Shown here one piece after another: positions 1 through 64,000 of a stretch of DNA of 64,000 nt (positions are counted from its first letter, which is position 1; each line of letters opens with the position of its first letter). This stretch comes from Deltaproteobacteria bacterium (GTDB lineage: Bacteria > Desulfobacterota > Binatia > Binatales > Binataceae), in contig JAKBMB010000032.1 of assembly GCA_021831785.1 (NCBI GenBank), forward strand, positions 1-64,000. Reading direction: 5' to 3'. The notes under the pieces are model-generated. The model was not told where the DNA came from and did no database searches. It was given only the letters and a program-made list of their open reading frames with translations. The position numbers and the translations under genes are program-made.

Positions 1-1878
1 CCCGTAAAGCTGCACGCGAAAGCCCAGGGTCCCCTGCGGCGGCAGCGGCTCATCCGGGATTACGCTGATCCCATTCGGCAGCTTCTCTTCCGCGAGCTTG
101 GCGACGGCCCTTTGCGCTTTCCACGCCGCCTCGTAATCGCGATCGATGGGGATGCGATATTGGCGGCCCGCCTTGTCGTCCTTCAGCGTCACGACCGCGA
201 GCAGGCGCGCGCCGCCGACTCTCACAGGCTGAAAGCCTGTGCCACGTTTCCTCTCCTCGAAGATGGTGTCCGCGCCGCCGCGTTGCTCGCGAAGCTCGGC
301 GCGCACGCGATCGGGCGCAAGGACGCGTTCGCAAGCGAGACACGTCGCCTTCGCCCTGGTGACCGTGCCTGCGGCAACCTCCTTTTCGCTCTTCGGTGTG
401 AACACCTCGAAAACAATTTGCGACTGTGAACCAGATTCCCCAGTGGCACAGGCATCTTGCCTGTGACCCTTCACATACAGCCATCGATAATCCTGTTGCG
501 AATCTACCAAGCCCCGCGTCGCCGGGTTAAGACGCACATATTCGAGCTTTTCCTCCCACTCGGTCTCATGACGGATGATGTGATCGAAGCTCTCGTCCTG
601 CCACACAGAGCCACGAGCGCCGGTAAGCTTGCCGATTTGTTTTGCGGAGAAGCTCTTGATGCTGTGCAGAATGGAGGAGAGATCGGAACCGTCGATAATC
701 CGGAACATCATGTGGGCGTGGTCGGGCATCACTACCGCGGCGTCGAGATCAATGCGGTGGTCGTCCCAATGCCGAATCGCTGACATCGCGGCGTCTCGGG
801 CCGCATCGGTCGCCAGGAAGTTTCGGTCGCGGCATCGGAAGGTGACGAAATAGGTTGCCTGAGGCGCCTCGAGGTGGGTGAGATTTCGCGCGCGAGCGGC
901 CAGCTCCGGGGATCTCCAGGGATTCACAGGCTGGAAGCCTGTGCCACTTTCCCGAGTTGTGCTTTGTGGCACAGGCATCCTGCCTATGGTTTCCGACCCA
1001 ACCACTCTGTACCTTAGCGCACGCAATCGGCTTGCCTTTTTGCAGAGCCAGAACGACCGCATTAACGGAATTTCCGCGCCGCAGTTCGGCGACTCGCATC
1101 GCACGGTCCGCTCCCAAAGATACGCAATCGGCGTCGCCCCGTCGGGATCGGGCGGGTAATACTGCGATAGCTCCTTCTCAGCCTGCTTCTTTATCTCCGC
1201 GCCAACCTTGCGCAGCTCATCCGCTAGCGAAATTTGTGGCTCAGGCATCTTGCCTGAGGATTTCCCCACAGGCTGGGAGCCTGTGCCACCATACTTGGGG
1301 ATATCTTCGAGCATCACCTTGAGGATCAGGCAGGCGACCGGATTGAGGTCGCTCGCGAAGGCATCGCATCCGAGCCGGAGCGCTTCGAGCGGGATTGAGC
1401 CGCCGCCGGCGAACGGATCGACGACCAAAGGTGGCTCAGGCATCATGCCTGAGGAATCGCCGTGCGCGGCCTTGACCAGTCCACGTCCGACTTCGAGATA
1501 GCGGGGATTGGCGGCCAGATCCCAATTTGCAAAATCGCCGATGAACCTGAGCAGCGCGTTGCGAAGCTCCAGATCGTGGCTCAGGCGTCCCGCCTGAGTT
1601 TCCGACAGGCTGGAAGCCTGTCCCACTTTTCCCATGATTTGGGGCAACAACCCGCGCGCCTTGTCCTTGAAATCGGCTGGGCACTTCGGATCGCACGGAT
1701 CAGGAAGCAGCAGCGCCAGCAGCATCGCGCGGCACGCGGCCAGGGGCCGGCGCGCCCACCACAGGTGCACTGTGCTCGGGTGTCCGTGCCGGATGGACTT
1801 CTCGCGCGCCGAATGGCGGCTCACCACCGCAATCGGAAAATCCACCTCCGCCAGCCGCTTACAGGACTTGGGAATCAT
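1..1878 (-). CDS. DUF1156 DNA methyltransferase, N-terminal part, carrying in-frame REP and RAYT insertions
   Basis: Translating the minus strand from the ATG at 1878 gives 626 codons without a stop to the window edge, so the 3' end is missing. The N-terminus (AREKSIRHGHPSTVHLWWARRPL) is the DUF1156 signature. DPFAGGGSIP near residues 154-163 is the SAM-binding motif I of a DNA methyltransferase; the catalytic NPPY-type motif would lie off the edge. Family knowledge: these large enzymes modify DNA in phage-defence loci. Residues about 295-478 are not methyltransferase but a RAYT transposase flanked by REPs, after which family-like sequence resumes (FEVFTPKSEKEVAAGTVTRA). Other REP-coded peptides sit near residues 84-101, 142-149, 197-215 and 544-552. 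The start lies 22 bases after the ATPase-nuclease stop. Whether the interrupted protein folds and methylates DNA is unknown. Confidence 0.85.
   Translation of the reverse strand, partial: MIPKSCKRLAEVDFPIAVVSRHSAREKSIRHGHPSTVHLWWARRPLAACRAMLLALLLPDPCDPKCPADFKDKARGLLPQIMGKVGQASSLSETQAGRLSHDLELRNALLRFIGDFANWDLAANPRYLEVGRGLVKAAHGDSSGMMPEPPLVVDPFAGGGSIPLEALRLGCDAFASDLNPVACLILKVMLEDIPKYGGTGSQPVGKSSGKMPEPQISLADELRKVGAEIKKQAEKELSQYYPPDPDGATPIAYLWERTVRCESPNCGAEIPLMRSFWLCKKASRLRALRYRVVGSETIGRMPVPQSTTRESGTGFQPVNPWRSPELAARARNLTHLEAPQATYFVTFRCRDRNFLATDAARDAAMSAIRHWDDHRIDLDAAVVMPDHAHMMFRIIDGSDLSSILHSIKSFSAKQIGKLTGARGSVWQDESFDHIIRHETEWEEKLEYVRLNPATRGLVDSQQDYRWLYVKGHRQDACATGESGSQSQIVFEVFTPKSEKEVAAGTVTRAKATCLACERVLAPDRVRAELREQRGGADTIFEERKRGTGFQPVRVGGARLLAVVTLKDDKAGRQYRIPIDRDYEAAWKAQRAVAKLAEEKLPNGISVIPDEPLPPQGTLGFRVQLYG
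222..246. repeat. REP-like palindrome, single unit
   Basis: One CAGGCTGAAAGCCTG hairpin followed by TGCCAC. It is translated within the methyltransferase frame as TGFQPV. Same family as the other REP units listed. Confidence 0.75.
441..466. repeat. REP-like palindrome at the 3' side of the RAYT domain
   Basis: GTGGCA followed by CAGGCATCTTGCCTG hairpin, read in frame on the minus strand as RQDACAT. It marks the junction where methyltransferase sequence resumes. Confidence 0.75.
925..987. repeat. Paired REP units at the 5' side of the RAYT domain
   Basis: Two inverted units (CAGGCTGGAAGCCTG with TGCCAC, and GTGGCA with CAGGCATCCTGCCT) separated by about 20 bases, the layout of a BIME. Translated in frame as GRMPVP and TGFQPV. 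Confidence 0.75.
1235..1289. repeat. Paired REP units within the methyltransferase frame
   Basis: GTGGCTCAGGCATCTTGCCT followed by CAGGCTGGGAGCCTGTGCCAC-type unit in opposite orientation. Translated as TGSQPV and GKMPEP between IPKYG and the next conserved helix. Confidence 0.75.
1431..1454. repeat. REP-like palindrome, single unit
   Basis: GTGGCTCAGGCATCATGCCT unit, translated as GMMPEP just before the SAM-binding motif (LVVDPFAGGG). Confidence 0.7.
1576..1626. repeat. Paired REP units within the methyltransferase frame
   Basis: GTGGCTCAGGCGTCCCGCCT and CAGGCTGGAAGCCTG units head to head, translated in frame as GQASSLSETQAGRLSH. Confidence 0.75.
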
Positions 1879-1900
1879 GATGAAGTCCCATGGACAACCA

Positions 1901-4036
1901 TTATTTCGAGTGTCTAATCGCGACGTACGAGCGCTCGAAGACATCCAGGCGCTTACTCAGAGTAGCGTCGGTATAGTCGTGTTTCCTGACCGTGCGTAGC
2001 TTTGACACACACCGGCGCACCATCGAAATCGGAAGTGCAAACACCATTCGGTTGTGCTCGTGCCACATCTCTTGAAGCCACGCTCGCTCTCTTTCGGTCA
2101 TTCCCTCGCTCTCGGTCCTATATACTATTAGGCCGAACCGACCGTAGGGGCCGCTTGAATAGCTGAGCATCTGCCGGAAATCGTCGCGACCTAGTTCTAC
2201 ATAGTTCTTGACCTCGACAGTAACTTGACGGGTCTCGTAATCCTCGAATACCCGGCGCCAGAAACCGGTTGGTGCCACGTTCCTCGCCACAATGTCACGT
2301 TGTTGCACGTTCCCAGCATTCGGCTTGAATTGGATGTTCGCGAGCTTTCCCGCAAAGAGCATCTTGACAGCGCGGAGCACCCAGTCTTCGAATGCTGAGT
2401 AACCGGCCTGGCCAATTTCAATTTTGGGCAGCTCCTCTAATACTTGGCCAAGACGCTTGGTTCGAACGTCCTGGACATGAGCGACGCGTTTAGCCGATTC
2501 CGGAAGTACACCGGGTTCTTCAGCTTCGTCATCCGCTTCGATTACGATGCTCTCGCGGCCGACCGCGACTTCTGCGTTGAGGGCACGCCAGTAACATGGA
2601 TGAACCGCCACATTCCTCTGCTCTTCGATGGTCAATAAGTTTGCGGACGCTCCGTCGTGACAAAAGTGGTAATGGTCACTTGCAGCATCCTTCAGTCCGA
2701 GAAACCCCACACTGTAAAGCGCCAGAAAAGCTTCCTGCGCCGAACCAAAAAGCGCAAAGTCAGCAGCGACAGGTGACTCATATCGCTCCGTTTTGATCGC
2801 GCCCTCTAGCAAAGCAATAACTTCGCCATAGCTGTTGAAAGCAGACTGATTGTCGAAGACACGAACGAAGAGTCTTAGACCTGGAAAAACGGTGTCGTAC
2901 TCCTTGAGCAGATCGTCCAACCGCTCGGCCGAAATGCCTCTGCTGGACGAAAGAACATCTTCATCGATAATCTGGCGCCGGCCTTGTCGCACAGCCAGCA
3001 CGTACGCGCTGTTTAGAAGCACCAGCAAGTCACGGGGTCGATATAGGGTGTGTCTCAGACAGAGTTCAAAGCCCTCTCGATCCTGCAAGCCTCGCTCCGC
3101 GAAGCGATTCCAGACCTTGAGATCGCTTTCAACCCGGCCGAGGTCGAAAGTAGCACGGAGTCTGTTGGCAATGAGATGGAGCAAGGAATGCTCGTCCCAA
3201 TTGAGTCGAAGCGAGTTTCCTTCTATGTGCCTCGAAAAATCGCGATCGAAATGTGCCAGGGCTCTGAACATATTGTCCCGGACGAAGAGAATGCCATGGA
3301 TTCCGACTTTCGAATCGGCAAAGTCTGTTACCGCCGCGGCTAGTCCGCCCAATATGGCGGTTGCAACTTGATCAGGAACCCAGCCTTCGTCGAGGCCATC
3401 CCAGAGAACAACGCCCGATCGGCCAATTGCGGTCAACATCGCTCGAACGTTGGCCTCTAACCAATTGACTCGCAGTTCCGTCGCGATCTTCCCCGGTATC
3501 TCAGTCAATGAATCGGCGCCACGTCTGAACTGGTTTAGTATCGCGGCGCACCGTTGGGCACCGGCAGGAGCCGATAGTAGCGTGTGTGCGTCTTTGTAGG
3601 TTTGGATATATGCATGCTCGGAAAGTCTCGGTAGCTTATAGTGATGGGTCGCTTCATACACAGCGAGCAGTATGTCGATTTTCCAAGCAAGTCGCAGAAT
3701 CGCGCGGCCCGAACGATAATCCGCACGTATCTCGTGTAGGGCTGTCTGTAACGCAAGCGTCTCGTGCTCCTTTGGGGTGGATGCGACGAGGACCGTGTTG
3801 TGGTTCTTTGAAAAGAAGTCGGTTGTCTTCTGAAACAGAGCGCTTTTGCCGGTACCCCTTCGACCTACAACATGATTGAAATCGCGTGTGTAGGCGAGCG
3901 CGCGATAGTCGGCGGTTTCAACAAACGCTTTGGCCAACATCTTGGAATCCGCCTCTGCGCGCCCAGAACCAAGAACGTTACCTACAAGGTCTGTAGACCC
4001 TGCGTCCTTCGCAAATCGCCCGACTATCTGCGCCAT
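1901..4036 (-). CDS. P-loop ATPase (Sll1717-like) fused to a PD-(D/E)XK-like nuclease domain
   Basis: The 711-residue protein has a Walker A motif VVGRRGTGKSA (residues about 57-66) and a Walker B-like VVLWDGLDEGW near residues 215-225, followed by an AAA/STAND-type helical region. The last roughly 150 residues look like a restriction-endonuclease fold: FEDWVLRAVKMLF, then RDIVARN (Asp about 581) and VTVEVKNYVE (Glu/Lys about 608-610), fitting the D...ExK active site. It is probably a DNA-acting ATPase-nuclease working with the helicase and methyltransferase on either side. The gene looks AT-richer than its neighbours, suggesting separate acquisition. Family assignment rests on motifs only. 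Confidence 0.75.
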   Translation of the reverse strand: MAQIVGRFAKDAGSTDLVGNVLGSGRAEADSKMLAKAFVETADYRALAYTRDFNHVVGRRGTGKSALFQKTTDFFSKNHNTVLVASTPKEHETLALQTALHEIRADYRSGRAILRLAWKIDILLAVYEATHHYKLPRLSEHAYIQTYKDAHTLLSAPAGAQRCAAILNQFRRGADSLTEIPGKIATELRVNWLEANVRAMLTAIGRSGVVLWDGLDEGWVPDQVATAILGGLAAAVTDFADSKVGIHGILFVRDNMFRALAHFDRDFSRHIEGNSLRLNWDEHSLLHLIANRLRATFDLGRVESDLKVWNRFAERGLQDREGFELCLRHTLYRPRDLLVLLNSAYVLAVRQGRRQIIDEDVLSSSRGISAERLDDLLKEYDTVFPGLRLFVRVFDNQSAFNSYGEVIALLEGAIKTERYESPVAADFALFGSAQEAFLALYSVGFLGLKDAASDHYHFCHDGASANLLTIEEQRNVAVHPCYWRALNAEVAVGRESIVIEADDEAEEPGVLPESAKRVAHVQDVRTKRLGQVLEELPKIEIGQAGYSAFEDWVLRAVKMLFAGKLANIQFKPNAGNVQQRDIVARNVAPTGFWRRVFEDYETRQVTVEVKNYVELGRDDFRQMLSYSSGPYGRFGLIVYRTESEGMTERERAWLQEMWHEHNRMVFALPISMVRRCVSKLRTVRKHDYTDATLSKRLDVFERSYVAIRHSK

Positions 4037-4061
4037 AGGTGGACCTGATGATAAGTTCAGT

Positions 4062-4240
4062 TCATCCGCAGGAGGAAAGCGCTCTAACGGAGATCGCGTA
4101 ATGGTCGATCTTCTGGATTTCGTTCCATTGCAACTGGGCAGGGTCGGTAATTCGCATGAGCTTCGGACCCTCCGGGCGTTTGCAGCACGTCACCACATAT
4201 AGCCAATAGCAATCCCGCCGATCCTCGGCCTTATCCTGCA
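4062..4240 (-). pseudogene. Second copy of the helicase 3' end (remnant)
   Basis: After the hicB stop, the minus strand encodes AEDRRDCYWLYVV...GPKLMRITDPAQL...KIDHYA and a stop. This matches the last 55 residues of the helicase at 42 of 55 positions by my count. There is no start codon of its own in a sensible place: the open frame only reaches upstream by running out of frame through hicB. It is a leftover helicase tail, so HicAB lies between two helicase ends. Confidence 0.8.
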
Positions 4241-4248
4241 GGGCGCCT

Positions 4249-4455
4249 TCACGCCTCCACATACTCGCAGACGGCCGACGGTTGGGGAATTTGCGCGCCA
4301 TCCTGGCGCATGCCTTCGAGGTGGAAGCGAATCGCCCCTTTTATTTCGCGCTCGACTTCCTCGACCGTCGCGCCCGTGGCGACGCATCCGGGCAGATCCG
4401 GCACATAAGCCGAATAGTTGCTGTCGGCCTTTTCGATCACGACTGCGTAGCGCAT
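4249..4455 (-). CDS. hicB: HicB-type antitoxin
   Basis: This 68-residue protein has the HicB fold signature: MRYAVVIEKADSNYSAYVPDLPGC followed by ATVEEVEREIKGAIRFHLEGMR. Known role: it binds and blocks the HicA RNase. It lacks the C-terminal DNA-binding domain found in longer HicB proteins, so autoregulation by this protein alone is doubtful. It starts one base after the hicA stop, so the two are co-translated. Confidence 0.9.
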   Translation of the reverse strand: MRYAVVIEKADSNYSAYVPDLPGCVATGATVEEVEREIKGAIRFHLEGMRQDGAQIPQPSAVCEYVEA

Positions 4456-4456
4456 G

Positions 4457-4651
4457 TTATTGTCCTCGCTTGATTTGAGCCTGCTTGAAGATACTGTTCA
4501 GCGTGCCGGGAGCGAGGTCGTCGGACGGCTTGCCGGCGACCGTTACGCGTCCGGGCTTGGTCGGATGCTTGAATTGCCGATGACTGCCGCGCGTCGCTAT
4601 GAGATACCAGCCGTCTGTTTCAAGCGTAGCAAGAACCTCACGTACTTTCAT
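4457..4651 (-). CDS. hicA: HicA-type mRNA interferase toxin
   Basis: The 64-residue sequence MKVREVLATLETDGWYLIAT-RGSHRQFKHP...GTLNSIFKQA is a full HicA double-stranded-RNA-binding-like fold with the catalytic histidine in GSHRQF. The start ATG overlaps the helicase stop as ATGA (4648-4651), so the toxin is coupled to the helicase. This order (toxin first, antitoxin second) is normal for hicAB. In this setting it may guard the defence cassette; that is inference. Confidence 0.9.
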   Translation of the reverse strand: MKVREVLATLETDGWYLIATRGSHRQFKHPTKPGRVTVAGKPSDDLAPGTLNSIFKQAQIKRGQ

Positions 4652-7600
4652 TCAGCACCGCCAAGTGCCGCGACCTTGAGGGCGTAGTGATCGATCTTCC
4701 GAATCTGGTCCCATTCCAATTGTGCAGGGTCGGTAATTCGCATTAGCTTCGGACCCTCCGGGTGCTTGCAGCGCGTGACCACGTAAAGCCAGTAGCAGTC
4801 GCGGCGGTCCTCGGCGGTGCGCTTCTCGTTTGGTGTCAGCGCCACAGTCCCGTCGGCGCCAGCGATCCCTTTGATCTCGATGAGGCGCAACTCGCCGGAG
4901 CGGGAGTCGAGGCTGGTGATGTCGTAGCCCAAATTCTTCTCGTGAATATCGGTGACCGTCCGCCCTTGAGCCTCTTCATACTCGATCGCGGTCCGCATCG
5001 CGATGGCTTCGGTCTCGGGGTCCGGATGCAGGTTGCGGATTTCGGGCTGGTCGCGGTCGGGGTGAGGCAAGACCAGGGCGCTGGCGATCCTTTCGACGCC
5101 CTGAAGCGTGAGTGAGCGCTGGCGTTCCAACTCCTGGCGGCGCCGCTCCCGGCGAGCCATCAGCGCGGCGTGGCGGTCCTCGGCCTGCTTGAGATTTCCG
5201 GGGGCTCCCTCGACGCCGCGGTCAACATCCTCGGCAAGGCGGCCGATAAGCTGGTCCTCTTTTTCCAGAAGGGCGGTGAGCGAAAGCTCGACGTGCCGCG
5301 CGATACGCTCGATTTCCGCGACGCGCTCGGCCCGGATTTCCTCGAGGAAGGGTGTCAGTGCGCGATCGTTGAGCCATCCGCGCGGCTCCGGCGCCTGCGC
5401 GACGGCAGGCAGGTCTTGTGGCACGGGCGCGGCGGTCAGATTTCCGAGCGCGTTCTGATCGCGGAGTTGCGTACTCCCGGAGTCGTCGATTTCGACGGCG
5501 AACATCCGCTCGTGAATGATGTCGCCGAGTCCATCGACGACGCGCGCGCGGTAGAAGTCTAGACGCACTGGCGTCGTCACGTCCAGAGAATAAAAGCAGG
5601 CGCCATCGGCGAGCGATGGTCGCGCTTCGGCCAGTGTATGCCTGCGCAGCGCCTCGAAAAGAGGATGGCCCGGAGTGACCCATTCGAGGTTGTGCTTCTC
5701 GGCGGTCTCGCGCTCCGTCGAGAAACGGGGGTAACGGTTGGCCAGCGGTTGCAGCCTCCAGTCGGGGTCGCTTTCGTAGCGATGAAGGACCGGAGGCGTT
5801 GCAGCGGGATCGAAAGTGTGGGGGAGCGACGCGAGCGGCTTTAGCGCCAGCGGGACGAACGGCGCGGTTTCGCGGACGAAGCGGGCGATAGTTTCCGGGA
5901 CGACACGGCGTTCCTGCGCGAGGGCGCGCCGCTCCACGAGCATCCGCAAATTGAGTCGTTTGGACGCCAGCCCCTCCAGCGCATTCTCGCAGATAGCGCG
6001 GAAGTGATCCTCGCTGACGTCGCGGAGCAGGCGGTCTTCCAGATCGTCCGCCGTGAGATTGCCGGCGTAATATTCCCGAAGGACTCTTTCGATGTGAGCG
6101 GCGGGCAGTATTTCACCAACCACGTTGAAGACCGCGTCGTTGTCGAGCGCCTTGCGGATCTCGTCGAGCTTTTCAAGCAGCTTGTCCAGGATGCGCCCTT
6201 CCACGGTGTTGGTGGCAACAAAGTTGAAGATCAAACAGTCAGACGTCTGGCCGTAGCGGTGGATTCGGCCCATCCGCTGCTCGAGGCGATTGGGGTTCCA
6301 CGGAATATCGTAATTGAAGAGGATGTGGCAGCACTGAAGGTTGATGCCCTCGCCGGCGGCCTCGGTGGCGACGAGTATCTGGATAGCGCCTTCGCGGAAT
6401 TGCTGCTCGGTGTAAAGTCGCGTGCCCTTTTCGTCGCGCGAACCGGGGCGCATCCCCCCGTGGATGAATCCAACCTTGAAACCCCACGTCGTGAGTTTTT
6501 CGACGAGATAGTCGAGCGTGTCCTTGAACTCAGTGAAGATGAGCAACCGCTCGGTGGGATTGTCGAAGAAGCCCTGCTCGCGGAGCACGGTGCGAAGCTT
6601 TGCGAGTTTCGCTTCCGCCTCAGCTTCCTCCAAGTTCCTGGCCTGCTCGGCGAGTTGTTCGAGCCGCGCGATTTCCTCGCGGACCTGAGCCGGGTTCTGA
6701 GCCACTGTGATCGCGGCCAGGACGCCTTCCAGCCGCTCGCGCTCCGCTTCTTCCATTTCCTCGAGCTCTTCCTCGGTCGGAAGATCGCGCGGCGCGGTGA
6801 GCGCGATCTCCTGGGCGCGCTTGAGATTCTCCATCAGACGGCGCGCACGGTTCTCCAGCGAATGGCGGATCGCGTAGGCGCTGGACGCAAGCCGCCGTTG
6901 ATACAGCGCCATCAGGAAGCCGACGGCGCGGGCGCGCGGATCGTCACCCTTCGCAGCCGCCTTGCGCGACTGTTCCTTCACGAACGCCGTCACATCGCGG
7001 TACAGGCGCAACTCTTCATTGTCGATCGTGAAATCTGCGGTCCGCGTGTCGCGCTTGGTGAAGAGCTTGCGCGCCTTCCACGAGCCGTCTGGCTGGCGCT
7101 CCGGAAAATAGACCATCGCTTCTTTGGTTCGGCGCAGGTAGAAAGGCGCTGAGCGCTGCACGATTGCTTGCCGGATCGACTTCACGTCGGCGTAGGCGTC
7201 CTCGTCGAGAAGCTGAAGGAAGAGACTGAAATTTCCGGGATCGCCCTTATGCGGCGTCGCGGTGAGCATCAACAGATGGTCGCAATGGTCGCGGAGCAAT
7301 TCGCCGAGCGCGTAGCGCGCCGTCTTCCGGGCCGGGGGCGACCATGACATTCGATGGGCTTCATCAACGATCACCACGTCCCAGTGAACCTGCTGAAGGC
7401 CGGGCAGGATCGTGTCGCGCTTCGCCAGGTCCAGCGATGTGATGACCTGCCGATTCTGCAGCCACTGGTTGATACCGAACTGCTCGCGGATCGCATCGCC
7501 CTTCAGCACGATGAACTGCTCGTCGAATTTCTCGCGTAGCTCTCGTTGCCATTGGAACGTCAGATTCGCAGGACAGACGATCAGCGTGCGCTGACCCAAA

Positions 7601-8049
7601 CCGCGCAGCTTCAGCTCGCGCAGCAGCAGCCCAGCCATAATGGTCTTGCCCGCCCCAGCATCGTCGGCGAGCAGGAACCGAACCCGCGCAAGCTTCAGAA
7701 GATAGTCGTAGACCGCTTCGAGCTGATGCGGCAGAGGATCGACGCGGGAAATCGAGAGGCCGAAGTAGGGATCGAACTCGTAGGCGATGCCGAGCGAGTG
7801 CGCCTGGATACCGAGCCGGAGCAGCTCGCAGTCGCCGGCGTACGAGCATCCCGCTCGTGCCACTTTGAGGCTCTGGATTTCAGCGCGGCTTAGCGGAACG
7901 CTTCGAAAGATGTTGGTCTGGATTCCAACCAACCCCAGCTCCCACGTGTCCGAATTGACCGGAGCAACGGTCACCACCCGCATCGGCTCGCTGAAGAGCG
8001 AACCCGACAGCACTTCGCCCGCGGCTATCGGCTGGTTATCGCTCGACAA
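4648..8049 (-). CDS. SNF2/DEAH superfamily 2 helicase with DUF3883-like C-terminus
   Basis: The 1133-residue protein contains a Q-like motif (PHQLEAV), Walker A DDAGAGKTIMAG (residues about 129-140), DEAH box VVIVDEAHRMSW (about 225-236), a LTATPHKG motif III, and C-terminal helicase motifs FTEFKDTLDYL, ATEAAGEGINL and QRMGRIHRYGQ. The end (LGYDITSL, then ELRLIEIKG) resembles DUF3883, a PD-(D/E)XK-like domain. Relatives occur in DISARM-type and related defence loci (DrmD-like); this exact subfamily cannot be fixed by eye. It is the first gene of the minus-strand cassette and overlaps hicA by four bases. Confidence 0.88.
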   Translation of the reverse strand: MSSDNQPIAAGEVLSGSLFSEPMRVVTVAPVNSDTWELGLVGIQTNIFRSVPLSRAEIQSLKVARAGCSYAGDCELLRLGIQAHSLGIAYEFDPYFGLSISRVDPLPHQLEAVYDYLLKLARVRFLLADDAGAGKTIMAGLLLRELKLRGLGQRTLIVCPANLTFQWQRELREKFDEQFIVLKGDAIREQFGINQWLQNRQVITSLDLAKRDTILPGLQQVHWDVVIVDEAHRMSWSPPARKTARYALGELLRDHCDHLLMLTATPHKGDPGNFSLFLQLLDEDAYADVKSIRQAIVQRSAPFYLRRTKEAMVYFPERQPDGSWKARKLFTKRDTRTADFTIDNEELRLYRDVTAFVKEQSRKAAAKGDDPRARAVGFLMALYQRRLASSAYAIRHSLENRARRLMENLKRAQEIALTAPRDLPTEEELEEMEEAERERLEGVLAAITVAQNPAQVREEIARLEQLAEQARNLEEAEAEAKLAKLRTVLREQGFFDNPTERLLIFTEFKDTLDYLVEKLTTWGFKVGFIHGGMRPGSRDEKGTRLYTEQQFREGAIQILVATEAAGEGINLQCCHILFNYDIPWNPNRLEQRMGRIHRYGQTSDCLIFNFVATNTVEGRILDKLLEKLDEIRKALDNDAVFNVVGEILPAAHIERVLREYYAGNLTADDLEDRLLRDVSEDHFRAICENALEGLASKRLNLRMLVERRALAQERRVVPETIARFVRETAPFVPLALKPLASLPHTFDPAATPPVLHRYESDPDWRLQPLANRYPRFSTERETAEKHNLEWVTPGHPLFEALRRHTLAEARPSLADGACFYSLDVTTPVRLDFYRARVVDGLGDIIHERMFAVEIDDSGSTQLRDQNALGNLTAAPVPQDLPAVAQAPEPRGWLNDRALTPFLEEIRAERVAEIERIARHVELSLTALLEKEDQLIGRLAEDVDRGVEGAPGNLKQAEDRHAALMARRERRRQELERQRSLTLQGVERIASALVLPHPDRDQPEIRNLHPDPETEAIAMRTAIEYEEAQGRTVTDIHEKNLGYDITSLDSRSGELRLIEIKGIAGADGTVALTPNEKRTAEDRRDCYWLYVVTRCKHPEGPKLMRITDPAQLEWDQIRKIDHYALKVAALGGAE

Positions 8050-8165
8050 GGCCCCGCCTCGCTTAACACCGTGAATCTAGCACAATTATCCATTTAGGTC
8101 GCTTCTCTAACCGCATCGGGCCGTTAAACGTGGACTGACCAACTCTCGTTAGTGGACCTGCGCTT

Positions 8166-8399
8166 CTACCCGGTGCGTCGGCGGCGGCGTTGCGCTCGCA
8201 TCGGGCGAATCAGCACCTCCGCCGGAATCCTGAAGCGCTCGTTGAGCCGACGGATCATCTCAAGCGAAAGCCGCCGCTTGCGGTGTATCACCTCGTAAAC
8301 CCGGCTCCGGCAGCCGATCACGCCCACAAGCGCCCGATGATCCAGTCCCTGCTGCTCAAGCCGGAACTTGATCGCCTCGATCGGGTCAGGCGCGTCCAT
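8166..8399 (-). CDS. HigA-like antitoxin, probably N-terminally truncated
   Basis: 77 residues: DPIEAIKFRLEQQGL, then a helix-turn-helix (VIGCRSRVYEVIHRKRRLSLEMIRRL) and FRIPAEVLIRP, the C-terminal layout of HigA/COG5499 antitoxins. In-frame sequence upstream to about 8477 continues the family pattern (GDRLDVLTTLVEAYEDKHFP) but has no start codon and meets a stop near 8519, so the gene seems to have lost its N-terminus. No HigB toxin is seen next to it. It lies between the defence cassette and the mobilizable element. Confidence 0.65.
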   Translation of the reverse strand: MDAPDPIEAIKFRLEQQGLDHRALVGVIGCRSRVYEVIHRKRRLSLEMIRRLNERFRIPAEVLIRPMRAQRRRRRTG

Positions 8400-8615
8400 C
8401 GGGAAATGCTTATCCTCGTAGGCCTCTACCAGCGTCGTCAGGACATCGAGGCGATCCCCTTCAGGCGCCCAAGGATGCCTTGACGGCCCTTTGCCCCTTT
8501 AGCAGCGGTTCGACAAGCCGCACAAGCGTGCTGCGCGCAAGCACCCGCGCCGCCCGAAGCATAGCATCGTTCCTAACGGGGGAGCAGGGTAACGCGCTTC
8601 ACTGAAGCATGCGAA

Positions 8616-10094
8616 TTACCGAAGTGTTTCTTCCCAAGTGAAGCCGAGCGGGCGGCGGCCACCGGGTAAGCGCAGCGCAAGCGCGCGCTCGATATCGTCC
8701 GGGGAGGGCGCGAGAGTCGCGCTGCCGGCAATGCTCATCCCGGCGCGTAGCGCGGCGCGCCCGAGCGCGTCGAGGAGCGCCAGGCGCAGAAGACGGGGCG
8801 AAAGATTGATAAGCCTATCGAGCACGCAACCGGGCAGCTCGGCGGCAAAGGCACTTCCCCAAGGCTCGGTTGCGAGCAGGTCGCGGTAGACCGAGCGCGC
8901 AACCGCCGCCATCTGCGCCCGCGTCGGCGCAGCCACGGAAAGCACCCTAAAGCGGCTCAAGATAGGCTCGGGAATCCGGGCGGTATCGTTGGCGGCCGCC
9001 ACCCATACGATATGCGAGGCGTCAAGCTCAAGCGCCACGTACTCGTCGATGAAGCGCTTTGCCGTATGCGGTTCGAGCAGGGAGTAGAGCGGTCCATAGG
9101 GGTCGTAGCGCGCCTCCGAGGACATCTTGTCCACCTCGTCGAGCAGCATCACCGGGTTGGCGCTCCGGCCTCTGACCAGCGCCTGGAAGATGCGCCCCGG
9201 TTTGGCTTCGTGCCACTGCGAGTCGGCGCCGGAGAGCACGAAGCTCGCCGTGGTGGTGTTGCAGGCAATCACGTGAAACTCGGCGCCGAGCAGCTCTGCC
9301 AGTTCCTTGACGAAGCGGGTCTTGCCGATGCCGGGCGCTCCGGTGAGCAACAGCGGTAAAAGACGCAGCGCCGGGCGCGCAGCGAGCAGACACAGGGCGA
9401 GCTGGCAGTGGAGATACGCGATGACCTCGGCAAAGTTGGGAAACTGCGCCTCAAGCCCGCGCAGGCGGGAGAGCATCGCCGGTTCCACCTGCGCCAGCCC
9501 GCGCTCAAAGCCGGACTCCCTTAATTGTTCGAGCACTGCCACCTGCCGTCGATAGCCAGCCTTCTCGGCAGTCTTGAGCCGTAGCTCGACAGCCTCTCGG
9601 TCGACAATCGCAACCTGCACCGGATCGTCGCGGATACTGTCCATATCTGCGAGGTCATCGCCTTGAGAACGCTCCGCCTGCGCCCGGGCTTGAGCTTCTT
9701 GCGTTGTTGGAGAGAGCGAATCGCACGTCTTGAGTGTACCTTCAGCACCGATACGCTTGCGGGCGTCGATACCGGCACGCTGGTAGAGCGCCTTGGCTAG
9801 GTCGGTATAGCCGAGAAAGCCCACAAGCTCCGCCACGCCGGCGCAAACCTCGACCTGACGGCGGACCCGTCGTAGCGCGCGCAGGTCCTCGGCGACCACC
9901 ACCCAGCGGTCGTCAGTAAGCTGGTAGAGCCTAAGCCGCGTCCAGGTCGGAGCAGCCCTGAAAGGTAAATCGTCGTCATCCGGGCAAAGTGTCTGCTCGA
10001 AAACCTCGGCGATGAGCCGGCCGCAGAAGACCAGGTCGGGCTCGTCCTGGCGCCTTACCACAAGCTCCTCGAAGCCGTTCACAGCGCGCTCCAA
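8616..10094 (-). CDS. Lon-like AAA ATPase without protease domain
   Basis: 492 residues. The AAA module has Walker A TGAPGIGKTR (about 251-260), Walker B VMLLDEVDKM (about 315-324), sensor WVAAANDT and arginine-finger region ILSRFRV. DPYGPLYSLLEPHTA is typical of Lon-family ATPases. The protein ends soon after the lid domain, so the Ser-Lys protease domain of Lon is absent. The N-terminal 200 residues contain no domain I recognise. It overlaps the end of the nuclease-like gene upstream by 16 bases, so the two are probably co-translated. Function unknown; a replication, packaging or defence role is possible. Confidence 0.75.
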   Translation of the reverse strand: MERAVNGFEELVVRRQDEPDLVFCGRLIAEVFEQTLCPDDDDLPFRAAPTWTRLRLYQLTDDRWVVVAEDLRALRRVRRQVEVCAGVAELVGFLGYTDLAKALYQRAGIDARKRIGAEGTLKTCDSLSPTTQEAQARAQAERSQGDDLADMDSIRDDPVQVAIVDREAVELRLKTAEKAGYRRQVAVLEQLRESGFERGLAQVEPAMLSRLRGLEAQFPNFAEVIAYLHCQLALCLLAARPALRLLPLLLTGAPGIGKTRFVKELAELLGAEFHVIACNTTTASFVLSGADSQWHEAKPGRIFQALVRGRSANPVMLLDEVDKMSSEARYDPYGPLYSLLEPHTAKRFIDEYVALELDASHIVWVAAANDTARIPEPILSRFRVLSVAAPTRAQMAAVARSVYRDLLATEPWGSAFAAELPGCVLDRLINLSPRLLRLALLDALGRAALRAGMSIAGSATLAPSPDDIERALALRLPGGRRPLGFTWEETLR

Positions 10095-10633
10095 GTTGAG
10101 TTCTCGGAGAAAAGCGCTGATGCGGCAAAGTGCTCCGCAAGCGGCGTGAACAGCTCCTTACGCCAGTAGCAGACCGGAACGCAGCGGTGCTGCCCGTTGA
10201 CCCAGGAAGGCGCCGGGCGCTCTTCTTGTTGCCCCTTGAGCACCGAAACCTCGGCGGCGACCCAGTCCTCGAGCCGATTGAGCGTTGAATCGCGCCCGCC
10301 GGCGCGCGAGTGGTCGTGGATGGTGTAGTAGACGGGCTGGCCGGTGAGCTCGGCGAACTGCACCAGCGCCTTAAAGCGGTAGCGCTCAAGCCCGAAGGAG
10401 CCGTAGCGGGTGGGCGCCTTGTGCTTGACCTCGTGATGCTCGCCGAGAGAACTCCAAAGCGTGATGTCGGGCAGCAGCAGGTAGCGGCCATTGGGTCCGC
10501 CGGCGCACGCGGCGCTGCTGCGGCCTAGCTGATGGGCGGTGAAGTAACGGTGGAAGCCTGCCGCCAGCTCGCAGAACTTATTCTCCCAGTACGCCCCCAG
10601 CCCGCGGTCTGCTTCCAGGTCTACGCAATGCAT
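10079..10633 (-). CDS. Putative PD-(D/E)XK-like nuclease
   Basis: I chose the ATG at 10633 because a strong AAGGAGGAG ribosome site lies just upstream; the open frame itself runs back to 10789. The 184-residue product shows LLPDITLW followed by HHEVKHKAPTRYG, matching the D...ExK spacing of PD-(D/E)XK nucleases, then a YYTIHDHSRAGG segment. This could be a resolvase-like or defence nuclease. It overlaps the following Lon-like ATPase gene by 16 bases. No family was recognised with certainty. Confidence 0.55.
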   Translation of the reverse strand: MHCVDLEADRGLGAYWENKFCELAAGFHRYFTAHQLGRSSAACAGGPNGRYLLLPDITLWSSLGEHHEVKHKAPTRYGSFGLERYRFKALVQFAELTGQPVYYTIHDHSRAGGRDSTLNRLEDWVAAEVSVLKGQQEERPAPSWVNGQHRCVPVCYWRKELFTPLAEHFAASALFSENSTWSAL

Positions 10634-10790
10634 GCCATCTCCTCCTTGTTGGTGGCTTGCCCGCGCGCAACCTGCTATCGTCAAGGCGTCTGGCACTTGC
10701 GCGAACGCAGCTTCGCGCGGGGTTATCGGCCCCGCTGGCGGCGCCAACCGCCGGCGGGGCCTTGCTTTGTGGCCTGCTCTATACCTCATA

Positions 10791-10831
10791 AGTATATACT
10801 ACAAGGTGGGCTCGTTAATACCTTCCGGTAT
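10791..10831. promoter_or_regulatory. Palindromic, AT-rich divergent control region
   Basis: Between the nuclease gene (minus) and the zinc-ribbon gene (plus) is an AT-rich patch. It contains the perfect palindrome AGTATATACT (10791-10800) and the inverted repeat ATACC-ttcc-GGTAT (10818-10831). These are operator-like, but no regulator is assigned. Confidence 0.35.
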
Positions 10832-10836
10832 ATGAC

Positions 10837-11082
10837 TTGTACTATTATTGCCGCGATGGTATCTCTTTAGCCGTGGCAAGAGTGCGGTTATGGGGCTACC
10901 GGTGCGAAAGGTGCGGACACGAGTGGCTGCCCCGCGAAAAGGGACAGGAGCCGCGAGTTTGTCCTAAATGTAAGAGCCCTTATTGGAACGTGCCACGCAA
11001 GACACCCGCAAAAGGCGAGCGCCGCGCGAAAACCGCCGGCCAAAGAAGCGGTGGGCTCGCGCTGCCGAACGCGAAGCACTGA
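10837..11082 (+). CDS. Small zinc-ribbon protein
   Basis: The protein (81 residues from a TTG start; a GTG at 10873 is an alternative) contains YRCERCGHEW...PRVCPKCKSPYWNVP, two CxxC knuckles forming a zinc ribbon, followed by a basic tail. Similar small proteins are common on mobile elements and near toxin-antitoxin or resolvase genes. It is the only plus-strand gene in the element and faces the relaxase gene end to end. Confidence 0.6.
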   Translation: MYYYCRDGISLAVARVRLWGYRCERCGHEWLPREKGQEPRVCPKCKSPYWNVPRKTPAKGERRAKTAGQRSGGLALPNAKH

Positions 11083-11097
11083 TTGAGCCCGGTGTTC

Positions 11098-13257
11098 TTA
11101 CGTATCGGATGGTCCGGGCGCGTGGAGTAGCGGTTGGTCGGCAGCGGCGCCTGGTTCGTCTATGGCGCCCTGCGCGCTTAGCAGCTTGGCGCGGTGCTGC
11201 TCGGCCCAGGCGCGCTCTTCGGGTGTGGGCGTGTAGCCGGAGAGCGCGATTCCGAGGATGACCGCTTCGCGCCACGCGGTGCGGCGAAACTCCTCCGAGC
11301 CATGCACCTCGACACTGCCCCAGCGGGCAACGGCAAGCCTAAGCGCAAAGCGTATCGCCTCGGGCTGAGGGTCGTTTAGCGCAAGAAAGTTGCGGTGATC
11401 GGTAATCGCCGTGCGCTCGGGTTCATTCGCCCATACCCAGTGGTTTTGAACCTTGATAAAGCGCGGGTCCTCGGGCTCTGGCGCATGTGCTGCACGTACA
11501 CCGGATGCCGGCACGATGATGCTGCCGCGGGTCACGATGCCGAGCAGCTCGTTCCAGTCCGTGGCTTCCTGCGGGCGATGGCGGACGGCATCGGGAACGG
11601 CTCTGATTAGTCGGCGTGCTTGCCGCTCCCCAGCCTCGTCCGCGTTCTGAGCGGCGATTATCTTAACACCTTGGGCAGCCATCCGCTGCGCCAACTCAAT
11701 TGCTGCGCCTGAGTCGCCGGCGGTGCCTACGACCCAGAGACCTGGTCTATCGTAGAGCGCGAAGTAGGAGAGGGCTTCTATGGCGCTCTCGCATACGGCA
11801 AGCTCGCAACACTCCTCACCCCGTCCTACCCGGAACACACCCTTGCTCCCGCGTACGCCGTGAAACGGCTCCTTGCCGATTCCGCGCAGCTCGACACCCA
11901 CCGGCTCGCCGTCAAGGTCGTTCGCGTCAACGAGTCTAAAGGCGGCATTGACGTACTTGCCGTAGCGGGCGGCAAAGACGGCGCCGCGCGACAAGGCTGT
12001 GCTGACGAGCTCCTCGGGAATACAGCGCTCGCCGACCAGGTAGCCGCGCACCAAAGCCTCGCCCTTGAGGTAAGGCTTGGGCAGCATCGAGGGCTCGGGC
12101 AGCCTTGCAGCATCGCGCGCCAGGCGCTCGACCCGGTAAGCCAAATTGGCGCGGGCGCTGGAGACGGCAAGCTCCTCGCCAAAGCGGGCTGCGAGCCAGG
12201 CTATCGCGCGCCTAAAGTCAAAGCCCGCAAGGTGCATCACGAGGTCGATAGCGCCTGCGCCGCCGATACCCTGGTCGTGGTTGTACCACTGGGCGAGATT
12301 CTCGCGGTTGGTTGAGACACGCCCGGCCGGGGTTCTCCAGTTAAACCTCGGGTCCTTGGGATCGGGGATGCAGCCCAGAGCGATAAAGACTTCACTGAGC
12401 GGTATCTCGCGCAAAAGGTCGGCACGCCGGCGAAGCTCGTCGAGTTTTCCTTCGCGCTGGGCAAGGCGCTTTCTTACCGCGTCTAGCTCGCGCGCCTTGG
12501 CCAGCGCCGAGCGAAGCGCCATGGCTTGTGCCCGAGCGCCCTCGCGAAAGCCGGCTTCATAGGCGCGTTTGGCTATTCGCTCGGCATAAGCCCTAGGTGA
12601 AAGCCGCTCAGTGATAGTGGGCTCGGGCACCGGCGGCGGCGCGCCGGATACCGCAGGTATCGGAATGACGGCGCTAAGCTCCCGGTTGACTCTCGTGTAG
12701 TACTGCCGTATCGGCTCGTGGCGCGCCTTCGAGCCCGCAACTCCGCGTCTTAGCCCCAGCGGCGCCATCGCTCTCGCGTATTCGGTCTGGAGCTCACGGA
12801 GCTTGCTCGGACTGAAGAGCTCGCGTGCGTTTAGATGACCGCGCTCATCCAGCGGCACCACCAGCGCCTGGATGTGCGGCGTGCTCTCATCCAGATGCAG
12901 GCTTGCGTGGGCGAGGTTCCCGCCGTAGCGCTCTTTTAGCCACTTGACGTTGGTAGCTACCCAGGCATCGAGGCGCGCATCATCCTAGGTGCCGGCGGCG
13001 CTGGGGTCATGCGGGCGGAAGTACTCGGGGCTTGCGGTAAGCAGGAACTCGACTGCCACGGTGGCATCCCTGCGCCGCTTCTCGGGCAGAAGCGCCATCA
13101 CGTCCGCCTCGGGGTCAAGTCCAACCAGCGCGCGCACCTCTCTTGCGGGATCGGCGTTGGGTGTCGGACGGGTACGGGCGAGATGCCCGGCAACCGCCGC
13201 AAGCCCGCGCGGCCCGCTCATCTTGACCTTCTCGACCCGCAGAATCGCGTACGCCAT
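11098..13257 (-). pseudogene. MobV-family relaxase with Toprim-like domain, split by an in-frame TAG
   Basis: From MAYAILRVEKVK (start 13257) the frame reads 90 codons, hits TAG at 12985-12987, and then continues in the same frame for 628 more codons. The sequence just after the stop (LDAWVATNVKWLKERYGG) and the relaxase metal motif HLDESTPHI lie past the TAG. A start at 12861 would miss them. Later parts contain a coiled region, a primase/DUF3991-like segment (PAGRVSTNRENLAQWYNHDQ) and a Toprim-like stretch (ELAVCESAIEAL, QNADEAGE). The stop replaces a position where Trp (TGG) would fit, so one G-to-A change explains it. It is broken unless TAG is read through. Confidence 0.8.
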
Positions 13258-13305
13258 CTAAACCCCTGCCCTGAGCCGTGTCGAAAGTTCGCCCTTGTCC
13301 GAAGC

Positions 13306-13442
13306 TTCCTTTCCGTAGCAGCGGTCGACCCGGGGATCATTTCTCGGCAGGGCATTACCTATTACACATCGCCCCGTGCGGGGCGATGTTGCGCAGCTCG
13401 GGGCGTAGCCCCGAACCCCGCCTTGCCTGCTACGGAAAGGAA
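13306..13442. other. Candidate origin of transfer (nested inverted repeats)
   Basis: A 16-base perfect inverted repeat (TTCCTTTCCGTAGCAG at 13306-13321, its complement at 13427-13442) encloses two hairpins: ACATCGCCCC-GTGC-GGGGCGATGT at 13366-13389 and TCGGGGC-GTA-GCCCCGA at 13398-13414. It lies directly upstream of the MobV relaxase gene, the usual place for an oriT. The nick site is not identified. Confidence 0.55.
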
Positions 13443-13453
13443 TGGGCATGTCG

Positions 13454-13756
13454 CTACTGCGCCTGAGCTGCCTGCGCGCCGGGCTTCCCGGCATGATGGC
13501 TCTGCGCCTTGCCTAAGCCCTCGCCATTGCCAGAAAGCCGCGCCTTCTCCGCGCGCAGCTCCTTGAGCGCCTCAAGCGTCTGCTGCCCAAGCCATCGCGC
13601 TGCCGCCTCCTCCGGCGCCCAGCGCCTGTCAAGCTCGCGCGCAAGCTTCGATGCCTCCTTGTAGGCGTCATAGACGTTGACCGGGACTTTGAGCTTAAGC
13701 GTCATCGTCACGCTCTTGCTCGGTTCGTTGGCCAAAAGTTCACTGCTCATCTTCAT
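13454..13756 (-). CDS. Small mobilisation-type accessory protein
   Basis: 100 residues (the second ATG, at 13750, has the better spacing to an AAAGGAG site). TMTLKLKVPVNVYDAYKEASKLAREL suggests a short ribbon followed by helices, as in ribbon-helix-helix or relaxosome accessory proteins, with a charged helix and a disordered tail. It sits next to the candidate oriT and divides it from the excisionase-like gene. The function is inferred from position. Confidence 0.5.
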   Translation of the reverse strand: MKMSSELLANEPSKSVTMTLKLKVPVNVYDAYKEASKLARELDRRWAPEEAAARWLGQQTLEALKELRAEKARLSGNGEGLGKAQSHHAGKPGAQAAQAQ

Positions 13757-13865
13757 GTCTCCTTTCGTTGATTTACTGGACCTCTGCGGTCGGGGTATGA
13801 AATTTCCCTCACCGCTGACAACCGTGAAGTTTTTCCTCAGGGCGGACCGCGTGTTCTCGCCTGCG

Positions 13866-14318
13866 TCATGGCAGATTCACCGTCGGCACCTGGTAAGCCT
13901 GCCGCCGCGAGCGAGAATCTGCGGTGGAGGAATGAGGCCGTGTGGGGTCTTCGACACTTCGTGCCGCAGACGCCGTGGTCAGTGCGGGCTCGGGACGGTT
14001 CCATAATGAAGCGCTCTCGCGCGGACGACCGCGCCGAGGGGTAATCGGGGTGTTGGACTCGGCCGCGGCGGCGAGCTTGGCTGCCCATCGATGCAAAGAC
14101 TCGGCAGGAAAGACCCAGCGCCGGCCAAGGCGCACCGCAGGAGGAAGCGCGCGCCCAGCCTCGCCCCGCTCAAGCGCGCGCAGCACGCCTAGGTGAGAGC
14201 GCCCGAGCAGACGGGCAACCTCACTTGCGCTAAAGAGCAGACGCCCGGAAGGCAGCGCCGCAGCTTGCAGCGCAAAGGCGCTGGACGGCTCGAAGACCGG
14301 GCGCAGCGGCGCGCTCAT
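13866..14318 (-). CDS. Excisionase-like helix-turn-helix protein
   Basis: 150 residues. LLFSASEVARLLGRSHLGVLRALERGE followed by VRLGRRWVFPAESLHRWA is a winged/MerR-like helix of the kind in excisionases and AlpA regulators. The last 60 residues are low-complexity and probably unstructured. Its start overlaps the stop of the membrane protein gene by four bases. In an integrase-bearing element it may direct excision or control mobilisation genes. Confidence 0.6.
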   Translation of the reverse strand: MSAPLRPVFEPSSAFALQAAALPSGRLLFSASEVARLLGRSHLGVLRALERGEAGRALPPAVRLGRRWVFPAESLHRWAAKLAAAAESNTPITPRRGRPRESASLWNRPEPALTTASAARSVEDPTRPHSSTADSRSRRQAYQVPTVNLP

Positions 14319-14872
14319 ACCCGCGCCTGCGGCTTAAGCGCCGCAGCCTCCTTAGGCGAACCGGCTAATTGTCGTGGAAAACAGAAACACGGCGACGGCG
14401 GGTCGCCGTCGGTACTGCCACCCTCGGATGAACCGCCAGAACTACTCGAGCGCCGCTGAGGGGAACCCCCTCCGCAACGGGAGCGCCGATGGGCGCGCGA
14501 GGTGCCCTTGCGATGGGCGACGCCCGCAACCACACGCGTTGCAAGCGGGCTGCGCGGTGCGCGAAGCGCGCGCGAGCGTCGCGCCGGTCTCCTTAAGACC
14601 CGGCTAAACATAGCGCGCACCGGCTGCGCGAGGCTGTCGGTTACGCGCTCTTCCCCGTAAAGCAGAATACCTACGCTCTGGCCGCCATCCTTCATGACCG
14701 CGTCAATTAGCCGCCCAACCGCCGCCATCACGCCCTCCGCCAGCGCCAGCGCGATACCGACGCCGAGCACAAACCACGGCCCCCGCCAGAGCCAGGCTAA
14801 GCCGAGAAGCAAACACAGGCACGCCCACGTCTGTAGAGGGCTTCTCCTCGAGCTGCCGCAACCGCTAATCAT
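14315..14872 (-). CDS. Small membrane protein of the mobile element, unknown function
   Basis: 185 residues. Two hydrophobic segments (WACLCLLLGLAWLW and FVLGVGIALALAEGVMAAVG, residues about 16-52) are followed by a long Arg/Ser-rich, probably disordered tail. No family recognised. The overlap with the excisionase-like gene supports co-translation. The tail could be partly non-native sequence. Confidence 0.45.
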   Translation of the reverse strand: MISGCGSSRRSPLQTWACLCLLLGLAWLWRGPWFVLGVGIALALAEGVMAAVGRLIDAVMKDGGQSVGILLYGEERVTDSLAQPVRAMFSRVLRRPARRSRALRAPRSPLATRVVAGVAHRKGTSRAHRRSRCGGGSPQRRSSSSGGSSEGGSTDGDPPSPCFCFPRQLAGSPKEAAALKPQARV

Positions 14873-14890
14873 GATGCCAATTTACACTAT

Positions 14891-14907
14891 TTGGCCACAG
14901 CGGCCAA
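14891..14907. other. Short inverted repeat downstream of the integrase gene
   Basis: TTGGCC-ACAGC-GGCCAA, 6-base stem, lies between the integrase stop and the membrane-protein start. It may be a weak terminator or operator. Confidence 0.25.
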
Positions 14908-14948
14908 GGGAGCCTTCGATGTCTTTTCGTCTGTCGTACCCCTGCCGC

Positions 14949-15950
14949 CTAACCTAGCTGCCGAGCGATATCTTCAGCCTGCAGATGCGTATATCTGCGC
15001 AACATAGCCCAGGTCTTGTGCCCAGTGATGCTGGCCACGGTCTCGATGCCCAGCCCCCGCTCGAAAAGCCGCGAGGTCGCTTCATGGCGCAGATCGTGGA
15101 AATGCAGGTCCTCGATGCCGGCTTTGCGGCAGGCCTGGGCAAAGGCGTGACTATAACCTGCCGGGCCGAAGACGAAGCCGTCCAAACGGCGCGGCAGGCT
15201 TTGTAAAATCTCCACCGCCCGGGTCGAAAGCGGTACGTCGCGCGCAAGCCCATTCTTGGTCAGTGGCAGATGAGCCACGCGCCTGGCCAGATCCACGTAC
15301 TGCCAGCGCAACGCTGCGATCTCGCCCTGGCGCATCGCCGTCTCAAGCGCAAACTCAACCACCTTGCTCAGCCGCACGTCGCAGGCTTCAAGCAGCCGCT
15401 GCTCCTCGCCGGGCTTAAGCCTGCGCTCGCGCCCCGGCGCCGGTTTCGGCCGGCGCACCCCCTTCATAGGGTTATGCAGCCCCTCCATACCCCACTCGAT
15501 GCGAGCAACCGTGAATAGATGAGAGAGCAGCGCCAGATAGAGCCGGATCCGGTTCGGGCCCAGACCCTCGCCTTCCAGTTCGGCGATCAGCTTGGCGATG
15601 TCCGCGCCTCGGATGTAGGCCAGCGCCCGGTCCTTGAGCGGATGCCGTTTTAACGCATTGGCGATATAGCGCTCCTTCTCGCCCCAGCGCTTGCGGACTG
15701 AAACCTCCGCGACATAGCGGTCGAGCGCTTCTGCCAGGCTCGTGCGCTCGGCGTCGCCCAGGTTGACGAAGCGTCCCTCGGCCATCCGGCCTTCGACCTG
15801 GGCCGCCCAGCGCTCAGCCTGGGGGCGGGTATCGAAGCTTGCCGAGAGCGGCTCAAAGCCGCGCCTGCGCACCTGCGCCTGCCAGTTCTTGCCCCGCCGT
15901 CGTATCGTTGCCACGCCCTTCAGTGTGACAAAATTGTGACAAAATGGCAA
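14949..15950 (-). CDS. int: Site-specific tyrosine integrase
   Basis: 333 residues. It has an N-terminal arm-binding/SAM-like region (SLAEALDRYVAEV...) and a catalytic domain carrying Arg in ALETAMRQGEIAALRW, Lys in LPLTKNGLA, His-x-x-Arg in HDLRHEATSRLFE, His in TGHKTW and the nucleophilic Tyr in LRRYTHL. All catalytic residues are present, so it is probably active. A start at GVATIRRRGKNW, a few codons in, is also possible. The gene begins about 70 bases inside the 3' end of the tRNA-Leu gene, the standard position for an integrase that uses a tRNA as attachment site. Confidence 0.92.
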   Translation of the reverse strand: MPFCHNFVTLKGVATIRRRGKNWQAQVRRRGFEPLSASFDTRPQAERWAAQVEGRMAEGRFVNLGDAERTSLAEALDRYVAEVSVRKRWGEKERYIANALKRHPLKDRALAYIRGADIAKLIAELEGEGLGPNRIRLYLALLSHLFTVARIEWGMEGLHNPMKGVRRPKPAPGRERRLKPGEEQRLLEACDVRLSKVVEFALETAMRQGEIAALRWQYVDLARRVAHLPLTKNGLARDVPLSTRAVEILQSLPRRLDGFVFGPAGYSHAFAQACRKAGIEDLHFHDLRHEATSRLFERGLGIETVASITGHKTWAMLRRYTHLQAEDIARQLG

Positions 15951-16019
15951 GAAACCGGTTCGTGAGGCTGCCGGGCGCGCCGCCTATCCAGAAAAAATCT
16001 CGATTTTACGGGCTATTAT

Positions 16020-16105
16020 TGGTGCCGAGGGCGGGACTCGAACCCGCATGAGCTTGCGCTCGGAGGATTTTGAGTCCTCTGCGTCTGCCGTTTCGCCACC
16101 TCGGC
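16020..16105 (-). tRNA. tRNA-Leu (anticodon CAA)
   Basis: The minus strand from 16105 folds as a class II tRNA: acceptor GCCGAGG pairing with CCTCGGC, anticodon stem GAGGA/TCCTC with loop CTCAAAA (anticodon CAA), a long variable arm (CGAGCGCAAGCTCA), T-loop GGTTCGAGTCC, and an encoded CCA end. Its 3' end is the probable attachment site of the neighbouring integrase. Confidence 0.95.
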
Positions 16106-16203
16106 CCGTACCCAGCGAAACCTCATTCTTAATTAATTCAATGCATCTCGCCAGCTCATCCGGTCAGCTTGCGGCGCCGGCGCATCTGGTTGAACCATCC
16201 CAA

Positions 16204-16241
16204 CATTCACCCCGGCCCGCCGCATTCACCCCGGCCCGCCG
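16204..16241. repeat. 19-base tandem duplication
   Basis: CATTCACCCCGGCCCGCCG occurs twice in direct tandem between the tRNA and the UbiA gene end. Probably a slippage product. Confidence 0.7.
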
Positions 16242-16292
16242 CTCAGCCTAGCTCGCCGTTCACAGCGCCATGCGGCCTTGGCGGACCCGGCC

Positions 16293-17768
16293 CTAGAGCG
16301 CCAACCATATCACGCCCAACAGACACAGAGCGACGAGGTAGCTCGCTCTGTCCGTGAGCGCGAAGACCAGCGGGTCTTCCCTGACCTCGCCGCGCTGCGC
16401 TAAAAGCCAAAGCCGGCTTATCCAGTACAGCAAAAGCGGACAGACCAGCCATAGCCATTGCGGATGGCCGTAGAGGCGTCTCACTTCGGCGCTATCAACG
16501 TAAAACGCCATCACCAGCACCGCGAGATAGCCGCTTGCCGCCCCGACGCTCTGCAAAAAGCTCGCATCTACGCCGAGGTAGCCGCGCCCGAAGGTCTCAC
16601 CGCGCTCGCCGTGGTTCGATACGCGCAGCTCGGAAAAGCGCTTGGCAAAAGCGAGGCTTAAGAAGAAAAACATCGAGAACGCCGCGAGCCATCGCGAGAT
16701 CGGCACACCAACCGCCGCGCCGCCGGCCAGAATGCGCAGCGTGTAAAGTCCGGCGAGCAGAAAAACGTCGACCAGAACCAAGCGCTTGAAGTATGCCGAA
16801 TACGCCGCTGCCGCCGCCAGGTAAAGGACGAGCAGCGCGGTAAAGCGCGCAGGCAGAAAGACCGCAGCGACGCCGACGCCGGCCAAGGCAAGAACCAACG
16901 CGAGTAGACCCACCACCCGAATCGAAATCTGCGCCGCCGCCAGCGGCCGATTGCGCTTGATGGGATGAACCCGGTCGCTGTCGAGGTCCAAAAGATCGTT
17001 CACCGCGTACCCTGCGCTCGCGCACAAGCAGAAACTCGCGAACGCGGCGCAAGCCTTGAGCCAGAGGCCGAACTGATTGACGTCATGCGCCAAAACGAGG
17101 GGCGCGAAGACCAGCAGGTTCTTGACCCATTGATAGACCCGCGCCGTCGCCAGCACCCGGCCGAGTCGCCGTTGGCCGGCCGGCTGAAAAATTTGCGTCA
17201 CCGTCGCGACGCGCCGAACCCGGCTTACCAACCCGGGCGCCGGCGCGACGACGAGCGCTTCGCCTGCTTGGCGCCATACGTGCAGATCGGCGAAGCTGTT
17301 GCCGATATAGTCGAAGCCCTGGGGCGCGAAGCGCTCGCAAATTTGCTTCGCCTTTTCGCGCCCGCTCAGGTTGAGCCTGCCGTCGCTGGCTAAGACCTCG
17401 CTGAAGAGCCCGACGTGGGCGGCAACCTCGCGCGCGATAAGCTCGTCGGCCCCGGTAGTCAGCACCAACCGCCGGCCGCGCGCATGCTCGCGCCGCAGCA
17501 ATGCCAGGACTTCGGCGTGGTAGGGCAGGCGCGACGCGTCGATGCGTGACAGTTGCGCAAGCCGGCGCTTAAAGCAGGCCCGGCCGCGCAGCAGCCACAG
17601 TGGAAGTAGCAGCGCGCTCAGCGGCGCGCGCTTGACCAGCGACAGAAATAACTCCCACGCGCTGTCGGTCGCGAGCAGCGTGCCGTCCATATCAACGCAC
17701 AGCACGGAGTTCGCTCGCGTCCTCGACTCCTTAGGCGAAGTGCTTGCGTCCGTCACCGCTTTTGCCAA
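16293..17768 (-). CDS. HAD phosphatase fused to UbiA-family prenyltransferase
   Basis: The 491-residue protein joins a HAD domain (VLCVDMDGTLL at 22-32, LTTGAD near 103, YIGNSFADL near 154) to a membrane UbiA domain from about residue 205. Its substrate motif NDLLDLDSDRVHP (about 257-269) follows the NDxxDxxxD rule, with about eight hydrophobic helices. Family knowledge: fused and unfused relatives transfer prenyl or decaprenyl-phosphate groups, for example phosphoribose in DPPR synthesis. The specific substrate is unknown. It is the first chromosomal gene beyond the tRNA. Confidence 0.8.
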   Translation of the reverse strand: MAKAVTDASTSPKESRTRANSVLCVDMDGTLLATDSAWELFLSLVKRAPLSALLLPLWLLRGRACFKRRLAQLSRIDASRLPYHAEVLALLRREHARGRRLVLTTGADELIAREVAAHVGLFSEVLASDGRLNLSGREKAKQICERFAPQGFDYIGNSFADLHVWRQAGEALVVAPAPGLVSRVRRVATVTQIFQPAGQRRLGRVLATARVYQWVKNLLVFAPLVLAHDVNQFGLWLKACAAFASFCLCASAGYAVNDLLDLDSDRVHPIKRNRPLAAAQISIRVVGLLALVLALAGVGVAAVFLPARFTALLVLYLAAAAAYSAYFKRLVLVDVFLLAGLYTLRILAGGAAVGVPISRWLAAFSMFFFLSLAFAKRFSELRVSNHGERGETFGRGYLGVDASFLQSVGAASGYLAVLVMAFYVDSAEVRRLYGHPQWLWLVCPLLLYWISRLWLLAQRGEVREDPLVFALTDRASYLVALCLLGVIWLAL

Positions 17769-17995
17769 CGCTGAAAGTTCCGCCGCGCTTCGGCGGGCGC
17801 CCTAGGCAAGGCACGCCGCTCACTCTGGCGCAAAGCCGCCTGACTCGCCGCGCAATAATCTACCGCGCGAGCCTATGATGACATGCCTCCACGGGCTCGA
17901 CGCAAGCCCGAACAGGCCCGCCGATCCGGATGCCGCAGCGGCGCGCACAGGCGATCCGGCTTCGCTCGAAACCAGAGTTTGTGAATTTTTGCGCA

Positions 17996-18023
17996 GTGGG
18001 GCGGGCCGCCGTGCCCGCCCCAC
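17996..18023. terminator. Strong hairpin downstream of the caspase-like gene
   Basis: GTGGGGCGGGC-cgccgt-GCCCGCCCCAC has an 11-base perfect stem with no U-tract. It lies 67 bases past the stop of the minus-strand caspase-like gene, in a 321-base gap (17769-18089) that holds no gene I can see. It could equally be a dispersed GC palindrome. Confidence 0.4.
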
Positions 18024-18089
18024 TAGAGACATATCGGGGGCAGCCTACGGCGGCATGCGGCAGCTTGACAAGAATTGACGGCTCTGAGG

Positions 18090-18883
18090 CTAAGAATAAT
18101 AGCGCGCCGGGCTTTCCTTGCCGCGTTGCGGAGCGTATTGAACACTGACTTTCCTTACCGCATATTTCACTGTATCCGGGGGATAGCTCAGGAATTTCTT
18201 CTTAGCCGAATCCCAGCGGCGGTACACGAAAGTATTTCCAATTGTAGCGTTGATTTGTTTGAGCGCGTGCTTGGCCGCATCCTTCGTCACGCCAGCCAGC
18301 TGGAACCTGTGGTAGAGCAACGCCCAGGCGGTTGCGTATTCGCCGTAAGTGCGCTCGTCTTTTGAGCCGAAAATAATTCCGGGACTTGCCCCGACACGCT
18401 CTGGAAAGCATGGCCAATCCCGCTGGCGGCGCCACAGCACGACGACATAACGAGGGCTCTAGGGACACAGTTGGCTTCTGAGAAAAGCTTCGCGAACTGG
18501 GCCCACTCGAGCTGAGAGTTATCGGCAAATGCAATGCCGTTCTCGTCACCGTGACATGACAAATGAACGACATCGAACGCGCTTCTTTTCGCATCACGAG
18601 GGGCCGCATCACGGAGGGCTCTTTTGAAATGTTCCAGATCAAGCACCATCCGAAGTACATTTCGAATTCCCAAGATATCGAGGAAGCCTTGCGCAGCGAT
18701 GCTATCGAGCTGCCCATCATAGAAGTCCTTCGGACCATTCGACTCGATGATCAACACCCGAAAGCCGCTCTTGCTCCCCTCAAATTGATCCTCCCCTGTT
18801 CGAGTAAGCCGAGGCATTTTAGCGAGGATTTCCCGCATACGGGCAACACCCACCCTTCGGGCCGCTTCCGACATTAGCCACAA
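18090..18883 (-). pseudogene. Caspase/CHAT-like peptidase gene with a frameshift
   Basis: The first frame (from 18883) encodes VVHLSCHGDENGIAF and ALVMSSCCGAASGIGHAFQS, giving the His and Cys of a caspase-fold (CHAT/C14-type) dyad. Near 18380 the homology moves to another frame, GIIFGSKDERTYGEYATAWALLYHRF, which runs to the stop at 18090. One missing base explains it. The joined product would be about 265 residues with a small C-terminal part I do not recognise. The gene looks AT-richer than its neighbours, consistent with transfer. Sequencing error cannot be excluded; the shift site is not an obvious slippery sequence. Confidence 0.65.
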
Positions 18884-18976
18884 ACGCCGTCAGCAAGGCC
18901 CCGCCGCCGGCGCGCAGCCGACTTCGCGTGCCTTGCGTTCTGCGCTAAAGACCGGACGAACGAGGCTCTTCGCGCG

Positions 18977-20395
18977 TTAGAGCGCGGGCCAGCGGTCGTT
19001 CCAGGGCCGCGCCCGCTCGTAAGCGTACGACGCCTGGAGCACGAGGTCCTCGCGATGGCGCTCGGCCACAATTTGCAGCCCGCAAGGCATACCGCTGTCG
19101 GTAAAACCGGCGCGCACGGAGGCGGCGGGATGGCCGCTAAAATTGAAAGGATACGTAAACACGATGCCGGAGAGCGCTTGCGCCATCACCTCTTCGATCG
19201 GGCGTCCTTCGGCCTGAACCGGCGGGCCGTCGGCGGCGAAGGCCTCGGCCGGCAAAGTAGGCGTCAGCAAGAGGTCGTAGCGCGCAAAGACCTTTTGCAG
19301 CCACCCATTGAAGTCGTTGCGTTTGCGCTCCGCGGCAACCACGTCCTCCCAGCCAAGCCGGTCTCCCATCTCCAGCGCGGCGAGAAAAGTGCGGTTGAAC
19401 TGGGCGCGGTATTTCTCGATCCAATCGCGCAGCAGCACCCGCCGACGGGCGAAGAAAAGCCGCGCCCACTCCAATCCGGTTTCCGGCACCGATTCGCTCA
19501 GGACATCGACTTTGTGGCCAAGCTGGCTGAAAACTTTGACCGCGCGCTCCACTTCGCGCCGCACGTCGGGCTGCAACTTGGCGCGGCCGAAGTCGGGATG
19601 GAAGGCGACGCGCAGCTCTTTGGGCGAACGTTCGAGCACTTGAAGGTAAGAGAGTCCGGGATGGGGCAGCGAGGACGGATCGGCCGGGTGATAGCCCGCG
19701 GCAACGTCTAAATAAAGCGCGGCATCCTTGACCGTGCGCGTGATCGGGCCGAGCACGCCAAGGTCGGTCCAGTCGTGAACCCCGAGCCAGGGGTCGACGG
19801 GGATTCGGCCCTGGGACGGCTTAAGCCCGAAGGTGCCGGTGTAACAGGCCGGAATTCGGATCGACCCGCCGCCGTCGGAGGCGGTCGTCAACGGTACCAT
19901 CCCGGACGCAATCGCGGCCGAGCTGCCGCCGGACGACCCGCCGGGTGTGCGCTCCAGATTCCAAGGGTTGCGCGTAGTTCCGAAGAGCAGGTTCTTGGTG
20001 AAGCCTACGTGGCCGAACTCCGGCGTGTTGGTCTTGCCGACCACGATAGCGCCGGCGGCTTTAAGCCGCGCCACTTGAGTCGAGTCGGCGCTCGCGATGT
20101 TATCCTTAAACGGGACGGAACCGTACGTCGTCGCCATCCCGGCCGCGTTCTCGAGGTCCTTCACGCCAAGCGGAAGTCCGGCCAGGGGCCCCGGCGTTTC
20201 GCCGCCCGCTAAGCGCCGGTCGAGCGCCTTTGCTTCTTCCATAGCTTGTTCGCCGCGCAGCGCGCAAAAGGCGTTTACCTTTGGGTTGAGCTGCTCGATT
20301 CGCGCCAGCGTTGCCGTCATCAGCTCGCTCGGCTTGATCTCGCGCCGCCTGATCATAGCGCTCAGTTCGAGCGCCGATTTCCAATGAAGCTCCAT
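18977..20395 (-). CDS. Amidase signature family enzyme
   Basis: 472 residues. Catalytic set: Lys79 in LGVKD, the cis-Ser in PGGSSGGSS (about 154-155) and Ser178 in DGGGSIRIP, the Ser-cisSer-Lys triad of amidases. Hydrolyses a carboxamide or ester bond; the substrate is not predictable. Similar to GatA in sequence, but gatB/gatC are not adjacent, so it is more likely a catabolic amidase. No signal peptide seen. Confidence 0.88.
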   Translation of the reverse strand: MELHWKSALELSAMIRRREIKPSELMTATLARIEQLNPKVNAFCALRGEQAMEEAKALDRRLAGGETPGPLAGLPLGVKDLENAAGMATTYGSVPFKDNIASADSTQVARLKAAGAIVVGKTNTPEFGHVGFTKNLLFGTTRNPWNLERTPGGSSGGSSAAIASGMVPLTTASDGGGSIRIPACYTGTFGLKPSQGRIPVDPWLGVHDWTDLGVLGPITRTVKDAALYLDVAAGYHPADPSSLPHPGLSYLQVLERSPKELRVAFHPDFGRAKLQPDVRREVERAVKVFSQLGHKVDVLSESVPETGLEWARLFFARRRVLLRDWIEKYRAQFNRTFLAALEMGDRLGWEDVVAAERKRNDFNGWLQKVFARYDLLLTPTLPAEAFAADGPPVQAEGRPIEEVMAQALSGIVFTYPFNFSGHPAASVRAGFTDSGMPCGLQIVAERHREDLVLQASYAYERARPWNDRWPAL

Positions 20396-20640
20396 CGTTA
20401 AACAGTCTCCCAGGCGCGCTTTGCGCGGGTCCCTTGCCTACTATCGCGTTAGCTGCTCGCCTCCGCTTCGACCAAAGGCCGGACGGACGGGGCGTGGGCG
20501 CTAGTTATCGGGATTATCGCATCCGCCCATCGCTCGCGCAAAGCGCGCAGGAGCATAGAGCGCGCGGGACAAATTCGCCTCTTACTACGGCACCGGGTTC
20601 CCGCGGCTCGACGGCGGCCTTCGCGGATGAGGCAGGGTGC

Positions 20641-23052
20641 TCACGGCGCGAGCGGTGTGCCGCGATTGCCGAAGGGGAGCGGCACCTTGAGCGCAAGGTA
20701 CACGGCGAGGCGCGGCAGGTACGCCGGAGCAAAAACTCCGAGCCCGGTGCCGTTTTGCAGAAGATTGGTGCGGTCGAAGACGTTGATGACCATAAGACGC
20801 GCCACGGACTGACCCACTTCGGGCAGCATCAGGCTGTGCGCCACGGCGGCGTCAACCTGCCAGGTAGGAGGAAATTCTTGAGTATTGGCGAAGCCGCCCC
20901 AGAGGCCGCTGCCGTAAAAGCTATCGGCGGTGAAAAGCCAGCTTCCCCACCGATAGCCCACCTGCCCCGAAGAGGTGTAGACCTGCGCCTGGCTGCGGGG
21001 GATGTAATGGCCGGCGACATAGGCGAGCTGATCGGGCGGGAAGTTGTACTGCTGGGTGATGAGGTTGTTGGCTTGCGCGATAAGGTAGGTGAAGCTGGCG
21101 TTGAGAAAAACGCCGTGGAAGCGGTAACTGACGCTGCTGTCCGCGCCCCAGGTGCGGCCGGATTGGTAATTGTACGGCGAGATTATCGGCACCGCGCCGA
21201 ACTGTCCGGCGCCCAGCGCGTCGCTGGCGAGGATAAAGTAGGCGTCTTCCGAAAGGGTCAGATTTTTCAGCGGCTGGTTGACCACCCCCGCGTCGAAGTA
21301 ATTGTCGCGTTCGGCGTAGATATTGAAGTTGGTCGGCACGGTGATCGCCTGCGTGGTGCCCGCGAACGCCTCGGCGCTGCGCGTCGTGATCGCCTCGAAC
21401 TCCGGAGTGGCGAAGTAGCGGGCGTAGCCGGCGTGAAACACGGTGCCGTCTTGCGGAGTATAGGCGAGGTTGACCCGCGGGCTTACCTGGCTTTCGTTCA
21501 CGAACGACTCCATCGCATCCCATCGCAAACCGTAGCTCAGCGTAAATTTTTTGTTGATTTGCCAGAGGTCCTGAACGTAGACGCCGAAAAGCCAGTTAAT
21601 CTTGTTAAGGTTGTCTACCACGTTGATTGGGATCGTGCTGGTCTGCTGCCCTTCGGAGTTGGCCGGAAACACCAGTGAGCTGTTGTCAAGCTCGATCCCA
21701 TACTCGCCGATATAAAAGCCGGTCTTGACGGCATGCGCTTCGTTGACCTGATAGGTTGCGTCGCCCTGCAGCGTGTTGGCGAAGTCGCTATGAAACTCGT
21801 TGGAGGCAACGCCCTGGTAGAGCAGATCGCCGGCGTTATCGGGGCTGTAGGCGAGCGTCACGTAATGGGTCGCGTAAGCCAGGTTATAGCTGAGCTTGGG
21901 CGACAGAGCGCCCTGCACGGAGAACGCCGCGAAATATTCTTGCTGGAAAAGCGTGTTGTTGAGTCCGATCGAGGGATGGTCGGCCGGGTTCACGCCCTGC
22001 AGCTCGTAGGCGGGCGTTTGTCCGGGCCAGTTGGGGAACTCGGCGCTGCTGACCCAAGTGCCGGCGATCAGGCTTAGATGGACCGCCGGGCTTACCGTGT
22101 ACGAAAGATAGCCGAAGCCTTGGCCCTGGTTCTGCAGGTTGTGAATTGGATTAGGCCCTGGGGTAGCTTGGCTGAAGGCCAAATTGTCGTGCTGATAGAA
22201 GCCGGTGAGGTAATAGCTCAGATTTCCTCTACATCCTCCCAGCTCGAAGTTTGGCATGAAGGTGTCGCGCTGACCGCCGTACATCTCGGCGTTGCCGCCT
22301 TCCTCCGCGCATCCGTCCTTGGTCTTGATGTCAATGACGCCTGAGGTGCGAAAGCCGTACTCGGGCGCGAGAATCCCGGTCTGGAGGCTCACGCTGTCAA
22401 AAAAACGCGGCGTGAGAAACTGGCCGAACCCCGAGTTGGTATCAAACGGCAGCACGACCCCGTTTATCACGTACTGAAAATTCGCTTGCGCGCCGCGGAT
22501 ATGGAGCCGGCCGTCCACGCTCTGGCTCACGCCGGGCATCTGGGTGAGCAGCGACTCAAGCGTGGTGTCCTGGCCCTGGGGAAGATTGTCGATATCCTGC
22601 TTGGTGAAGGTGTAGGCGCTGTTGCCGGTCGGCGACAAGCGGTTGGGCGCGGAGCTAAGCCTGTTTGCGCTGACGCCCACGCTCAGCGCCTGTTCAGACT
22701 CCATCGATAACGTCAGAGGTTTGAGGCGCGCTCCGCGCGTGACCGTGAAGATTACCGTCGCGGGCTTAAAGCCGCTCTTTTCGGCAATGATGGCGTAGGC
22801 GCCGGGAGCTACGTCAGTAAAGGAAAAAGCGCCGTCGGCTGCGCTCCGAGCGCGTCGAACGGGAAGCCGCGAGTCGCGCCCTTTGAGCGTCAATTTCGCA
22901 TTGCCGAGCGGCCGTCGCAAGGCGTCGTTGACCACACCCTGTATCGCCGCGCCGCGCGCGCTTGCGCTGCGCTCCTGCGCCGTGGCGACACTCGGCAGGC
23001 CGAGCGCCAGCACTATAAGGAGCAAGAGACGGTTCCATTGCGCCCCCATCAT
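20641..23052 (-). CDS. TonB-dependent outer-membrane receptor with carboxypeptidase-regulatory-like N-terminus
   Basis: 803 residues: signal peptide (about 1-26, ending SVATAQ), a carboxypeptidase-regulatory-like beta-sandwich (GVVNDALRRPLGNAKLTLKG...), a plug domain (LESLLTQMPGV...LHIRGAQANFQYVINGV) and a beta-barrel to the C-terminus. It imports a large ligand energised by TonB. It is divergent from the giant G8/CEMIP-like secreted protein across a 490-base gap, so the two may share control or substrate; that link is inference. Confidence 0.88.
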   Translation of the reverse strand: MMGAQWNRLLLLIVLALGLPSVATAQERSASARGAAIQGVVNDALRRPLGNAKLTLKGRDSRLPVRRARSAADGAFSFTDVAPGAYAIIAEKSGFKPATVIFTVTRGARLKPLTLSMESEQALSVGVSANRLSSAPNRLSPTGNSAYTFTKQDIDNLPQGQDTTLESLLTQMPGVSQSVDGRLHIRGAQANFQYVINGVVLPFDTNSGFGQFLTPRFFDSVSLQTGILAPEYGFRTSGVIDIKTKDGCAEEGGNAEMYGGQRDTFMPNFELGGCRGNLSYYLTGFYQHDNLAFSQATPGPNPIHNLQNQGQGFGYLSYTVSPAVHLSLIAGTWVSSAEFPNWPGQTPAYELQGVNPADHPSIGLNNTLFQQEYFAAFSVQGALSPKLSYNLAYATHYVTLAYSPDNAGDLLYQGVASNEFHSDFANTLQGDATYQVNEAHAVKTGFYIGEYGIELDNSSLVFPANSEGQQTSTIPINVVDNLNKINWLFGVYVQDLWQINKKFTLSYGLRWDAMESFVNESQVSPRVNLAYTPQDGTVFHAGYARYFATPEFEAITTRSAEAFAGTTQAITVPTNFNIYAERDNYFDAGVVNQPLKNLTLSEDAYFILASDALGAGQFGAVPIISPYNYQSGRTWGADSSVSYRFHGVFLNASFTYLIAQANNLITQQYNFPPDQLAYVAGHYIPRSQAQVYTSSGQVGYRWGSWLFTADSFYGSGLWGGFANTQEFPPTWQVDAAVAHSLMLPEVGQSVARLMVINVFDRTNLLQNGTGLGVFAPAYLPRLAVYLALKVPLPFGNRGTPLAP

Positions 23053-23236
23053 CCGACTTGCGTCGCGGCGCGCCTTTGCTCAAAACAAACCTCCGCGGAC
23101 GGCTCCCCAAGCCGTATTTCCTGTGGAAGCCGGCAGCGCCCGCGAGCGCATTTTATGAGTTAACAGACCCCGGCCGGCGAGACATCGCGCGAGACCGGCG
23201 AGCATTCCCGATTTGCGCGGGAAATCTTCCCGACTT

Positions 23237-23258
23237 GCGGCAGGGACGCCCCTGCCGC
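23237..23258. other. GC-rich hairpin in the divergent intergenic region
   Basis: GCGGCAGGG-acgc-CCCTGCCGC forms a 9-base stem within the 23053-23544 gap. It may be a dispersed palindrome or a transcription-related hairpin. Apart from this and the promoter candidate, the gap holds no gene. Confidence 0.35.
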
Positions 23259-23381
23259 CAAGGCCCTACATTTTGGCAGAACCTGCGGTGTGGAACTTAA
23301 GCATAATGCGCTCGTCCATTCCGCGCCGAACTAGTTCACTGCGAGTGCCAGGCCGACTTAATGATCGAGATAGCGTGAAGC

Positions 23382-23410
23382 TTGACATAACTACCATATT
23401 TAACTATGTT
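23382..23410 (+). promoter_or_regulatory. Sigma-70-like promoter for the G8/CEMIP-like gene
   Basis: TTGACA (23382-23387), a 17-base spacer and TATGTT (23405-23410) in a locally AT-rich stretch upstream of the large plus-strand gene. A small hairpin (CGGCTTCAAGCCG) precedes its AAGGAGG ribosome site at 23531-23537. Confidence 0.5.
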
Positions 23411-23544
23411 TGCAAAGTTTTGCTTTTTATTAGGAAAGGTTGCGTGTAATTGAGGGCCGTTCATCCAGTTTGGTTGGCGCACCTCACTGTCGTCCGCAGT
23501 CCCTCTAAGTCCTCGGCTTCAAGCCGAAAAAAGGAGGAGTGAAG

Positions 23545-26500
23545 GTGCTAAGTCACACCCCGAGGCTGGGCTTAACTTCCCAATCACGCGAGATTTTCTT
23601 TCGGCTCGCTACGGCATTCGTCGTCACGGCCGCTTTACTTGTTGCCCACACTACGCGGTCGGAGGCAATTGAGTGCACGAACGGTGCGCTCAAGCCGCCG
23701 CCGGTTCCGCAGGACTTGGTTGTCCGTAGCGGCACATGCACCGTCGACGCCGGGACCTATCGTTTCAGCAACGTCAACATCTACGGCGGGGGCAAGCTTT
23801 GGTTCGAGAACAACAAGCGGGCGAAGATAGATTTCTACGCCGCCAACATCGTGGTCGAGAACAACGGCAGCCTGGTCGCCGGAGTGGACGAAGACGGCAC
23901 CACCATTCGCCCGATTGGCGCCGACGGCGGCTACGTCAAGATCCATCTGTATGGGGCGCCGCCGACGGGTCTCATCGGCACCGGCGTATTGTGTAAAACG
24001 CCGACCGGTGACCAGCAAAAAGCTCCGTGCGGCATACCCGATGGGATCTGGGACAAAAGCGGCCAGAAGATAAAGCTTGACAACGGCGTTATGGATTACT
24101 GGTACCAGTATAGGCCGCTGTCCCTGGATGGCGGCGACCCAGACGCGTTCTTCGGCTACAAAGTCCTGGCCGTTTCGTACGGAGGCACGTTGCAGCTTTT
24201 CGGCAAGAAGGGCGCCGTTTCCGCAGAGGAAGAGCTCAACCAGACCTTCAAACCCAAGGACTCCGCGCGAAGCTGGCGCAGGCTTGCCGGGACGATTCCC
24301 CCCACTGCTAGAAAGCTCAAGGTCGACCGGCCAGACCTCATCGAAAACAACTGGCAAGTGGATGACCACATCGTGGTCACCACGACCGACTACCTCGCTG
24401 GACACTCCGAGGAGTTGATCATCACGGCCATTGACAGGAATACAAAGGAGATAACGTTTACAACGGTTTGCTACAAGGAGGGTCGCTGCGGAAAGGACGG
24501 AGTCCAGTGGACTCACAACGGAGAGAAGTATCCGCTTAGCAGGCTTCCTAGCCGCTTGGGTATCATCAAGACCGCCGCGGAGACCAGAGCCGCCGTCGGC
24601 CTGCTCACCCGCAGTATCGTGATCGACTCCCGTGGCAACAGGTATCTGGACCCCTTCTACCCGCCAGATTATCCGCCCAATCCTCACTACGCCTTTGGCG
24701 GTCATGTCCTCGCCCGCCAAGGTTTCCTGAAGTTTCAAGTGTCGGGAGTCGAATTCCGTCAGTTGGGGCAAGGGGGACGTCTGGGCCACTATCCCGTTCA
24801 CTTCCACATGGCCCGCCAGACGCCGCCGGACACGTTCGTGAAAGATTCGTCGATCAACGAGTCGATGACCCGATGGATCGTCGTCCACGCAACGCAGGGT
24901 GTCACGCTTGCGCGCAACGTAGGCTATCTATCGATCGGCCACGGTTTTTATCTCGAAGACGCGGTCGAGACCAACAATAGGCTCTACTCCAACCTGGGAA
25001 TCTTCGCGCGCGCTGCGATTGCCAACCCGCAGAACCCGCGCAACATACCCGGTCTCCTCGCTGATTCCAGCAGCACCTCCAACATGAGTTCCCCTCGATA
25101 CGGCAGCGATATCAGCATGCCCACGGCCTTCTGGATCACCAACGGTTGGAACGATTTCCAGGGCAACATGGCGGCGGGGGCTGGGATGTGCGGCGTGTGC
25201 TATTGGCAATTATCGGCCGCCATCAGCGGCCCCGCGCGAGGGGAGACCTGGGAATCATATGCCGGCGAGCAGACCCGAGCGGAAGGGCGCGTAGGCACGT
25301 CGCCCTTGATGCGATTCGACGGCAACTATTGCACCTCTGCGATGACCTCGTTCCAGACCGTGGGCTATACGCAAAATTGCCCCGGGATCCCATCCGAAGT
25401 GCCGCAGGTATCGAATCCCGCCGCTCCTCCCCAAGGCACCAGTGACTGTGGCCCCGGTAAGAAGTATCCGATCTGCCCGGATGACTACTACCCGCAGATT
25501 GATACGGGCCAATTAAGCCAGGCCACGAAATGCCCCGACACCGGTAAGTGCGACCAGGTCAATGCACCACTCTGTCAGAATGCTGACGAGAGAAACTGTG
25601 TGCCTACCGTGATCAATGACTACACCACAAGCTTTAATTACTCCAAGTACGACTTCGCCGCGGTATGGCTCAGGCGTCGCTGGCACCTGGTCAGCAACAG
25701 CTTCATTTCCGACGTGCAGAATGCGGGCCTCACTTTCATCTCGGGGGGCGACTACACCCATTCTTCAGCCATCAACGGACTCTGGGAGTTGGCGCTGAAG
25801 ACCGTCTTCGTCGGCGAGACCCAACCTCGCGACAAGGCTCATGCCTACGCCTCGGTGCTGAGCCCCTTCAACGACGATACCGGGCTTCGCTGCGACGACC
25901 CCGGGGCGCAGGGCAACCACTGCACCTCGAAAGACAACGGCTTCACTCTCGGAGGATTTACGGCTTTTGGCGTCAGTCAGCACATGTTCAACATCTACGA
26001 CGGTCCGGCCAGTGAAGATTCAAACGCCTATCTCGATATTAAAAGGTACGACCTCGGTACGAACGCCAACAAATCGGTTTACAAACTTATCAACGGCATC
26101 CCGAAGGCCCTAGAGCCCACCAACGATGTCCCAGAAGGGGATTGCTACATCCAAAACGCGGCCATTGCTTGGAAGCAGCCGAACGGCTTTTACTATCCCC
26201 CGACCTTCCACTCGCGAAACCTCTTCTTCGACAACGTCGATATTCGTCACTACGTGATCGATCCGCATTGGTTTCATGGGACTTACGTAACCAATCCCAC
26301 AGAGGCTGAAAAGCGTTACTGCACCCAGAATGACGCAATATTCAACAACTTCAGCGCGATAGATCGGCAAACCGAATTGACCGACGATGACGGCTCGCTT
26401 ACCGGCTATGCAGATACCATCTCGGTCAATGAGGATTCATTCTTTGCCGCACCGATTGACGGAATCCAATGCTCATCGGATAACGCGACGCCCGAAGGCG

Positions 26501-27516
26501 GCACCGCCCTGACCAGCCCTTACGGCACGCCACAGACCGGTTACGTCACAAGCGTAGTCTATCCAGAGTGCGCAGAAGTAGGGAGCAGCAACAGTTGTAG
26601 CGACCTCCCCTGGGACAGCGAGTGCAGCAACGAGCACTGTTTCGGCGTCCCGCTTTATCGAGAATACGTAACCGGGTCGGAAAACAAGACTCAACCACCC
26701 CTTCCTGAATTCATCAGAATGGCAGGAATGAACATTTACCAGCGCGAGACCATGTTAGTTAACCATGGGCACTACTACATTGACACCACCGCCAGCGAGG
26801 CACAGCAAGAGTCATGGACTCGCAAGAACATCTTCAGGGGCGGGCAGACTTACGACGTTTTCTTAGTCTATGCCACGGAGAACACCGAACAGACCTATGA
26901 TATTTATGTTGGAACGGGATGTAGCACGGATCTGGTGAAGTCGATACGAGTAAACGTTGCCAACGCTCCGTTCGTAGTCACCCGCGGCGCGGGCCCGGAC
27001 GGAAAAACGCTTTCCGCAGTATGCAAAAGAAGCAACCCCAAAGAGCAGAGCGACGACCTCCTGGAGGTCACCCTCAACCTGAGCGCCTACAAAAGCGAAT
27101 TCGACCAAGCCCATCATGACCTGTGTCTGCCCCAGACGGTGTGTCGCTTCGAGGATGGCAAATGCATCGCACAACCGGCAACATCTGAAGGCTTCGGCGG
27201 CCCCGGGATGCAACAAGCCGCCTTTAACGTCGCACCCTTTGAGCCTCTGACCCCTGCGGAGCGGCATCTTACCTGCAGTTACGCCGGCAAGGATGTGGAT
27301 TGCCCGACGGGCGGCTGCGTCGGCTTCTCCTTCACGCTGCCCGCGGCCTTCGTGGCCGAGGATCAGACGTTGATGAAGAATCTGCCAATGTCTGGGCTCA
27401 CGAGTTGCTTCCCGAAGGACGCGAACTGGAACTTTACCCCGGTAGAAGCCGACAAGGAGCTTGCCGGAGAATGTTACCGAGCGCCCATGACAGCCGATTT
27501 CTGCAGCACTTTATAA
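23545..27516 (+). CDS. Large secreted G8/CEMIP-like beta-helix protein
   Basis: I chose the GTG at 23545, seven bases after AAGGAGG; a GTG at 23539 is too close to it. The roughly 1323-residue product has a signal peptide (TAFVVTAALLVAHTTRSEA) and then a G8-like region. LAGTIPPTARKLKVDRP, WQVDDHIVVTTTDY and a right-handed beta-helix segment follow, with LGHYPVHFHMARQ near residue 415, RWIVVHATQGVTLARNVGY and IGHGFYLED. This pattern matches animal CEMIP/TMEM2 (hyaluronan-degrading) and fibrocystin-L relatives. The second half is Cys-rich and unrecognised. Probably exported and acting on a polysaccharide; substrate unknown. Confidence 0.75.
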   Translation: MLSHTPRLGLTSQSREIFFRLATAFVVTAALLVAHTTRSEAIECTNGALKPPPVPQDLVVRSGTCTVDAGTYRFSNVNIYGGGKLWFENNKRAKIDFYAANIVVENNGSLVAGVDEDGTTIRPIGADGGYVKIHLYGAPPTGLIGTGVLCKTPTGDQQKAPCGIPDGIWDKSGQKIKLDNGVMDYWYQYRPLSLDGGDPDAFFGYKVLAVSYGGTLQLFGKKGAVSAEEELNQTFKPKDSARSWRRLAGTIPPTARKLKVDRPDLIENNWQVDDHIVVTTTDYLAGHSEELIITAIDRNTKEITFTTVCYKEGRCGKDGVQWTHNGEKYPLSRLPSRLGIIKTAAETRAAVGLLTRSIVIDSRGNRYLDPFYPPDYPPNPHYAFGGHVLARQGFLKFQVSGVEFRQLGQGGRLGHYPVHFHMARQTPPDTFVKDSSINESMTRWIVVHATQGVTLARNVGYLSIGHGFYLEDAVETNNRLYSNLGIFARAAIANPQNPRNIPGLLADSSSTSNMSSPRYGSDISMPTAFWITNGWNDFQGNMAAGAGMCGVCYWQLSAAISGPARGETWESYAGEQTRAEGRVGTSPLMRFDGNYCTSAMTSFQTVGYTQNCPGIPSEVPQVSNPAAPPQGTSDCGPGKKYPICPDDYYPQIDTGQLSQATKCPDTGKCDQVNAPLCQNADERNCVPTVINDYTTSFNYSKYDFAAVWLRRRWHLVSNSFISDVQNAGLTFISGGDYTHSSAINGLWELALKTVFVGETQPRDKAHAYASVLSPFNDDTGLRCDDPGAQGNHCTSKDNGFTLGGFTAFGVSQHMFNIYDGPASEDSNAYLDIKRYDLGTNANKSVYKLINGIPKALEPTNDVPEGDCYIQNAAIAWKQPNGFYYPPTFHSRNLFFDNVDIRHYVIDPHWFHGTYVTNPTEAEKRYCTQNDAIFNNFSAIDRQTELTDDDGSLTGYADTISVNEDSFFAAPIDGIQCSSDNATPEGGTALTSPYGTPQTGYVTSVVYPECAEVGSSNSCSDLPWDSECSNEHCFGVPLYREYVTGSENKTQPPLPEFIRMAGMNIYQRETMLVNHGHYYIDTTASEAQQESWTRKNIFRGGQTYDVFLVYATENTEQTYDIYVGTGCSTDLVKSIRVNVANAPFVVTRGAGPDGKTLSAVCKRSNPKEQSDDLLEVTLNLSAYKSEFDQAHHDLCLPQTVCRFEDGKCIAQPATSEGFGGPGMQQAAFNVAPFEPLTPAERHLTCSYAGKDVDCPTGGCVGFSFTLPAAFVAEDQTLMKNLPMSGLTSCFPKDANWNFTPVEADKELAGECYRAPMTADFCSTL

Positions 27517-27531
27517 AATGAATTGACCAGA

Positions 27532-27565
27532 GCCTCGGCGAGTCAATCTCACGGCTCGCCGAGGC
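27532..27565 (+). terminator. Stem-loop after the G8/CEMIP-like gene
   Basis: GCCTCGGCGAG pairs perfectly with CTCGCCGAGGC over 11 bases around a 12-base loop, 15 bases after the stop. There is no U-tract. Confidence 0.6.
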
Positions 27566-27580
27566 CGACGCGGGCGATGG

Positions 27581-28123
27581 TTGACACTCGCCGCTAATTC
27601 TTACGTCGAGCGGCGGACCGCGGGCTTGGCTGCCGGCTTCCACGCGCCGTTCGGCGAACTACCCGGGTTCGACGAGACCATCTCCCTCAATCACGCCTCC
27701 GGCAGCTACGACATAATCGTCGTTGGCAACAGCACCGCGGGATCGATTGCCGCCGCGAAGCTTCGACTAGCCAGCCGGGGAAGAAAGCGTATCTTGATTG
27801 TCGAGGCCGGCGGTCCCACTAGCGGCGCGAGCCATCCCGATCTGAATCCCGACAACATCGATGAAATCTGCCAGTATGTCACCGGGCCGGCGCCGATCGA
27901 CGGCATGTACTTCAACCGGCTCATCATCAACCATTTCGGCCGCACGGCGGCGCCGAGCGACGGCGCCAAGCGCGCCGGCCCACAATCACTTATCGTGCGC
28001 GGCACCACCAATGTCGCCGTGGTTGACGCCTCGTTGATTCCGACGATCGTTCTGGCCCATCCGGTCTGCACCATCATGGCGGCCGCCGGCCGCGCGGGCG
28101 ATATCCTGGCGGACCGCCGCTGA
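27581..28123 (+). pseudogene. GMC oxidoreductase remnant with internal deletion
   Basis: The 180-codon frame (TTG start) has an N-terminal FAD-binding segment YDIIVVGNSTAGSIAAAK...ILIVEAGG and then jumps to the C-terminal GMC motif NVAVVDASLIPT...TIMAAAGRAGDILA. Intact GMC enzymes (choline dehydrogenase family) are 500-600 residues, so most of the middle, including the substrate domain, is gone. Ribosome site weak. Probably non-functional. Confidence 0.7.
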
Positions 28124-28243
28124 GCGCCGAGCTTCGCTCGGGGCGGGCCGGTGGAATTTGCGGTCCGCTCGGTCACGCCGAACGCTGGCGAAGCATCTGC
28201 CGCCGTTCCAGCTTGCTTTGCCGGCGTGCTGAACCGCCACGCT

Positions 28244-30589
28244 TTAGGACGATGCCGGCGCCGGCGGCTGCGCCGCTTGAGCCGCGCCTGCGACGCGCCG
28301 CGCGAACCCTTTCGGCCGCCTTCGTTTGACCCGACGCGCCTCCTTTTGGCGCTGCTCCATCAGATCGATCAAGAATTGCTGGCAGTTGCCGGCGCTCGGA
28401 CCAGGCGTGGGCGGCGCGTAGGAGCCGTCGGGCTGCATCGTCCACGCGCAGCAGTTCGGCGCGAGTTGACAGTCGAGCACGGCGCGCAATTCCGCGCGCA
28501 GCGACGGGTCCTCGACCGGCGCCATCACCTCGACGCGGCTTTCCAGGTTGCGTTTCATGCAGTCCGCGGAGCCGATGAAATACTCCTCCGCGCCCGCGTT
28601 GCGGAAATAGTAGATTCGCCCATGCTCCAAAAAGCGCCCAACTATGCTGACTACCCGAACGTTGTGCGAAAGTCCGGGTATCCCGGGCCGCAAGCGGCAG
28701 GTGTCGCGCGCGAGGAGGTCCACCCTCACGCCGGCCTGCGAGGCGCGGTATAACGCGCGCGTGATGTCGACGTCCTCCAGCGCGTTGATCTTGAGCTGAA
28801 TCAGGCCCGGAGAGGCGGGTGAGTGAACTTTGATCTCGCGCTCAATCTTGGCGAGCAGGGCCTTTTTCAGCAGCGTCGGCGCGGGAAGAATCTTTTTGTA
28901 CGCGCGTTCGGGAAAGTAGCCCGTGGTCAAGTAGTTGAACAGTTGGGTAACGTCCTGTCCGATCGAGTCGTCGCAGGTCAGAATGCCGAAGTCGGCGTAA
29001 TTCCTCGCCGTACCGGGATGATAGTTGCCGGTGCCGATATGGACGTAGCGCCTGAGGCCATTGTAGTCCTGACGGACGACGAGAATCACTTTGCAGTGGG
29101 TCTTGAGGCCGAGCACGCCGTAGGTCACGTGGATGCCGAATTCTTCGAGGCGGTTGGCAAACTTGATGTTCTCCGCCTCGTCGAAGCGCGCCTTCAATTC
29201 CACCACCACCGCGACCTGCTTGCCGTTGCTCGCCGCGTTGCACAAATGGCCGATGATCTCGGCGTCGCTGGAGGTGCGATAAAGCGTCATTTTGATCGCG
29301 CGAACCTTCGGGTCTTCGCTGGCCTCGCGCAAAAAGCGCCCCACCGAGGTGGAGAATGATTCATACGGATGGAACAGAAACAGCGAACCGACATCCCGAA
29401 TTATATGGAAGATATTTCTGGGGCTTTGCAGTCTAGGATGATCCACCGGCCGGTGCGGCGGGTAGCGCAAGGCCGGTATCTCTATCGCCGCGAGCTCCGT
29501 CAAGTCCCGCATCGCCAGCATCGAATCCGTCTCGAACACGTCCTCGTGCTCGTTAAGACCGAGCTCCGCCGCCAGCATGCCGCGATGTATCGGGTCCATC
29601 CCTTTCGCGATCTCCAGGCGCACGATCGGCGCGAACCTGCGATCGCGCAGCTCAGACTCGATAAGCACGACCAGGTCGTCCGCCCCCTCCTCGTCACGTT
29701 CGGTATTCGCGTTGCGCGTGACGCGAAAGAACTCGCACGAAACGACTTCCACGCCGGGGAACAACAGGTCTAGATTGTGCGCCATCACGTCTTCGAGCGC
29801 CACCCAGCGGTTGTCCCGGCCTATCCGCAAAAACCGCGAGATGCCAAAGCCGAGCGGCACCTTGACGCGCGCCAGCACCGGGTCCGAGTCGTCGCGGCCG
29901 CGCAAGGCAACGAGCAAATTGAGCGAGAGGGTGGAGACAAAAGGAAACGGATGCGCCGGGTCCATCGCCTGGGGCGTCACCAGCGGGAAAATGTTCGCCA
30001 GATAATAATCGCGCAAGCCTTGTCTCTCGGCCGGTGAAAGCTGCTCGTAGGAAGCCACGCAGATGCCGCGATCCCTTAGTGCTTCGAGCAGCCGCGGCAA
30101 AAGTTCGCGCTGCTCCTGCTCGATCCGCCGAATAACCGCGTAGCACTCGCTGACCTGCTGGCGTGGCGTGCGGCCGTCGGGAGTCAGGTCCTGCATGCCG
30201 GCGGCGATCTGCTGCTTGAGGCCGCCGATCCGCGTCATGAAGAAGCTGTCCAGGTTGGACGCTGTGATGGCGAGGAACTTGAGCCGTTCGAGCAGCGGAT
30301 TATCTTCGCGTTGCGCCTCGCTAAGAACCCGGCGATTAAAGGCAAGCCACGTCAGCTCGCGGTTGAGGAATAGCTCCGGCGACGAAAGCGCCGGATCGAT
30401 GGGCAACGATGACAACGTAACGCCAAGCGCCGCTTGCTCGTTTGTGGATGGGGCCTCGCCGTTAGCGCCGGAAACGAGCCCGGTCGGCGCAGCCAGCGGT
30501 TCTGGAGCCGCCAATGGCGCAGCCGCGCCGGGTGTGCTCTGCTCGCGCTGATCGCTTTGTTCAACCATACGGTATGTGGCATACGGCAT
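28244..30589 (-). CDS. ppk1: Polyphosphate kinase 1
   Basis: 781 residues. FLNRELTWLAFNRRVLSEA at the start of the conserved part, HIGTGNYHPGTARNYADFG, the histidine motif GLKTHCK (phosphohistidine) and FLEHGRIYYFRNAG (second catalytic His) are Ppk1 hallmarks. Makes polyphosphate from ATP reversibly. The N-terminal 60 residues are an Ala/Pro-rich extension; a start at MVEQSDQREQS (30568) is equally possible. The C-terminus ends in an Arg/Ala-rich tail. Single gene; no ppx partner next to it. Confidence 0.95.
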   Translation of the reverse strand: MPYATYRMVEQSDQREQSTPGAAAPLAAPEPLAAPTGLVSGANGEAPSTNEQAALGVTLSSLPIDPALSSPELFLNRELTWLAFNRRVLSEAQREDNPLLERLKFLAITASNLDSFFMTRIGGLKQQIAAGMQDLTPDGRTPRQQVSECYAVIRRIEQEQRELLPRLLEALRDRGICVASYEQLSPAERQGLRDYYLANIFPLVTPQAMDPAHPFPFVSTLSLNLLVALRGRDDSDPVLARVKVPLGFGISRFLRIGRDNRWVALEDVMAHNLDLLFPGVEVVSCEFFRVTRNANTERDEEGADDLVVLIESELRDRRFAPIVRLEIAKGMDPIHRGMLAAELGLNEHEDVFETDSMLAMRDLTELAAIEIPALRYPPHRPVDHPRLQSPRNIFHIIRDVGSLFLFHPYESFSTSVGRFLREASEDPKVRAIKMTLYRTSSDAEIIGHLCNAASNGKQVAVVVELKARFDEAENIKFANRLEEFGIHVTYGVLGLKTHCKVILVVRQDYNGLRRYVHIGTGNYHPGTARNYADFGILTCDDSIGQDVTQLFNYLTTGYFPERAYKKILPAPTLLKKALLAKIEREIKVHSPASPGLIQLKINALEDVDITRALYRASQAGVRVDLLARDTCRLRPGIPGLSHNVRVVSIVGRFLEHGRIYYFRNAGAEEYFIGSADCMKRNLESRVEVMAPVEDPSLRAELRAVLDCQLAPNCCAWTMQPDGSYAPPTPGPSAGNCQQFLIDLMEQRQKEARRVKRRRPKGFARRVAGAAQAAQPPAPASS

Positions 30590-30945
30590 GTAGCCCGGTT
30601 ATCCCGGGTCGCCAAGCCAAACCTGTACTATAGCAGATTGCCCGCTTGCGGGACCAATGCTGCTACTAAGCGCGAGAATATGCTATGCTCGGTCACAGCC
30701 CGGCCAGCACGGTTTGCGCCCACGGCGCGAAATAGTCTAACGATTGATTTTAATCACACGAACGATGGTTTCGAAGATTTCGTCGGGCCATTCCCGACCG
30801 CCGAAAGAGCAACGCTCGTGACGGCGGCAGGTAATTGCGGAACCAAACAACTAATCCAAAGCCGCTATAGCCAAGCGCGCCGCCGCCAGGCACTTTCAGG
30901 GCCTTAGAGGCTTACCGGGCGGGACAACGTTGATGAGGATCACCG
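30590..30945. other. Intergenic region without recognised features
   Basis: 356 bases between divergent ppk1 and the thioesterase gene. It presumably holds the promoters of both, but no clear -35/-10 pair, repeat or RNA is seen. Confidence 0.4.
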
Positions 30946-31341
30946 ATGCGCGAAATGCCAGTGGGAACCAAAGGCAGCTTCACCATGACCGTCGCGCCTC
31001 AACATTTGGCCAGCACCGTCGATGACGCGCTGCCCGAGGTTCTAGCAACCGGCTGGATGATCATCATGATGGAGCGCGCGGCGATGGATGCGATGCGGCC
31101 GTTTCTCGAGCCTGGGGAAACTTCGGTCGGCGTGGCGATGAACGTTCAGCATCTTGCCGCCACACCCCCGGGGCATCTCGTGCGCGCCACGGCAGAGTTC
31201 ATCAAGGCGGAGGGCCGGCGGCTTGAGTTCAAGGTCGACGCGCGCGACGAAAATGAGGTGATCGGCTCCGGAACCCACCAGCGCGCTGTCATCGATCCGG
31301 CGAAATTCAAGCAGCGGCTTTTGGCAAAGGTAAAACGTTGA
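30946..31341 (+). CDS. Hotdog-fold thioesterase (FlK-like)
   Basis: 131 residues with MERAAMDAMRPFLEPGETSVGVAMNVQHLAATPPG, the pattern of the fluoroacetyl-CoA-thioesterase-like hotdog family (Thr/Glu/His active site region). Hydrolyses acyl-CoA thioesters. The stop overlaps the next gene's start as ATGA (31338-31341), so it is co-translated with the MaoC-like protein. Confidence 0.75.
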   Translation: MREMPVGTKGSFTMTVAPQHLASTVDDALPEVLATGWMIIMMERAAMDAMRPFLEPGETSVGVAMNVQHLAATPPGHLVRATAEFIKAEGRRLEFKVDARDENEVIGSGTHQRAVIDPAKFKQRLLAKVKR

Positions 31342-32240
31342 TGGGAAACGAGAGAACAGTGCTGAGAACCCCCTTTGCGCCTGACGAGATTTATGTGGGG
31401 CGCGACCTCGGTGGGCAGGACTATGTGATTTCGCCAGAGCTTGTCGCCAAGTATATCGACGGTACCGGCGACGACAATCCCTGGTATCGCGGTTCGTCGC
31501 CGCTGGGTGGCCCGCTGGCGCCGGTCTTGTCGCTGTACTGGGTGGTCTTCGCCAATCGCGACTGGTATCTTCCGAATCTTTACGGCAATCTTCACGCGCG
31601 CCAGGAATGGGAATCGTTCGCGGCGTTTCAAGTCGGGGACAAGCTGCGGACGCGCCTGATGGTGGTCGACCGCTACGAAAAGCGCGACCGCGAGTACGTG
31701 ATTGCCGAAGTGCAGAGCTTCGACGCCGGCAGCCGCCTGCTTGCGCGCAGCCGCACGCATCAGAGCTTTCTTCCCTCTAAACGCCATAGCGAAGGTTTCG
31801 CGGTCGACCGGTCGCGCGAAAAGGCGCCTGGACGCGTTTTCAAGGTCGGCGAACGGGGCGGCGAGCCGCTCGCGATAGAGCCGCGGCGGATTGACCAGTC
31901 GATGTGCTCGGCGTTCTCCGGGCCGCACCGTAATTACCACAACGACCTCGACAAAGCGCGCGAACTCGGTTTTCCCGAAATCGTCGTGCAAGGGATGCTC
32001 TCGGTTTGCTTGGTGGCCGAGATGATGACCCGCCGCTTCGGATTGGGCTTCTACTATGGCGGGCGGCTCGATCTGCGTCTGGTCAACGTGCTCTGGTGCA
32101 ATGAGATTACCGCGGCGCGCGGGCTTATCGTCGAGCGGCGCACGGAGGGCAAACGCACCCGCGCCGAGCTGGAGGTCTGGTGCGAAAAGAGCGACGGCAC
32201 CAAGACCGTGGTCGGCTCGGCGAGCGCCTTGGAGCTATAA
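31338..32240 (+). CDS. Double-hotdog MaoC-like dehydratase
   Basis: 300 residues with two hotdog modules: an N-terminal FAS1-like half (KYIDGTGDDNPWYRG) and a C-terminal half carrying the hydratase-type signature SGPHRNYHNDLDKARELGFPEIVVQGML. Expected to hydrate/dehydrate enoyl-CoA in an unidentified catabolic pathway. Partner of the preceding thioesterase. Confidence 0.75.
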   Translation: MMGNERTVLRTPFAPDEIYVGRDLGGQDYVISPELVAKYIDGTGDDNPWYRGSSPLGGPLAPVLSLYWVVFANRDWYLPNLYGNLHARQEWESFAAFQVGDKLRTRLMVVDRYEKRDREYVIAEVQSFDAGSRLLARSRTHQSFLPSKRHSEGFAVDRSREKAPGRVFKVGERGGEPLAIEPRRIDQSMCSAFSGPHRNYHNDLDKARELGFPEIVVQGMLSVCLVAEMMTRRFGLGFYYGGRLDLRLVNVLWCNEITAARGLIVERRTEGKRTRAELEVWCEKSDGTKTVVGSASALEL

Positions 32241-32533
32241 GAAGCTTCAGAGGCAACACGCAAGGACAGCGCGCATCGATACGATTCCCCATTGCTTCGG
32301 GCTCGTGCGCACTTCCCCCCGCAACAATGCGGGTTCAAAGCAAGGCTCGTCTTCACCCGGCGCCGAGACGGCGCGCAGCGCCCTTAGCATTGTATTTATG
32401 AAGGGGCTGGTTAACCCTGCGCATCAACGCTGGACGCGAAACCGCGCGCTTGCGCGAGTTGGTTGCGCCCAACACAGCCGGTCCCGCGCCGATGTGGCGA
32501 GAGCCGCGCAGCGGCGCTTTAGAGGCCTCTAGA

Positions 32534-34024
32534 ATGAAGCGATATCTCCTGGCCCTGGATCAGGGCACGACCTCCAGTCGCAGCGTGCTGTTCGACTTTG
32601 AGGGTCAGATAGCGGCATCCGCTCAGCAAGAGCTCAAGCAATATTACCCCAAGCCCGGATGGGTCGAACATGACGCGCGGGAGATCTGGGAGTCCCAGCT
32701 CAAGACGGCGCGCGGGTGTCTTGAGCGGGCGCATGCGGATGCGGGCGCGGTGGTTGCAATCGGCCTCACCAATCAGCGCGAAACAACGGTTATCTGGGAG
32801 CGCGACACCGGGGCGCCGGTCTATCGCGCGATCGTATGGCAGGATCGACGCACGGCGGCGTTCTGCGAAGAGTTAAAACGACGCAACCTGGAGCCGATTT
32901 TTTCGCGCAAGAGCGGTCTGCTGATCGATCCTTATTTCTCCGGCACCAAGGTGCGCTGGCTGCTGGATAATCTGCCCGGTCTTCGCCCGCGCGCGCAGGC
33001 CGGTGAGCTCGCTTTCGGCACGGTGGACTCGTGGCTGCTTTACAAGCTCACCGGCGGGCGGATCCATGCGACCGACGTGAGCAATGCCGCGCGCACGCTT
33101 TTGTTCGACATCCATCGCCTGCGCTGGGACGAGGAGCTGGCCAACCTGCTCGACGTACCGATGGCGCTTTTGCCGCAGGTGCGCGATTCAGCCGGCGACT
33201 TTGCGGCGACCGACCCGGCCCTGTTCGGCCGCGCGTTCCCGATTCGCGGCGTGGCGGGCGACCAGCAGGCCGCGCTCTTCGGCCAGGCGTGCTTCGAGCC
33301 GGGGATGGCGAAAAACACTTACGGCACCGGGGCCTTCGCGGTGATGCATACCGGCTACCGGGCGGTCGCGGCGCGGGAGGTGTTGAGCACCGTCGCCTGG
33401 CGGCTTGCGGGAGAGGCTGCGCAGTACGCGCTGGAGGGCTCGATCTTCGTCGCCGGCGCGGCCGTACAATGGCTGCGCGACGGGCTCGGATTGATCAGCG
33501 CGTCGGCCGAAGTCGAGGGACTGATCCGAACCGTGGACGGCACGGACGGCGTGTACTTCGTTCCCGCTCTAGCCGGTCTCGGCGCTCCCCACTGGGACCC
33601 GTACGCGCGCGGGGCGATATTCGGCTTGACACGCGGGACGACCAAGGCCCATCTGGCGCGCGCCGCCTGCGAGGCCATGGCGTACCAGACCCGGGACGCC
33701 ACGGAGGCGATGCAGCGCGCCTCGGGGATCGCGCTCAAGGAGCTGCGGGCGGACGGCGGGGCCGCGGCCAACGACTTCCTGATGCAGTTTCAGGCCGATA
33801 TTCTTGGCGTGCCCGTGCTGCGGCCGAGGATCACCGAGATCACCGCGCTGGGGGCGGCGTATCTGGCCGGTATCGGCGCCGGCGTGCTCGATCGGCAAGC
33901 AATCAAGGATCGCTGGACGGTCGCACGCCGGTTCGAGCCGCGGATGCCCGCCGCCCGGCGCGAAGAGCTGTACGCCGGATGGCAGCGCGCCGTCTCGCGA
34001 GCCTTGGGATGGCTCTCGGCGTGA
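32534..34024 (+). CDS. glpK: Glycerol kinase
   Basis: The ATG at 32534 begins [20 protein letters not shown], the canonical start; the longer open frame is not needed. 496 residues with the FGGY pattern: [48 protein letters not shown]. Phosphorylates glycerol to glycerol-3-phosphate, feeding the glpD product 57 bases downstream. No glpF seen. Confidence 0.95.
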
Positions 34025-34080
34025 GGCGCGCCAGCGCGGCGCAGCTTCTCGGCCATAGTGGATTAACAAGCTGACCGGCC

Positions 34081-35715
34081 GTGGCGCTTCTCCGCGAAAG
34101 CGAAATCAAAGCGCTTAAGCACGGTCGATTTGACGTGCTGGTGGTCGGCGGCGGCGCGACCGGCGCCGGCATCGCGCTCGACGCTGCCAGTCGAGGCTTG
34201 CGCGTTGCGCTGGTTGAACGCGACGATTTCGCCAGCGGCGCCTCCAGCCGCTCAACCAAGCTCATCCACGGCGGCGTTCGTTACCTCGAGCAGGCAGTCA
34301 AATATCTCGACGCAAGCCGACTCAGCTTGGTCAACGCGGCGCTGCAGGAGCGAGCGGTCATGCTGCGCATCGCGCCCCATCTGGCGCGCCCACTGGCCAT
34401 TCTGACGCCGGTCTACCGATGGCATTCGCTTCCCTACTACTACGCCGGACTTAAGCTCTACGATCTGTTGGCCGGGCGCTTCGGTCTCCCGTCCAGCAGC
34501 CTCATTACCGCGCGGGAGGTGCGCTCGCGCTTTCCGACGATCAATCGAGCCGGGCTTAAGGCCGGATTGATCTATTACGACGGACAGTTCGACGACGCCC
34601 GCATGAACCTAAGCCTGGTGCTTACCGCTCGCCAGTATGGCGCGGTGGTCGCCAACTATCTGGAAGTTCGCGCCTTCGGCAAGCGCTCGTCGCAAATTCG
34701 CGCCGCCGTGGTGCGCGACCGGATAACCGGCGACGACTGGGAAATCGAGGCCCGGATAGTGATCAACGCCGCCGGACCTTTCGCCGATCTGCTGCGCAGG
34801 CTCGACGAGCCGCAGGCGAGTCCGATACTAAGTCTCAGCTCGGGCGCGCATATCGTGCTGGATCGGCGGCTTTGTCCCTCGGACCTCGGATTGCTCATCC
34901 CGCGGACGGCGGACGGCAGGGTGATCTTTCTGCTCCCATGGATGGGGATGGCGCTGGCCGGCACTACCGACAATCCGGCGCGAGTCGATTTTCATCCGCA
35001 GGCGGCTCAGCAGGATATCGACTACATTTTGCGAGAGCTGGCAGCCTATCTAGAGCGCCCCATCGAACGTTTCGAAATAAAGGCCGCGTGGAGCGGGCTT
35101 CGTCCCCTCGTCGGCGCGGCCAACGCCGCCAAAACCGCCGCGTTGCCGCGCGATCATGCAATAGATGTAAGTCCGTCGGGGTTGATCACGGTAGTCGGAG
35201 GGAAGTGGACTACTTATCGCCTTATGGCCAAGGAAGCGGTGGACCGCGCGATCGAGCTCGGCGGCTTCGCTCCCCGCTGGCGCTGTCTCACTGAGCGACT
35301 TCTGTTGCTCGGGGCGCAAGAGCTACGTCGCGACGGCGAGGACGTCGCGGCCTGCCCGAGCCGGTCGACCAAAGATGGTAATTTACCGGCTGACCTGGCG
35401 CGGCATCTGCGATCGACCTACGGTGACCGCGCGCCGCACGTTGCTGAAATCGCCGACCGCGGCTACGCTTCGCGTCTTGCCGAAGGTTATCCGTATATCG
35501 AAGCGGAGGTTCTGTGGGCAGCCCGCGAGGAGATGGCTTGCACGGTGATGGATGTCTTGGCGCGACGCGCGCGGTTGGCCTTTTTAGACAACGCGGCTGC
35601 GAGCGCAGCCGTCCCGCGCGTGAGCGAGCTGCTGAGGCAAGAGCTCAACTGGGACGAGCACAAATTAAAGCTCGAGCGCGAGATGGCCGAAAAACGACTG
35701 GCGCAAGGGCTGTAG
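34081..35715 (+). CDS. glpD: Aerobic glycerol-3-phosphate dehydrogenase
   Basis: 544 residues beginning at a GTG. The N-terminal FAD-binding motif VLVVGGGATGAGIALDAASR, then GASSRSTKLIHGGVRYLEQ, the family signature, and a C-terminal helical domain. Oxidises glycerol-3-phosphate to dihydroxyacetone phosphate, passing electrons to quinone at the membrane. Operon with glpK. Confidence 0.95.
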   Translation: MALLRESEIKALKHGRFDVLVVGGGATGAGIALDAASRGLRVALVERDDFASGASSRSTKLIHGGVRYLEQAVKYLDASRLSLVNAALQERAVMLRIAPHLARPLAILTPVYRWHSLPYYYAGLKLYDLLAGRFGLPSSSLITAREVRSRFPTINRAGLKAGLIYYDGQFDDARMNLSLVLTARQYGAVVANYLEVRAFGKRSSQIRAAVVRDRITGDDWEIEARIVINAAGPFADLLRRLDEPQASPILSLSSGAHIVLDRRLCPSDLGLLIPRTADGRVIFLLPWMGMALAGTTDNPARVDFHPQAAQQDIDYILRELAAYLERPIERFEIKAAWSGLRPLVGAANAAKTAALPRDHAIDVSPSGLITVVGGKWTTYRLMAKEAVDRAIELGGFAPRWRCLTERLLLLGAQELRRDGEDVAACPSRSTKDGNLPADLARHLRSTYGDRAPHVAEIADRGYASRLAEGYPYIEAEVLWAAREEMACTVMDVLARRARLAFLDNAAASAAVPRVSELLRQELNWDEHKLKLEREMAEKRLAQGL

Positions 35716-35799
35716 CCGGCTTTGCGCATCCGGCGCCGCCGCCCAAGCCTTGCCCTTTTGCTGTCGTGGGTCAAAAATCGATAGCGGAGGGTCGTAGCG

Positions 35800-36210
35800 A
35801 TGAAGGCTATCATGCAGCGCACGCCGGAGCTTCAGTGGATGCCGGCCAGCGAGCTCTATGGGGAGAAATGTCTTTATAACGGGCGCGAGGTGATTGAGCT
35901 CAAGGTACTTAGTGACCGGCGAGCAGAAGGCGGGGGAATGGCGTATTTGATGAAGCTTAACCCGCCCATCGGAAAGCTTATCAAGCTTATCGCGGTAGCC
36001 GGGTCCGACGAGCACGTCTACCTCTTGCAGGGCGGATACTGCGATCGAACGGGAAGGAAACTCAGGTTCCCTGGGGATTACGTGCTCAACCCTAAGGGCC
36101 ATCCGCATAGTGCGTTCGTCGGCGAAGAGTCGGTCAGCTTAGTGGTATACGCAGGCGAGCCGGATCAAATGGAGGAAGTTGCGGTTGTGGATCCGGTGCT
36201 GCCCCAGTGA
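35800..36210 (+). CDS. ChrR/cupin-like small protein
   Basis: 136 residues with the cupin pattern GSDEHVYLLQGGYCDRTGRKLRFPGDYVLNPKGHPHSAF; His and Glu residues are placed for metal binding. Could be an anti-sigma-type or dioxygenase-like cupin. No partner sigma factor nearby. Confidence 0.65.
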   Translation: MKAIMQRTPELQWMPASELYGEKCLYNGREVIELKVLSDRRAEGGGMAYLMKLNPPIGKLIKLIAVAGSDEHVYLLQGGYCDRTGRKLRFPGDYVLNPKGHPHSAFVGEESVSLVVYAGEPDQMEEVAVVDPVLPQ

Positions 36211-36298
36211 GGTTGCCGCGGCCAATCTCGTCCGCGCCGGTTGCGCCGCCGCAGGCAAAAATCAAGGCGGAACGCGAGCTGGCAAGGAGCCTTCGTCA

Positions 36299-36931
36299 CT
36301 AACCGGCGCCGAGCGGAAAAACCCAGCGGCGGACTCCCCCCAAGTCCAGGTGCACAAAGCCGGAGTCCGAATAGTAACCAACACCGCCGGTGCTTTGCGC
36401 CAGCGCCGTCCGCCACAGTGTTTCAAGCGCGCAGCCTGCGAGGCGAAGATCGACGGCCTTGCCCTTCATGTGCATGCTATGCGCAGAGACTCCCGGGCCG
36501 CGCGCCGCAAGCATCGCGTTGGTCTTCGGGCTGCGATAGCCCGAGATCACGTCGAAAGGCGCCGCGCGGTCCAGAGCTTGGCGGATTCGAAACATCAGAT
36601 CGAGCAGGGACAAGTCGATAGACTTAATCCGGTTGTCGCGGAAATCGCGAAGAATATAGTCGATCTTCCGAAGCCCGGCGCCGATGTATCTTCCGTTGGC
36701 CCAGTAAACCGCATCGACGCTCTCGCCGGTGTGTAAATTACGCAAAGAGAGCGATCTTGCGGACTGCTGCTCCGCCGCCGCGTCGTCCAAGAAGACATTG
36801 CGGCCCAGGGTGACCCCAAGCGCCGCGAACATGCCGGCGCGAATCAGTTCGCGCCGGCCTAAGCTTTGCGGCGCGTGCGTGGGATCATTTGCCGGCTTGC
36901 CGCAAAAGCGCCTGTTCCGCTCGCCGCGCAT
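36299..36931 (-). CDS. Tat-exported DUF882/M15-like peptidoglycan-related protein
   Basis: 210 residues with a twin-arginine signal (GRRELIRAGMFAALGVTLG, about 28-46). The C-terminal domain has VISGYRSPKTNAML, AHSMHMKGKAVDLRL and FVHLDLGGVRRW, which supply the zinc-ligand His/Asp residues of M15/YcbK-type peptidases. YcbK relatives act on the cell wall in the periplasm. No operon partner. Confidence 0.8.
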   Translation of the reverse strand: MRGERNRRFCGKPANDPTHAPQSLGRRELIRAGMFAALGVTLGRNVFLDDAAAEQQSARSLSLRNLHTGESVDAVYWANGRYIGAGLRKIDYILRDFRDNRIKSIDLSLLDLMFRIRQALDRAAPFDVISGYRSPKTNAMLAARGPGVSAHSMHMKGKAVDLRLAGCALETLWRTALAQSTGGVGYYSDSGFVHLDLGGVRRWVFPLGAG

Positions 36932-37221
36932 CAGCTCCGCCTTTGCTCCATGCGACCTTTTAGCAGGCGTCTAGCGGAGCGAGGGGGCCGTCCGGCAACA
37001 GAAAAACGGCAGACACCAACGTCACGCCTTGAATAAGGCAAACGCCCGGCGGCAAAAGAATTTGGAGACATCGGTAAGGGCACCGGCTCTAGCCAGCCTG
37101 GGACAGAGCAGATGTCCTCCCCACAGCAGAGACCGCGCCGCTCTGCCTCGCGCCCCACGGACACGAGGGCGCACACACGTCCCCGCGTCCGTGGCTCATT
37201 GCGCGAAACGGAGACCAACGG

Positions 37222-37497
37222 CTAATGTTCGCCGGTGGTGGGATCGATAATTTCCTTGACCTCCGAGATTTTATTGGCCGGGAATCCTCCTCGGCGCGCA
37301 TGTTCCCGCACGGCCTCCGGGTTGGGGGCGATATAAACGCAGTACACCTTGTCATCCGTGACGTAGCTTTGCACCCATTGGATCTGCGGCCCCATCTCGC
37401 GGAGTATGCCGCTTGATTTGGCCGAGATAGCTTCGATCTCCTGCTCGGATAACTTTCCCGCGCCCGGGATTTCTCGTTCGATCACGTATTTGGGCAT
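37222..37497 (-). CDS. DUF4242 domain protein
   Basis: 91 residues, MPKYVIEREIPGAGKLS...QWVQSYVTDDKVYCVYIAPN...FPANKISEVKEIIDP, closely fitting the DUF4242 (SCO4226-like, nickel-binding ferredoxin-fold) family. The biochemical role is unclear. It stands alone between two gaps of about 280 bases that show nothing. Confidence 0.8.
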   Translation of the reverse strand: MPKYVIEREIPGAGKLSEQEIEAISAKSSGILREMGPQIQWVQSYVTDDKVYCVYIAPNPEAVREHARRGGFPANKISEVKEIIDPTTGEH

Positions 37498-37772
37498 GAC
37501 AACCCTCCTCTGTTTCGGGGCCGCGCATTGCGCGCCCGGATTGCGACGGCAAACGACTCGATTAGGCTAGCGCGAAAGGCAATCAGTTCCCCCGGCTCCT
37601 CTCGCGTCATTCCTTATACCATAAGGTGATGGCGGCCTGAAGCTCAACGCGCCGCACCATAGACAGGCAGCGGGTGAAATAAGGGCGTTGATTAAGGCGC
37701 CGGCTGCGCGACACGCTCGCCGCCCCCGCTCAAGGCGATGCGGCGCGAAAGCATCCGCGGCTGGGAGTCAGC

Positions 37773-38507
37773 CTAAAGCCGAAGGGCGGCCCGCCGGCGG
37801 TACACCTCCGCGGACGCGAAGCAAAGGCCGATCAGCGCCAGCGTGACCATGAAGCCCGTCGACGTTGGATGCCATAGCTCGTTGCCCAGACAGGCAAAGA
37901 GCACGGTGCCGGGAATGATACCCAGGATCGTGGCCCAAAAGTAGTCGCGGAAACTTATCGGCGACGCTCCGGCGATAAGGTTGAGCGCGTTGTACGGTAT
38001 GATGGGGAAGATGCGCAGATAAAAGATTATCGGGAAGCCGTGCCGGTTCATCCGCGCGAACAGCGCTTCAAAGCGGCCGCCGACCATCCGGCGCACGAAG
38101 CCTTGCCCCAGAAACCTGCCGGTGGCGAACGCGGCGAGCGCGCCGGCAATCGCGCCGATCACCGCGTAAATTGCGCCGCGCACGGCGCCAAAGGCCAGCC
38201 CGGCTGCGATCGTCATCACCGCTCCCGGCAACAGCAAGGACGGCCCTACCGCGTACATCAGCAGATAGGCGACCGGAGCCCAAGGCCCCCAGGACAGGAC
38301 TGCGGCTCTTACTCGGGCCGGGTCGTGAAACCATTCTTTGTGACTGACCAAGGCGTAGACTATCGTCAGCGTGAGAAGCCCCAGCAGCGAAAGCTTCAGC
38401 GCGCCGCTTAGGATTCGCCGCGCGCCGCGCCGCGGCTCATAGTCGGCCGCCCGCTCGCTTCGCTCGCCGTTCTCACCTTCGATTCTCAATTCGTTCGTCG
38501 CCCGCAT
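37773..38507 (-). CDS. TVP38/TMEM64-family (VTT domain) membrane protein
   Basis: 244 residues with about five hydrophobic segments and the VTT signature: YAVGPSLLLPGAVMTIAAGLAFG, ATGRFLGQGFVRRMVGG and FPIIPYNALNLIAG. DedA-superfamily relatives act in lipid scrambling or envelope homeostasis. A 30-residue polar N-terminus precedes the first helix. Confidence 0.85.
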   Translation of the reverse strand: MRATNELRIEGENGERSERAADYEPRRGARRILSGALKLSLLGLLTLTIVYALVSHKEWFHDPARVRAAVLSWGPWAPVAYLLMYAVGPSLLLPGAVMTIAAGLAFGAVRGAIYAVIGAIAGALAAFATGRFLGQGFVRRMVGGRFEALFARMNRHGFPIIFYLRIFPIIPYNALNLIAGASPISFRDYFWATILGIIPGTVLFACLGNELWHPTSTGFMVTLALIGLCFASAEVYRRRAALRL

Positions 38508-38769
38508 GGTTCCTTTTTGCGGCGTTTGCGAAGCCGCGACAGTTCATCCCCCTTGAGCCGCGCCCGACGGCGCCTTAGACGATAACCGCCCGGTCCGCAT
38601 CAGCCTGCGTTCGACAGTCCGTCGCGGAACGTGAACCGGGTCCGTGGACAGTCGAACCAGGCCCCAAATCGCGCCTTCGCGCCGGCTCAGAGCAGACGCT
38701 CGTGACGGCTTAGGTCTGAGCGAAAATATTATTCGTCGCGCGGCGCGCAAGAGCGCCGCAAACCGCTCC

Positions 38770-39672
38770 TCAACCTTGTACGCGAGCGAGGTCGTGATCA
38801 CGCGCTTGAACGGCGTATCCGGCTGCGCGCAAGCGCTGCGCCAACTCTCCGACGAGCACCGGCGAGCGGTGACGGCCGCCGGTGCATCCGAGCCCAATCG
38901 CGAGGTGGCGCTTGCCTTCTTGCTTGTAGAGCGGCAGCAGAAACTCGAGCAAAGCTTCGATTTCGTTGAGGAAGCGCTGCGCCTTGGCCTGGCTCATCAC
39001 GAACTCGCGCACCTTCAAGTCGTGACCATCCCGCGGCCGCAGTTCGTCGACGAAGAAGGGGTTGGGCAGGAAGCGGACATCGAACATCAGGTCGAGGCCA
39101 ACGGGCGTGCCGTATTTAAAGCCGAACGACACCAGAGTAACCACTAAGTCGGCCCGGTAGTCGGCGGCGATAACCGCGGCCGTGACAATTTCGCGCAACT
39201 CATGCACGCTCAACGCGGTGGTGTCGATCACGCGGCTGGCGCGCTCGCGCATCTCAGCCAACGCCAGGCGCTCGCGCCTGATGCTCTCGGCCACCGTGGC
39301 GCCGGCTTGCCCGAGAGGGTGAGGCCGGCGCGTCTCCGAATAACGGCGCGCCAGCACCGCGTCGGAGGCGTCGAGAAAAAGAATTTCAGGACGAAAGCCC
39401 TGCACCGCCAGCTCGCTGAAAACCTTCGGCCACTCGGGAAAGAACAGCCGCTCGCGGGCGTCGACTCCCAGCGCCACGCCGCGCAAAGCCGAATCTCGTT
39501 CGCAAATTAACCGCAGCATATCGGGCGCGAGCGCTACCGGCAGATTGTCCACACAATAGAAGTCCAGGTCCTCCAGGACGCGCATGGTTGAGGCGCGCCC
39601 CGAGCCGGAGACGCCGGTGACGATTATCAGCCTCGGCCGCGGCGCCGAAGCACTAACCTCCTCTTCGGTCAT
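38770..39672 (-). CDS. rapZ: RapZ-family nucleotide-binding protein
   Basis: 300 residues matching YvcJ/RapZ end to end (LEDLDFYCVDNLP, EILFLDASDAVLARRYSETRRPHPL, VSFGFKYGTP, NPFFVDELRP, IGLGCTGGRHRSP). In E. coli RapZ controls glmS regulatory RNA. The P-loop reads GVSGSGRAST (20-29), with Arg-Ala in place of the usual Lys-Ser, so nucleotide binding at this site may be changed. It ends the lptC-to-rapZ series, 97 bases after ptsN. Confidence 0.9.
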   Translation of the reverse strand: MTEEEVSASAPRPRLIIVTGVSGSGRASTMRVLEDLDFYCVDNLPVALAPDMLRLICERDSALRGVALGVDARERLFFPEWPKVFSELAVQGFRPEILFLDASDAVLARRYSETRRPHPLGQAGATVAESIRRERLALAEMRERASRVIDTTALSVHELREIVTAAVIAADYRADLVVTLVSFGFKYGTPVGLDLMFDVRFLPNPFFVDELRPRDGHDLKVREFVMSQAKAQRFLNEIEALLEFLLPLYKQEGKRHLAIGLGCTGGRHRSPVLVGELAQRLRAAGYAVQARDHDLARVQG

Positions 39673-39768
39673 GGCTGCTTAGGCTACCCTGCAAGCGACC
39701 CATCGCCGCGGCCGTGAGAAAGCCGATATCAAACCTCATCCGCCATTCGCAGAGCCGGTGAGTAACCG

Positions 39769-40230
39769 CTAATATTTCTCGTCCTCGTCTATGATCAAGC
39801 GGTAAATTTCGGCGCTATCCCGGGCGCTCATCAACTGCTCGCGAAAAGTTGCGCTCTTCAGCAGCCGCGAGACGCGCGCCAGCGCTTTGAGATGAAGACT
39901 TGCGGCCTCTTCCGGCGCGACCAGGAGAAAAAAGAGATGGGTCGGTTTACCATCCAAGGAGTCAAATTCGACGCCCTTAAGGCTGCGCCCGAAGACGCCG
40001 AGAATCGAATCAATGCCCTCGATTTTGCCGTGAGGGATCGCGATCCCGTCCCCGATCGCGGTCGAGCCCAAACGCTCCCGTTCGACCAGGATAGCGGCCA
40101 ACCGCTCGGGCTTGATTTCCGGATGTCTGGCGCAGAGCTTGGCTGCGAGCTCGCGCAGCACCCCATTTTTGCTGTCGGAGCTCAGATCGGGCAGCACCAT
40201 GTCGGGAGTCAAAATGTCGGTGATGCTCAT
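39769..40230 (-). CDS. ptsN: PTS EIIA-Ntr regulatory protein
   Basis: The ATG at 40230 gives the standard start MSITDILTPDMVLPDL; the longer frame to 40326 adds only low-quality sequence. 153 residues with the phosphohistidine site AIPHGK and the EIIA fold. Part of the nitrogen-related PTS regulatory branch; lies between hpf and rapZ as in many proteobacteria. Confidence 0.92.
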   Translation of the reverse strand: MSITDILTPDMVLPDLSSDSKNGVLRELAAKLCARHPEIKPERLAAILVERERLGSTAIGDGIAIPHGKIEGIDSILGVFGRSLKGVEFDSLDGKPTHLFFLLVAPEEAASLHLKALARVSRLLKSATFREQLMSARDSAEIYRLIIDEDEKY

Positions 40231-40392
40231 TGACGCGCAATAGGTTTTACGCCGCGGCCCACGCTGCGCTAAATTCCGCCCCGCCAAAGAGACGCGAACA
40301 GGCCGCGCGGCCAAGCGCCTTGCCAATCAGTCCACGGAAACGCCGCGCTTTAAGACTGACGTGGCGAAGGCGCGCGGAAAGACCACGGCAAG

Positions 40393-40875
40393 TCATGATT
40401 GCCCACTTTTCACTTCGGGCGCAGCGGGTTCCTGGCCGCCGAGCAGCGTGCTGGCGGACAGAGCGCGTGTCCTGCTCTGTTTGATTTTGTTGAGATGTTC
40501 GGTTATCTGGCGCTTGACTTTGTCCGCCAGCCCATCGATCACCGCATAGAGGTCCCGCCCTTCTTGATAAGCGGCCTTGAGGGTCAGACGTCCCGCCTTA
40601 ACGGTAGCTTCGCCGCAATGGCGGTACTTGTCAACGGACAGGACCACGTGCACCGCCGCATCTTTTTTTAAAAACTTCGTAATCTGCCCCAGCTTGCGCT
40701 CGGCGTAACCCTGGATGGCCGCGGAAGGTTCCAGATGACGAAAGGTGACGTGTACGGCCGTGGCGTGAGGGCGGCGTTGACGCCGTCCTTTGGCTGTCGT
40801 TACGCGCTTGGATTTTGCCTCGATAGCGCCTGCCTGGTCTGCCCTGGAGGGTTGGGGTCTTTGCGTCTTCGGCAT
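40393..40875 (-). CDS. hpf: Ribosome hibernation promoting factor, short type
   Basis: 160 residues. A basic 43-residue N-terminal extension precedes the S30AE domain (VHVTFRHLEPSAAIQGYAERKLGQITKFLKKD...GRDLYAVIDGLADKVKRQITEHLNKIK). No C-terminal dimerisation domain, so short form. It follows rpoN by 34 bases. Confidence 0.9.
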   Translation of the reverse strand: MPKTQRPQPSRADQAGAIEAKSKRVTTAKGRRQRRPHATAVHVTFRHLEPSAAIQGYAERKLGQITKFLKKDAAVHVVLSVDKYRHCGEATVKAGRLTLKAAYQEGRDLYAVIDGLADKVKRQITEHLNKIKQSRTRALSASTLLGGQEPAAPEVKSGQS

Positions 40876-40909
40876 AAGCCTGCCACCTTTCCCGGCCCGG
40901 TCGAGATGT

Positions 40910-42457
40910 TTACTCCGGCCGCCTACGTTTGGCCGAAGGTAAAATAGAAAGGGCCTGTCGGTATTTGGCCACCGTGCGCCGGGCTATATTAACCTGTTCG
41001 CGACGCAAGATCTCAACGATCGCCTGGTCGGACAGCGGCTCGCCGTGAGGTTCGCCGGCCACCAGTTGCCTTATCCTCTCCTTGATGGTCTCGGCGCTTA
41101 CGTCTTCGCCGGAGGTGGCCTTGACGCTCGAGGTGAAAAAGAACTTGAGCTCGAAGATTCCCTGCGGCGTGTCGGCGTATTTGTTGGCCGTCGCGCGGCT
41201 GATGGTGGACTCGTGCATGTTGATGTCGTTGGCGATATCGCGCAGCACCAGCGGCTTGAGAAAGGCGATCCCGCGCTCGAAAAAGTCGCGTTGAAACCTG
41301 ACGATCGACGACGCGACGCGATAGATCGTCTGCTGACGCTGGTAAATGGACTTGACCAGCCAGCGAGCTGAGCGCAAACGCTCCTGTAGATATTTCCGGG
41401 TCTCTTCACCGGCTTGGCGGTCGTGAAGCACGCGCTGATAGTACGAAGACAGACGAAGGCGCGGCAGCGCGTCTTCATTGAGCGTCACAACGTACTCGTC
41501 GGCCTGCTTTCTGATCAGCACGTCGGGGACCACATACACCGGCTTGGCGTCGCCGTAATCGCGTCCCGGTTTTGGTTCGAGCAAGGAGACGATGCGGATC
41601 GCCTGGTTGGCGATACCGAGGTCTACACCCTGAAGCTTGGCGATCTCCGGATAACGGTGCTTTTCAAGCAGATTCAAATGGTCGCGGATGATGCGCGCGG
41701 CCAGCGATTCCTCCATGCCATAGACGCGGAGCTGGTTGAGCAAACATTCCTGGAGATTGCGGCTGGCCACGCCCGGCGGATCAAAACGCTGGATACGCAC
41801 CAGCATCTCCTCGACTTGCGCAGCCTCGCAGCCGATCTGCGCAGCGAGCTCATCAAGGCTCGCCTCCAAATAGCCGTCGTCGTTGAGGTTATAGATGATA
41901 GCCTCGCCGATCCGTCGCTGCGCTTCGGTCAGATCCGACAGCCGGAGCTGCCACATCAGATGCTCTTCGAGCGACGCCCTGCGAGTGAGCGTATTTTCAA
42001 GGGTAAGCCGGCGCTCTTCTTGGTCCTCGGCGTAGTTTGCCCCTGACCAGTTGTTCGAGTAGTTTTCCAGGTAGTCGCTCCAATCGATTCGATCGATTCG
42101 GTCGAGCTCTCTCAGCTCGGAGACGCTCTCTTTCACCTCAGTCGCAATCGGCGCGGCTTCGGCCGGCTCGTTAGCGTTTTCCCCGTCGAAATTCCTGCTG
42201 TCCGCGGGCGGCGCCTCGCTCTGCTGCTCGACCGAGAGCAGGCTTGCGCCCTCCGCGCCGGCGCCGTTGCTCATAGACTCTTCAGGCCCGCGCTCGGCGA
42301 TCTCGAGAATCGGATTCTGCTCGACCTCGCTCTGAATCATCGCTTCCAGCTCGACCACCGGAAGCTGCAAGATCTTAATCGCCTGCTGCAACTGCGGCGT
42401 CATCACCAGTTGCTGGCGCAAGCGAAGTTCTTGTCCGAGCTTGGTTTCGAAAGCCAT
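40910..42457 (-). CDS. rpoN: RNA polymerase sigma-54 factor
   Basis: 515 residues: N-terminal activator-interaction region (QLRLRQQLVMTPQLQQAIKI), acidic linker, core-binding domain, helix-turn-helix and the C-terminal RpoN box in ARRTVAKYRQ. Starts 14 bases after the lptA stop, so co-transcribed with the LPS export genes. Confidence 0.97.
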   Translation of the reverse strand: MAFETKLGQELRLRQQLVMTPQLQQAIKILQLPVVELEAMIQSEVEQNPILEIAERGPEESMSNGAGAEGASLLSVEQQSEAPPADSRNFDGENANEPAEAAPIATEVKESVSELRELDRIDRIDWSDYLENYSNNWSGANYAEDQEERRLTLENTLTRRASLEEHLMWQLRLSDLTEAQRRIGEAIIYNLNDDGYLEASLDELAAQIGCEAAQVEEMLVRIQRFDPPGVASRNLQECLLNQLRVYGMEESLAARIIRDHLNLLEKHRYPEIAKLQGVDLGIANQAIRIVSLLEPKPGRDYGDAKPVYVVPDVLIRKQADEYVVTLNEDALPRLRLSSYYQRVLHDRQAGEETRKYLQERLRSARWLVKSIYQRQQTIYRVASSIVRFQRDFFERGIAFLKPLVLRDIANDINMHESTISRATANKYADTPQGIFELKFFFTSSVKATSGEDVSAETIKERIRQLVAGEPHGEPLSDQAIVEILRREQVNIARRTVAKYRQALSILPSAKRRRPE

Positions 42458-42471
42458 CGGCGACCTAAGCG

Positions 42472-43164
42472 CTAATTACTCCCGGTCTTTTTCGCTCCCG
42501 CGCCGGTCTTCTTGCCATTAGCCTCCTGCGGCTGACGCGGATACAAAACCGCGTGGGCGTTCTCGACCACGCTTCTTTGATTTTCAAGATATACCAATAT
42601 CCGATCTCCGGCCACTCGGTCACGTCCGTTCTGAATCACCGGATCGCCGGTCACGACCACGGTCTGCTTGGCTTCATCCAGCACCGCCCGCTTGCCGGTG
42701 ACGACGTCGGTCCCGCGTGTCATCCGGACATTGCCAATCGCGATCACCTGCTGAATATCGTTAAAATTAGCTCCATAAATAACCTGCAAAGTGTCGCTGT
42801 CAAGCACAGCGTCCGCCTGCATCGCATGCACGTGGCCGTGGTAAAACACCTGTTTGGCCTTGTAGTCGAGGTCAAGCGTGTCGGAGCGGATGCGGATCGG
42901 CCCGCGTTCAGGCGATGCCCTCATCACATCGAACGGGTTTTCGCTAGCCGTGGCTCGGGGTCGCGGCTCGGGCGTGGATAGTTGCGCCCTTGACTGCGCG
43001 CCCACGCCTTGATTCGTCTTGCGCGACGGTTCGCCCTTGGCGCGGCCGGCCCCGTTTTCTGCCAAGCCGTTGAATGACACGAGTAAAAAGACGACCACCG
43101 CGGCCGACAACCTCACTGCTCTCATCGGGGAGACCAACCTGCGCAGGCGTTGTGCCGTCGGCAA
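42472..43164 (-). CDS. lptA: LptA/OstA-type LPS transport protein
   Basis: 230 residues with a signal segment (AAVVVFLLVSFNGLAENG) and the OstA fold IRIRSDTLDLDYKAKQVFYHG...GNVRMTRGTDVVTG...AGDRILVYL. Forms the periplasmic bridge for LPS export. Follows lptC by 7 bases. The usual next gene, lptB, is absent here. Confidence 0.88.
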   Translation of the reverse strand: MPTAQRLRRLVSPMRAVRLSAAVVVFLLVSFNGLAENGAGRAKGEPSRKTNQGVGAQSRAQLSTPEPRPRATASENPFDVMRASPERGPIRIRSDTLDLDYKAKQVFYHGHVHAMQADAVLDSDTLQVIYGANFNDIQQVIAIGNVRMTRGTDVVTGKRAVLDEAKQTVVVTGDPVIQNGRDRVAGDRILVYLENQRSVVENAHAVLYPRQPQEANGKKTGAGAKKTGSN

Positions 43165-43171
43165 AACAGCC

Positions 43172-43786
43172 TCAAAGCGTCTTGGCCGCCGTGGTCGTGG
43201 GCTTCACCGGGGTCATTTCTGTCGTCACGCTGTGCTCCAGGGTAAAGAGCCGGCCGCGCAGATGAGCCTCCATGCCCACGCCGTCGGCAGTTATCCCCTG
43301 GCCTCGAACGTGCACCGCACCGGCGGCGCGCAGTCGGTCCTGATCGGGGAAAAAGACCGCGCTCGGGGTATCGAGCTCGAAGCCGGAATAATTGATCGTC
43401 AGCCCGCCGCTCATGTCCGCCCGCGCGATCTGATTGCCGACTAGCTCCAGCACGGCTTGCGGGGCGCGCAAAACCACCTCGTGGCCGTCTTCGCCGCTCG
43501 CGTGGAGCACCGCGCCGCGCAAAAATAGACGACCGCGATCCTGCGAATAGCTGCCCTCCAGCGCGGTTAGCTCCCACTGCTTTTGGCCGTTCTTCACTTG
43601 CGTCCAGCGAAAGTCGTTAGCGTGCAGAAGGGAGGACGGCAGGGTGATCAGTATCTTTTGCAGCGCGCGGTCGGAGGAACGATGTCCGATGGCCCGCATC
43701 GCCACCACCACGACTGTGACCAGCGCCGCCAACCCCGCCGCTGCCAGAATATTCGCAATTCGCCGCGGACTCATACACTTAGGCAA
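43172..43786 (-). CDS. lptC: LptC-like LPS export protein
   Basis: 204 residues: N-terminal transmembrane segment (ILAAAGLAALVTVVVVAM) then a beta-jellyroll region (WTQVKNGQKQWELTALEGSYSQDRGRLFLRGAVLH). First gene of the lptC-lptA-rpoN-hpf-ptsN-rapZ run. LptC is poorly conserved, so the call rests on structure pattern and context. Confidence 0.8.
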   Translation of the reverse strand: MPKCMSPRRIANILAAAGLAALVTVVVVAMRAIGHRSSDRALQKILITLPSSLLHANDFRWTQVKNGQKQWELTALEGSYSQDRGRLFLRGAVLHASGEDGHEVVLRAPQAVLELVGNQIARADMSGGLTINYSGFELDTPSAVFFPDQDRLRAAGAVHVRGQGITADGVGMEAHLRGRLFTLEHSVTTEMTPVKPTTTAAKTL

Positions 43787-43965
43787 GCTCTATCAGACCC
43801 CATAAGTTAAGTAAACGCGCTTTATCGGCCGGCGCCGAGAGCGAAGCTCGCTCCACCGAATGGACCATAGCTTGACGGCGCATCCCTTGCCGTTTTCCGC
43901 CTGCCACCCCTTTTGCCGCGCCCGTGCTTTTGCCCTGCCCGAATGATCTGCGTAGGCTTGATTAC

Positions 43966-45375
43966 ATGGATACGAGCGCCATCCGGAATTACGTTGAGCG
44001 GCTGTGGGAGCGCTCCATCCTTGCCGAGCTTGCCGAGTACGTTCGCATTCCGAACAAATCGCCGGCGTTCGATCCCGACTGGCGGGCGCATGGCCATATG
44101 GAGCGGGCGGTGGCGCATTTTGCTGAATGGGCGCGGCAAAATGCGCCCGACGGCACGAGGCTGGAAGTCGCGCGGCTTGAGGAACGCACGCCATTGCTAT
44201 TTATCGACGTACCCGGCGCCTCCCAAGACTGCGTGCTGCTCTACGGTCATCTGGACAAGCAGCCGGAGATGACCGGATGGTCCGAAGGCCTCGGGCCGTG
44301 GCTGCCGGTGCGCAAGCAAGACCGCCTTTACGGTCGCGGCGCCGCCGATGACGGCTATGCGATGTTCGCCGCTCTAGCGGCGATCGGCGCTCTGCGCGCC
44401 CAGGACATCCCGCACGCGCGCTGCGTGGTAATAATCGAGGCGTGCGAAGAGAGCGGAAGCTTTGACTTACCGCACTATATCGACCATTTCGCGCGCAGCA
44501 TCGGCGAGCCGAGCTTGGTAATCGCCTTGGACTCGGGCTGCGCCGACTACGAGCAGCTCTGGTCCACGACCTCGTTGCGCGGCTTGACCGGCGGCACGCT
44601 CAAGGTCGAGGTTCTCACTGAGGGCGTCCATTCAGGCGACGCCGGCGGCGTGGTGCCGGAGAGCTTCCGTATCGCGCGCCAACTGCTCAGCCGGCTGGAG
44701 AACGAGGCTACAGGGGAGGTGTTGCCGCCCGAGTTTCATGTGCCGATTCCCGCCCCACGACGGGAACAGGCGGCGGCCGCCGGCGTGGCGCTCGGCGAGA
44801 GCGTGTACGGTCGATTTCCTTTCGCCTCGGGCGCTCGACCGCTGAGTACCGATCCCTGCGAGGTAATCATGAATCGGACTTGGCGGCCAGCGCTCGCGGT
44901 AATCGGTGCCGACGGCCTGCCCGCACTTGCCGGCGCGGGCAATGTGCTGCGCCCGATGACCGCCCTCAAGCTTTCATTGCGCCTGCCGCCGACCTGCAAC
45001 GCGAAGATAGCTGCCGACAAGCTTAAGAGCCTGCTCGAGCGCGACCCGCCTTGCGCCGCTAAGGTGAGTTTCGAGTCCGATTGGGCGGCGGGCGGCTGGC
45101 ACGCCGCCGAGCTTGCGCCGTGGCTCGCACAGTCGCTTGAGGCGGCCTCGCGCGCCTATTTTGGCAAGCCCGCCCGGTTCATGGGCGAAGGCGGTACGAT
45201 CCCGTTCGTCAGCATGCTGGGCGAGCGATTTGCGCGCTCCCAGTTTCTGGTGACCGGAGTGCTCGGACCCCATTCGAATGCCCATGGTCCCAACGAATTT
45301 CTCCACATCCCTACCGCCAAGCGGCTCACGTGCAGCGTGGCGCACGTCCTGGCTGACCATTTTCGCCGTCAGTAG
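43966..45375 (+). CDS. M20-family dipeptidase/carboxypeptidase
   Basis: Start at MDTSAIRNYVERLWER (43966), preferred over the longer frame from 43924. 469 residues with the M20 zinc site: LLYGHLDKQPEM (His, Asp), GRGAADDGYAM (Asp) and EACEESGS (catalytic and metal Glu). Cleaves dipeptides or small peptides. No partner genes. Confidence 0.9.
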   Translation: MDTSAIRNYVERLWERSILAELAEYVRIPNKSPAFDPDWRAHGHMERAVAHFAEWARQNAPDGTRLEVARLEERTPLLFIDVPGASQDCVLLYGHLDKQPEMTGWSEGLGPWLPVRKQDRLYGRGAADDGYAMFAALAAIGALRAQDIPHARCVVIIEACEESGSFDLPHYIDHFARSIGEPSLVIALDSGCADYEQLWSTTSLRGLTGGTLKVEVLTEGVHSGDAGGVVPESFRIARQLLSRLENEATGEVLPPEFHVPIPAPRREQAAAAGVALGESVYGRFPFASGARPLSTDPCEVIMNRTWRPALAVIGADGLPALAGAGNVLRPMTALKLSLRLPPTCNAKIAADKLKSLLERDPPCAAKVSFESDWAAGGWHAAELAPWLAQSLEAASRAYFGKPARFMGEGGTIPFVSMLGERFARSQFLVTGVLGPHSNAHGPNEFLHIPTAKRLTCSVAHVLADHFRRQ

Positions 45376-45576
45376 CTGCGGACGCGGGCAGACGCGAGCG
45401 CCCGCGGTTAAACCGGAGCGCCGGGGGGCCGATCACGTAAAGCATTGCCGGTCCGCGTCAGTAATCGCAGGGACTCGCTTGAATCGAACGGCACGTAATG
45501 TCACCGGAGGCCAGGCTGTGCTAAAATTTAATGGCGGACTCCGGCTATATCGTCGCTTTACTAGGGAGGTCTCGGA

Positions 45577-46032
45577 ATGAAAACAGAGGCTGCGGTCAAA
45601 GTGCTGAACCGCGCGCTCAGTGTCGAGTACGCGGGCATAATTCAGTATCTGCAAAACGCTCAGCTTGTACAGGGTCTGAATCGCGAGCTCTACGAAGAAT
45701 TGTTCAAGAAGCTAAGCCAGGAATGCCTGACTCACGCAAGCAAGGTCGGCCGATGGATCGTGCTGCTGGGCAGCGTCCCGACCGTCGAGCCGGGAGCGAT
45801 AAAGCAAACCACCGATCTCAACGAGATGCTGCGCTGCGCGATCGAACTGGAGCGAGAGGCCTACAACACTTACGTCGAGGCTCTTAAGGCCGCCGGCGAG
45901 AACCCGCCGCTGCGCTTTTTCCTCGAAGAGATGGCGTACGACGAGTTTATGCAGATTGACGAGTTCGAACGGCTGCTCGCAACCAAGACGTTCAACGTGC
46001 CGACCAAAGAGATCAAGCTAAGGCCGGCCTAG
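45577..46032 (+). CDS. Ferritin-like (bacterioferritin-type) protein
   Basis: 151 residues. Four-helix pattern with acidic residues placed as di-iron ligands: LSVEYAGIIQYL, QECLTHASKV, ELEREAYNTYVEAL, EEMAYDEFMQIDEFERLL. Could store iron or act as a DNA-protection/oxidase protein. AGGGAGG ribosome site upstream. Confidence 0.8.
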   Translation: MKTEAAVKVLNRALSVEYAGIIQYLQNAQLVQGLNRELYEELFKKLSQECLTHASKVGRWIVLLGSVPTVEPGAIKQTTDLNEMLRCAIELEREAYNTYVEALKAAGENPPLRFFLEEMAYDEFMQIDEFERLLATKTFNVPTKEIKLRPA

Positions 46033-46409
46033 GTTGGTTGGCGCTTACCGGCGGGGGGCGGCAGCGTGAGCAGTCTAGACCCCGCCGCCCTCTGCCGGTA
46101 AGCGCCGTTGCCCGACGCCAGCCGCTGCGCGCGCCGCAGCAAAGCCCGCAAACCGGCAAGGTCGGCAGGCAGCGGCATCGTGCGCTGCACGTACCATCCC
46201 ACGCCCTCTCCCCAGTAAACCAGACGAAGCTCTATGCTCGCCCGACTGGACTCTCGCGGGCAAACGACGATTTCGAACTTTTCGTTCTCTGCTTCACCGT
46301 CGAGCACGCCCAGGCAAATTTCGCCGGGATGCTCGCTCCGCTTCTCCAGTCTGTCGCCAAATCTATGCATCGCCTGACGTCCCGCGGACCGTGCCATGCG
46401 GCGCCGCAA
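46029..46409 (-). CDS. Small hypothetical protein
   Basis: 126 residues, convergent with the ferritin-like gene (four-base overlap). The middle part (EKFEIVVCPRESSRASIELRLVYWGEGVGWYVQRTMPLPADLAGLRALL) reads like a compact beta-helix protein; the ends are Arg-rich. No family recognised. A Fur-like box lies about 120 bases upstream. Confidence 0.4.
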   Translation of the reverse strand: MRRRMARSAGRQAMHRFGDRLEKRSEHPGEICLGVLDGEAENEKFEIVVCPRESSRASIELRLVYWGEGVGWYVQRTMPLPADLAGLRALLRRAQRLASGNGAYRQRAAGSRLLTLPPPAGKRQPT

Positions 46410-46526
46410 CCGGGTGCGTGCGCTCGCCGCCCCGCAACTCGGCTAAACCGCGTATCTTGAATGCGCCGTACCGAGGGCCCCGATTCGGCCGCTCGCCCGG
46501 GCTCGATTCGCCACGGGGCTTGAGAA

Positions 46527-46539
46527 AGTGATAATCACT
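46527..46539. promoter_or_regulatory. Fur-box-like palindrome
   Basis: AGTGAT-A-ATCACT, a 6-1-6 inverted repeat close to the Fur pattern GATAATxATTATC. It could control the minus-strand gene at 46029-46409 in response to iron. Confidence 0.3.
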
Positions 46540-46811
46540 CTCACCCCGAGCATAGCAAAATCAACCGGCGCGTCAAGTCCGTTCACCCGCCCGCTGCCGC
46601 AGTGAAAGCATGGGCCCGCCCCGCAGCGGCCTGGCGGGCAAGCTTCGGGCCGATGACGTACCGCGCAAAGCCCACCGGCAGCGCCCCCCTGAACCGTCTC
46701 CTCACCTTCCCTGGCGGAAGCGTTGCCGACGTGCTCGGTCGCACCGACGGCAGTCTGATTACTGAGGACTGGGAATCGTCACAGGCACACTCTCGGCTTC
46801 GCCTTCTACCG

Positions 46812-46859
46812 TGGGACAGGCTTTTAGCCTGTCATCTCAGGCTGGAAGCCTGAGCCACT
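46812..46859. repeat. Paired REP units, same family as those in the methyltransferase
   Basis: GTGGGACAGGCTTTTAGCCTG and CAGGCTGGAAGCCTG-AGCCAC units. It is the only copy I see outside the methyltransferase gene, which shows the family is dispersed in this genome. Confidence 0.8.
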
Positions 46860-46870
46860 CCCCATCCTCA

Positions 46871-46893
46871 CCTTCCCCCTCAAAGGGGGAAGG
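46871..46893. repeat. CCTTCCCCCT palindrome
   Basis: CCTTCCCCCT pairs with AGGGGGAAGG over a 3-base loop; it lies 11 bases after the REP pair. Similar elements are common as dispersed repeats. Confidence 0.6.
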
Positions 46894-46945
46894 AATCAGA
46901 AATTCAGCCTTACCAGACCGACGACGCGGGGCGCCTTTGTTAGCT

Positions 46946-46970
46946 CCTCCCCTCGCCGCGCGGGGGGAGG
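46946..46970. repeat. CCTCCCC palindrome
   Basis: CCTCCCC pairs with GGGGAGG around a GC-rich loop. Third palindrome type of the block. Confidence 0.5.
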
Positions 46971-47561
46971 TGGGAGAGGGTCTCCGTCACGATCTCGCAC
47001 GGTCCCCATGTTTTGCAATCCTCAATAAGAAACTCCTGCGAGCGTACGCCTCGGGCGTCGGGGTCGTGCGTTAAGTTGGTTGCAGGCGAATGCGCGTAGT
47101 ACCAGCGCAGCCCCCAATGACGCGCGCTTTCGGTCGTGCACGCGCGGTGGGGAAGGCCGTACACCGAAGGCTCGTTAACCCGCGCGGCCGGGTCGGCGAA
47201 ACAGACGCCAGAAGACCGCCAACCGGGCGACACAGTTAACCGAAGACCCCCCCTTTATCCACGGACCGAGGATTGCGCGCAGACCAGACTAACTTCGGCT
47301 CATGTCTCGGGCTTTGGTAGCTTCATGTTTACAGTAGCCGCGGCGTATCGGCCACGAGCCAGCAGCAACAAAAAGCCGGCGCGTTAACCCATCGCTCTCG
47401 GTGGACAGCGTACCGCCCGTTGGCGCCTATTGCCAGCCTGCCCGTGATACAGGCACGCTATTAGATAATGGCGAGGGCCAGAGGCGACCGCATGCCGCCC
47501 CGAGCAGCCGACCAATCGTGTGCCGGGAAACGGCCGGTTATTATAGTCCCCTGAGAGCCGT

Positions 47562-48848
47562 ATGAGCACACGACCGCTGTTTGCAGAAGTTCCCATCGAC
47601 CGGCAAACGCTCATCGACAGCTTCAGAGAAGTTCGCCGCACTACCGAGCGCCTTTGTAAACCGCTGGCGCTCGATGATTTCATGTTACAAGCGATGCCTG
47701 ATGTGAGTCCGACCAAGTGGCATCTGGCGCACGTCTCCTGGTTCTTCGAGACCTTTGTGCTCGTGCCCTATTGGTCGGGCTACCAAGCGGTGGATGACCG
47801 CTATCGCTACCTTTTTAATTCCTATTACAATGGCGCCGGGCCGCAGTACTCGCGGCCCGAACGCGGAATGCTGTCGCGCCCAACGGTGGCCGAGGTTTTC
47901 GCTTACCGCGCGGACGTGGACCGCGCTATGGCCGCGCTGATTGAAAAGGCCGGTCGCGATAGCCTCCCTACGATAAGCGCGTTGGTGGTGCTCGGAATGC
48001 ACCACGAGCAGCAGCATCAGGAGCTGATGCTGACGGATGTGAAGTACAACCTCTGGGTGAATCCGCTTCGGCCACCCTATCACAAAGTTTCAATGAGGCG
48101 AGGGACCGCCACCCCGCGGCTCCGCTGGCTTGAGTTCGAGGGTGGCGTGGAATGGATCGGCCATGGCGGCCCGGGGTTCGCCTTCGACAACGAGTGTCCA
48201 CGCCATCAGACATTTTTACGGCCGTTTCGCCTCGCCTCTCGATTGGTGACCAACGGGGAGTATCTCGAGTTCGTCAAGGCCGGTGGATACGGCGATTCGC
48301 GGCCCTGGCTCGCCGAAGGATGGAAGTTAGTTTGCGCGCGCCGATGGCAGGCGCCGCTTTACTGGGAGATGCTCGACGGGCTGTGGCAGGTGTACACGTT
48401 GGCCGGGATGCAGCCGCTCGACGAGCACGCGCCGGTTGCGCACCTGAGTTATTACGAGGCCGACGCATACGCGCGGTGGGCGGGGCAACGCTTGCCAACC
48501 GAGCAGGAATGGGAACACGCGGCGCAAACACAGCGAGTTTGCTCCGCCTCGGCCTACGAGGCCGGCGTTTTCGAGCCGTTGCCCGCCGCGGGTATCGAAA
48601 CCGGTCCGGAGCAGATGACCGGCGATGTTTGGCAATGGACCCGAAGTCCCTACGTTCCCTATCCAGGCTTTCGTCCCTGGCCGGACATCCTCGGCGAATA
48701 CAACGGAAAGTTTATGGTGAACCAGATAGTGCTGCGCGGGGGGTCATGCGCAACGCCGGCCTCGCATATCCGGCTCACGTACCGCAATTTTTTTCCTCCT
48801 GACGCGCGCTGGCAGTTTTCAGGACTTAGGCTCGCCGAGGACGTTTGA
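47562..48848 (+). CDS. egtB: Ergothioneine synthase EgtB
   Basis: 428 residues: DinB-like N-terminal domain supplying the three-His iron site (TKWHLAHVSWFFE, MHHEQQHQEL) and a C-terminal formylglycine-generating-enzyme-like domain ending LRGGSCATPASHIRLTYRNFFPPDARWQFSGLRL. Adds sulfur to trimethylhistidine. Overlaps egtD by four bases. Confidence 0.92.
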   Translation: MSTRPLFAEVPIDRQTLIDSFREVRRTTERLCKPLALDDFMLQAMPDVSPTKWHLAHVSWFFETFVLVPYWSGYQAVDDRYRYLFNSYYNGAGPQYSRPERGMLSRPTVAEVFAYRADVDRAMAALIEKAGRDSLPTISALVVLGMHHEQQHQELMLTDVKYNLWVNPLRPPYHKVSMRRGTATPRLRWLEFEGGVEWIGHGGPGFAFDNECPRHQTFLRPFRLASRLVTNGEYLEFVKAGGYGDSRPWLAEGWKLVCARRWQAPLYWEMLDGLWQVYTLAGMQPLDEHAPVAHLSYYEADAYARWAGQRLPTEQEWEHAAQTQRVCSASAYEAGVFEPLPAAGIETGPEQMTGDVWQWTRSPYVPYPGFRPWPDILGEYNGKFMVNQIVLRGGSCATPASHIRLTYRNFFPPDARWQFSGLRLAEDV

Positions 48849-49909
48849 CCACCGTGTGGGCCAAGCCGGGGCACGCGCCGGGTGATTCCATCCTGACACT
48901 CGCCGACAGCCCGGCGTTGCGCTATCGCTGCGACCGATACATCGACGAGCAAAACTTCGTTCGAGTAATGGCCGACGACGTACTGCGCGGCCTCACACAC
49001 ACGCCGAAGTCTCTGGCGCCAAGGTATTTTTACGACGAAGCGGGCTGCGCGCTCTTCGAGCAAATCACCCAATTGCCGGAGTATTACCTCACGCGCGCCG
49101 AGGGCGAGTTGCTACGCTCGCTCGCGCCGGCCTTGATGCGCGACCTGAAACCGCGAGACATCGTGGAAATCGGTTCGGGCAGCTCGGCCAAGATTCGTCA
49201 CTTTCTCGACGCCCTCGCCGAACAAAACGCCCCCGTGCGCTACGTGCCGTTAGACGTCAACGGACAGACGGCCGAGCGCAGTGCCTATGCGCTGACCGAG
49301 GCCTATCCCCACCTTCGGGTCCACGCCATAATCGGCGACTTCGAACGGCATCTGGGGCGCGTTCCTCCTGCGCAAGGCCGGCGGCTGGCGGTCTTTTTCG
49401 GCAGCACGATCGGAAACCTAGCTCCAGCTAGCCGTCACGATTTTCTTCTTCAGGTCCGCCGCTTGCTGCGCCCCGGCGATAGGTTGCTGCTTGGCCTGGA
49501 CCTGGTCAAGGACCGCGCTACGCTTGAGGCGGCCTACAACGACCGCCAGGGAGTCACGGCGGAATTCAACCGCAACATCCTGCGCGTAATCAACCGGCGG
49601 CTCGGCGCGGATTTCAACCCCGATGCTTTTGCTCACCGAGCTTTTTACGAGCCGTCGGCCTGCCGCATCGAGATGCACCTGGTGCCGCGATATCCCCAGA
49701 CCGTTTCTCTGGCCGCCCTGAAAGTCGCGGTTGGGATCTCGGCGGGCGAGAGCATCTTGACCGAGAACTCCTACAAGTTTACGCGCGAGTCGAGCGTTGA
49801 TATGCTGCGCTGCGCCGGGATGGGGCTTGAAGCCTGGTTTACCGACTCGAAGGGCCGCTTCGCCTTAGCCCTGGCGGCGCGCGACGATGCGTCGTCGAAT
49901 GCGCGATGA
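48845..49909 (+). CDS. egtD: L-histidine N-alpha-methyltransferase EgtD
   Basis: 354 residues starting at a TTG that overlaps the egtB stop (TTGA). SAM site VEIGSGSSAKIRHFLDAL, then FFGSTIGNL and LLLGLDLVKDR, and the substrate domain typical of EgtD. Trimethylates histidine for EgtB. Confidence 0.92.
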   Translation: MTTVWAKPGHAPGDSILTLADSPALRYRCDRYIDEQNFVRVMADDVLRGLTHTPKSLAPRYFYDEAGCALFEQITQLPEYYLTRAEGELLRSLAPALMRDLKPRDIVEIGSGSSAKIRHFLDALAEQNAPVRYVPLDVNGQTAERSAYALTEAYPHLRVHAIIGDFERHLGRVPPAQGRRLAVFFGSTIGNLAPASRHDFLLQVRRLLRPGDRLLLGLDLVKDRATLEAAYNDRQGVTAEFNRNILRVINRRLGADFNPDAFAHRAFYEPSACRIEMHLVPRYPQTVSLAALKVAVGISAGESILTENSYKFTRESSVDMLRCAGMGLEAWFTDSKGRFALALAARDDASSNAR

Positions 49910-50434
49910 AGCAAACGCCGCGCCCGCACCACCCAAGAGCCTAAAAGCTGCGTACCGAGATGGCGTGATTTGCCGTGGCGTCCCCGACGGGATCGGAATT
50001 TCCCAAGCTCCCCGATATTCAGGCCTCATGCTTGGCCGGCACGGTGATGAGCTCTTGCGCGAACATCTCGGCGGTACCGATAGCCAAATCGCGGACCTGC
50101 GCGCCGAGCGCATCTTTTTCTCGGAGAACCGTTAGACTCGCCAATGGTCCAGTGCTTACCTGCCCCGCGGGAAGAAGGACTAGAACGAAGCGCATACCGC
50201 TGGATTCTTGAACTTCGGCTTGACGTATCCGGGGATAACCGGCGTACAGTGGAAGTTCTTGTACGAGGACTTTACGAACCAACGCGAGGCGTTTTATATC
50301 AACCCACCAAACGAACCAATTATGCCGAGCAGCCCGCGAGACCCTGTCATCAGGGTATTGAAGTTTTACGACACGCCTTGATAGGCGGTTTGCGCGAGCC
50401 GGGAAGGCCGGTTAAGCTTTAAGCTCGATAAAGC
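49910..50434. other. Intergenic region containing one decayed gene end
   Basis: 525 bases after egtD. Only the fragment listed at 50184-50381 looks coding; a short minus-strand stretch (50019-50195, LASLTVLREKDALGAQVRDL) is possibly protein-like but unassigned. Confidence 0.5.
50184..50381 (+). pseudogene. C-terminal fragment of an unrecognised gene
   Basis: From after a TAG at 50181-50183 the frame encodes HTAGFLNFGLTYPG...VQWKFLYEDFTNQREAF...YINPPNEPIMPSSPRDPVIRV and a stop. It is protein-like in composition, unlike the neighbouring frames, but has no start codon and no recognised family. Confidence 0.45.
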
Positions 50435-51130
50435 ATGGCGGCGCTTAACCTTATCTTCGATGCCGACGACACACTGTGGGAGTCGAACGTCCATTTTCTT
50501 GAAGCCGAGGACGAGTTTGTCGCAGCCTTGCGGAGGGCCGGCTGTTCGCTGGAAGAGCGGCAGGTGCGCGCGCTGGTGCGCGAGCACGAGCTCGAGGTGA
50601 TAAAGCGGCACGGTTACGGCCGGCAGCCCTATGTCGTGGCCCTCAAGAACTTAGTCGAGATGCTGAGCGCGAAGATGGACCGTCTGCGCGGGATGAGCGC
50701 CGAGATTGAGCGGATCGGCCGGCGGCTTGTCAGCCGCCGATGCGAGGTTCGCCCCGGCGTCCAAGAGACACTGGCCGAGCTTGTCACGCGCCACCGCTTG
50801 ATTCTGTTCACCAAGGGTCAGCCGGAGGAGCAATCGGCGAAGCTCAAATCCTCGCAGCTAGATGGGTTTTTCTCCCATGTCGAGGTCGCGGCGGAAAAGG
50901 ATTTGGCCGCTTACCGGGCGCTGCTCGGTCTGCTCGCGCTCCCGCGCGAGGAGACGGTGATGATCGGCAACAGCCCGCGCTCGGACATCAATCCCGCCGT
51001 CAGGGCGGGTATTCGAGCGGTCTACATCCCCCATCCGCAGACCTGGGTACACGAGCAGGAGGAGCTTGATTCAAGCGACGGTCGAGTGACCACGCTCTTG
51101 AGCTTCGCCGAGCTTCGCGAGATCTTTTGA
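50435..51130 (+). CDS. HAD-superfamily hydrolase
   Basis: 231 residues. LIFDADDTLW (motif I DxD), LFTKG (motif II), Lys in AAEKDLAAY (motif III) and VMIGNSPRSDINPA (motif IV). A phosphatase of unknown substrate. The stop overlaps the TTG of the next frame. Confidence 0.85.
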   Translation: MAALNLIFDADDTLWESNVHFLEAEDEFVAALRRAGCSLEERQVRALVREHELEVIKRHGYGRQPYVVALKNLVEMLSAKMDRLRGMSAEIERIGRRLVSRRCEVRPGVQETLAELVTRHRLILFTKGQPEEQSAKLKSSQLDGFFSHVEVAAEKDLAAYRALLGLLALPREETVMIGNSPRSDINPAVRAGIRAVYIPHPQTWVHEQEELDSSDGRVTTLLSFAELREIF

Positions 51131-51147
51131 TTCGGGCGAGATTGCCA

Positions 51148-52056
51148 ATGGCGATAGTGAATTCAACCAGCACCAACCAGGCTGAATACATGGCGCGCGA
51201 CGAGGGCGCGTCGCAGGGCAAGGCAGAGCCGTTTTTCCTCGCTTATCCCGTCTACCGTCTGTGGCGCCAAATGCTGGACGAGATAGACCTGGTGCGGCTG
51301 GATTTGCCGGTGCGGGGGCTGAGCCCAGCGCATCGGGGGCTCAAGGTGTGCCAGCTCAGCGACCTTCACGTCGACCGCGACGAAGACCTCGAGCGCCTGG
51401 AACGCGCAGTCAGCCGGGTCAACCATGAGCGCCCGGCGCTGGTCTTTTTGACCGGCGATTATTTTTCCGAACCCCCCGCGATGCGGCGTTATCTGGCGCC
51501 GTTGGCGCGCGCGCTTGCCCGCTTGAGCCCGGCGGTTGCGGCGTTCGCGATCCCCGGCAATCATGACAACTGGTGCTCCTTCGCGCCGATCGCGGAGCAG
51601 TTTGCAAAAGCCGGCATCGCCCCCCTGCGCAACCAACATCGCCGGATAAGCTTCGACGGCCATCCGTTGGTCGTGGTCGGGGTTGACGATCTGATGACGC
51701 GGCGCGCCGATCCCAACGGGGCCTTCAGGGGAGTTCGCCCCCACGAATGCACGATCGTGCTGGCGCATAATCCGGACACGGCGCTCTACCTGCGCCATCT
51801 AAGGCCCGGCGTCGTGCTGAGCGGGCATACTCACGGCGGCGCGATTCGGTTTCCGCTGCTCGGCAGTCCGCTGCGGTCAATTCTTAAGCTGGGGCCCAAG
51901 TACTACGCCGGTCTCAACCGCTTCGAGGACTTTCACGTCTACACCAACCGCGGCCTGGGCACGTTCTGCGTTCGCATTCGAATAAATTGCCGGCCCGAGG
52001 TTTCGTCGTTTACGCTCACGCCCTTCGAACCTTCGACAACGGCGACACCGGCTTAG
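51148..52056 (+). CDS. Metallophosphoesterase (YkuE-like)
   Basis: ATG at 51148 chosen; a TTG at 51127 overlapping the HAD stop and an ATG at 51190 are alternatives. Metal motifs: LSDLHVDR, FLTGDYF, PGNHDNW, LAHNPD, LSGHTHGG. Likely cleaves a phosphodiester in or near the membrane. No membrane segment of its own. Confidence 0.85.
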   Translation: MAIVNSTSTNQAEYMARDEGASQGKAEPFFLAYPVYRLWRQMLDEIDLVRLDLPVRGLSPAHRGLKVCQLSDLHVDRDEDLERLERAVSRVNHERPALVFLTGDYFSEPPAMRRYLAPLARALARLSPAVAAFAIPGNHDNWCSFAPIAEQFAKAGIAPLRNQHRRISFDGHPLVVVGVDDLMTRRADPNGAFRGVRPHECTIVLAHNPDTALYLRHLRPGVVLSGHTHGGAIRFPLLGSPLRSILKLGPKYYAGLNRFEDFHVYTNRGLGTFCVRIRINCRPEVSSFTLTPFEPSTTATPA

Positions 52057-52163
52057 CGCAGCGCTAGTCCGGGGCTTGACTGCCCGGATTCGACGCGGGC
52101 CATTCCTCAAAAACCGCGCGTGGCCAAACGCCGCCGCGTCGCGGAGAAGCGAGATTATCGGCC

Positions 52164-53093
52164 ATGGCGGAAAACACGACAACCGTTGCGATCGCAGGGG
52201 GTTCCGGATTTATCGGCCGAGCAATCGCGCGCCGTCTGTCGCGGATGGCCGAGTACCGGGTTCGGGTGCTCAGCCGGTCTCCGAGCCAGGCGCGCGTCCG
52301 GCTGGCATCGATTCGCGCCGACTTCGTTCGCGCCGACGTCACCGATCCGAGCCTGCTCGAGGCGGCGGTGCGCGGCGCCGCCGTGATTGTGAACGCCGCC
52401 CAGTTCGACGGCTACCCGGTGGAGAACCCGCGCCTGGGACTGACCTTCGAGCGAATCGACCATTTGGGGTGCACGGCGTTGGTCGAGGCGGCCAAGGCCG
52501 CCGGCGCGCGCCATTTTATATACCTCAGCGGAGTCGGCGCCGACGAGACCAGCAGCCACCCGGCGTTTCGCGCCAAAGGCCGGGCTGAAGCGGCAATCAG
52601 ACAATCGGGCCTGAACTACACGATCTTCCGGCCATCCGTGGTCGTCGGACAAGGGGACCGAGTGGTAAGCATGCTGACCAAAGCCCTGCGCTTCGCGCCG
52701 GCGATGGTGTTGCCGGGCTCGGGCCGGCAGCAGCTACAGCCGGTCTGGGTGGAAGACGTGGCCGCCTGCGTCGCGCTGGCGCTGACGGCGAGCGCGCGCG
52801 TGCGTGCCCAAACCTTCGAGGTGGGCGGGCCTGAGCGGATGACTCTGGACGAGCTGCTGAACCTCATCATGAACATCACTGGCTATCGTCGGCCCATTAT
52901 TCATGCGCCCGAATCGCTGATGAGGCTGGCCGGCGCGATCGGGGAGAAGCTGCCGCGCCCGCTTCTTTCCCGCGACGCGGTGAGCTTTCTCATGCTTGAC
53001 AGCATCTGTGATACGAAACCCTTGGTCGAAGCGCTGGGCATCAAGCTCACTCCGGCACGCGAGGCGCTGGCCTATCTCGCGACGAAGCCCTAG
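52164..53093 (+). CDS. NDUFA9-type NAD(P)-dependent short-chain reductase-like protein
   Basis: 309 residues. AIAGGSGFIGRAIARRL nucleotide-binding motif, HFIYLSGVGADE and a helix-rich C-terminus, matching complex-I-associated NDUFA9/NmrA-like proteins. Bacterial members are of uncertain role. The nuo operon is about 5 kb away. Confidence 0.82.
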   Translation: MAENTTTVAIAGGSGFIGRAIARRLSRMAEYRVRVLSRSPSQARVRLASIRADFVRADVTDPSLLEAAVRGAAVIVNAAQFDGYPVENPRLGLTFERIDHLGCTALVEAAKAAGARHFIYLSGVGADETSSHPAFRAKGRAEAAIRQSGLNYTIFRPSVVVGQGDRVVSMLTKALRFAPAMVLPGSGRQQLQPVWVEDVAACVALALTASARVRAQTFEVGGPERMTLDELLNLIMNITGYRRPIIHAPESLMRLAGAIGEKLPRPLLSRDAVSFLMLDSICDTKPLVEALGIKLTPAREALAYLATKP

Positions 53094-53153
53094 GCTCGCG
53101 CTGCCGGCAAACCGGCTTCCGCCGCCGGCCGTCAGGCCGCGCCGGGCTTGGTT

Positions 53154-54110
53154 TTAGGGCGCCGCTGCGCCGTCGCCAAGCTTTGTCCCGATGCGCCGGT
53201 AGCCGCGTCCCTCCCAGCCGAAGGAGAAAGCGTCCGGATGGAGCATTTCGGCAAGCATCTCGAGCGAATCGACGATTCGCGGTCCGGGCCGGTTAAAGTA
53301 CTGATTACCGTCGGCGACATAGACCCGGCCCTGGCGCACCGCCTTGAGCGCCTGCCAGTCGGGACGACGGGTTAACACGTCAAGTTCTTCAAGCGAGCGC
53401 GGGATCGAAAATCCGCACGGCGCGATCATGACCACTTCCGGGTCTTTCTCTCTCAGGGCTTGCCACTCGATGCGCGGTGAGCGGCCGCCGACCGCGCCGA
53501 ACACGCTCTCGCCGCCCGCCAGACCGATCAACTCCGGCATCCAATTGCCCGCCGCCATCAACGGCTCGATCCATTCGATGCAGGCCATCTTCGGGCGCTC
53601 GGAAAAGCCCTTGGTGATTCGGGCCACGTCCTCGACGCGGCTCCACAGCGCGGCGACCAGGTCGAAGCCGCGCCGCGGCTCGCCCAGGGCGTCGGCGCTG
53701 CGCTGTATATCTTCCCATATATCGGCCAGCGTTTCGGGACCGAGCGAAAGGATGCGCGGGCGCGAGCCGACGGATTCTCCCACTACTCGTTCGATCTCCT
53801 CCAAGCTCACGGCGCAGACCTCGCACTGCGACTGGGTCACGATCAAGTCCGGTTCCAAGTCTCGCAGGACTTGGGCATTGACCGCGTACACCGACGGCAC
53901 GCGCGCGGCGACGTCCTTTACGCGCCGGTCGATCTCCGCGCTAGAACCTGCGGGATCGAACTTCGGCGCCGTGCACGCGGGCAGGCGTCGCACCGATTCG
54001 GGGAAATCACACTCATGCGACCTACCGACGAGCTGCGCTTCGAACCCGAGCGCGCATACGATCTCGGTCGCGCTCGGCAAAAGCGTCACCACACGCTGTT
54101 TTGGCTCCAT
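53154..54110 (-). CDS. BtuF-like cobalamin/metal ABC binding protein
   Basis: 318 residues. RVVTLLPSATEIVCALGFEAQLVGRSHECDFPESV and EPDLIVTQSQCEVCAVS match the BtuF-type substrate-binding fold. No signal peptide is visible, which is unusual for a binding protein. Ends in a C-terminal region around WEGRGYRRIG. No ABC transporter next to it. Confidence 0.82.
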   Translation of the reverse strand: MEPKQRVVTLLPSATEIVCALGFEAQLVGRSHECDFPESVRRLPACTAPKFDPAGSSAEIDRRVKDVAARVPSVYAVNAQVLRDLEPDLIVTQSQCEVCAVSLEEIERVVGESVGSRPRILSLGPETLADIWEDIQRSADALGEPRRGFDLVAALWSRVEDVARITKGFSERPKMACIEWIEPLMAAGNWMPELIGLAGGESVFGAVGGRSPRIEWQALREKDPEVVMIAPCGFSIPRSLEELDVLTRRPDWQALKAVRQGRVYVADGNQYFNRPGPRIVDSLEMLAEMLHPDAFSFGWEGRGYRRIGTKLGDGAAAP

Positions 54111-54167
54111 AGTTTGACTACGCCGTCGAACTCCTTCATCGGATGCGGCTCGGCCGCCGGTTGTGGC

Positions 54168-54920
54168 TCATGCCAGCCGTCTTGGGTACGCGCCGGTGAG
54201 ACGCGGCATGTTCAAGCCCGCGCACGCGCATCGCCGCGCGACCATCGACAGATAGAGCTCGGCCAATTCTTGGTTGTCCTTGCGCTTGAGCCCGAGCCGT
54301 AAACATTCGTTGGTAAATCCGCTGCCGGCTGGGCCGAAAAAATTCGCCGCCATCGGTAGCCAACGAATCAGCCGCTCGCCGACGGCTTGCAGGCCGAAGC
54401 GCGCGGCCGCGTCCGCGAGCAGGTCGCTGAAGACCTGGTCGTTCGCGGCCTTTTCCTCCAGCTCGCTCTGCGCCAATCTCGCGTGCGGGGCGTAACTTGA
54501 ATCCACGTAGTTTATGCCGAGGACCAAGAGCCCGGTGGTCTCGAGGCTAAGACCAGCCATCAGCAGGTCGACCTCGCCCTGCGCCTGCTCGGCAAAAAAA
54601 CGGGCGGCCTCGAACGAGGGCGAACGCCAGGCGCTGAGCAGCGTTCGCTCCGCCGCTCGCTCCGTGACCCCGAGCTCCTCCAACATGCGGTACACCGCCC
54701 GCACGTGAAGGCGTTCGCGGGCATGGTTTCGCTCGGCGAGCGCGCGAAGGCTCGGGTCGGCGATGGTATCGAGCGTGCGCCGGTAGCCTGTCGCAGCCAT
54801 TTTCTGCGTCATCGCATGGGCCGCCAGAACCCGCGTCAACACCTTAACGTAGTAGGGGTCGATTCGACCGGCCTGGATCTCCCAGGCTTCGACCGCGCGC
54901 GGCTCAAGCGATCGGTTCAT
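54168..54920 (-). CDS. Ferritin-fold PaaA/PaaC-like protein
   Basis: ATG at 54920 (MNRSLEPR), 14 bases after the MaoC stop; the longer frame starts inside that gene. 250 residues with an ExxH motif (RERLHVRAVYRMLEEL) and helices typical of phenylacetyl-CoA epoxygenase-type di-iron proteins. Role inferred from fold. Same operon as the two MaoC genes. Confidence 0.6.
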   Translation of the reverse strand: MNRSLEPRAVEAWEIQAGRIDPYYVKVLTRVLAAHAMTQKMAATGYRRTLDTIADPSLRALAERNHARERLHVRAVYRMLEELGVTERAAERTLLSAWRSPSFEAARFFAEQAQGEVDLLMAGLSLETTGLLVLGINYVDSSYAPHARLAQSELEEKAANDQVFSDLLADAAARFGLQAVGERLIRWLPMAANFFGPAGSGFTNECLRLGLKRKDNQELAELYLSMVARRCACAGLNMPRLTGAYPRRLA

Positions 54921-54934
54921 CTCACGAAGGCGAT

Positions 54935-55369
54935 TCAGCCAGGGCGGGCCGGCAGCACAATGACTGCCGTGCCCGTCGTGTTCTTGTCTCCCTTGGTATT
55001 TTCGAGCCAGATTTCGCACTCGACGATATGCTCGCCGCCTTCGACGGCCTTCCTGCTAACGCGGCCTTTGGCGATGAGCTTTTCGCCGGGTTGGTCCATG
55101 CCGCGGTACTGAACCGACAGCTTGCGCAGACGGCCGTGCTCGCCGGCGAAATCCGTGGCGAGCTGGCCCAGAAAGGCGTTTTTCAACGCCCCATGAATGA
55201 TAACGCCCGCAAGCCCGTTAGCCTGAGCGTAATCCTTGTCATAATGAATTTGATAGAAGTCGCCGGAGGCGCCGGCGTATTTGACCAGTTGCTGCGTGGT
55301 AGGATCTTTCTCGACCGGCGGAACTTCCGCCCCAACCTCAACATCTTCGTAGTAAAACTGTTGCTGCAT
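54935..55369 (-). CDS. MaoC-like hydratase, C-terminal hotdog type
   Basis: Start MQQQFYYEDVEVGAEVPP at 55369. 144 residues with YAGASGDFYQIHYDKDYAQANGLAGVIIHG, the hydratase-2 motif. Pairs with the upstream FAS1-type MaoC protein to form a heteromeric hydratase. Confidence 0.85.
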   Translation of the reverse strand: MQQQFYYEDVEVGAEVPPVEKDPTTQQLVKYAGASGDFYQIHYDKDYAQANGLAGVIIHGALKNAFLGQLATDFAGEHGRLRKLSVQYRGMDQPGEKLIAKGRVSRKAVEGGEHIVECEIWLENTKGDKNTTGTAVIVLPARPG

Positions 55370-55392
55370 GATCGCCGCCCTCGACGCCCCGA

Positions 55393-55842
55393 TTAATAAT
55401 GAATCGACGTGCTGCGCTGGGTCACGCACAACTCGCCGAATTGGTTGGTGTAGCTTGTCTCGACCACCACGAGCGCCATAGGGCCCAGCCGCCCTTTGGT
55501 CTCGCGAATGTCCGCCAGGCGCGAAACTACAGTTATCCGATCGCCGGGACGAATCGGCTCGAAGTATTCCCATTCGGAGCCGCCGTCGAGCACGCGATGC
55601 GTGCCGAGGTTGAGCTCGCGCAGCATCGGCACAGCGCCAAAAGACCGGCAAAACGTGGGTGGCGCCACCATCGTGCCGAATCGCGCTTTACGCGCCGCCC
55701 GTTCGTCGTTGAACACCGGATTGGGGTCGCCTATCGCTTCAGCGAAGCGGCGGATCGCTCCGCGCTCGACCTCGACCATAAAAGGCTCGCTTTCAAGCCC
55801 GATAAGCTTTTTGGTTTGCTCAGTGACCAGCTTGTCGCTCAT
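55393..55842 (-). CDS. MaoC-like hydratase, N-terminal FAS1-type hotdog
   Basis: Start at MSDKLVTEQTKKLIG (55842). 149 residues with FAEAIGDPNPVFNDERAAR and WEYFEPIRPGDRITV. Catalytically incomplete half; partner of the next gene, 23 bases downstream. Confidence 0.85.
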   Translation of the reverse strand: MSDKLVTEQTKKLIGLESEPFMVEVERGAIRRFAEAIGDPNPVFNDERAARKARFGTMVAPPTFCRSFGAVPMLRELNLGTHRVLDGGSEWEYFEPIRPGDRITVVSRLADIRETKGRLGPMALVVVETSYTNQFGELCVTQRSTSIHY

Positions 55843-56212
55843 GGTTCTTGTCCTATGTCTTCGCGGCGATAAGCGCGGGGCGGTGGACTCACAGCCTTCC
55901 GCGCCCTCGACGCGGTCCGCTCTTCGCGCCGCCGGCAATCAGCCGATGCGTGCCGGCGCGCGGCCGGTAGACTCGACGCCCGCATCCGTTTAGTCCCAGG
56001 GAAGGGCCCGTCGCGCAACGCCGCGCCTTTGCACCCTCTTATTATGAGCAACTTTAAGACGCGCGGTAAGCTGCCGCAAGCCAGAGCCGTGCCGGGAGCT
56101 ACTATAAGCAGCGAAATCGACGCTCGATTAGCGGCATCCGAAGCGCCGCCGGAGTAAAATTGCGGAATCAGTAGGGTGCGGGCGCAAATCAGCGGAAGGA
56201 AGGTTTTTCGCA
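55843..56212. other. Intergenic region without recognised features
   Basis: 370 bases between the divergent MaoC operon and phhB; no repeat, RNA or clear promoter recognised. Confidence 0.4.
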
Positions 56213-56518
56213 ATGGCAAAGCTCAGCCGGCAGCAGGTGGCCGCGCGCCTTAAGCTCCCTGAGTGGGAGTACAAGGACAACGCGCTGGTCAAAGTCTTTC
56301 ATTTCGACAGCTTCATGAAGGCGCTGGACTTCGTCAACCACGTCGCCGAAGTGGCCGAAGCCGCCGACCATCATCCGGACATCCACATTAACTACTCGCG
56401 CGTAACCTTCGTCTGCAGTACCCACAGTGAAGGCGGCGTCACCGAAAAAGACCTAAGTTTGGCGGAGAATATCGAGAGCCTTTACGGGCGCGCCGGCTCC
56501 TGGAAGCAGGCCCCGTAG
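56213..56518 (+). CDS. phhB: 4a-hydroxytetrahydrobiopterin dehydratase
   Basis: 101 residues with the pterin-site pattern ADHHPDIHINYSRVTFVCSTH and GGVTEKDL. Regenerates the pterin cofactor of aromatic amino-acid hydroxylases. GGAAGG ribosome site. No hydroxylase nearby. Confidence 0.92.
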   Translation: MAKLSRQQVAARLKLPEWEYKDNALVKVFHFDSFMKALDFVNHVAEVAEAADHHPDIHINYSRVTFVCSTHSEGGVTEKDLSLAENIESLYGRAGSWKQAP

Positions 56519-56655
56519 CGGTCTCGATTCGCGTTCCGATCTGCGCCGAGACCGCCCGCTCAAGACAACCTTAGACGGCGTTCTGCGCCGCTATGTCTTA
56601 GCCTAGCGCCCCGAGCACCGGGGCATGAATTTTCAACCGAAGAGAGGGAACGGGC

Positions 56656-57615
56656 ATGTTGCGCACGGAAATCTGTGACTACTTTGGGATCGAGTATCCG
56701 ATCATGCTCGCCGGAATGGGCGGGGTCTCGATGCATCGGCTGGCGGCGGCAGTATCAAACGCCGGCGGGCTCGGCGTGATCGGCGCGGCCGGGCTCGACC
56801 CGCAGCGCCTGCGGGCGGAGATTCGGGCCACTCGCGAGCTTACCGCGAAGCCGTTCGCCGTTGACCTGCTCGCGCCGCTGCCGGAGATGATTCGTCCGCA
56901 CGTGCCGGTAATGATTGACGAGGGAGTCGAAATCTTCGTCGCCGGGCTGGCGGTGCCCAAAGAATTCATCGCGACCATGCACGAGCATGGGATGAAAGTG
57001 GTCGTGATGTGCGGCAAGGTGCGCCACGCGCAGAAGGCCGAGGCGGCCGGCGCCGACGTGGTCGTCGCGCAAGGGACCGAAGCCGGCGGCCATACCGGCG
57101 AGGTCGGCGCGCTCGCGCTCATTCCCCAGGTGCGCGACGCGGTGCGGATTCCGGTGCTGGCGGCGGGCGGCATCAGCGACGGCCGCGGGGTCGCCGCCGC
57201 GCTCGCGCTCGGCGCCTGCGGGGCGGTCGTCGGCACGCGCTTTATCGCCACCCCCGAGGCGCAAGCGGCTCAAGGCTACCGCGAGGCGTTGCTGCGCGCC
57301 GCGGACGATTCGACCGTGCGCACGCGATGCTACACGGGCAAGCCGGCGCGATGTATACGCAATCCGTACATCGTTGAATGGGAGCAGGACCCGTCGCGAA
57401 TCAAACCGTTTCCCGAGCAGCTTGGAGTCTCTTACCGAAATAAGGTCCTAGACTATGATGGGAAGCACGGCGACATCGACCCTTTGCGCACTTTCATGCC
57501 GGCGGGACAGGGAGCCGGGCTGATTCGCCAAATCGAGTCCGCCGCCGAACTGTTCGCACGCTTGGTCGCGGAGACCGAAGCCGCTATCGGCCGGCTGCGC
57601 CAAATCGTCGGCTAG
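56656..57615 (+). CDS. Nitronate monooxygenase-family flavoprotein
   Basis: 319 residues, FMN-binding TIM barrel: MLAGMGGVSMHRLAAAVSNAGGLGVIGA, QGTEAGGHTGEVG (catalytic His), AAGGISDGRGVAAAL and GACGAVVGTRF. Oxidises nitroalkane-type substrates. AGAGAGGGAACGGGC precedes the ATG. Confidence 0.88.
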   Translation: MLRTEICDYFGIEYPIMLAGMGGVSMHRLAAAVSNAGGLGVIGAAGLDPQRLRAEIRATRELTAKPFAVDLLAPLPEMIRPHVPVMIDEGVEIFVAGLAVPKEFIATMHEHGMKVVVMCGKVRHAQKAEAAGADVVVAQGTEAGGHTGEVGALALIPQVRDAVRIPVLAAGGISDGRGVAAALALGACGAVVGTRFIATPEAQAAQGYREALLRAADDSTVRTRCYTGKPARCIRNPYIVEWEQDPSRIKPFPEQLGVSYRNKVLDYDGKHGDIDPLRTFMPAGQGAGLIRQIESAAELFARLVAETEAAIGRLRQIVG

Positions 57616-57864
57616 CGAGCCGCCCATACCCGAGGCGCCTGGCGGTAACCCGAGGCCCAGACCCTCGGCAGCACGCCGGCTTAAGCACAACCAAGGGTCC
57701 GGTGAAGGCCGGTGGGCGGCGCCGCTGGTTTACGCCGCTTTCGTGTGTCAATCGCTTGGCTCTCCAGCGCTCGCTGGCCACGGGCGGCAGCGTGCATCCT
57801 GCGGCGGGTGCGCTTGGCGGCCGGCCGCGCGCATCATAAACGTGCGCGCCGGGTTAATCGCGCG

Positions 57865-59370
57865 TCAATGAGCGAGAAAGGCCGCCCTGACGCCGGACCG
57901 CGCGATACCGGCCGCGGAGGCGTACGCCCCGGCGGCCATCTCGACGTAAGGCCGCGGATCAACGCCGATAATGATGGTGGCGGCAATCGCTACTGCGAGC
58001 GCTACGGAAAGCCCCGGCCTACGCGCGCGAAGCTTGCGCTCCGCGCCCTCGTTGACATACATCGCGACGATCACCCTGGCGTAATAGTACGTGGAGATCA
58101 CGCTGTTGAGCGCGGCCAAAACCACCAGCCAGACGTAGCCCGCCTGGAGCGCCGCGGAAAAGACATAGAACTTGCCGACGAAACCCGCCAGCGGCGGCAG
58201 CCCCATCAACGACAGCATGAACAGCGCCATCGCCGCCGCCAACATCGGCTGCCCCTTGGCCAGCCCGCCTAAGTCGGCCAGCGTCGTACCGGGCTGTTCC
58301 ACCCGCTCAACCGCGACCAGGACCGCGAAAGCGCCAAGATTGGCGAAGGCGTAGCCGAGCAGATAGTAGAGCACCGCCGCGCCGGCCGCGCCGCCTGCGG
58401 CCGTCATCCCGACCAGAATATAGCCCGCATGCGCGATCGCCGAGTAAGCAAGCATCCGCTTGACATTGTTCTGCGCCAGCGCAACCAGGTTCCCCACGCT
58501 CATCGTGAGCGCGGCCAGCACCCACAGCGCCCCGCCCCACTGCGCATGAAGGGCCGGCAGATACACCAACAGGAGCCGCAAGAAGCCGGCGAAAGCGGCC
58601 GACTTCACTCCCACGGCCATCAGCGCGGTGACCGGCGTCGGCGCTCCTTCGTACGCGTCCGGGGTCCACGCGTGAAACGGCACCGCGGCGACCTTGAAGC
58701 CAAACCCGATCAGCATCATAGCCAGCCCGAGCAAAACCAGCGGACTTGCCGCGAGCGCGGAACTTTGCAAGGCGCGCGAAATCGCCTCGAGCTTTATCGA
58801 ACCCGTCGCTCCGTACAGAAGCGCTATGCCGTACAGCAAAAATCCGGTCGAAAACGCGCCGAGCAAGAAATACTTAAGACCGGCCTCGCTCGATCGCGGA
58901 TCGCGCCGGGCGATCGCCGCCATCACGTAAACCGAGATCGACATCGTTTCCAGGCCGAGGAAAATAATTATGAGGTCGCCGGCCGCTGCCAGCAGCATCA
59001 TCCCCACCGTCGCCGACAGCAGCAGCGCGTAGTATTCCGTGCTCGGCAGCTCGAGCGCCGGCACATAGTCGAGCGAGAGCAGCACTACCATCGCGGCGCA
59101 CACGGCGATCAAGCAGTAGAAGAACGCGGTGTAATCGTCGACTATCAACGCGCCGGCAAAGGCCGGCGCGTGGCGGCCGACGGCGGCAAACGCGCACAAC
59201 GCGGCGAGCGCGAGCCCGCTGAACGTGAGCCAGCCCAAACCTTCGCTGTCTTCCTCGCCCAGCCGACTGCCGACCAGCATCACGGCCATCGCGGTGATGG
59301 CCACCACGGCAGGCGCGAGGACCGGCCTCCACGAAGCGTCAAGCGCGGCGCCGATCGTCCCGGAAATCAT
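57865..59370 (-). CDS. nuoN: NADH-quinone oxidoreductase subunit N
   Basis: 501 residues, many membrane helices, proton-channel antiporter-like subunit (YFLLGAFSTGFLLYG, PVTALMAVGVKSAAFAGFLRLL, NVKRMLAYSAIAHAGYILVG). Last gene of the operon; overlaps nuoM by four bases. Confidence 0.95.
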   Translation of the reverse strand: MISGTIGAALDASWRPVLAPAVVAITAMAVMLVGSRLGEEDSEGLGWLTFSGLALAALCAFAAVGRHAPAFAGALIVDDYTAFFYCLIAVCAAMVVLLSLDYVPALELPSTEYYALLLSATVGMMLLAAAGDLIIIFLGLETMSISVYVMAAIARRDPRSSEAGLKYFLLGAFSTGFLLYGIALLYGATGSIKLEAISRALQSSALAASPLVLLGLAMMLIGFGFKVAAVPFHAWTPDAYEGAPTPVTALMAVGVKSAAFAGFLRLLLVYLPALHAQWGGALWVLAALTMSVGNLVALAQNNVKRMLAYSAIAHAGYILVGMTAAGGAAGAAVLYYLLGYAFANLGAFAVLVAVERVEQPGTTLADLGGLAKGQPMLAAAMALFMLSLMGLPPLAGFVGKFYVFSAALQAGYVWLVVLAALNSVISTYYYARVIVAMYVNEGAERKLRARRPGLSVALAVAIAATIIIGVDPRPYVEMAAGAYASAAGIARSGVRAAFLAH

Positions 59371-60914
59371 GGAACTACGCGAAGCCCGGCAAACTCTTGA
59401 GGCTTGGCGCGGTCAAACGAAAGCGCGGGCGCCGGCGCCGCCTGCGCGCGGGCCAGAAACGCTACGACCGAGGGCTCGATCCTGCGCAGCAGCGGGCGCG
59501 GATAGAGCCCGAGAAAAAACATCAACGCTATCAGCGGAAATATCACCGCCACTTCTCGCGGCGCGAGGTCCGCTATCCCGCGGTCAGCCGACTTGGCGAG
59601 CGGGCCGAACATCACCCGTTCGTACGCCCATAGCATGTACAGTACGCCGAGAATCAGGCCGCTCACGGCCAACGCCGCCGCCTGCCAACTGGCGAAGTAG
59701 GCCCCGAGCAGCACCAGGAACTCGCCGACAAAGCCGTCGAGCCCCGGCAACCCTACCGCCGACAACATCGCGACCATCAATATCGCGCCCAGCATCGGCG
59801 CCGGACGCCAGAGCCCGCCCAACTCGCCGATCGCGCGCGTGCGCCGCCTGAGGTAGATCATGCCGATCGCCATGAACAAAGCGGTCGTCGACAGGCCATG
59901 CGTGATGAGCTGATAGACCGCGCCTTCAACGCTAAACCGATCGAGCGCGAAGACCCCCAGCACGACGAAGCCGACATGACTGACCGAGGCGTAGGCGACC
60001 AGCCGCTTGAGGTCGGACTGCGCCAGCGCCAGCAGGGCGCCGTAGATTATTCCCACCACTCCCAGCGCCATGAACAGCGGCGCGGCCTCGCGCGCCACCT
60101 CGGGAAAAAGCGGGATCGCGAAGCGCAAAAAGCCGTATACCCCCATCTGAAACATCGCGCCGCCGAGCAGCATCGAACCTGCCGTTGGAGCCTCGCTATA
60201 GGCGTCAGGCAGCCACGAATGCAGCGGCCAGACCGGAACTTTGACCGCGAAGCCGAGCGCGAGGGCGGCGAACAGCCATCGCGCCTGCGCATGGCTCAAC
60301 GGAACGCGATAGAGATCGGTCAGGTCGAAGGTCGCCGCTCCGAGGTAGCCGCGCGCGTGCAGCACCAGATAGATCAGCGCCACCAGCATTAGCAGCGAGC
60401 CGAGCATCGTGTACAGGATAAACTTGAACGCCGCGTACACCCGGCGCTGCGAGCCCCAGATGCCGATGATGAAGTATATGGGGATAAGCGTCAGCTCCCA
60501 GAAAACGTAGAAAAGAAATAGATCGACCGCCAGCAGCACGCCGAGCAGCCCGGTTTCCAGCATCAGAACGAAAAAGCAAAACTCGCGCGGACGACGATCG
60601 ATGTCCCCGCCGCTCGCGTAGAGCAGCGTCAGCGACACGAGCAGGGCCGCGAGCGGCACCAAAAACAGGCTTATCCCATCCACCCCGACGTGGTAGGACA
60701 CCCCGAAGTCCGCAATCCACGGCCGGCGCTCGACAAACTGGTAACCGTTGTCGTGGGGATTGAAGGCGACCAGCAGGTAGATGCTAAGCGCGAGCGGAAG
60801 GAGCGAAAAGATAAACGCGGCCGGCCACACCGTGCGCTCGTCCGCGAACAACGCGACGGCGAGCGCGCCAACCAGCGGGACGAAAATTATTAGGGTCAGC
60901 AGATTGGCGGTCAT
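59367..60914 (-). CDS. nuoM: NADH-quinone oxidoreductase subunit M
   Basis: ATG at 60914 (MTANLLTLIIFVPL) overlaps the nuoL stop as ATGA, so it is chosen over the ATG at 60968. About 515 residues, antiporter-like membrane subunit (KVPVWPLHSWLPDAYSEAPT, SDLKRLVAYASVSHVGF). Confidence 0.95.
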   Translation of the reverse strand: MTANLLTLIIFVPLVGALAVALFADERTVWPAAFIFSLLPLALSIYLLVAFNPHDNGYQFVERRPWIADFGVSYHVGVDGISLFLVPLAALLVSLTLLYASGGDIDRRPREFCFFVLMLETGLLGVLLAVDLFLFYVFWELTLIPIYFIIGIWGSQRRVYAAFKFILYTMLGSLLMLVALIYLVLHARGYLGAATFDLTDLYRVPLSHAQARWLFAALALGFAVKVPVWPLHSWLPDAYSEAPTAGSMLLGGAMFQMGVYGFLRFAIPLFPEVAREAAPLFMALGVVGIIYGALLALAQSDLKRLVAYASVSHVGFVVLGVFALDRFSVEGAVYQLITHGLSTTALFMAIGMIYLRRRTRAIGELGGLWRPAPMLGAILMVAMLSAVGLPGLDGFVGEFLVLLGAYFASWQAAALAVSGLILGVLYMLWAYERVMFGPLAKSADRGIADLAPREVAVIFPLIALMFFLGLYPRPLLRRIEPSVVAFLARAQAAPAPALSFDRAKPQEFAGLRVVP

Positions 60915-62851
60915 CCGTGTCTCATCGAGTAGTAAAGACAGTAGGCAAGAACCGCCAGCGCCCCGCACAGGTAGGTCAGCGCGTAGTGCTGGACGTTGCC
61001 GGTCTCGACGCGGCGTATGGCGGCGGCGCCGCCGCGGGCGGCCGCGGCGGCGCCGTCGACTAGGCCCTCGATAGCGTAGGAATCAATCACGCGGTCAAAG
61101 GCGACATCGGAGAGAAAAAATAACGGGCGAGTGACGAGAAAATCGTAGAGCTCGTCGACGTAGTACTTCTCACGCAGCGCGCGGTAAAGCGCCCCCGACC
61201 ATGCGGCCGCCCGCTCGGGCAGGCCGGGCGCGGCAACGTAGAAGACGAAGGCGAGCACGAGGCCGCTTAGAGCGGCCGCGGAGGCGACCGCCGAGAGCGC
61301 CAAGGCTTCCAACCCCGGGACGCTCTTGACTTGCCCCACTACCGGGCGCAAAAATTCGCCAATCCGATCGCCCCAGAGCATCCCCGCCGGCAGCCCAATC
61401 CACCCGCCGCCCAGCGACAGCAGCGCCAGAATAACCAGCGGGATCGTCATCACCGCGGGCGACTCGTGCAATCGGGGCAGCCGCGCGGCTTCGACCCGCG
61501 AGCGCCCGTAAAAGGTCAAAAAGAAGAGCCGGAACATGTACAGGCCGGTCAGGCCGGCGGTGATTACGCCCAAACCCCAGAGCCAATAATGGCCGGATAC
61601 GTAGGCAGCCTCGAGAATCTCATCCTTGGAAAAAAACCCGGAAAACCCGGGCACCGCGGTGATCGCCAGCGTCGCCACGAGCATGGTCGCATGCGTCACC
61701 GGCAGCTTCCGGCGCAGCCCGCCCATCCGGCTCATATCTTGCTCACCGCCCAAGGCGTGCATCACGGAGCCCGCGCCCAAAAACAGCAGCGCCTTGAAGA
61801 AGGCGTGCGTCACGATATGGAAAATCGCCGCGCCAAACGCGCCGGCGCCGGCGCCGAGAAACATGTAACCAATCTGGCTAATCGTCGAGTAGGCGAGCAC
61901 GCGCTTGATGTCGGACTGGGCCAGGGCCACGGTAGCGGCGAAAAAAGCCGTGATCGCGCCCACCGCGGCGACGACTTCCATCGTGGCGGGAGTCAACTGA
62001 TAGAGAAAGCCGAGCCGCGCCACCATGTAGACGCCGGCGGTGACCATCGTCGCCGCGTGGATCAAGGCGCTGACCGGCGTCGGACCGACCATCGCGTCGG
62101 GCAGCCAGACGTAAAGCGGAATCTGGGCCGACTTACCGGTCGCGCCCAGAAAGAACAGCAGCCCGGCCATCGTCGCAACCGCCGAGCTGACCAGGCTGAT
62201 ATGCTCGCGCATCGCGGCAAAATCGAGCGTCCACAAGCCGCGGGAAGCGAACGCCGCCGCGAGCGCGAAAATCCCCAACAAAAATCCCGCATCCCCAATC
62301 CGGTTGACCACGAAAGCCTTGCGCCCGTTGTAGGCGAACTGAGCGTTGTCGTACCAGAAGGCAATCAGCAGATAGGAGCAAAGCCCCACCCCCTCCCATC
62401 CGATGAACATGAAGAGCAGGTTGTTCCCCAGCACCAGCACCAACATCGAGAGCGTAAACAGGTTCATATAGGCGAAAAAGCGCGCGTAGTCCGGGTCCTC
62501 GCCCATATAGCCGCACGAATAGAGATGGATTATCGAGCCCACGCCCGATACCACCAGGGTCATCACCGCGGCCAACGCGTCGAAACGAAGCCCTAGATCG
62601 ATTTGCAGCGGGCCGACGTAGATCCATGACCAGAGCGTGGCCTTAAGCGCGCTGCCCGCGGGCAGCGCCAGCAGCTCGCCAAGCGCCCACAGGGCGAGCA
62701 AAAACGCCCCTACGACCGCGGCGACGCTGACCACATTGACGATCGCGCGGCCCGCGCGCCGGCCCAGGAAAAGGTTGAAGACAACGCCCAACGCGGGCAG
62801 CAAAAGCATAAGCTTGAGGGCAGGAAATTCCACCACCACGCCGTTCACCAT
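60911..62851 (-). CDS. nuoL: NADH-quinone oxidoreductase subunit L
   Basis: 646 residues, largest antiporter-like subunit (GWEGVGLCSYLLIAFW, QIPLYVWLPDAMVGPTPVSALIHAATMV, SDIKRVLAYSTISQIGYMF) with the C-terminal lateral helix. Overlaps nuoK by seven bases. Confidence 0.95.
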   Translation of the reverse strand: MVNGVVVEFPALKLMLLLPALGVVFNLFLGRRAGRAIVNVVSVAAVVGAFLLALWALGELLALPAGSALKATLWSWIYVGPLQIDLGLRFDALAAVMTLVVSGVGSIIHLYSCGYMGEDPDYARFFAYMNLFTLSMLVLVLGNNLLFMFIGWEGVGLCSYLLIAFWYDNAQFAYNGRKAFVVNRIGDAGFLLGIFALAAAFASRGLWTLDFAAMREHISLVSSAVATMAGLLFFLGATGKSAQIPLYVWLPDAMVGPTPVSALIHAATMVTAGVYMVARLGFLYQLTPATMEVVAAVGAITAFFAATVALAQSDIKRVLAYSTISQIGYMFLGAGAGAFGAAIFHIVTHAFFKALLFLGAGSVMHALGGEQDMSRMGGLRRKLPVTHATMLVATLAITAVPGFSGFFSKDEILEAAYVSGHYWLWGLGVITAGLTGLYMFRLFFLTFYGRSRVEAARLPRLHESPAVMTIPLVILALLSLGGGWIGLPAGMLWGDRIGEFLRPVVGQVKSVPGLEALALSAVASAAALSGLVLAFVFYVAAPGLPERAAAWSGALYRALREKYYVDELYDFLVTRPLFFLSDVAFDRVIDSYAIEGLVDGAAAAARGGAAAIRRVETGNVQHYALTYLCGALAVLAYCLYYSMRHG

Positions 62852-63147
62852 CGCATCAGATTAAGCTCGTCGGCCTTGATCGTGTGCCGGCTGCGGAAAG
62901 CGGCAAGGATGAGAGCAAGCCCGACGGCGGCCTCCGCCGCGCCGACCGTCATCACGAAAAACACCATCACCTGACCGTCAGTCGAGCCCAGAGCGCGCCC
63001 CAGCGCAACCAGCGTCAGGTTGACTGCGTTGAGCATCACCTCGATGGACATGAAGATAACGATTAGGTTACGCCGGATGACCACGCCGGCGACGCCGATC
63101 GCGAACAAGGCTGCGCCCAGTACCAGGTAGTAACTAACGGGCGTCAT
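62845..63147 (-). CDS. nuoK: NADH-quinone oxidoreductase subunit K
   Basis: 100 residues, three helices; FMSIEVMLNAVNLTLVA and the Glu in VGAAEAAVGLALILA. Start overlaps nuoJ as ATGA. Confidence 0.95.
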   Translation of the reverse strand: MTPVSYYLVLGAALFAIGVAGVVIRRNLIVIFMSIEVMLNAVNLTLVALGRALGSTDGQVMVFFVMTVGAAEAAVGLALILAAFRSRHTIKADELNLMRW

Positions 63148-63704
63148 GCGCGCTCCGCCCGCCGGAGCTCGCCGTGCGCCGATGCGCCCGCGCCGGAGCG
63201 GCGCGGCTGGTCGGCAGGCCAGCGGCGCGCCACCGCTACGGCACCGACCACCGCCACCAACAGCAACAGCGAGGTAGCCTCGAACGCCACCAAATAGTCG
63301 CGGAAAATTAAATCGGCCAATCGGTCGACTGACCCGTAGCCGGCCGGCGCCGGCGGCGGACCAACCGGAGCGCGGACGAAAAACGCGAAAAGCTCGGCGG
63401 TCAGAGCCGCGACGGCGAAGGCGCCGAAAAATTTGGCCGCCAGATGCCCCGGCTCGCCCGGGTCACGCTGGAGATTCAGCAGCCAAATGACGAACAGAAA
63501 CACCACCACGATCGCGCCGACATACACGATTGCCAGCAAAAACCCGATCGCAACCGCGCCCAGCCCGATCAGCAGCGCGGAGATCGCGAGCAGCGTCGCC
63601 ACCAGGGCAAGCAGGCTGTGCACCGGGCTGCGCTGCAGAACAACCCCAAGCGCGGAGACCACCGCGAGCACGGCAAAAAAAGCGAAGACCCCCACTTCCA
63701 TCAC
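63144..63704 (-). CDS. nuoJ: NADH-quinone oxidoreductase subunit J
   Basis: 186 residues, five helices; FAVLAVVSALGVVLQRSPVHSLLALV and AIVYVGAIVVVFLFVIWLL are typical. Starts 16 bases after the nuoH stop, leaving no room for nuoI. Confidence 0.93.
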   Translation of the reverse strand: MMEVGVFAFFAVLAVVSALGVVLQRSPVHSLLALVATLLAISALLIGLGAVAIGFLLAIVYVGAIVVVFLFVIWLLNLQRDPGEPGHLAAKFFGAFAVAALTAELFAFFVRAPVGPPPAPAGYGSVDRLADLIFRDYLVAFEATSLLLLVAVVGAVAVARRWPADQPRRSGAGASAHGELRRAERA

Positions 63705-63720
63705 TCTCGCCTTTTACCCG

Positions 63721-64000
63721 CTAGCTCGCGACCGCGACAATCACCACGGCCGTAGCCGCCAGGTTGATGAGCCCCAGCGGAAGCAGAATCTTCCATCCCA
63801 GGTACATAAGCTGATCATACCTGAAGCGCGGCAGAGTCCAGCGCACGAGAATCTGAAGCCAGCAAAAGAACACCACCTTGAGCCCGAACGCCAACACCCC
63901 CAACACCGCAACAACCAGATTGGGCAGCAAAACCGAGCCTATCCCCGGCAAACGAAAGCCTTCGGGATAGAGATAAGGAACCTGCCAACCGCCGAAAAAG
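63721..64000 (-). CDS. nuoH: NADH-quinone oxidoreductase subunit H, C-terminal part
   Basis: Runs off the right edge. The visible C-terminus ([19 protein letters not shown], then [30 protein letters not shown]) is the conserved end of NuoH, the quinone-channel subunit. Confidence 0.93.

Follow-up and report, generated by a model that had tools for sequence, protein, structure and literature searches.

A lectin-less bacterial CEMIP/TMEM2-type protein and a candidate site of five jointly lost residues in its beta-helix core

A gene on the forward strand of the window, the 64,000-nucleotide stretch of DNA that was analysed, encodes a bacterial protein of the CEMIP/TMEM2 type that lacks lectin-like domain 1 (P0001, 1323 aa, positions 23545..27516), and five residues conserved across its family, H419, H421, H448, T450 and E471, disappear together in three divergent homologues in which most of the other conserved columns stay intact. 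This joint loss marks one functional site, and from the alignments the five-residue set is likely the working site of the whole family, which would be new for TMEM2, where no active site has previously been assigned. We put at about even the chances that P0001 is an extracellular, metal-dependent beta-helix enzyme, probably acting on a polysaccharide, and a compact member of the CEMIP/TMEM2 superfamily.

The gene, its domains and its relatives

The original prediction of a giant protein at 23545-27516 was borne out by the ORF list, by Pfam and PDB matches and by substitution rates. Two GTG starts are possible, 23539 and 23545, the length of 1323 aa being counted from the latter, and the stop lies at 27516. 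Compared with the orthologue from the same genus, dN/dS was 0.24 over the whole protein and 0.27 over residues 1040-1323; thus the ORF is not a chance one, and the gene is under purifying selection. Residues 1-41 (23545..23667, + strand; ...FVVTAALLVAHTTRSEA) were judged by eye to contain a probable Sec signal peptide, with a hydrophobic stretch followed by SEA-IEC, and on this inspection P0001 is probably secreted. Lipobox-like N-termini were likewise seen by eye in four homologues (L034, L035, L037 and L074), and Pfam found RTX repeats in a C-terminal extension of L046 only (1/22 homologues); together with the 27 conserved cysteines described below, these features support an extracellular setting.

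Behind the N-terminal region lies a G8 domain (PF10162; residues 52-137, 23698..23955, +; E=3e-8, 34 bits against a cut-off of 22.9), which spans 8-83 of the 124 profile positions and corresponds to the first beta-helix turns of TMEM2. It is followed by the CEMIP_beta-hel domain (PF24606; residues 384-600, 24694..25344, +; E=1.6e-48, 165.7 bits against a cut-off of 27.3), and Pfam found both domains in 22/22 aligned homologues. In the alignments, residues 238-345 (24256..24579, +) matched the TMEM2 stretch just ahead of the core (W..GD.I.V.tTDY...E) and are taken to correspond to the small beta-sandwich of TMEM2. When all PDB sequences were searched with phmmer at E<=1, human TMEM2 (8c6i) was the sole match (E=1.1e-26), and a profile of the 22 full-length homologues matched it at E=1.9e-42. 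The pieces of the profile alignment, all in TMEM2 order, were the core with its preceding stretch at chain positions 339-609 (136.9 bits), G8 at 56-127 (15.6 bits), a short piece at 131-157 (2.6 bits) and, further on, two pieces that scored below zero. By this homology to 8c6i P0001 would adopt a beta-helix fold; AlphaFold2 models from shallow alignments were unusable (mean pLDDT of 31.2 for residues 42-1241 with 7 rows and 27.3 for residues 325-615 with 6 rows).

The Cys-rich C-terminal part (residues 871-1323, 26155..27513, +) could be aligned across the 22 full-length homologues of alignment A1, and 27 of the 36 cysteines of P0001 were present in at least 21 of them. Within residues 1040-1323, no Pfam family was found in P0001 at E<=10 and no PDB match at E<=10 with a profile of 21 homologues (L062 omitted), while a Pfam search of the same region in 21 homologues at E<=10 gave seven families, each in a single member, the best at E=0.0098. 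As far as Pfam goes, the original prediction was right that the Cys-rich C-terminal half contains no recognised domain, but the half is conserved.

Members of the beta-helix family were present in 37 of the 148 genomes of P0001's class, and relatives with 43-55% identity were found in Thiocapsa and Methylocella; the named taxonomic range is a lower bound, as a search with a single protein reaches close relatives only. Neither single-protein nor alignment queries found relatives in viral contigs, and none were found in phages. The protein kind is already known, in that RefSeq calls plasmid relatives 'G8 domain-containing protein', and the three of these that we scanned contain PF24606 and PF10162, as P0001 does, but are shorter (859, 689 and 1029 aa) and fall on the tree outside the window clade, whose members have in common the conserved Cys-rich C-terminal part. 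Among the matches listed in the literature searched, with subscription papers and preprints outside its scope, no title described a bacterial CEMIP-like protein and no report was found of the metal, substrate or activity of any bacterial member; the earlier statement that a bacterial function is not established met no report to the contrary.

The divergent neighbour of the gene encodes a TonB-dependent receptor bearing a CarboxypepD_reg domain at its N-terminus (20641..23052, - strand), an arrangement also present in the genome G001 of the same genus. A conserved GMC oxidoreductase partner was considered and rejected: the downstream ORF at 27581-28123 has a match to no more than the end of GMC_oxred_C, and in the DNA compared G001 alone shares a broken trace. 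A beta-propeller protein (Vgb/NHL) as an obligate partner was rejected as well, for such genes adjoin 8 of the 26 window-clade genes whose surroundings were read, in varied orientation; Pfam covered three of the eight, and the eight are not independent, several coming from close genera. Vgb_lyase had 1 to 6 matching places each in 15 of the 17 genomes searched and none in the window genome or G001. Neighbouring genes were called with a simple caller, by which genes may be missed.

Joint loss of five conserved residues

The candidate site, delineated by alignment and joint loss, comprises H419-x-H421 in YPVHFH (24799..24807, +), H448-x-T450 (24886..24894, +) and E471 in GHGFYLED (24955..24957, +). 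H419, H421, H448 and E471 were each present in 50 of the 53 usable non-redundant rows, and in the remaining three, L074, L036 and L108, all four were gone together with T450, a comparison made post hoc, since these rows had been chosen for their loss of H419. The three are 24-42% identical to one another and 45-48% identical to their nearest intact relatives, and 23 of the 32 columns that are at least 94% conserved in the 50 intact rows were unchanged in all three alike. On the tree the loss of the site takes three changes, at least two of them forced by well-supported branches; L036 and L108 lie in one unresolved clade, so that a single shared loss is possible for them, and the tree program flagged the placement of the long branches L074 and L108 as unsure. 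T450 varied in two of the other 50 rows too, and L112, left out of the 53 rows for its bad alignment, has N at 448 with H419, H421 and E471 present.

The 'His cluster' of the original prediction, drawn from LGHYPVHFHM (residues 413-422) and IGHGFYLED (residues 464-472), falls into parts: H415 was found in only 32 of the 53 rows, and H466 departs from the loss pattern of H419, H421 and H448. All five residues of the set have counterparts in human TMEM2 (by counting, His550, His552, His585, Thr587 and Glu608) and in the Croceibacterium plasmid relative. Identical in P0001 and 8c6i are R348, Y416, H419, H421, H448, T450, H466, E471, E475 and N483.

Both H419/H421 and H448/T450 are spaced i, i+2 and flanked by hydrophobic or small residues, a pattern that fits outward positions on a strand. 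In the preferred reading P0001 would be a right-handed beta-helix protein, secreted or exposed at the surface, whose working centre is most likely a divalent-metal site to which H419 and H421 would contribute from one coil, H448 (with T450) from the next and E471 from a third, all on one face of the helix, a placement modelled on the active sites of other beta-helix polysaccharide enzymes. An extracellular polymer of bacterial or environmental origin would most likely be cleaved or modified by the protein, and the Cys-rich C-terminal part would confer stability or serve in substrate binding in the extracellular space. H-x-H together with H and E is a classic divalent-metal ligand set, as in the cupins, and a His-rich set is atypical for a calcium site. 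The latter counts against the metal-site reading, since calcium is reported, in the available text of two papers, to be needed for TMEM2 activity (PMC10474455, PMC10276149).

Alternative functions

The three homologues that retain the conserved columns around an absent His/Glu site indicate that the fold has value without the site, and with the long beta-helix, the Cys-rich tail and the beta-propeller proteins directly adjoining 8 of the 26 window-clade genes read, they would suit a non-catalytic surface or matrix protein (an adhesin, an S-layer-like or a glycan-binding protein) in which the beta-helix serves as a scaffold. We consider this explanation unlikely, though it is the strongest of the alternatives, for four residues kept in 50 of 53 rows and lost jointly exceed what a scaffold would be expected to need.

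Still less probable, in our estimate, is that P0001 acts as a genuine depolymerase of hyaluronan (or chondroitin), with which the cell feeds on or passes animal or bacterial glycosaminoglycan. Homology to CEMIP/TMEM2, the conservation of beta-helix residues from bacteria to human and the intrinsic hyaluronidase activity of TMEM2 reported by one group (PMC10474455, available text) speak for such a function, and the window's own genome has a Glyco_hydro_88 match above the cut-off (33.3 against 26.6 bits, in a 600-aa frame) and another below it (20.9 bits). The GH88 match is weak, however; reading the neighbouring genes by eye, as many as three flanking the homologues on either side, we recognised no lyase, sulfatase or uronate genes and no glycosaminoglycan gene cluster or polysaccharide-utilisation locus. 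Two other groups found no activity of TMEM2, according to the accessible parts of their papers (PMC10206443, PMC10276149). Moreover, lectin-like domain 1 is missing, the domain in which the structure paper locates every TMEM2 substitution reported to cost the protein its activity (PMC10206443, in the portion available), so the hyaluronidase function is not to be transferred. Of the original prediction, what stood was the homology to CEMIP/TMEM2 together with a G8 domain and a conserved cluster of His residues; carrying hyaluronan degradation over to the bacteria found no support, given the missing domain, the neighbourhoods and the contested activity of TMEM2 itself.

An envelope protein that binds or delivers metal, on the model of NosD, a copper protein with a beta-helix, would accommodate the H-x-H/H/E set, a weak NosD match in the relative L032 (E=0.0006, 19.8 bits, under the cut-off of 23.6), the CusA/CzcA metal efflux genes near the Planctomyces plasmid relative and the cation P-type ATPase near the Croceibacterium one, but is the least probable of the three, as any beta-helix might give a match to NosD and no metal genes were recognised by eye beside the window gene or its close relatives.

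Relation to TMEM2, CEMIP and other beta-helix enzymes

If the preferred reading of P0001 as a metal-dependent beta-helix enzyme is extended to the superfamily, H-x-H / H-x-T / E might be an ancestral metal-dependent catalytic centre that originated in lectin-less bacterial enzymes and that the lectin domains of the animal proteins aim at hyaluronan, a proposal that we offer as possible but doubtful. We know of no metal-enzyme chemistry of this kind on a beta-helix, and it would be new if true. In what is available of three papers (PMC10206443, PMC10276149, PMC10474455), the hyaluronidase activity of TMEM2 and the location of its active site are matters of open dispute, and under an ancestral metal centre a wrong or missing metal could help explain the dispute. 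The inactive preparation passed over a HisTrap column and its crystal held one Ni ion, at a place unstated in the text available (PMC10206443), and the active preparation was made with cobalt resin (PMC10474455). Against a metal account, the authors of the latter blame the substrate preparation, and in the accessible text activity was also found in membrane fractions, with concentrated culture supernatants used in addition, without cobalt resin (PMC10474455).

The bacterial relatives, which lack lectin-like domain 1, pare the family down to its core, and their naturally altered members single out five residues for mutation in either TMEM2 or CEMIP. A catalytic site would offer a target for CEMIP inhibitors and define an uncharacterised family of extracellular enzymes among environmental bacteria; should the site have no catalytic role, the bacterial proteins would be simple models for the role of the fold.

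The right-handed parallel beta-helix of TMEM2 is also the fold of chondroitinase B (PL6) and of further polysaccharide lyases, and chondroitinase B holds calcium by two Glu, only one of which is conserved in TMEM2 (PMC10206443, available text); no chain of chondroitinase B or of another beta-helix lyase appeared among the PDB matches of P0001 or of the homologue profile. The sequence comparison here was with TMEM2, and the likeness of P0001 to CEMIP/KIAA1199 is presumed, in part from papers. The lectin-like (POMGNT1-like) domain 1 that follows the first helix turns in TMEM2, with R265, D273 and D286, was found in none of the Pfam scans and has no room in the alignments to 8c6i, where 36 profile positions face 181 TMEM2 residues. 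P0001 has a long Cys-rich C-terminal part, in which nothing matched the second TMEM2 lectin, and its motif DDDGSLTG (947-954) aligns with DIDGSVTG of TMEM2 domain X in a piece that scores -2.1 bits. A clear domain X is confined to the Croceibacterium plasmid relative, which shares it with TMEM2 and matches 8c6i at E=9.6e-94 over chain positions 53-167 and 338-913. What human TMEM2 (CEMIP2; 8C6I) and P0001 have in common is a G8 domain and a CEMIP beta-helix with the YPVHFH, H-x-T and GH-x4-E motifs, arranged in the same order.

The CEMIP/TMEM2-like protein and its distribution

An open reading frame at 23539/23545-27516 on the forward strand encodes a protein of 1323 aa in which a Pfam scan at E values up to 1 identified G8 (residues 52-137, E=3e-8) and CEMIP_beta-hel (residues 384-600, E=1.6e-48) and no other family; there was no NCBIfam match, and the sole PDB relative by sequence was human TMEM2 (8c6i, E=1.1e-26). 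These matches bear out the original prediction of a G8-containing protein resembling CEMIP/TMEM2 and, as far as Pfam goes, its statement that the C-terminal half has no recognised domain. The orthologue in a same-genus genome (G001) was 79% identical with a dN/dS of 0.24, and because the ratio was low (0.19-0.27) in all five parts tested, the C-terminal part among them, the protein is being maintained at this length.

The window's own genome gave a single CEMIP_beta-hel (PF24606) match, and survey of the family's taxonomic range showed matches in 37 of 148 genomes of the window's class (26 of the 37 in its family), against 9 of 395 genomes sampled across the phylum (8 above cut-off). With the window protein as the query, 25 of 57 genomes gave matches, its own genome counted; the family also occurred in Deinobacterium chartae, alone among 14 control genomes, whereas searches of phages and viral contigs yielded no relative. 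Named relatives were three Thiocapsa (43% identity) and Methylocella silvestris (54-55%, split across two contigs). Clustering of the window protein and its G001 orthologue with Methylocella (support 100/100, 53-row tree) suggests gene transfer between distant lineages. More distant relatives on plasmids of Croceibacterium, Planctomyces, Vitreoscilla, Antarctobacter and Leisingera (the last two as partial matches only, to the Croceibacterium protein) are named 'G8 domain-containing protein', and public records already carry annotations for this kind of protein. The window's own genome also holds a remnant of a second CEMIP-like gene (contig 8, 7717-8594) that keeps only mutually out-of-frame stretches matching residues 20-138 and 1095-1276, and G001 holds another (L041, 8627-9293; residues 968-1089 and 1228-1320).

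A jointly lost His/Glu site

Among 57 non-redundant homologues, 53 were usable after removal of two partial (L110, L068) and two badly aligned (L111, L112) sequences. H419, H421, H448 and E471 were each present in 50 of the 53 rows, in agreement with the conserved histidines predicted for the beta-helix core. In the three exceptions, L074 (from another family of the phylum) and L036 and L108 (from two genomes of the window's family), which were 24-42% identical among themselves and 45-48% identical to the closest relatives that retain the site, T450 was missing along with all four residues. The three rows were picked for loss of H419, so that residue is itself no test; the agreement of the others is. 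Of 32 columns conserved in at least 94% of the remaining 50 rows, only 419, 421, 448, 450 and 471 were lost in all three, while 416 was lost in two, 466, 530 and 554 in one, and 23 in none; T450 also varied in two of the 50. In the excluded L112, position 448 carries N and the remaining three residues are kept. Mapped on the tree, the losses needed three changes, at least two of them forced by well-supported branches; a single loss shared by L036 and L108 is possible because the tree leaves their order within one clade unsettled, and the branches of L074 and L108 are long.

Such joint loss is the pattern that loss of one active site would give. In both the H419/H421 and the H448/T450 pair, hydrophobic or small residues intervene, the arrangement expected of outward-facing positions on strands, and E471 lies, judged by sequence spacing, on the next coil. 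Sets of H-x-H, H and E are frequent ligands of divalent metals, for example in cupins, and by analogy these residues may bind one here. For the window protein, a metal-dependent beta-helix enzyme that works on an extracellular polysaccharide is the likeliest interpretation.

In the stretch L074 2742-10187 of genome G277, two genes lie downstream of the altered homologue, one matching CarboxypepD_reg and Cytochrome_C7 above cut-off and the other bearing haem-binding CxxCH motifs (by eye); these neighbours suggest that the altered protein has a different role.

Genomic neighbourhood

Divergent from the CEMIP-like gene lies a TonB-dependent receptor that includes a CarboxypepD_reg domain; an amidase-like gene (by eye) follows, an order kept in G001. 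No neighbour family was common to the window-clade genes read except a Vgb/NHL beta-propeller protein, which directly adjoined 8 of 26 in varied orientation (L044, L048, L051, L053, L058, L059, L060 and L061) and is a possible functional partner; in a search of 17 genomes, Vgb_lyase matched in 15 and in neither the window genome nor G001. No glycosaminoglycan gene cluster was recognised by eye among the neighbours read, and in the window's own genome a 600-aa frame gave one weak GH88 match above cut-off. The CEMIP-like gene is directly followed by a decayed gene, an ORF at 27581-28123 (+) that joins an N-terminal FAD motif of GMC-oxidoreductase type (by eye) to the extreme end of GMC_oxred_C and lacks the middle; two stretches ~80% identical to it lie downstream of the G001 orthologue.

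At the window start, 1-16105 (-) looks like an integrated defence island: a phage-type integrase (14952-15950) directly adjoins tRNA-Leu (16020-16105), and further on lies an Hma-like defence set comprising an HmaA-like helicase (4651-8049, E=2.6e-170) together with a frame truncated at the window edge (1-1878), which matches HmaB (E=5.4e-47) as well as DUF1156 and an IS200-like transposase.

Comparison with human TMEM2

A profile built from 22 bacterial homologues of full length matched 8c6i at E=1.9e-42. The core with its preceding stretch aligned to chain residues 339-609 (136.9 bits); the other pieces, each weak alone, were G8 (56-127, 15.6 bits), 131-157 (2.6 bits), a later coil (-1.9 bits) and the DxDGSxTG motif of domain X (-2.1 bits), all in the same order as in 8c6i. 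The alignment leaves no space for lectin-like domain 1 between profile positions 216 and 253, a place at which TMEM2 has 181 residues, and at E up to 0.01 the 22 homologues had no Pfam domain besides G8, CEMIP_beta-hel and, once, RTX repeats. The cleanest lectin-less case, an 859-aa Croceibacterium plasmid protein, matched chain residues 53-167 and 338-913 (E=9.6e-94), including domain X as in TMEM2 but skipping the lectin insert. It is the first of two G8 domain-containing proteins on Croceibacterium atlanticum plasmid NZ_CP011453.2 (12943-15522 and 20821-23538); between them lie a TonB receptor, a MarR regulator and two DUF6152 genes. The window protein belongs to the CEMIP/TMEM2 superfamily, as originally predicted, but not to the animal hyaluronidase subfamily, because lectin-like domain 1 was sought and is absent.

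All five site residues are kept in TMEM2, as His550, His552, His585, Thr587 and Glu608 by chain counting (a 23-residue tag plus residues 106-1383, giving 1301), in which the unpaired Cys554 named in the structure paper (PMC10206443) falls at the right place. That paper locates R265C, D273N and D286N, reported as substitutions that abolish activity, in the lectin domain and treats the location of the active site as an open question. Against the proposed metal-binding role stands the calcium requirement reported for TMEM2 (PMC10474455, PMC10276149): a His-rich site would not account for it, and calcium would have to bind at a site of its own. The window protein may work like CEMIP/TMEM2, with which it shares the core site, though the action of that site is unsettled in animals too; a lectin-less architecture combined with a jointly lost site makes these bacterial proteins useful for that question.
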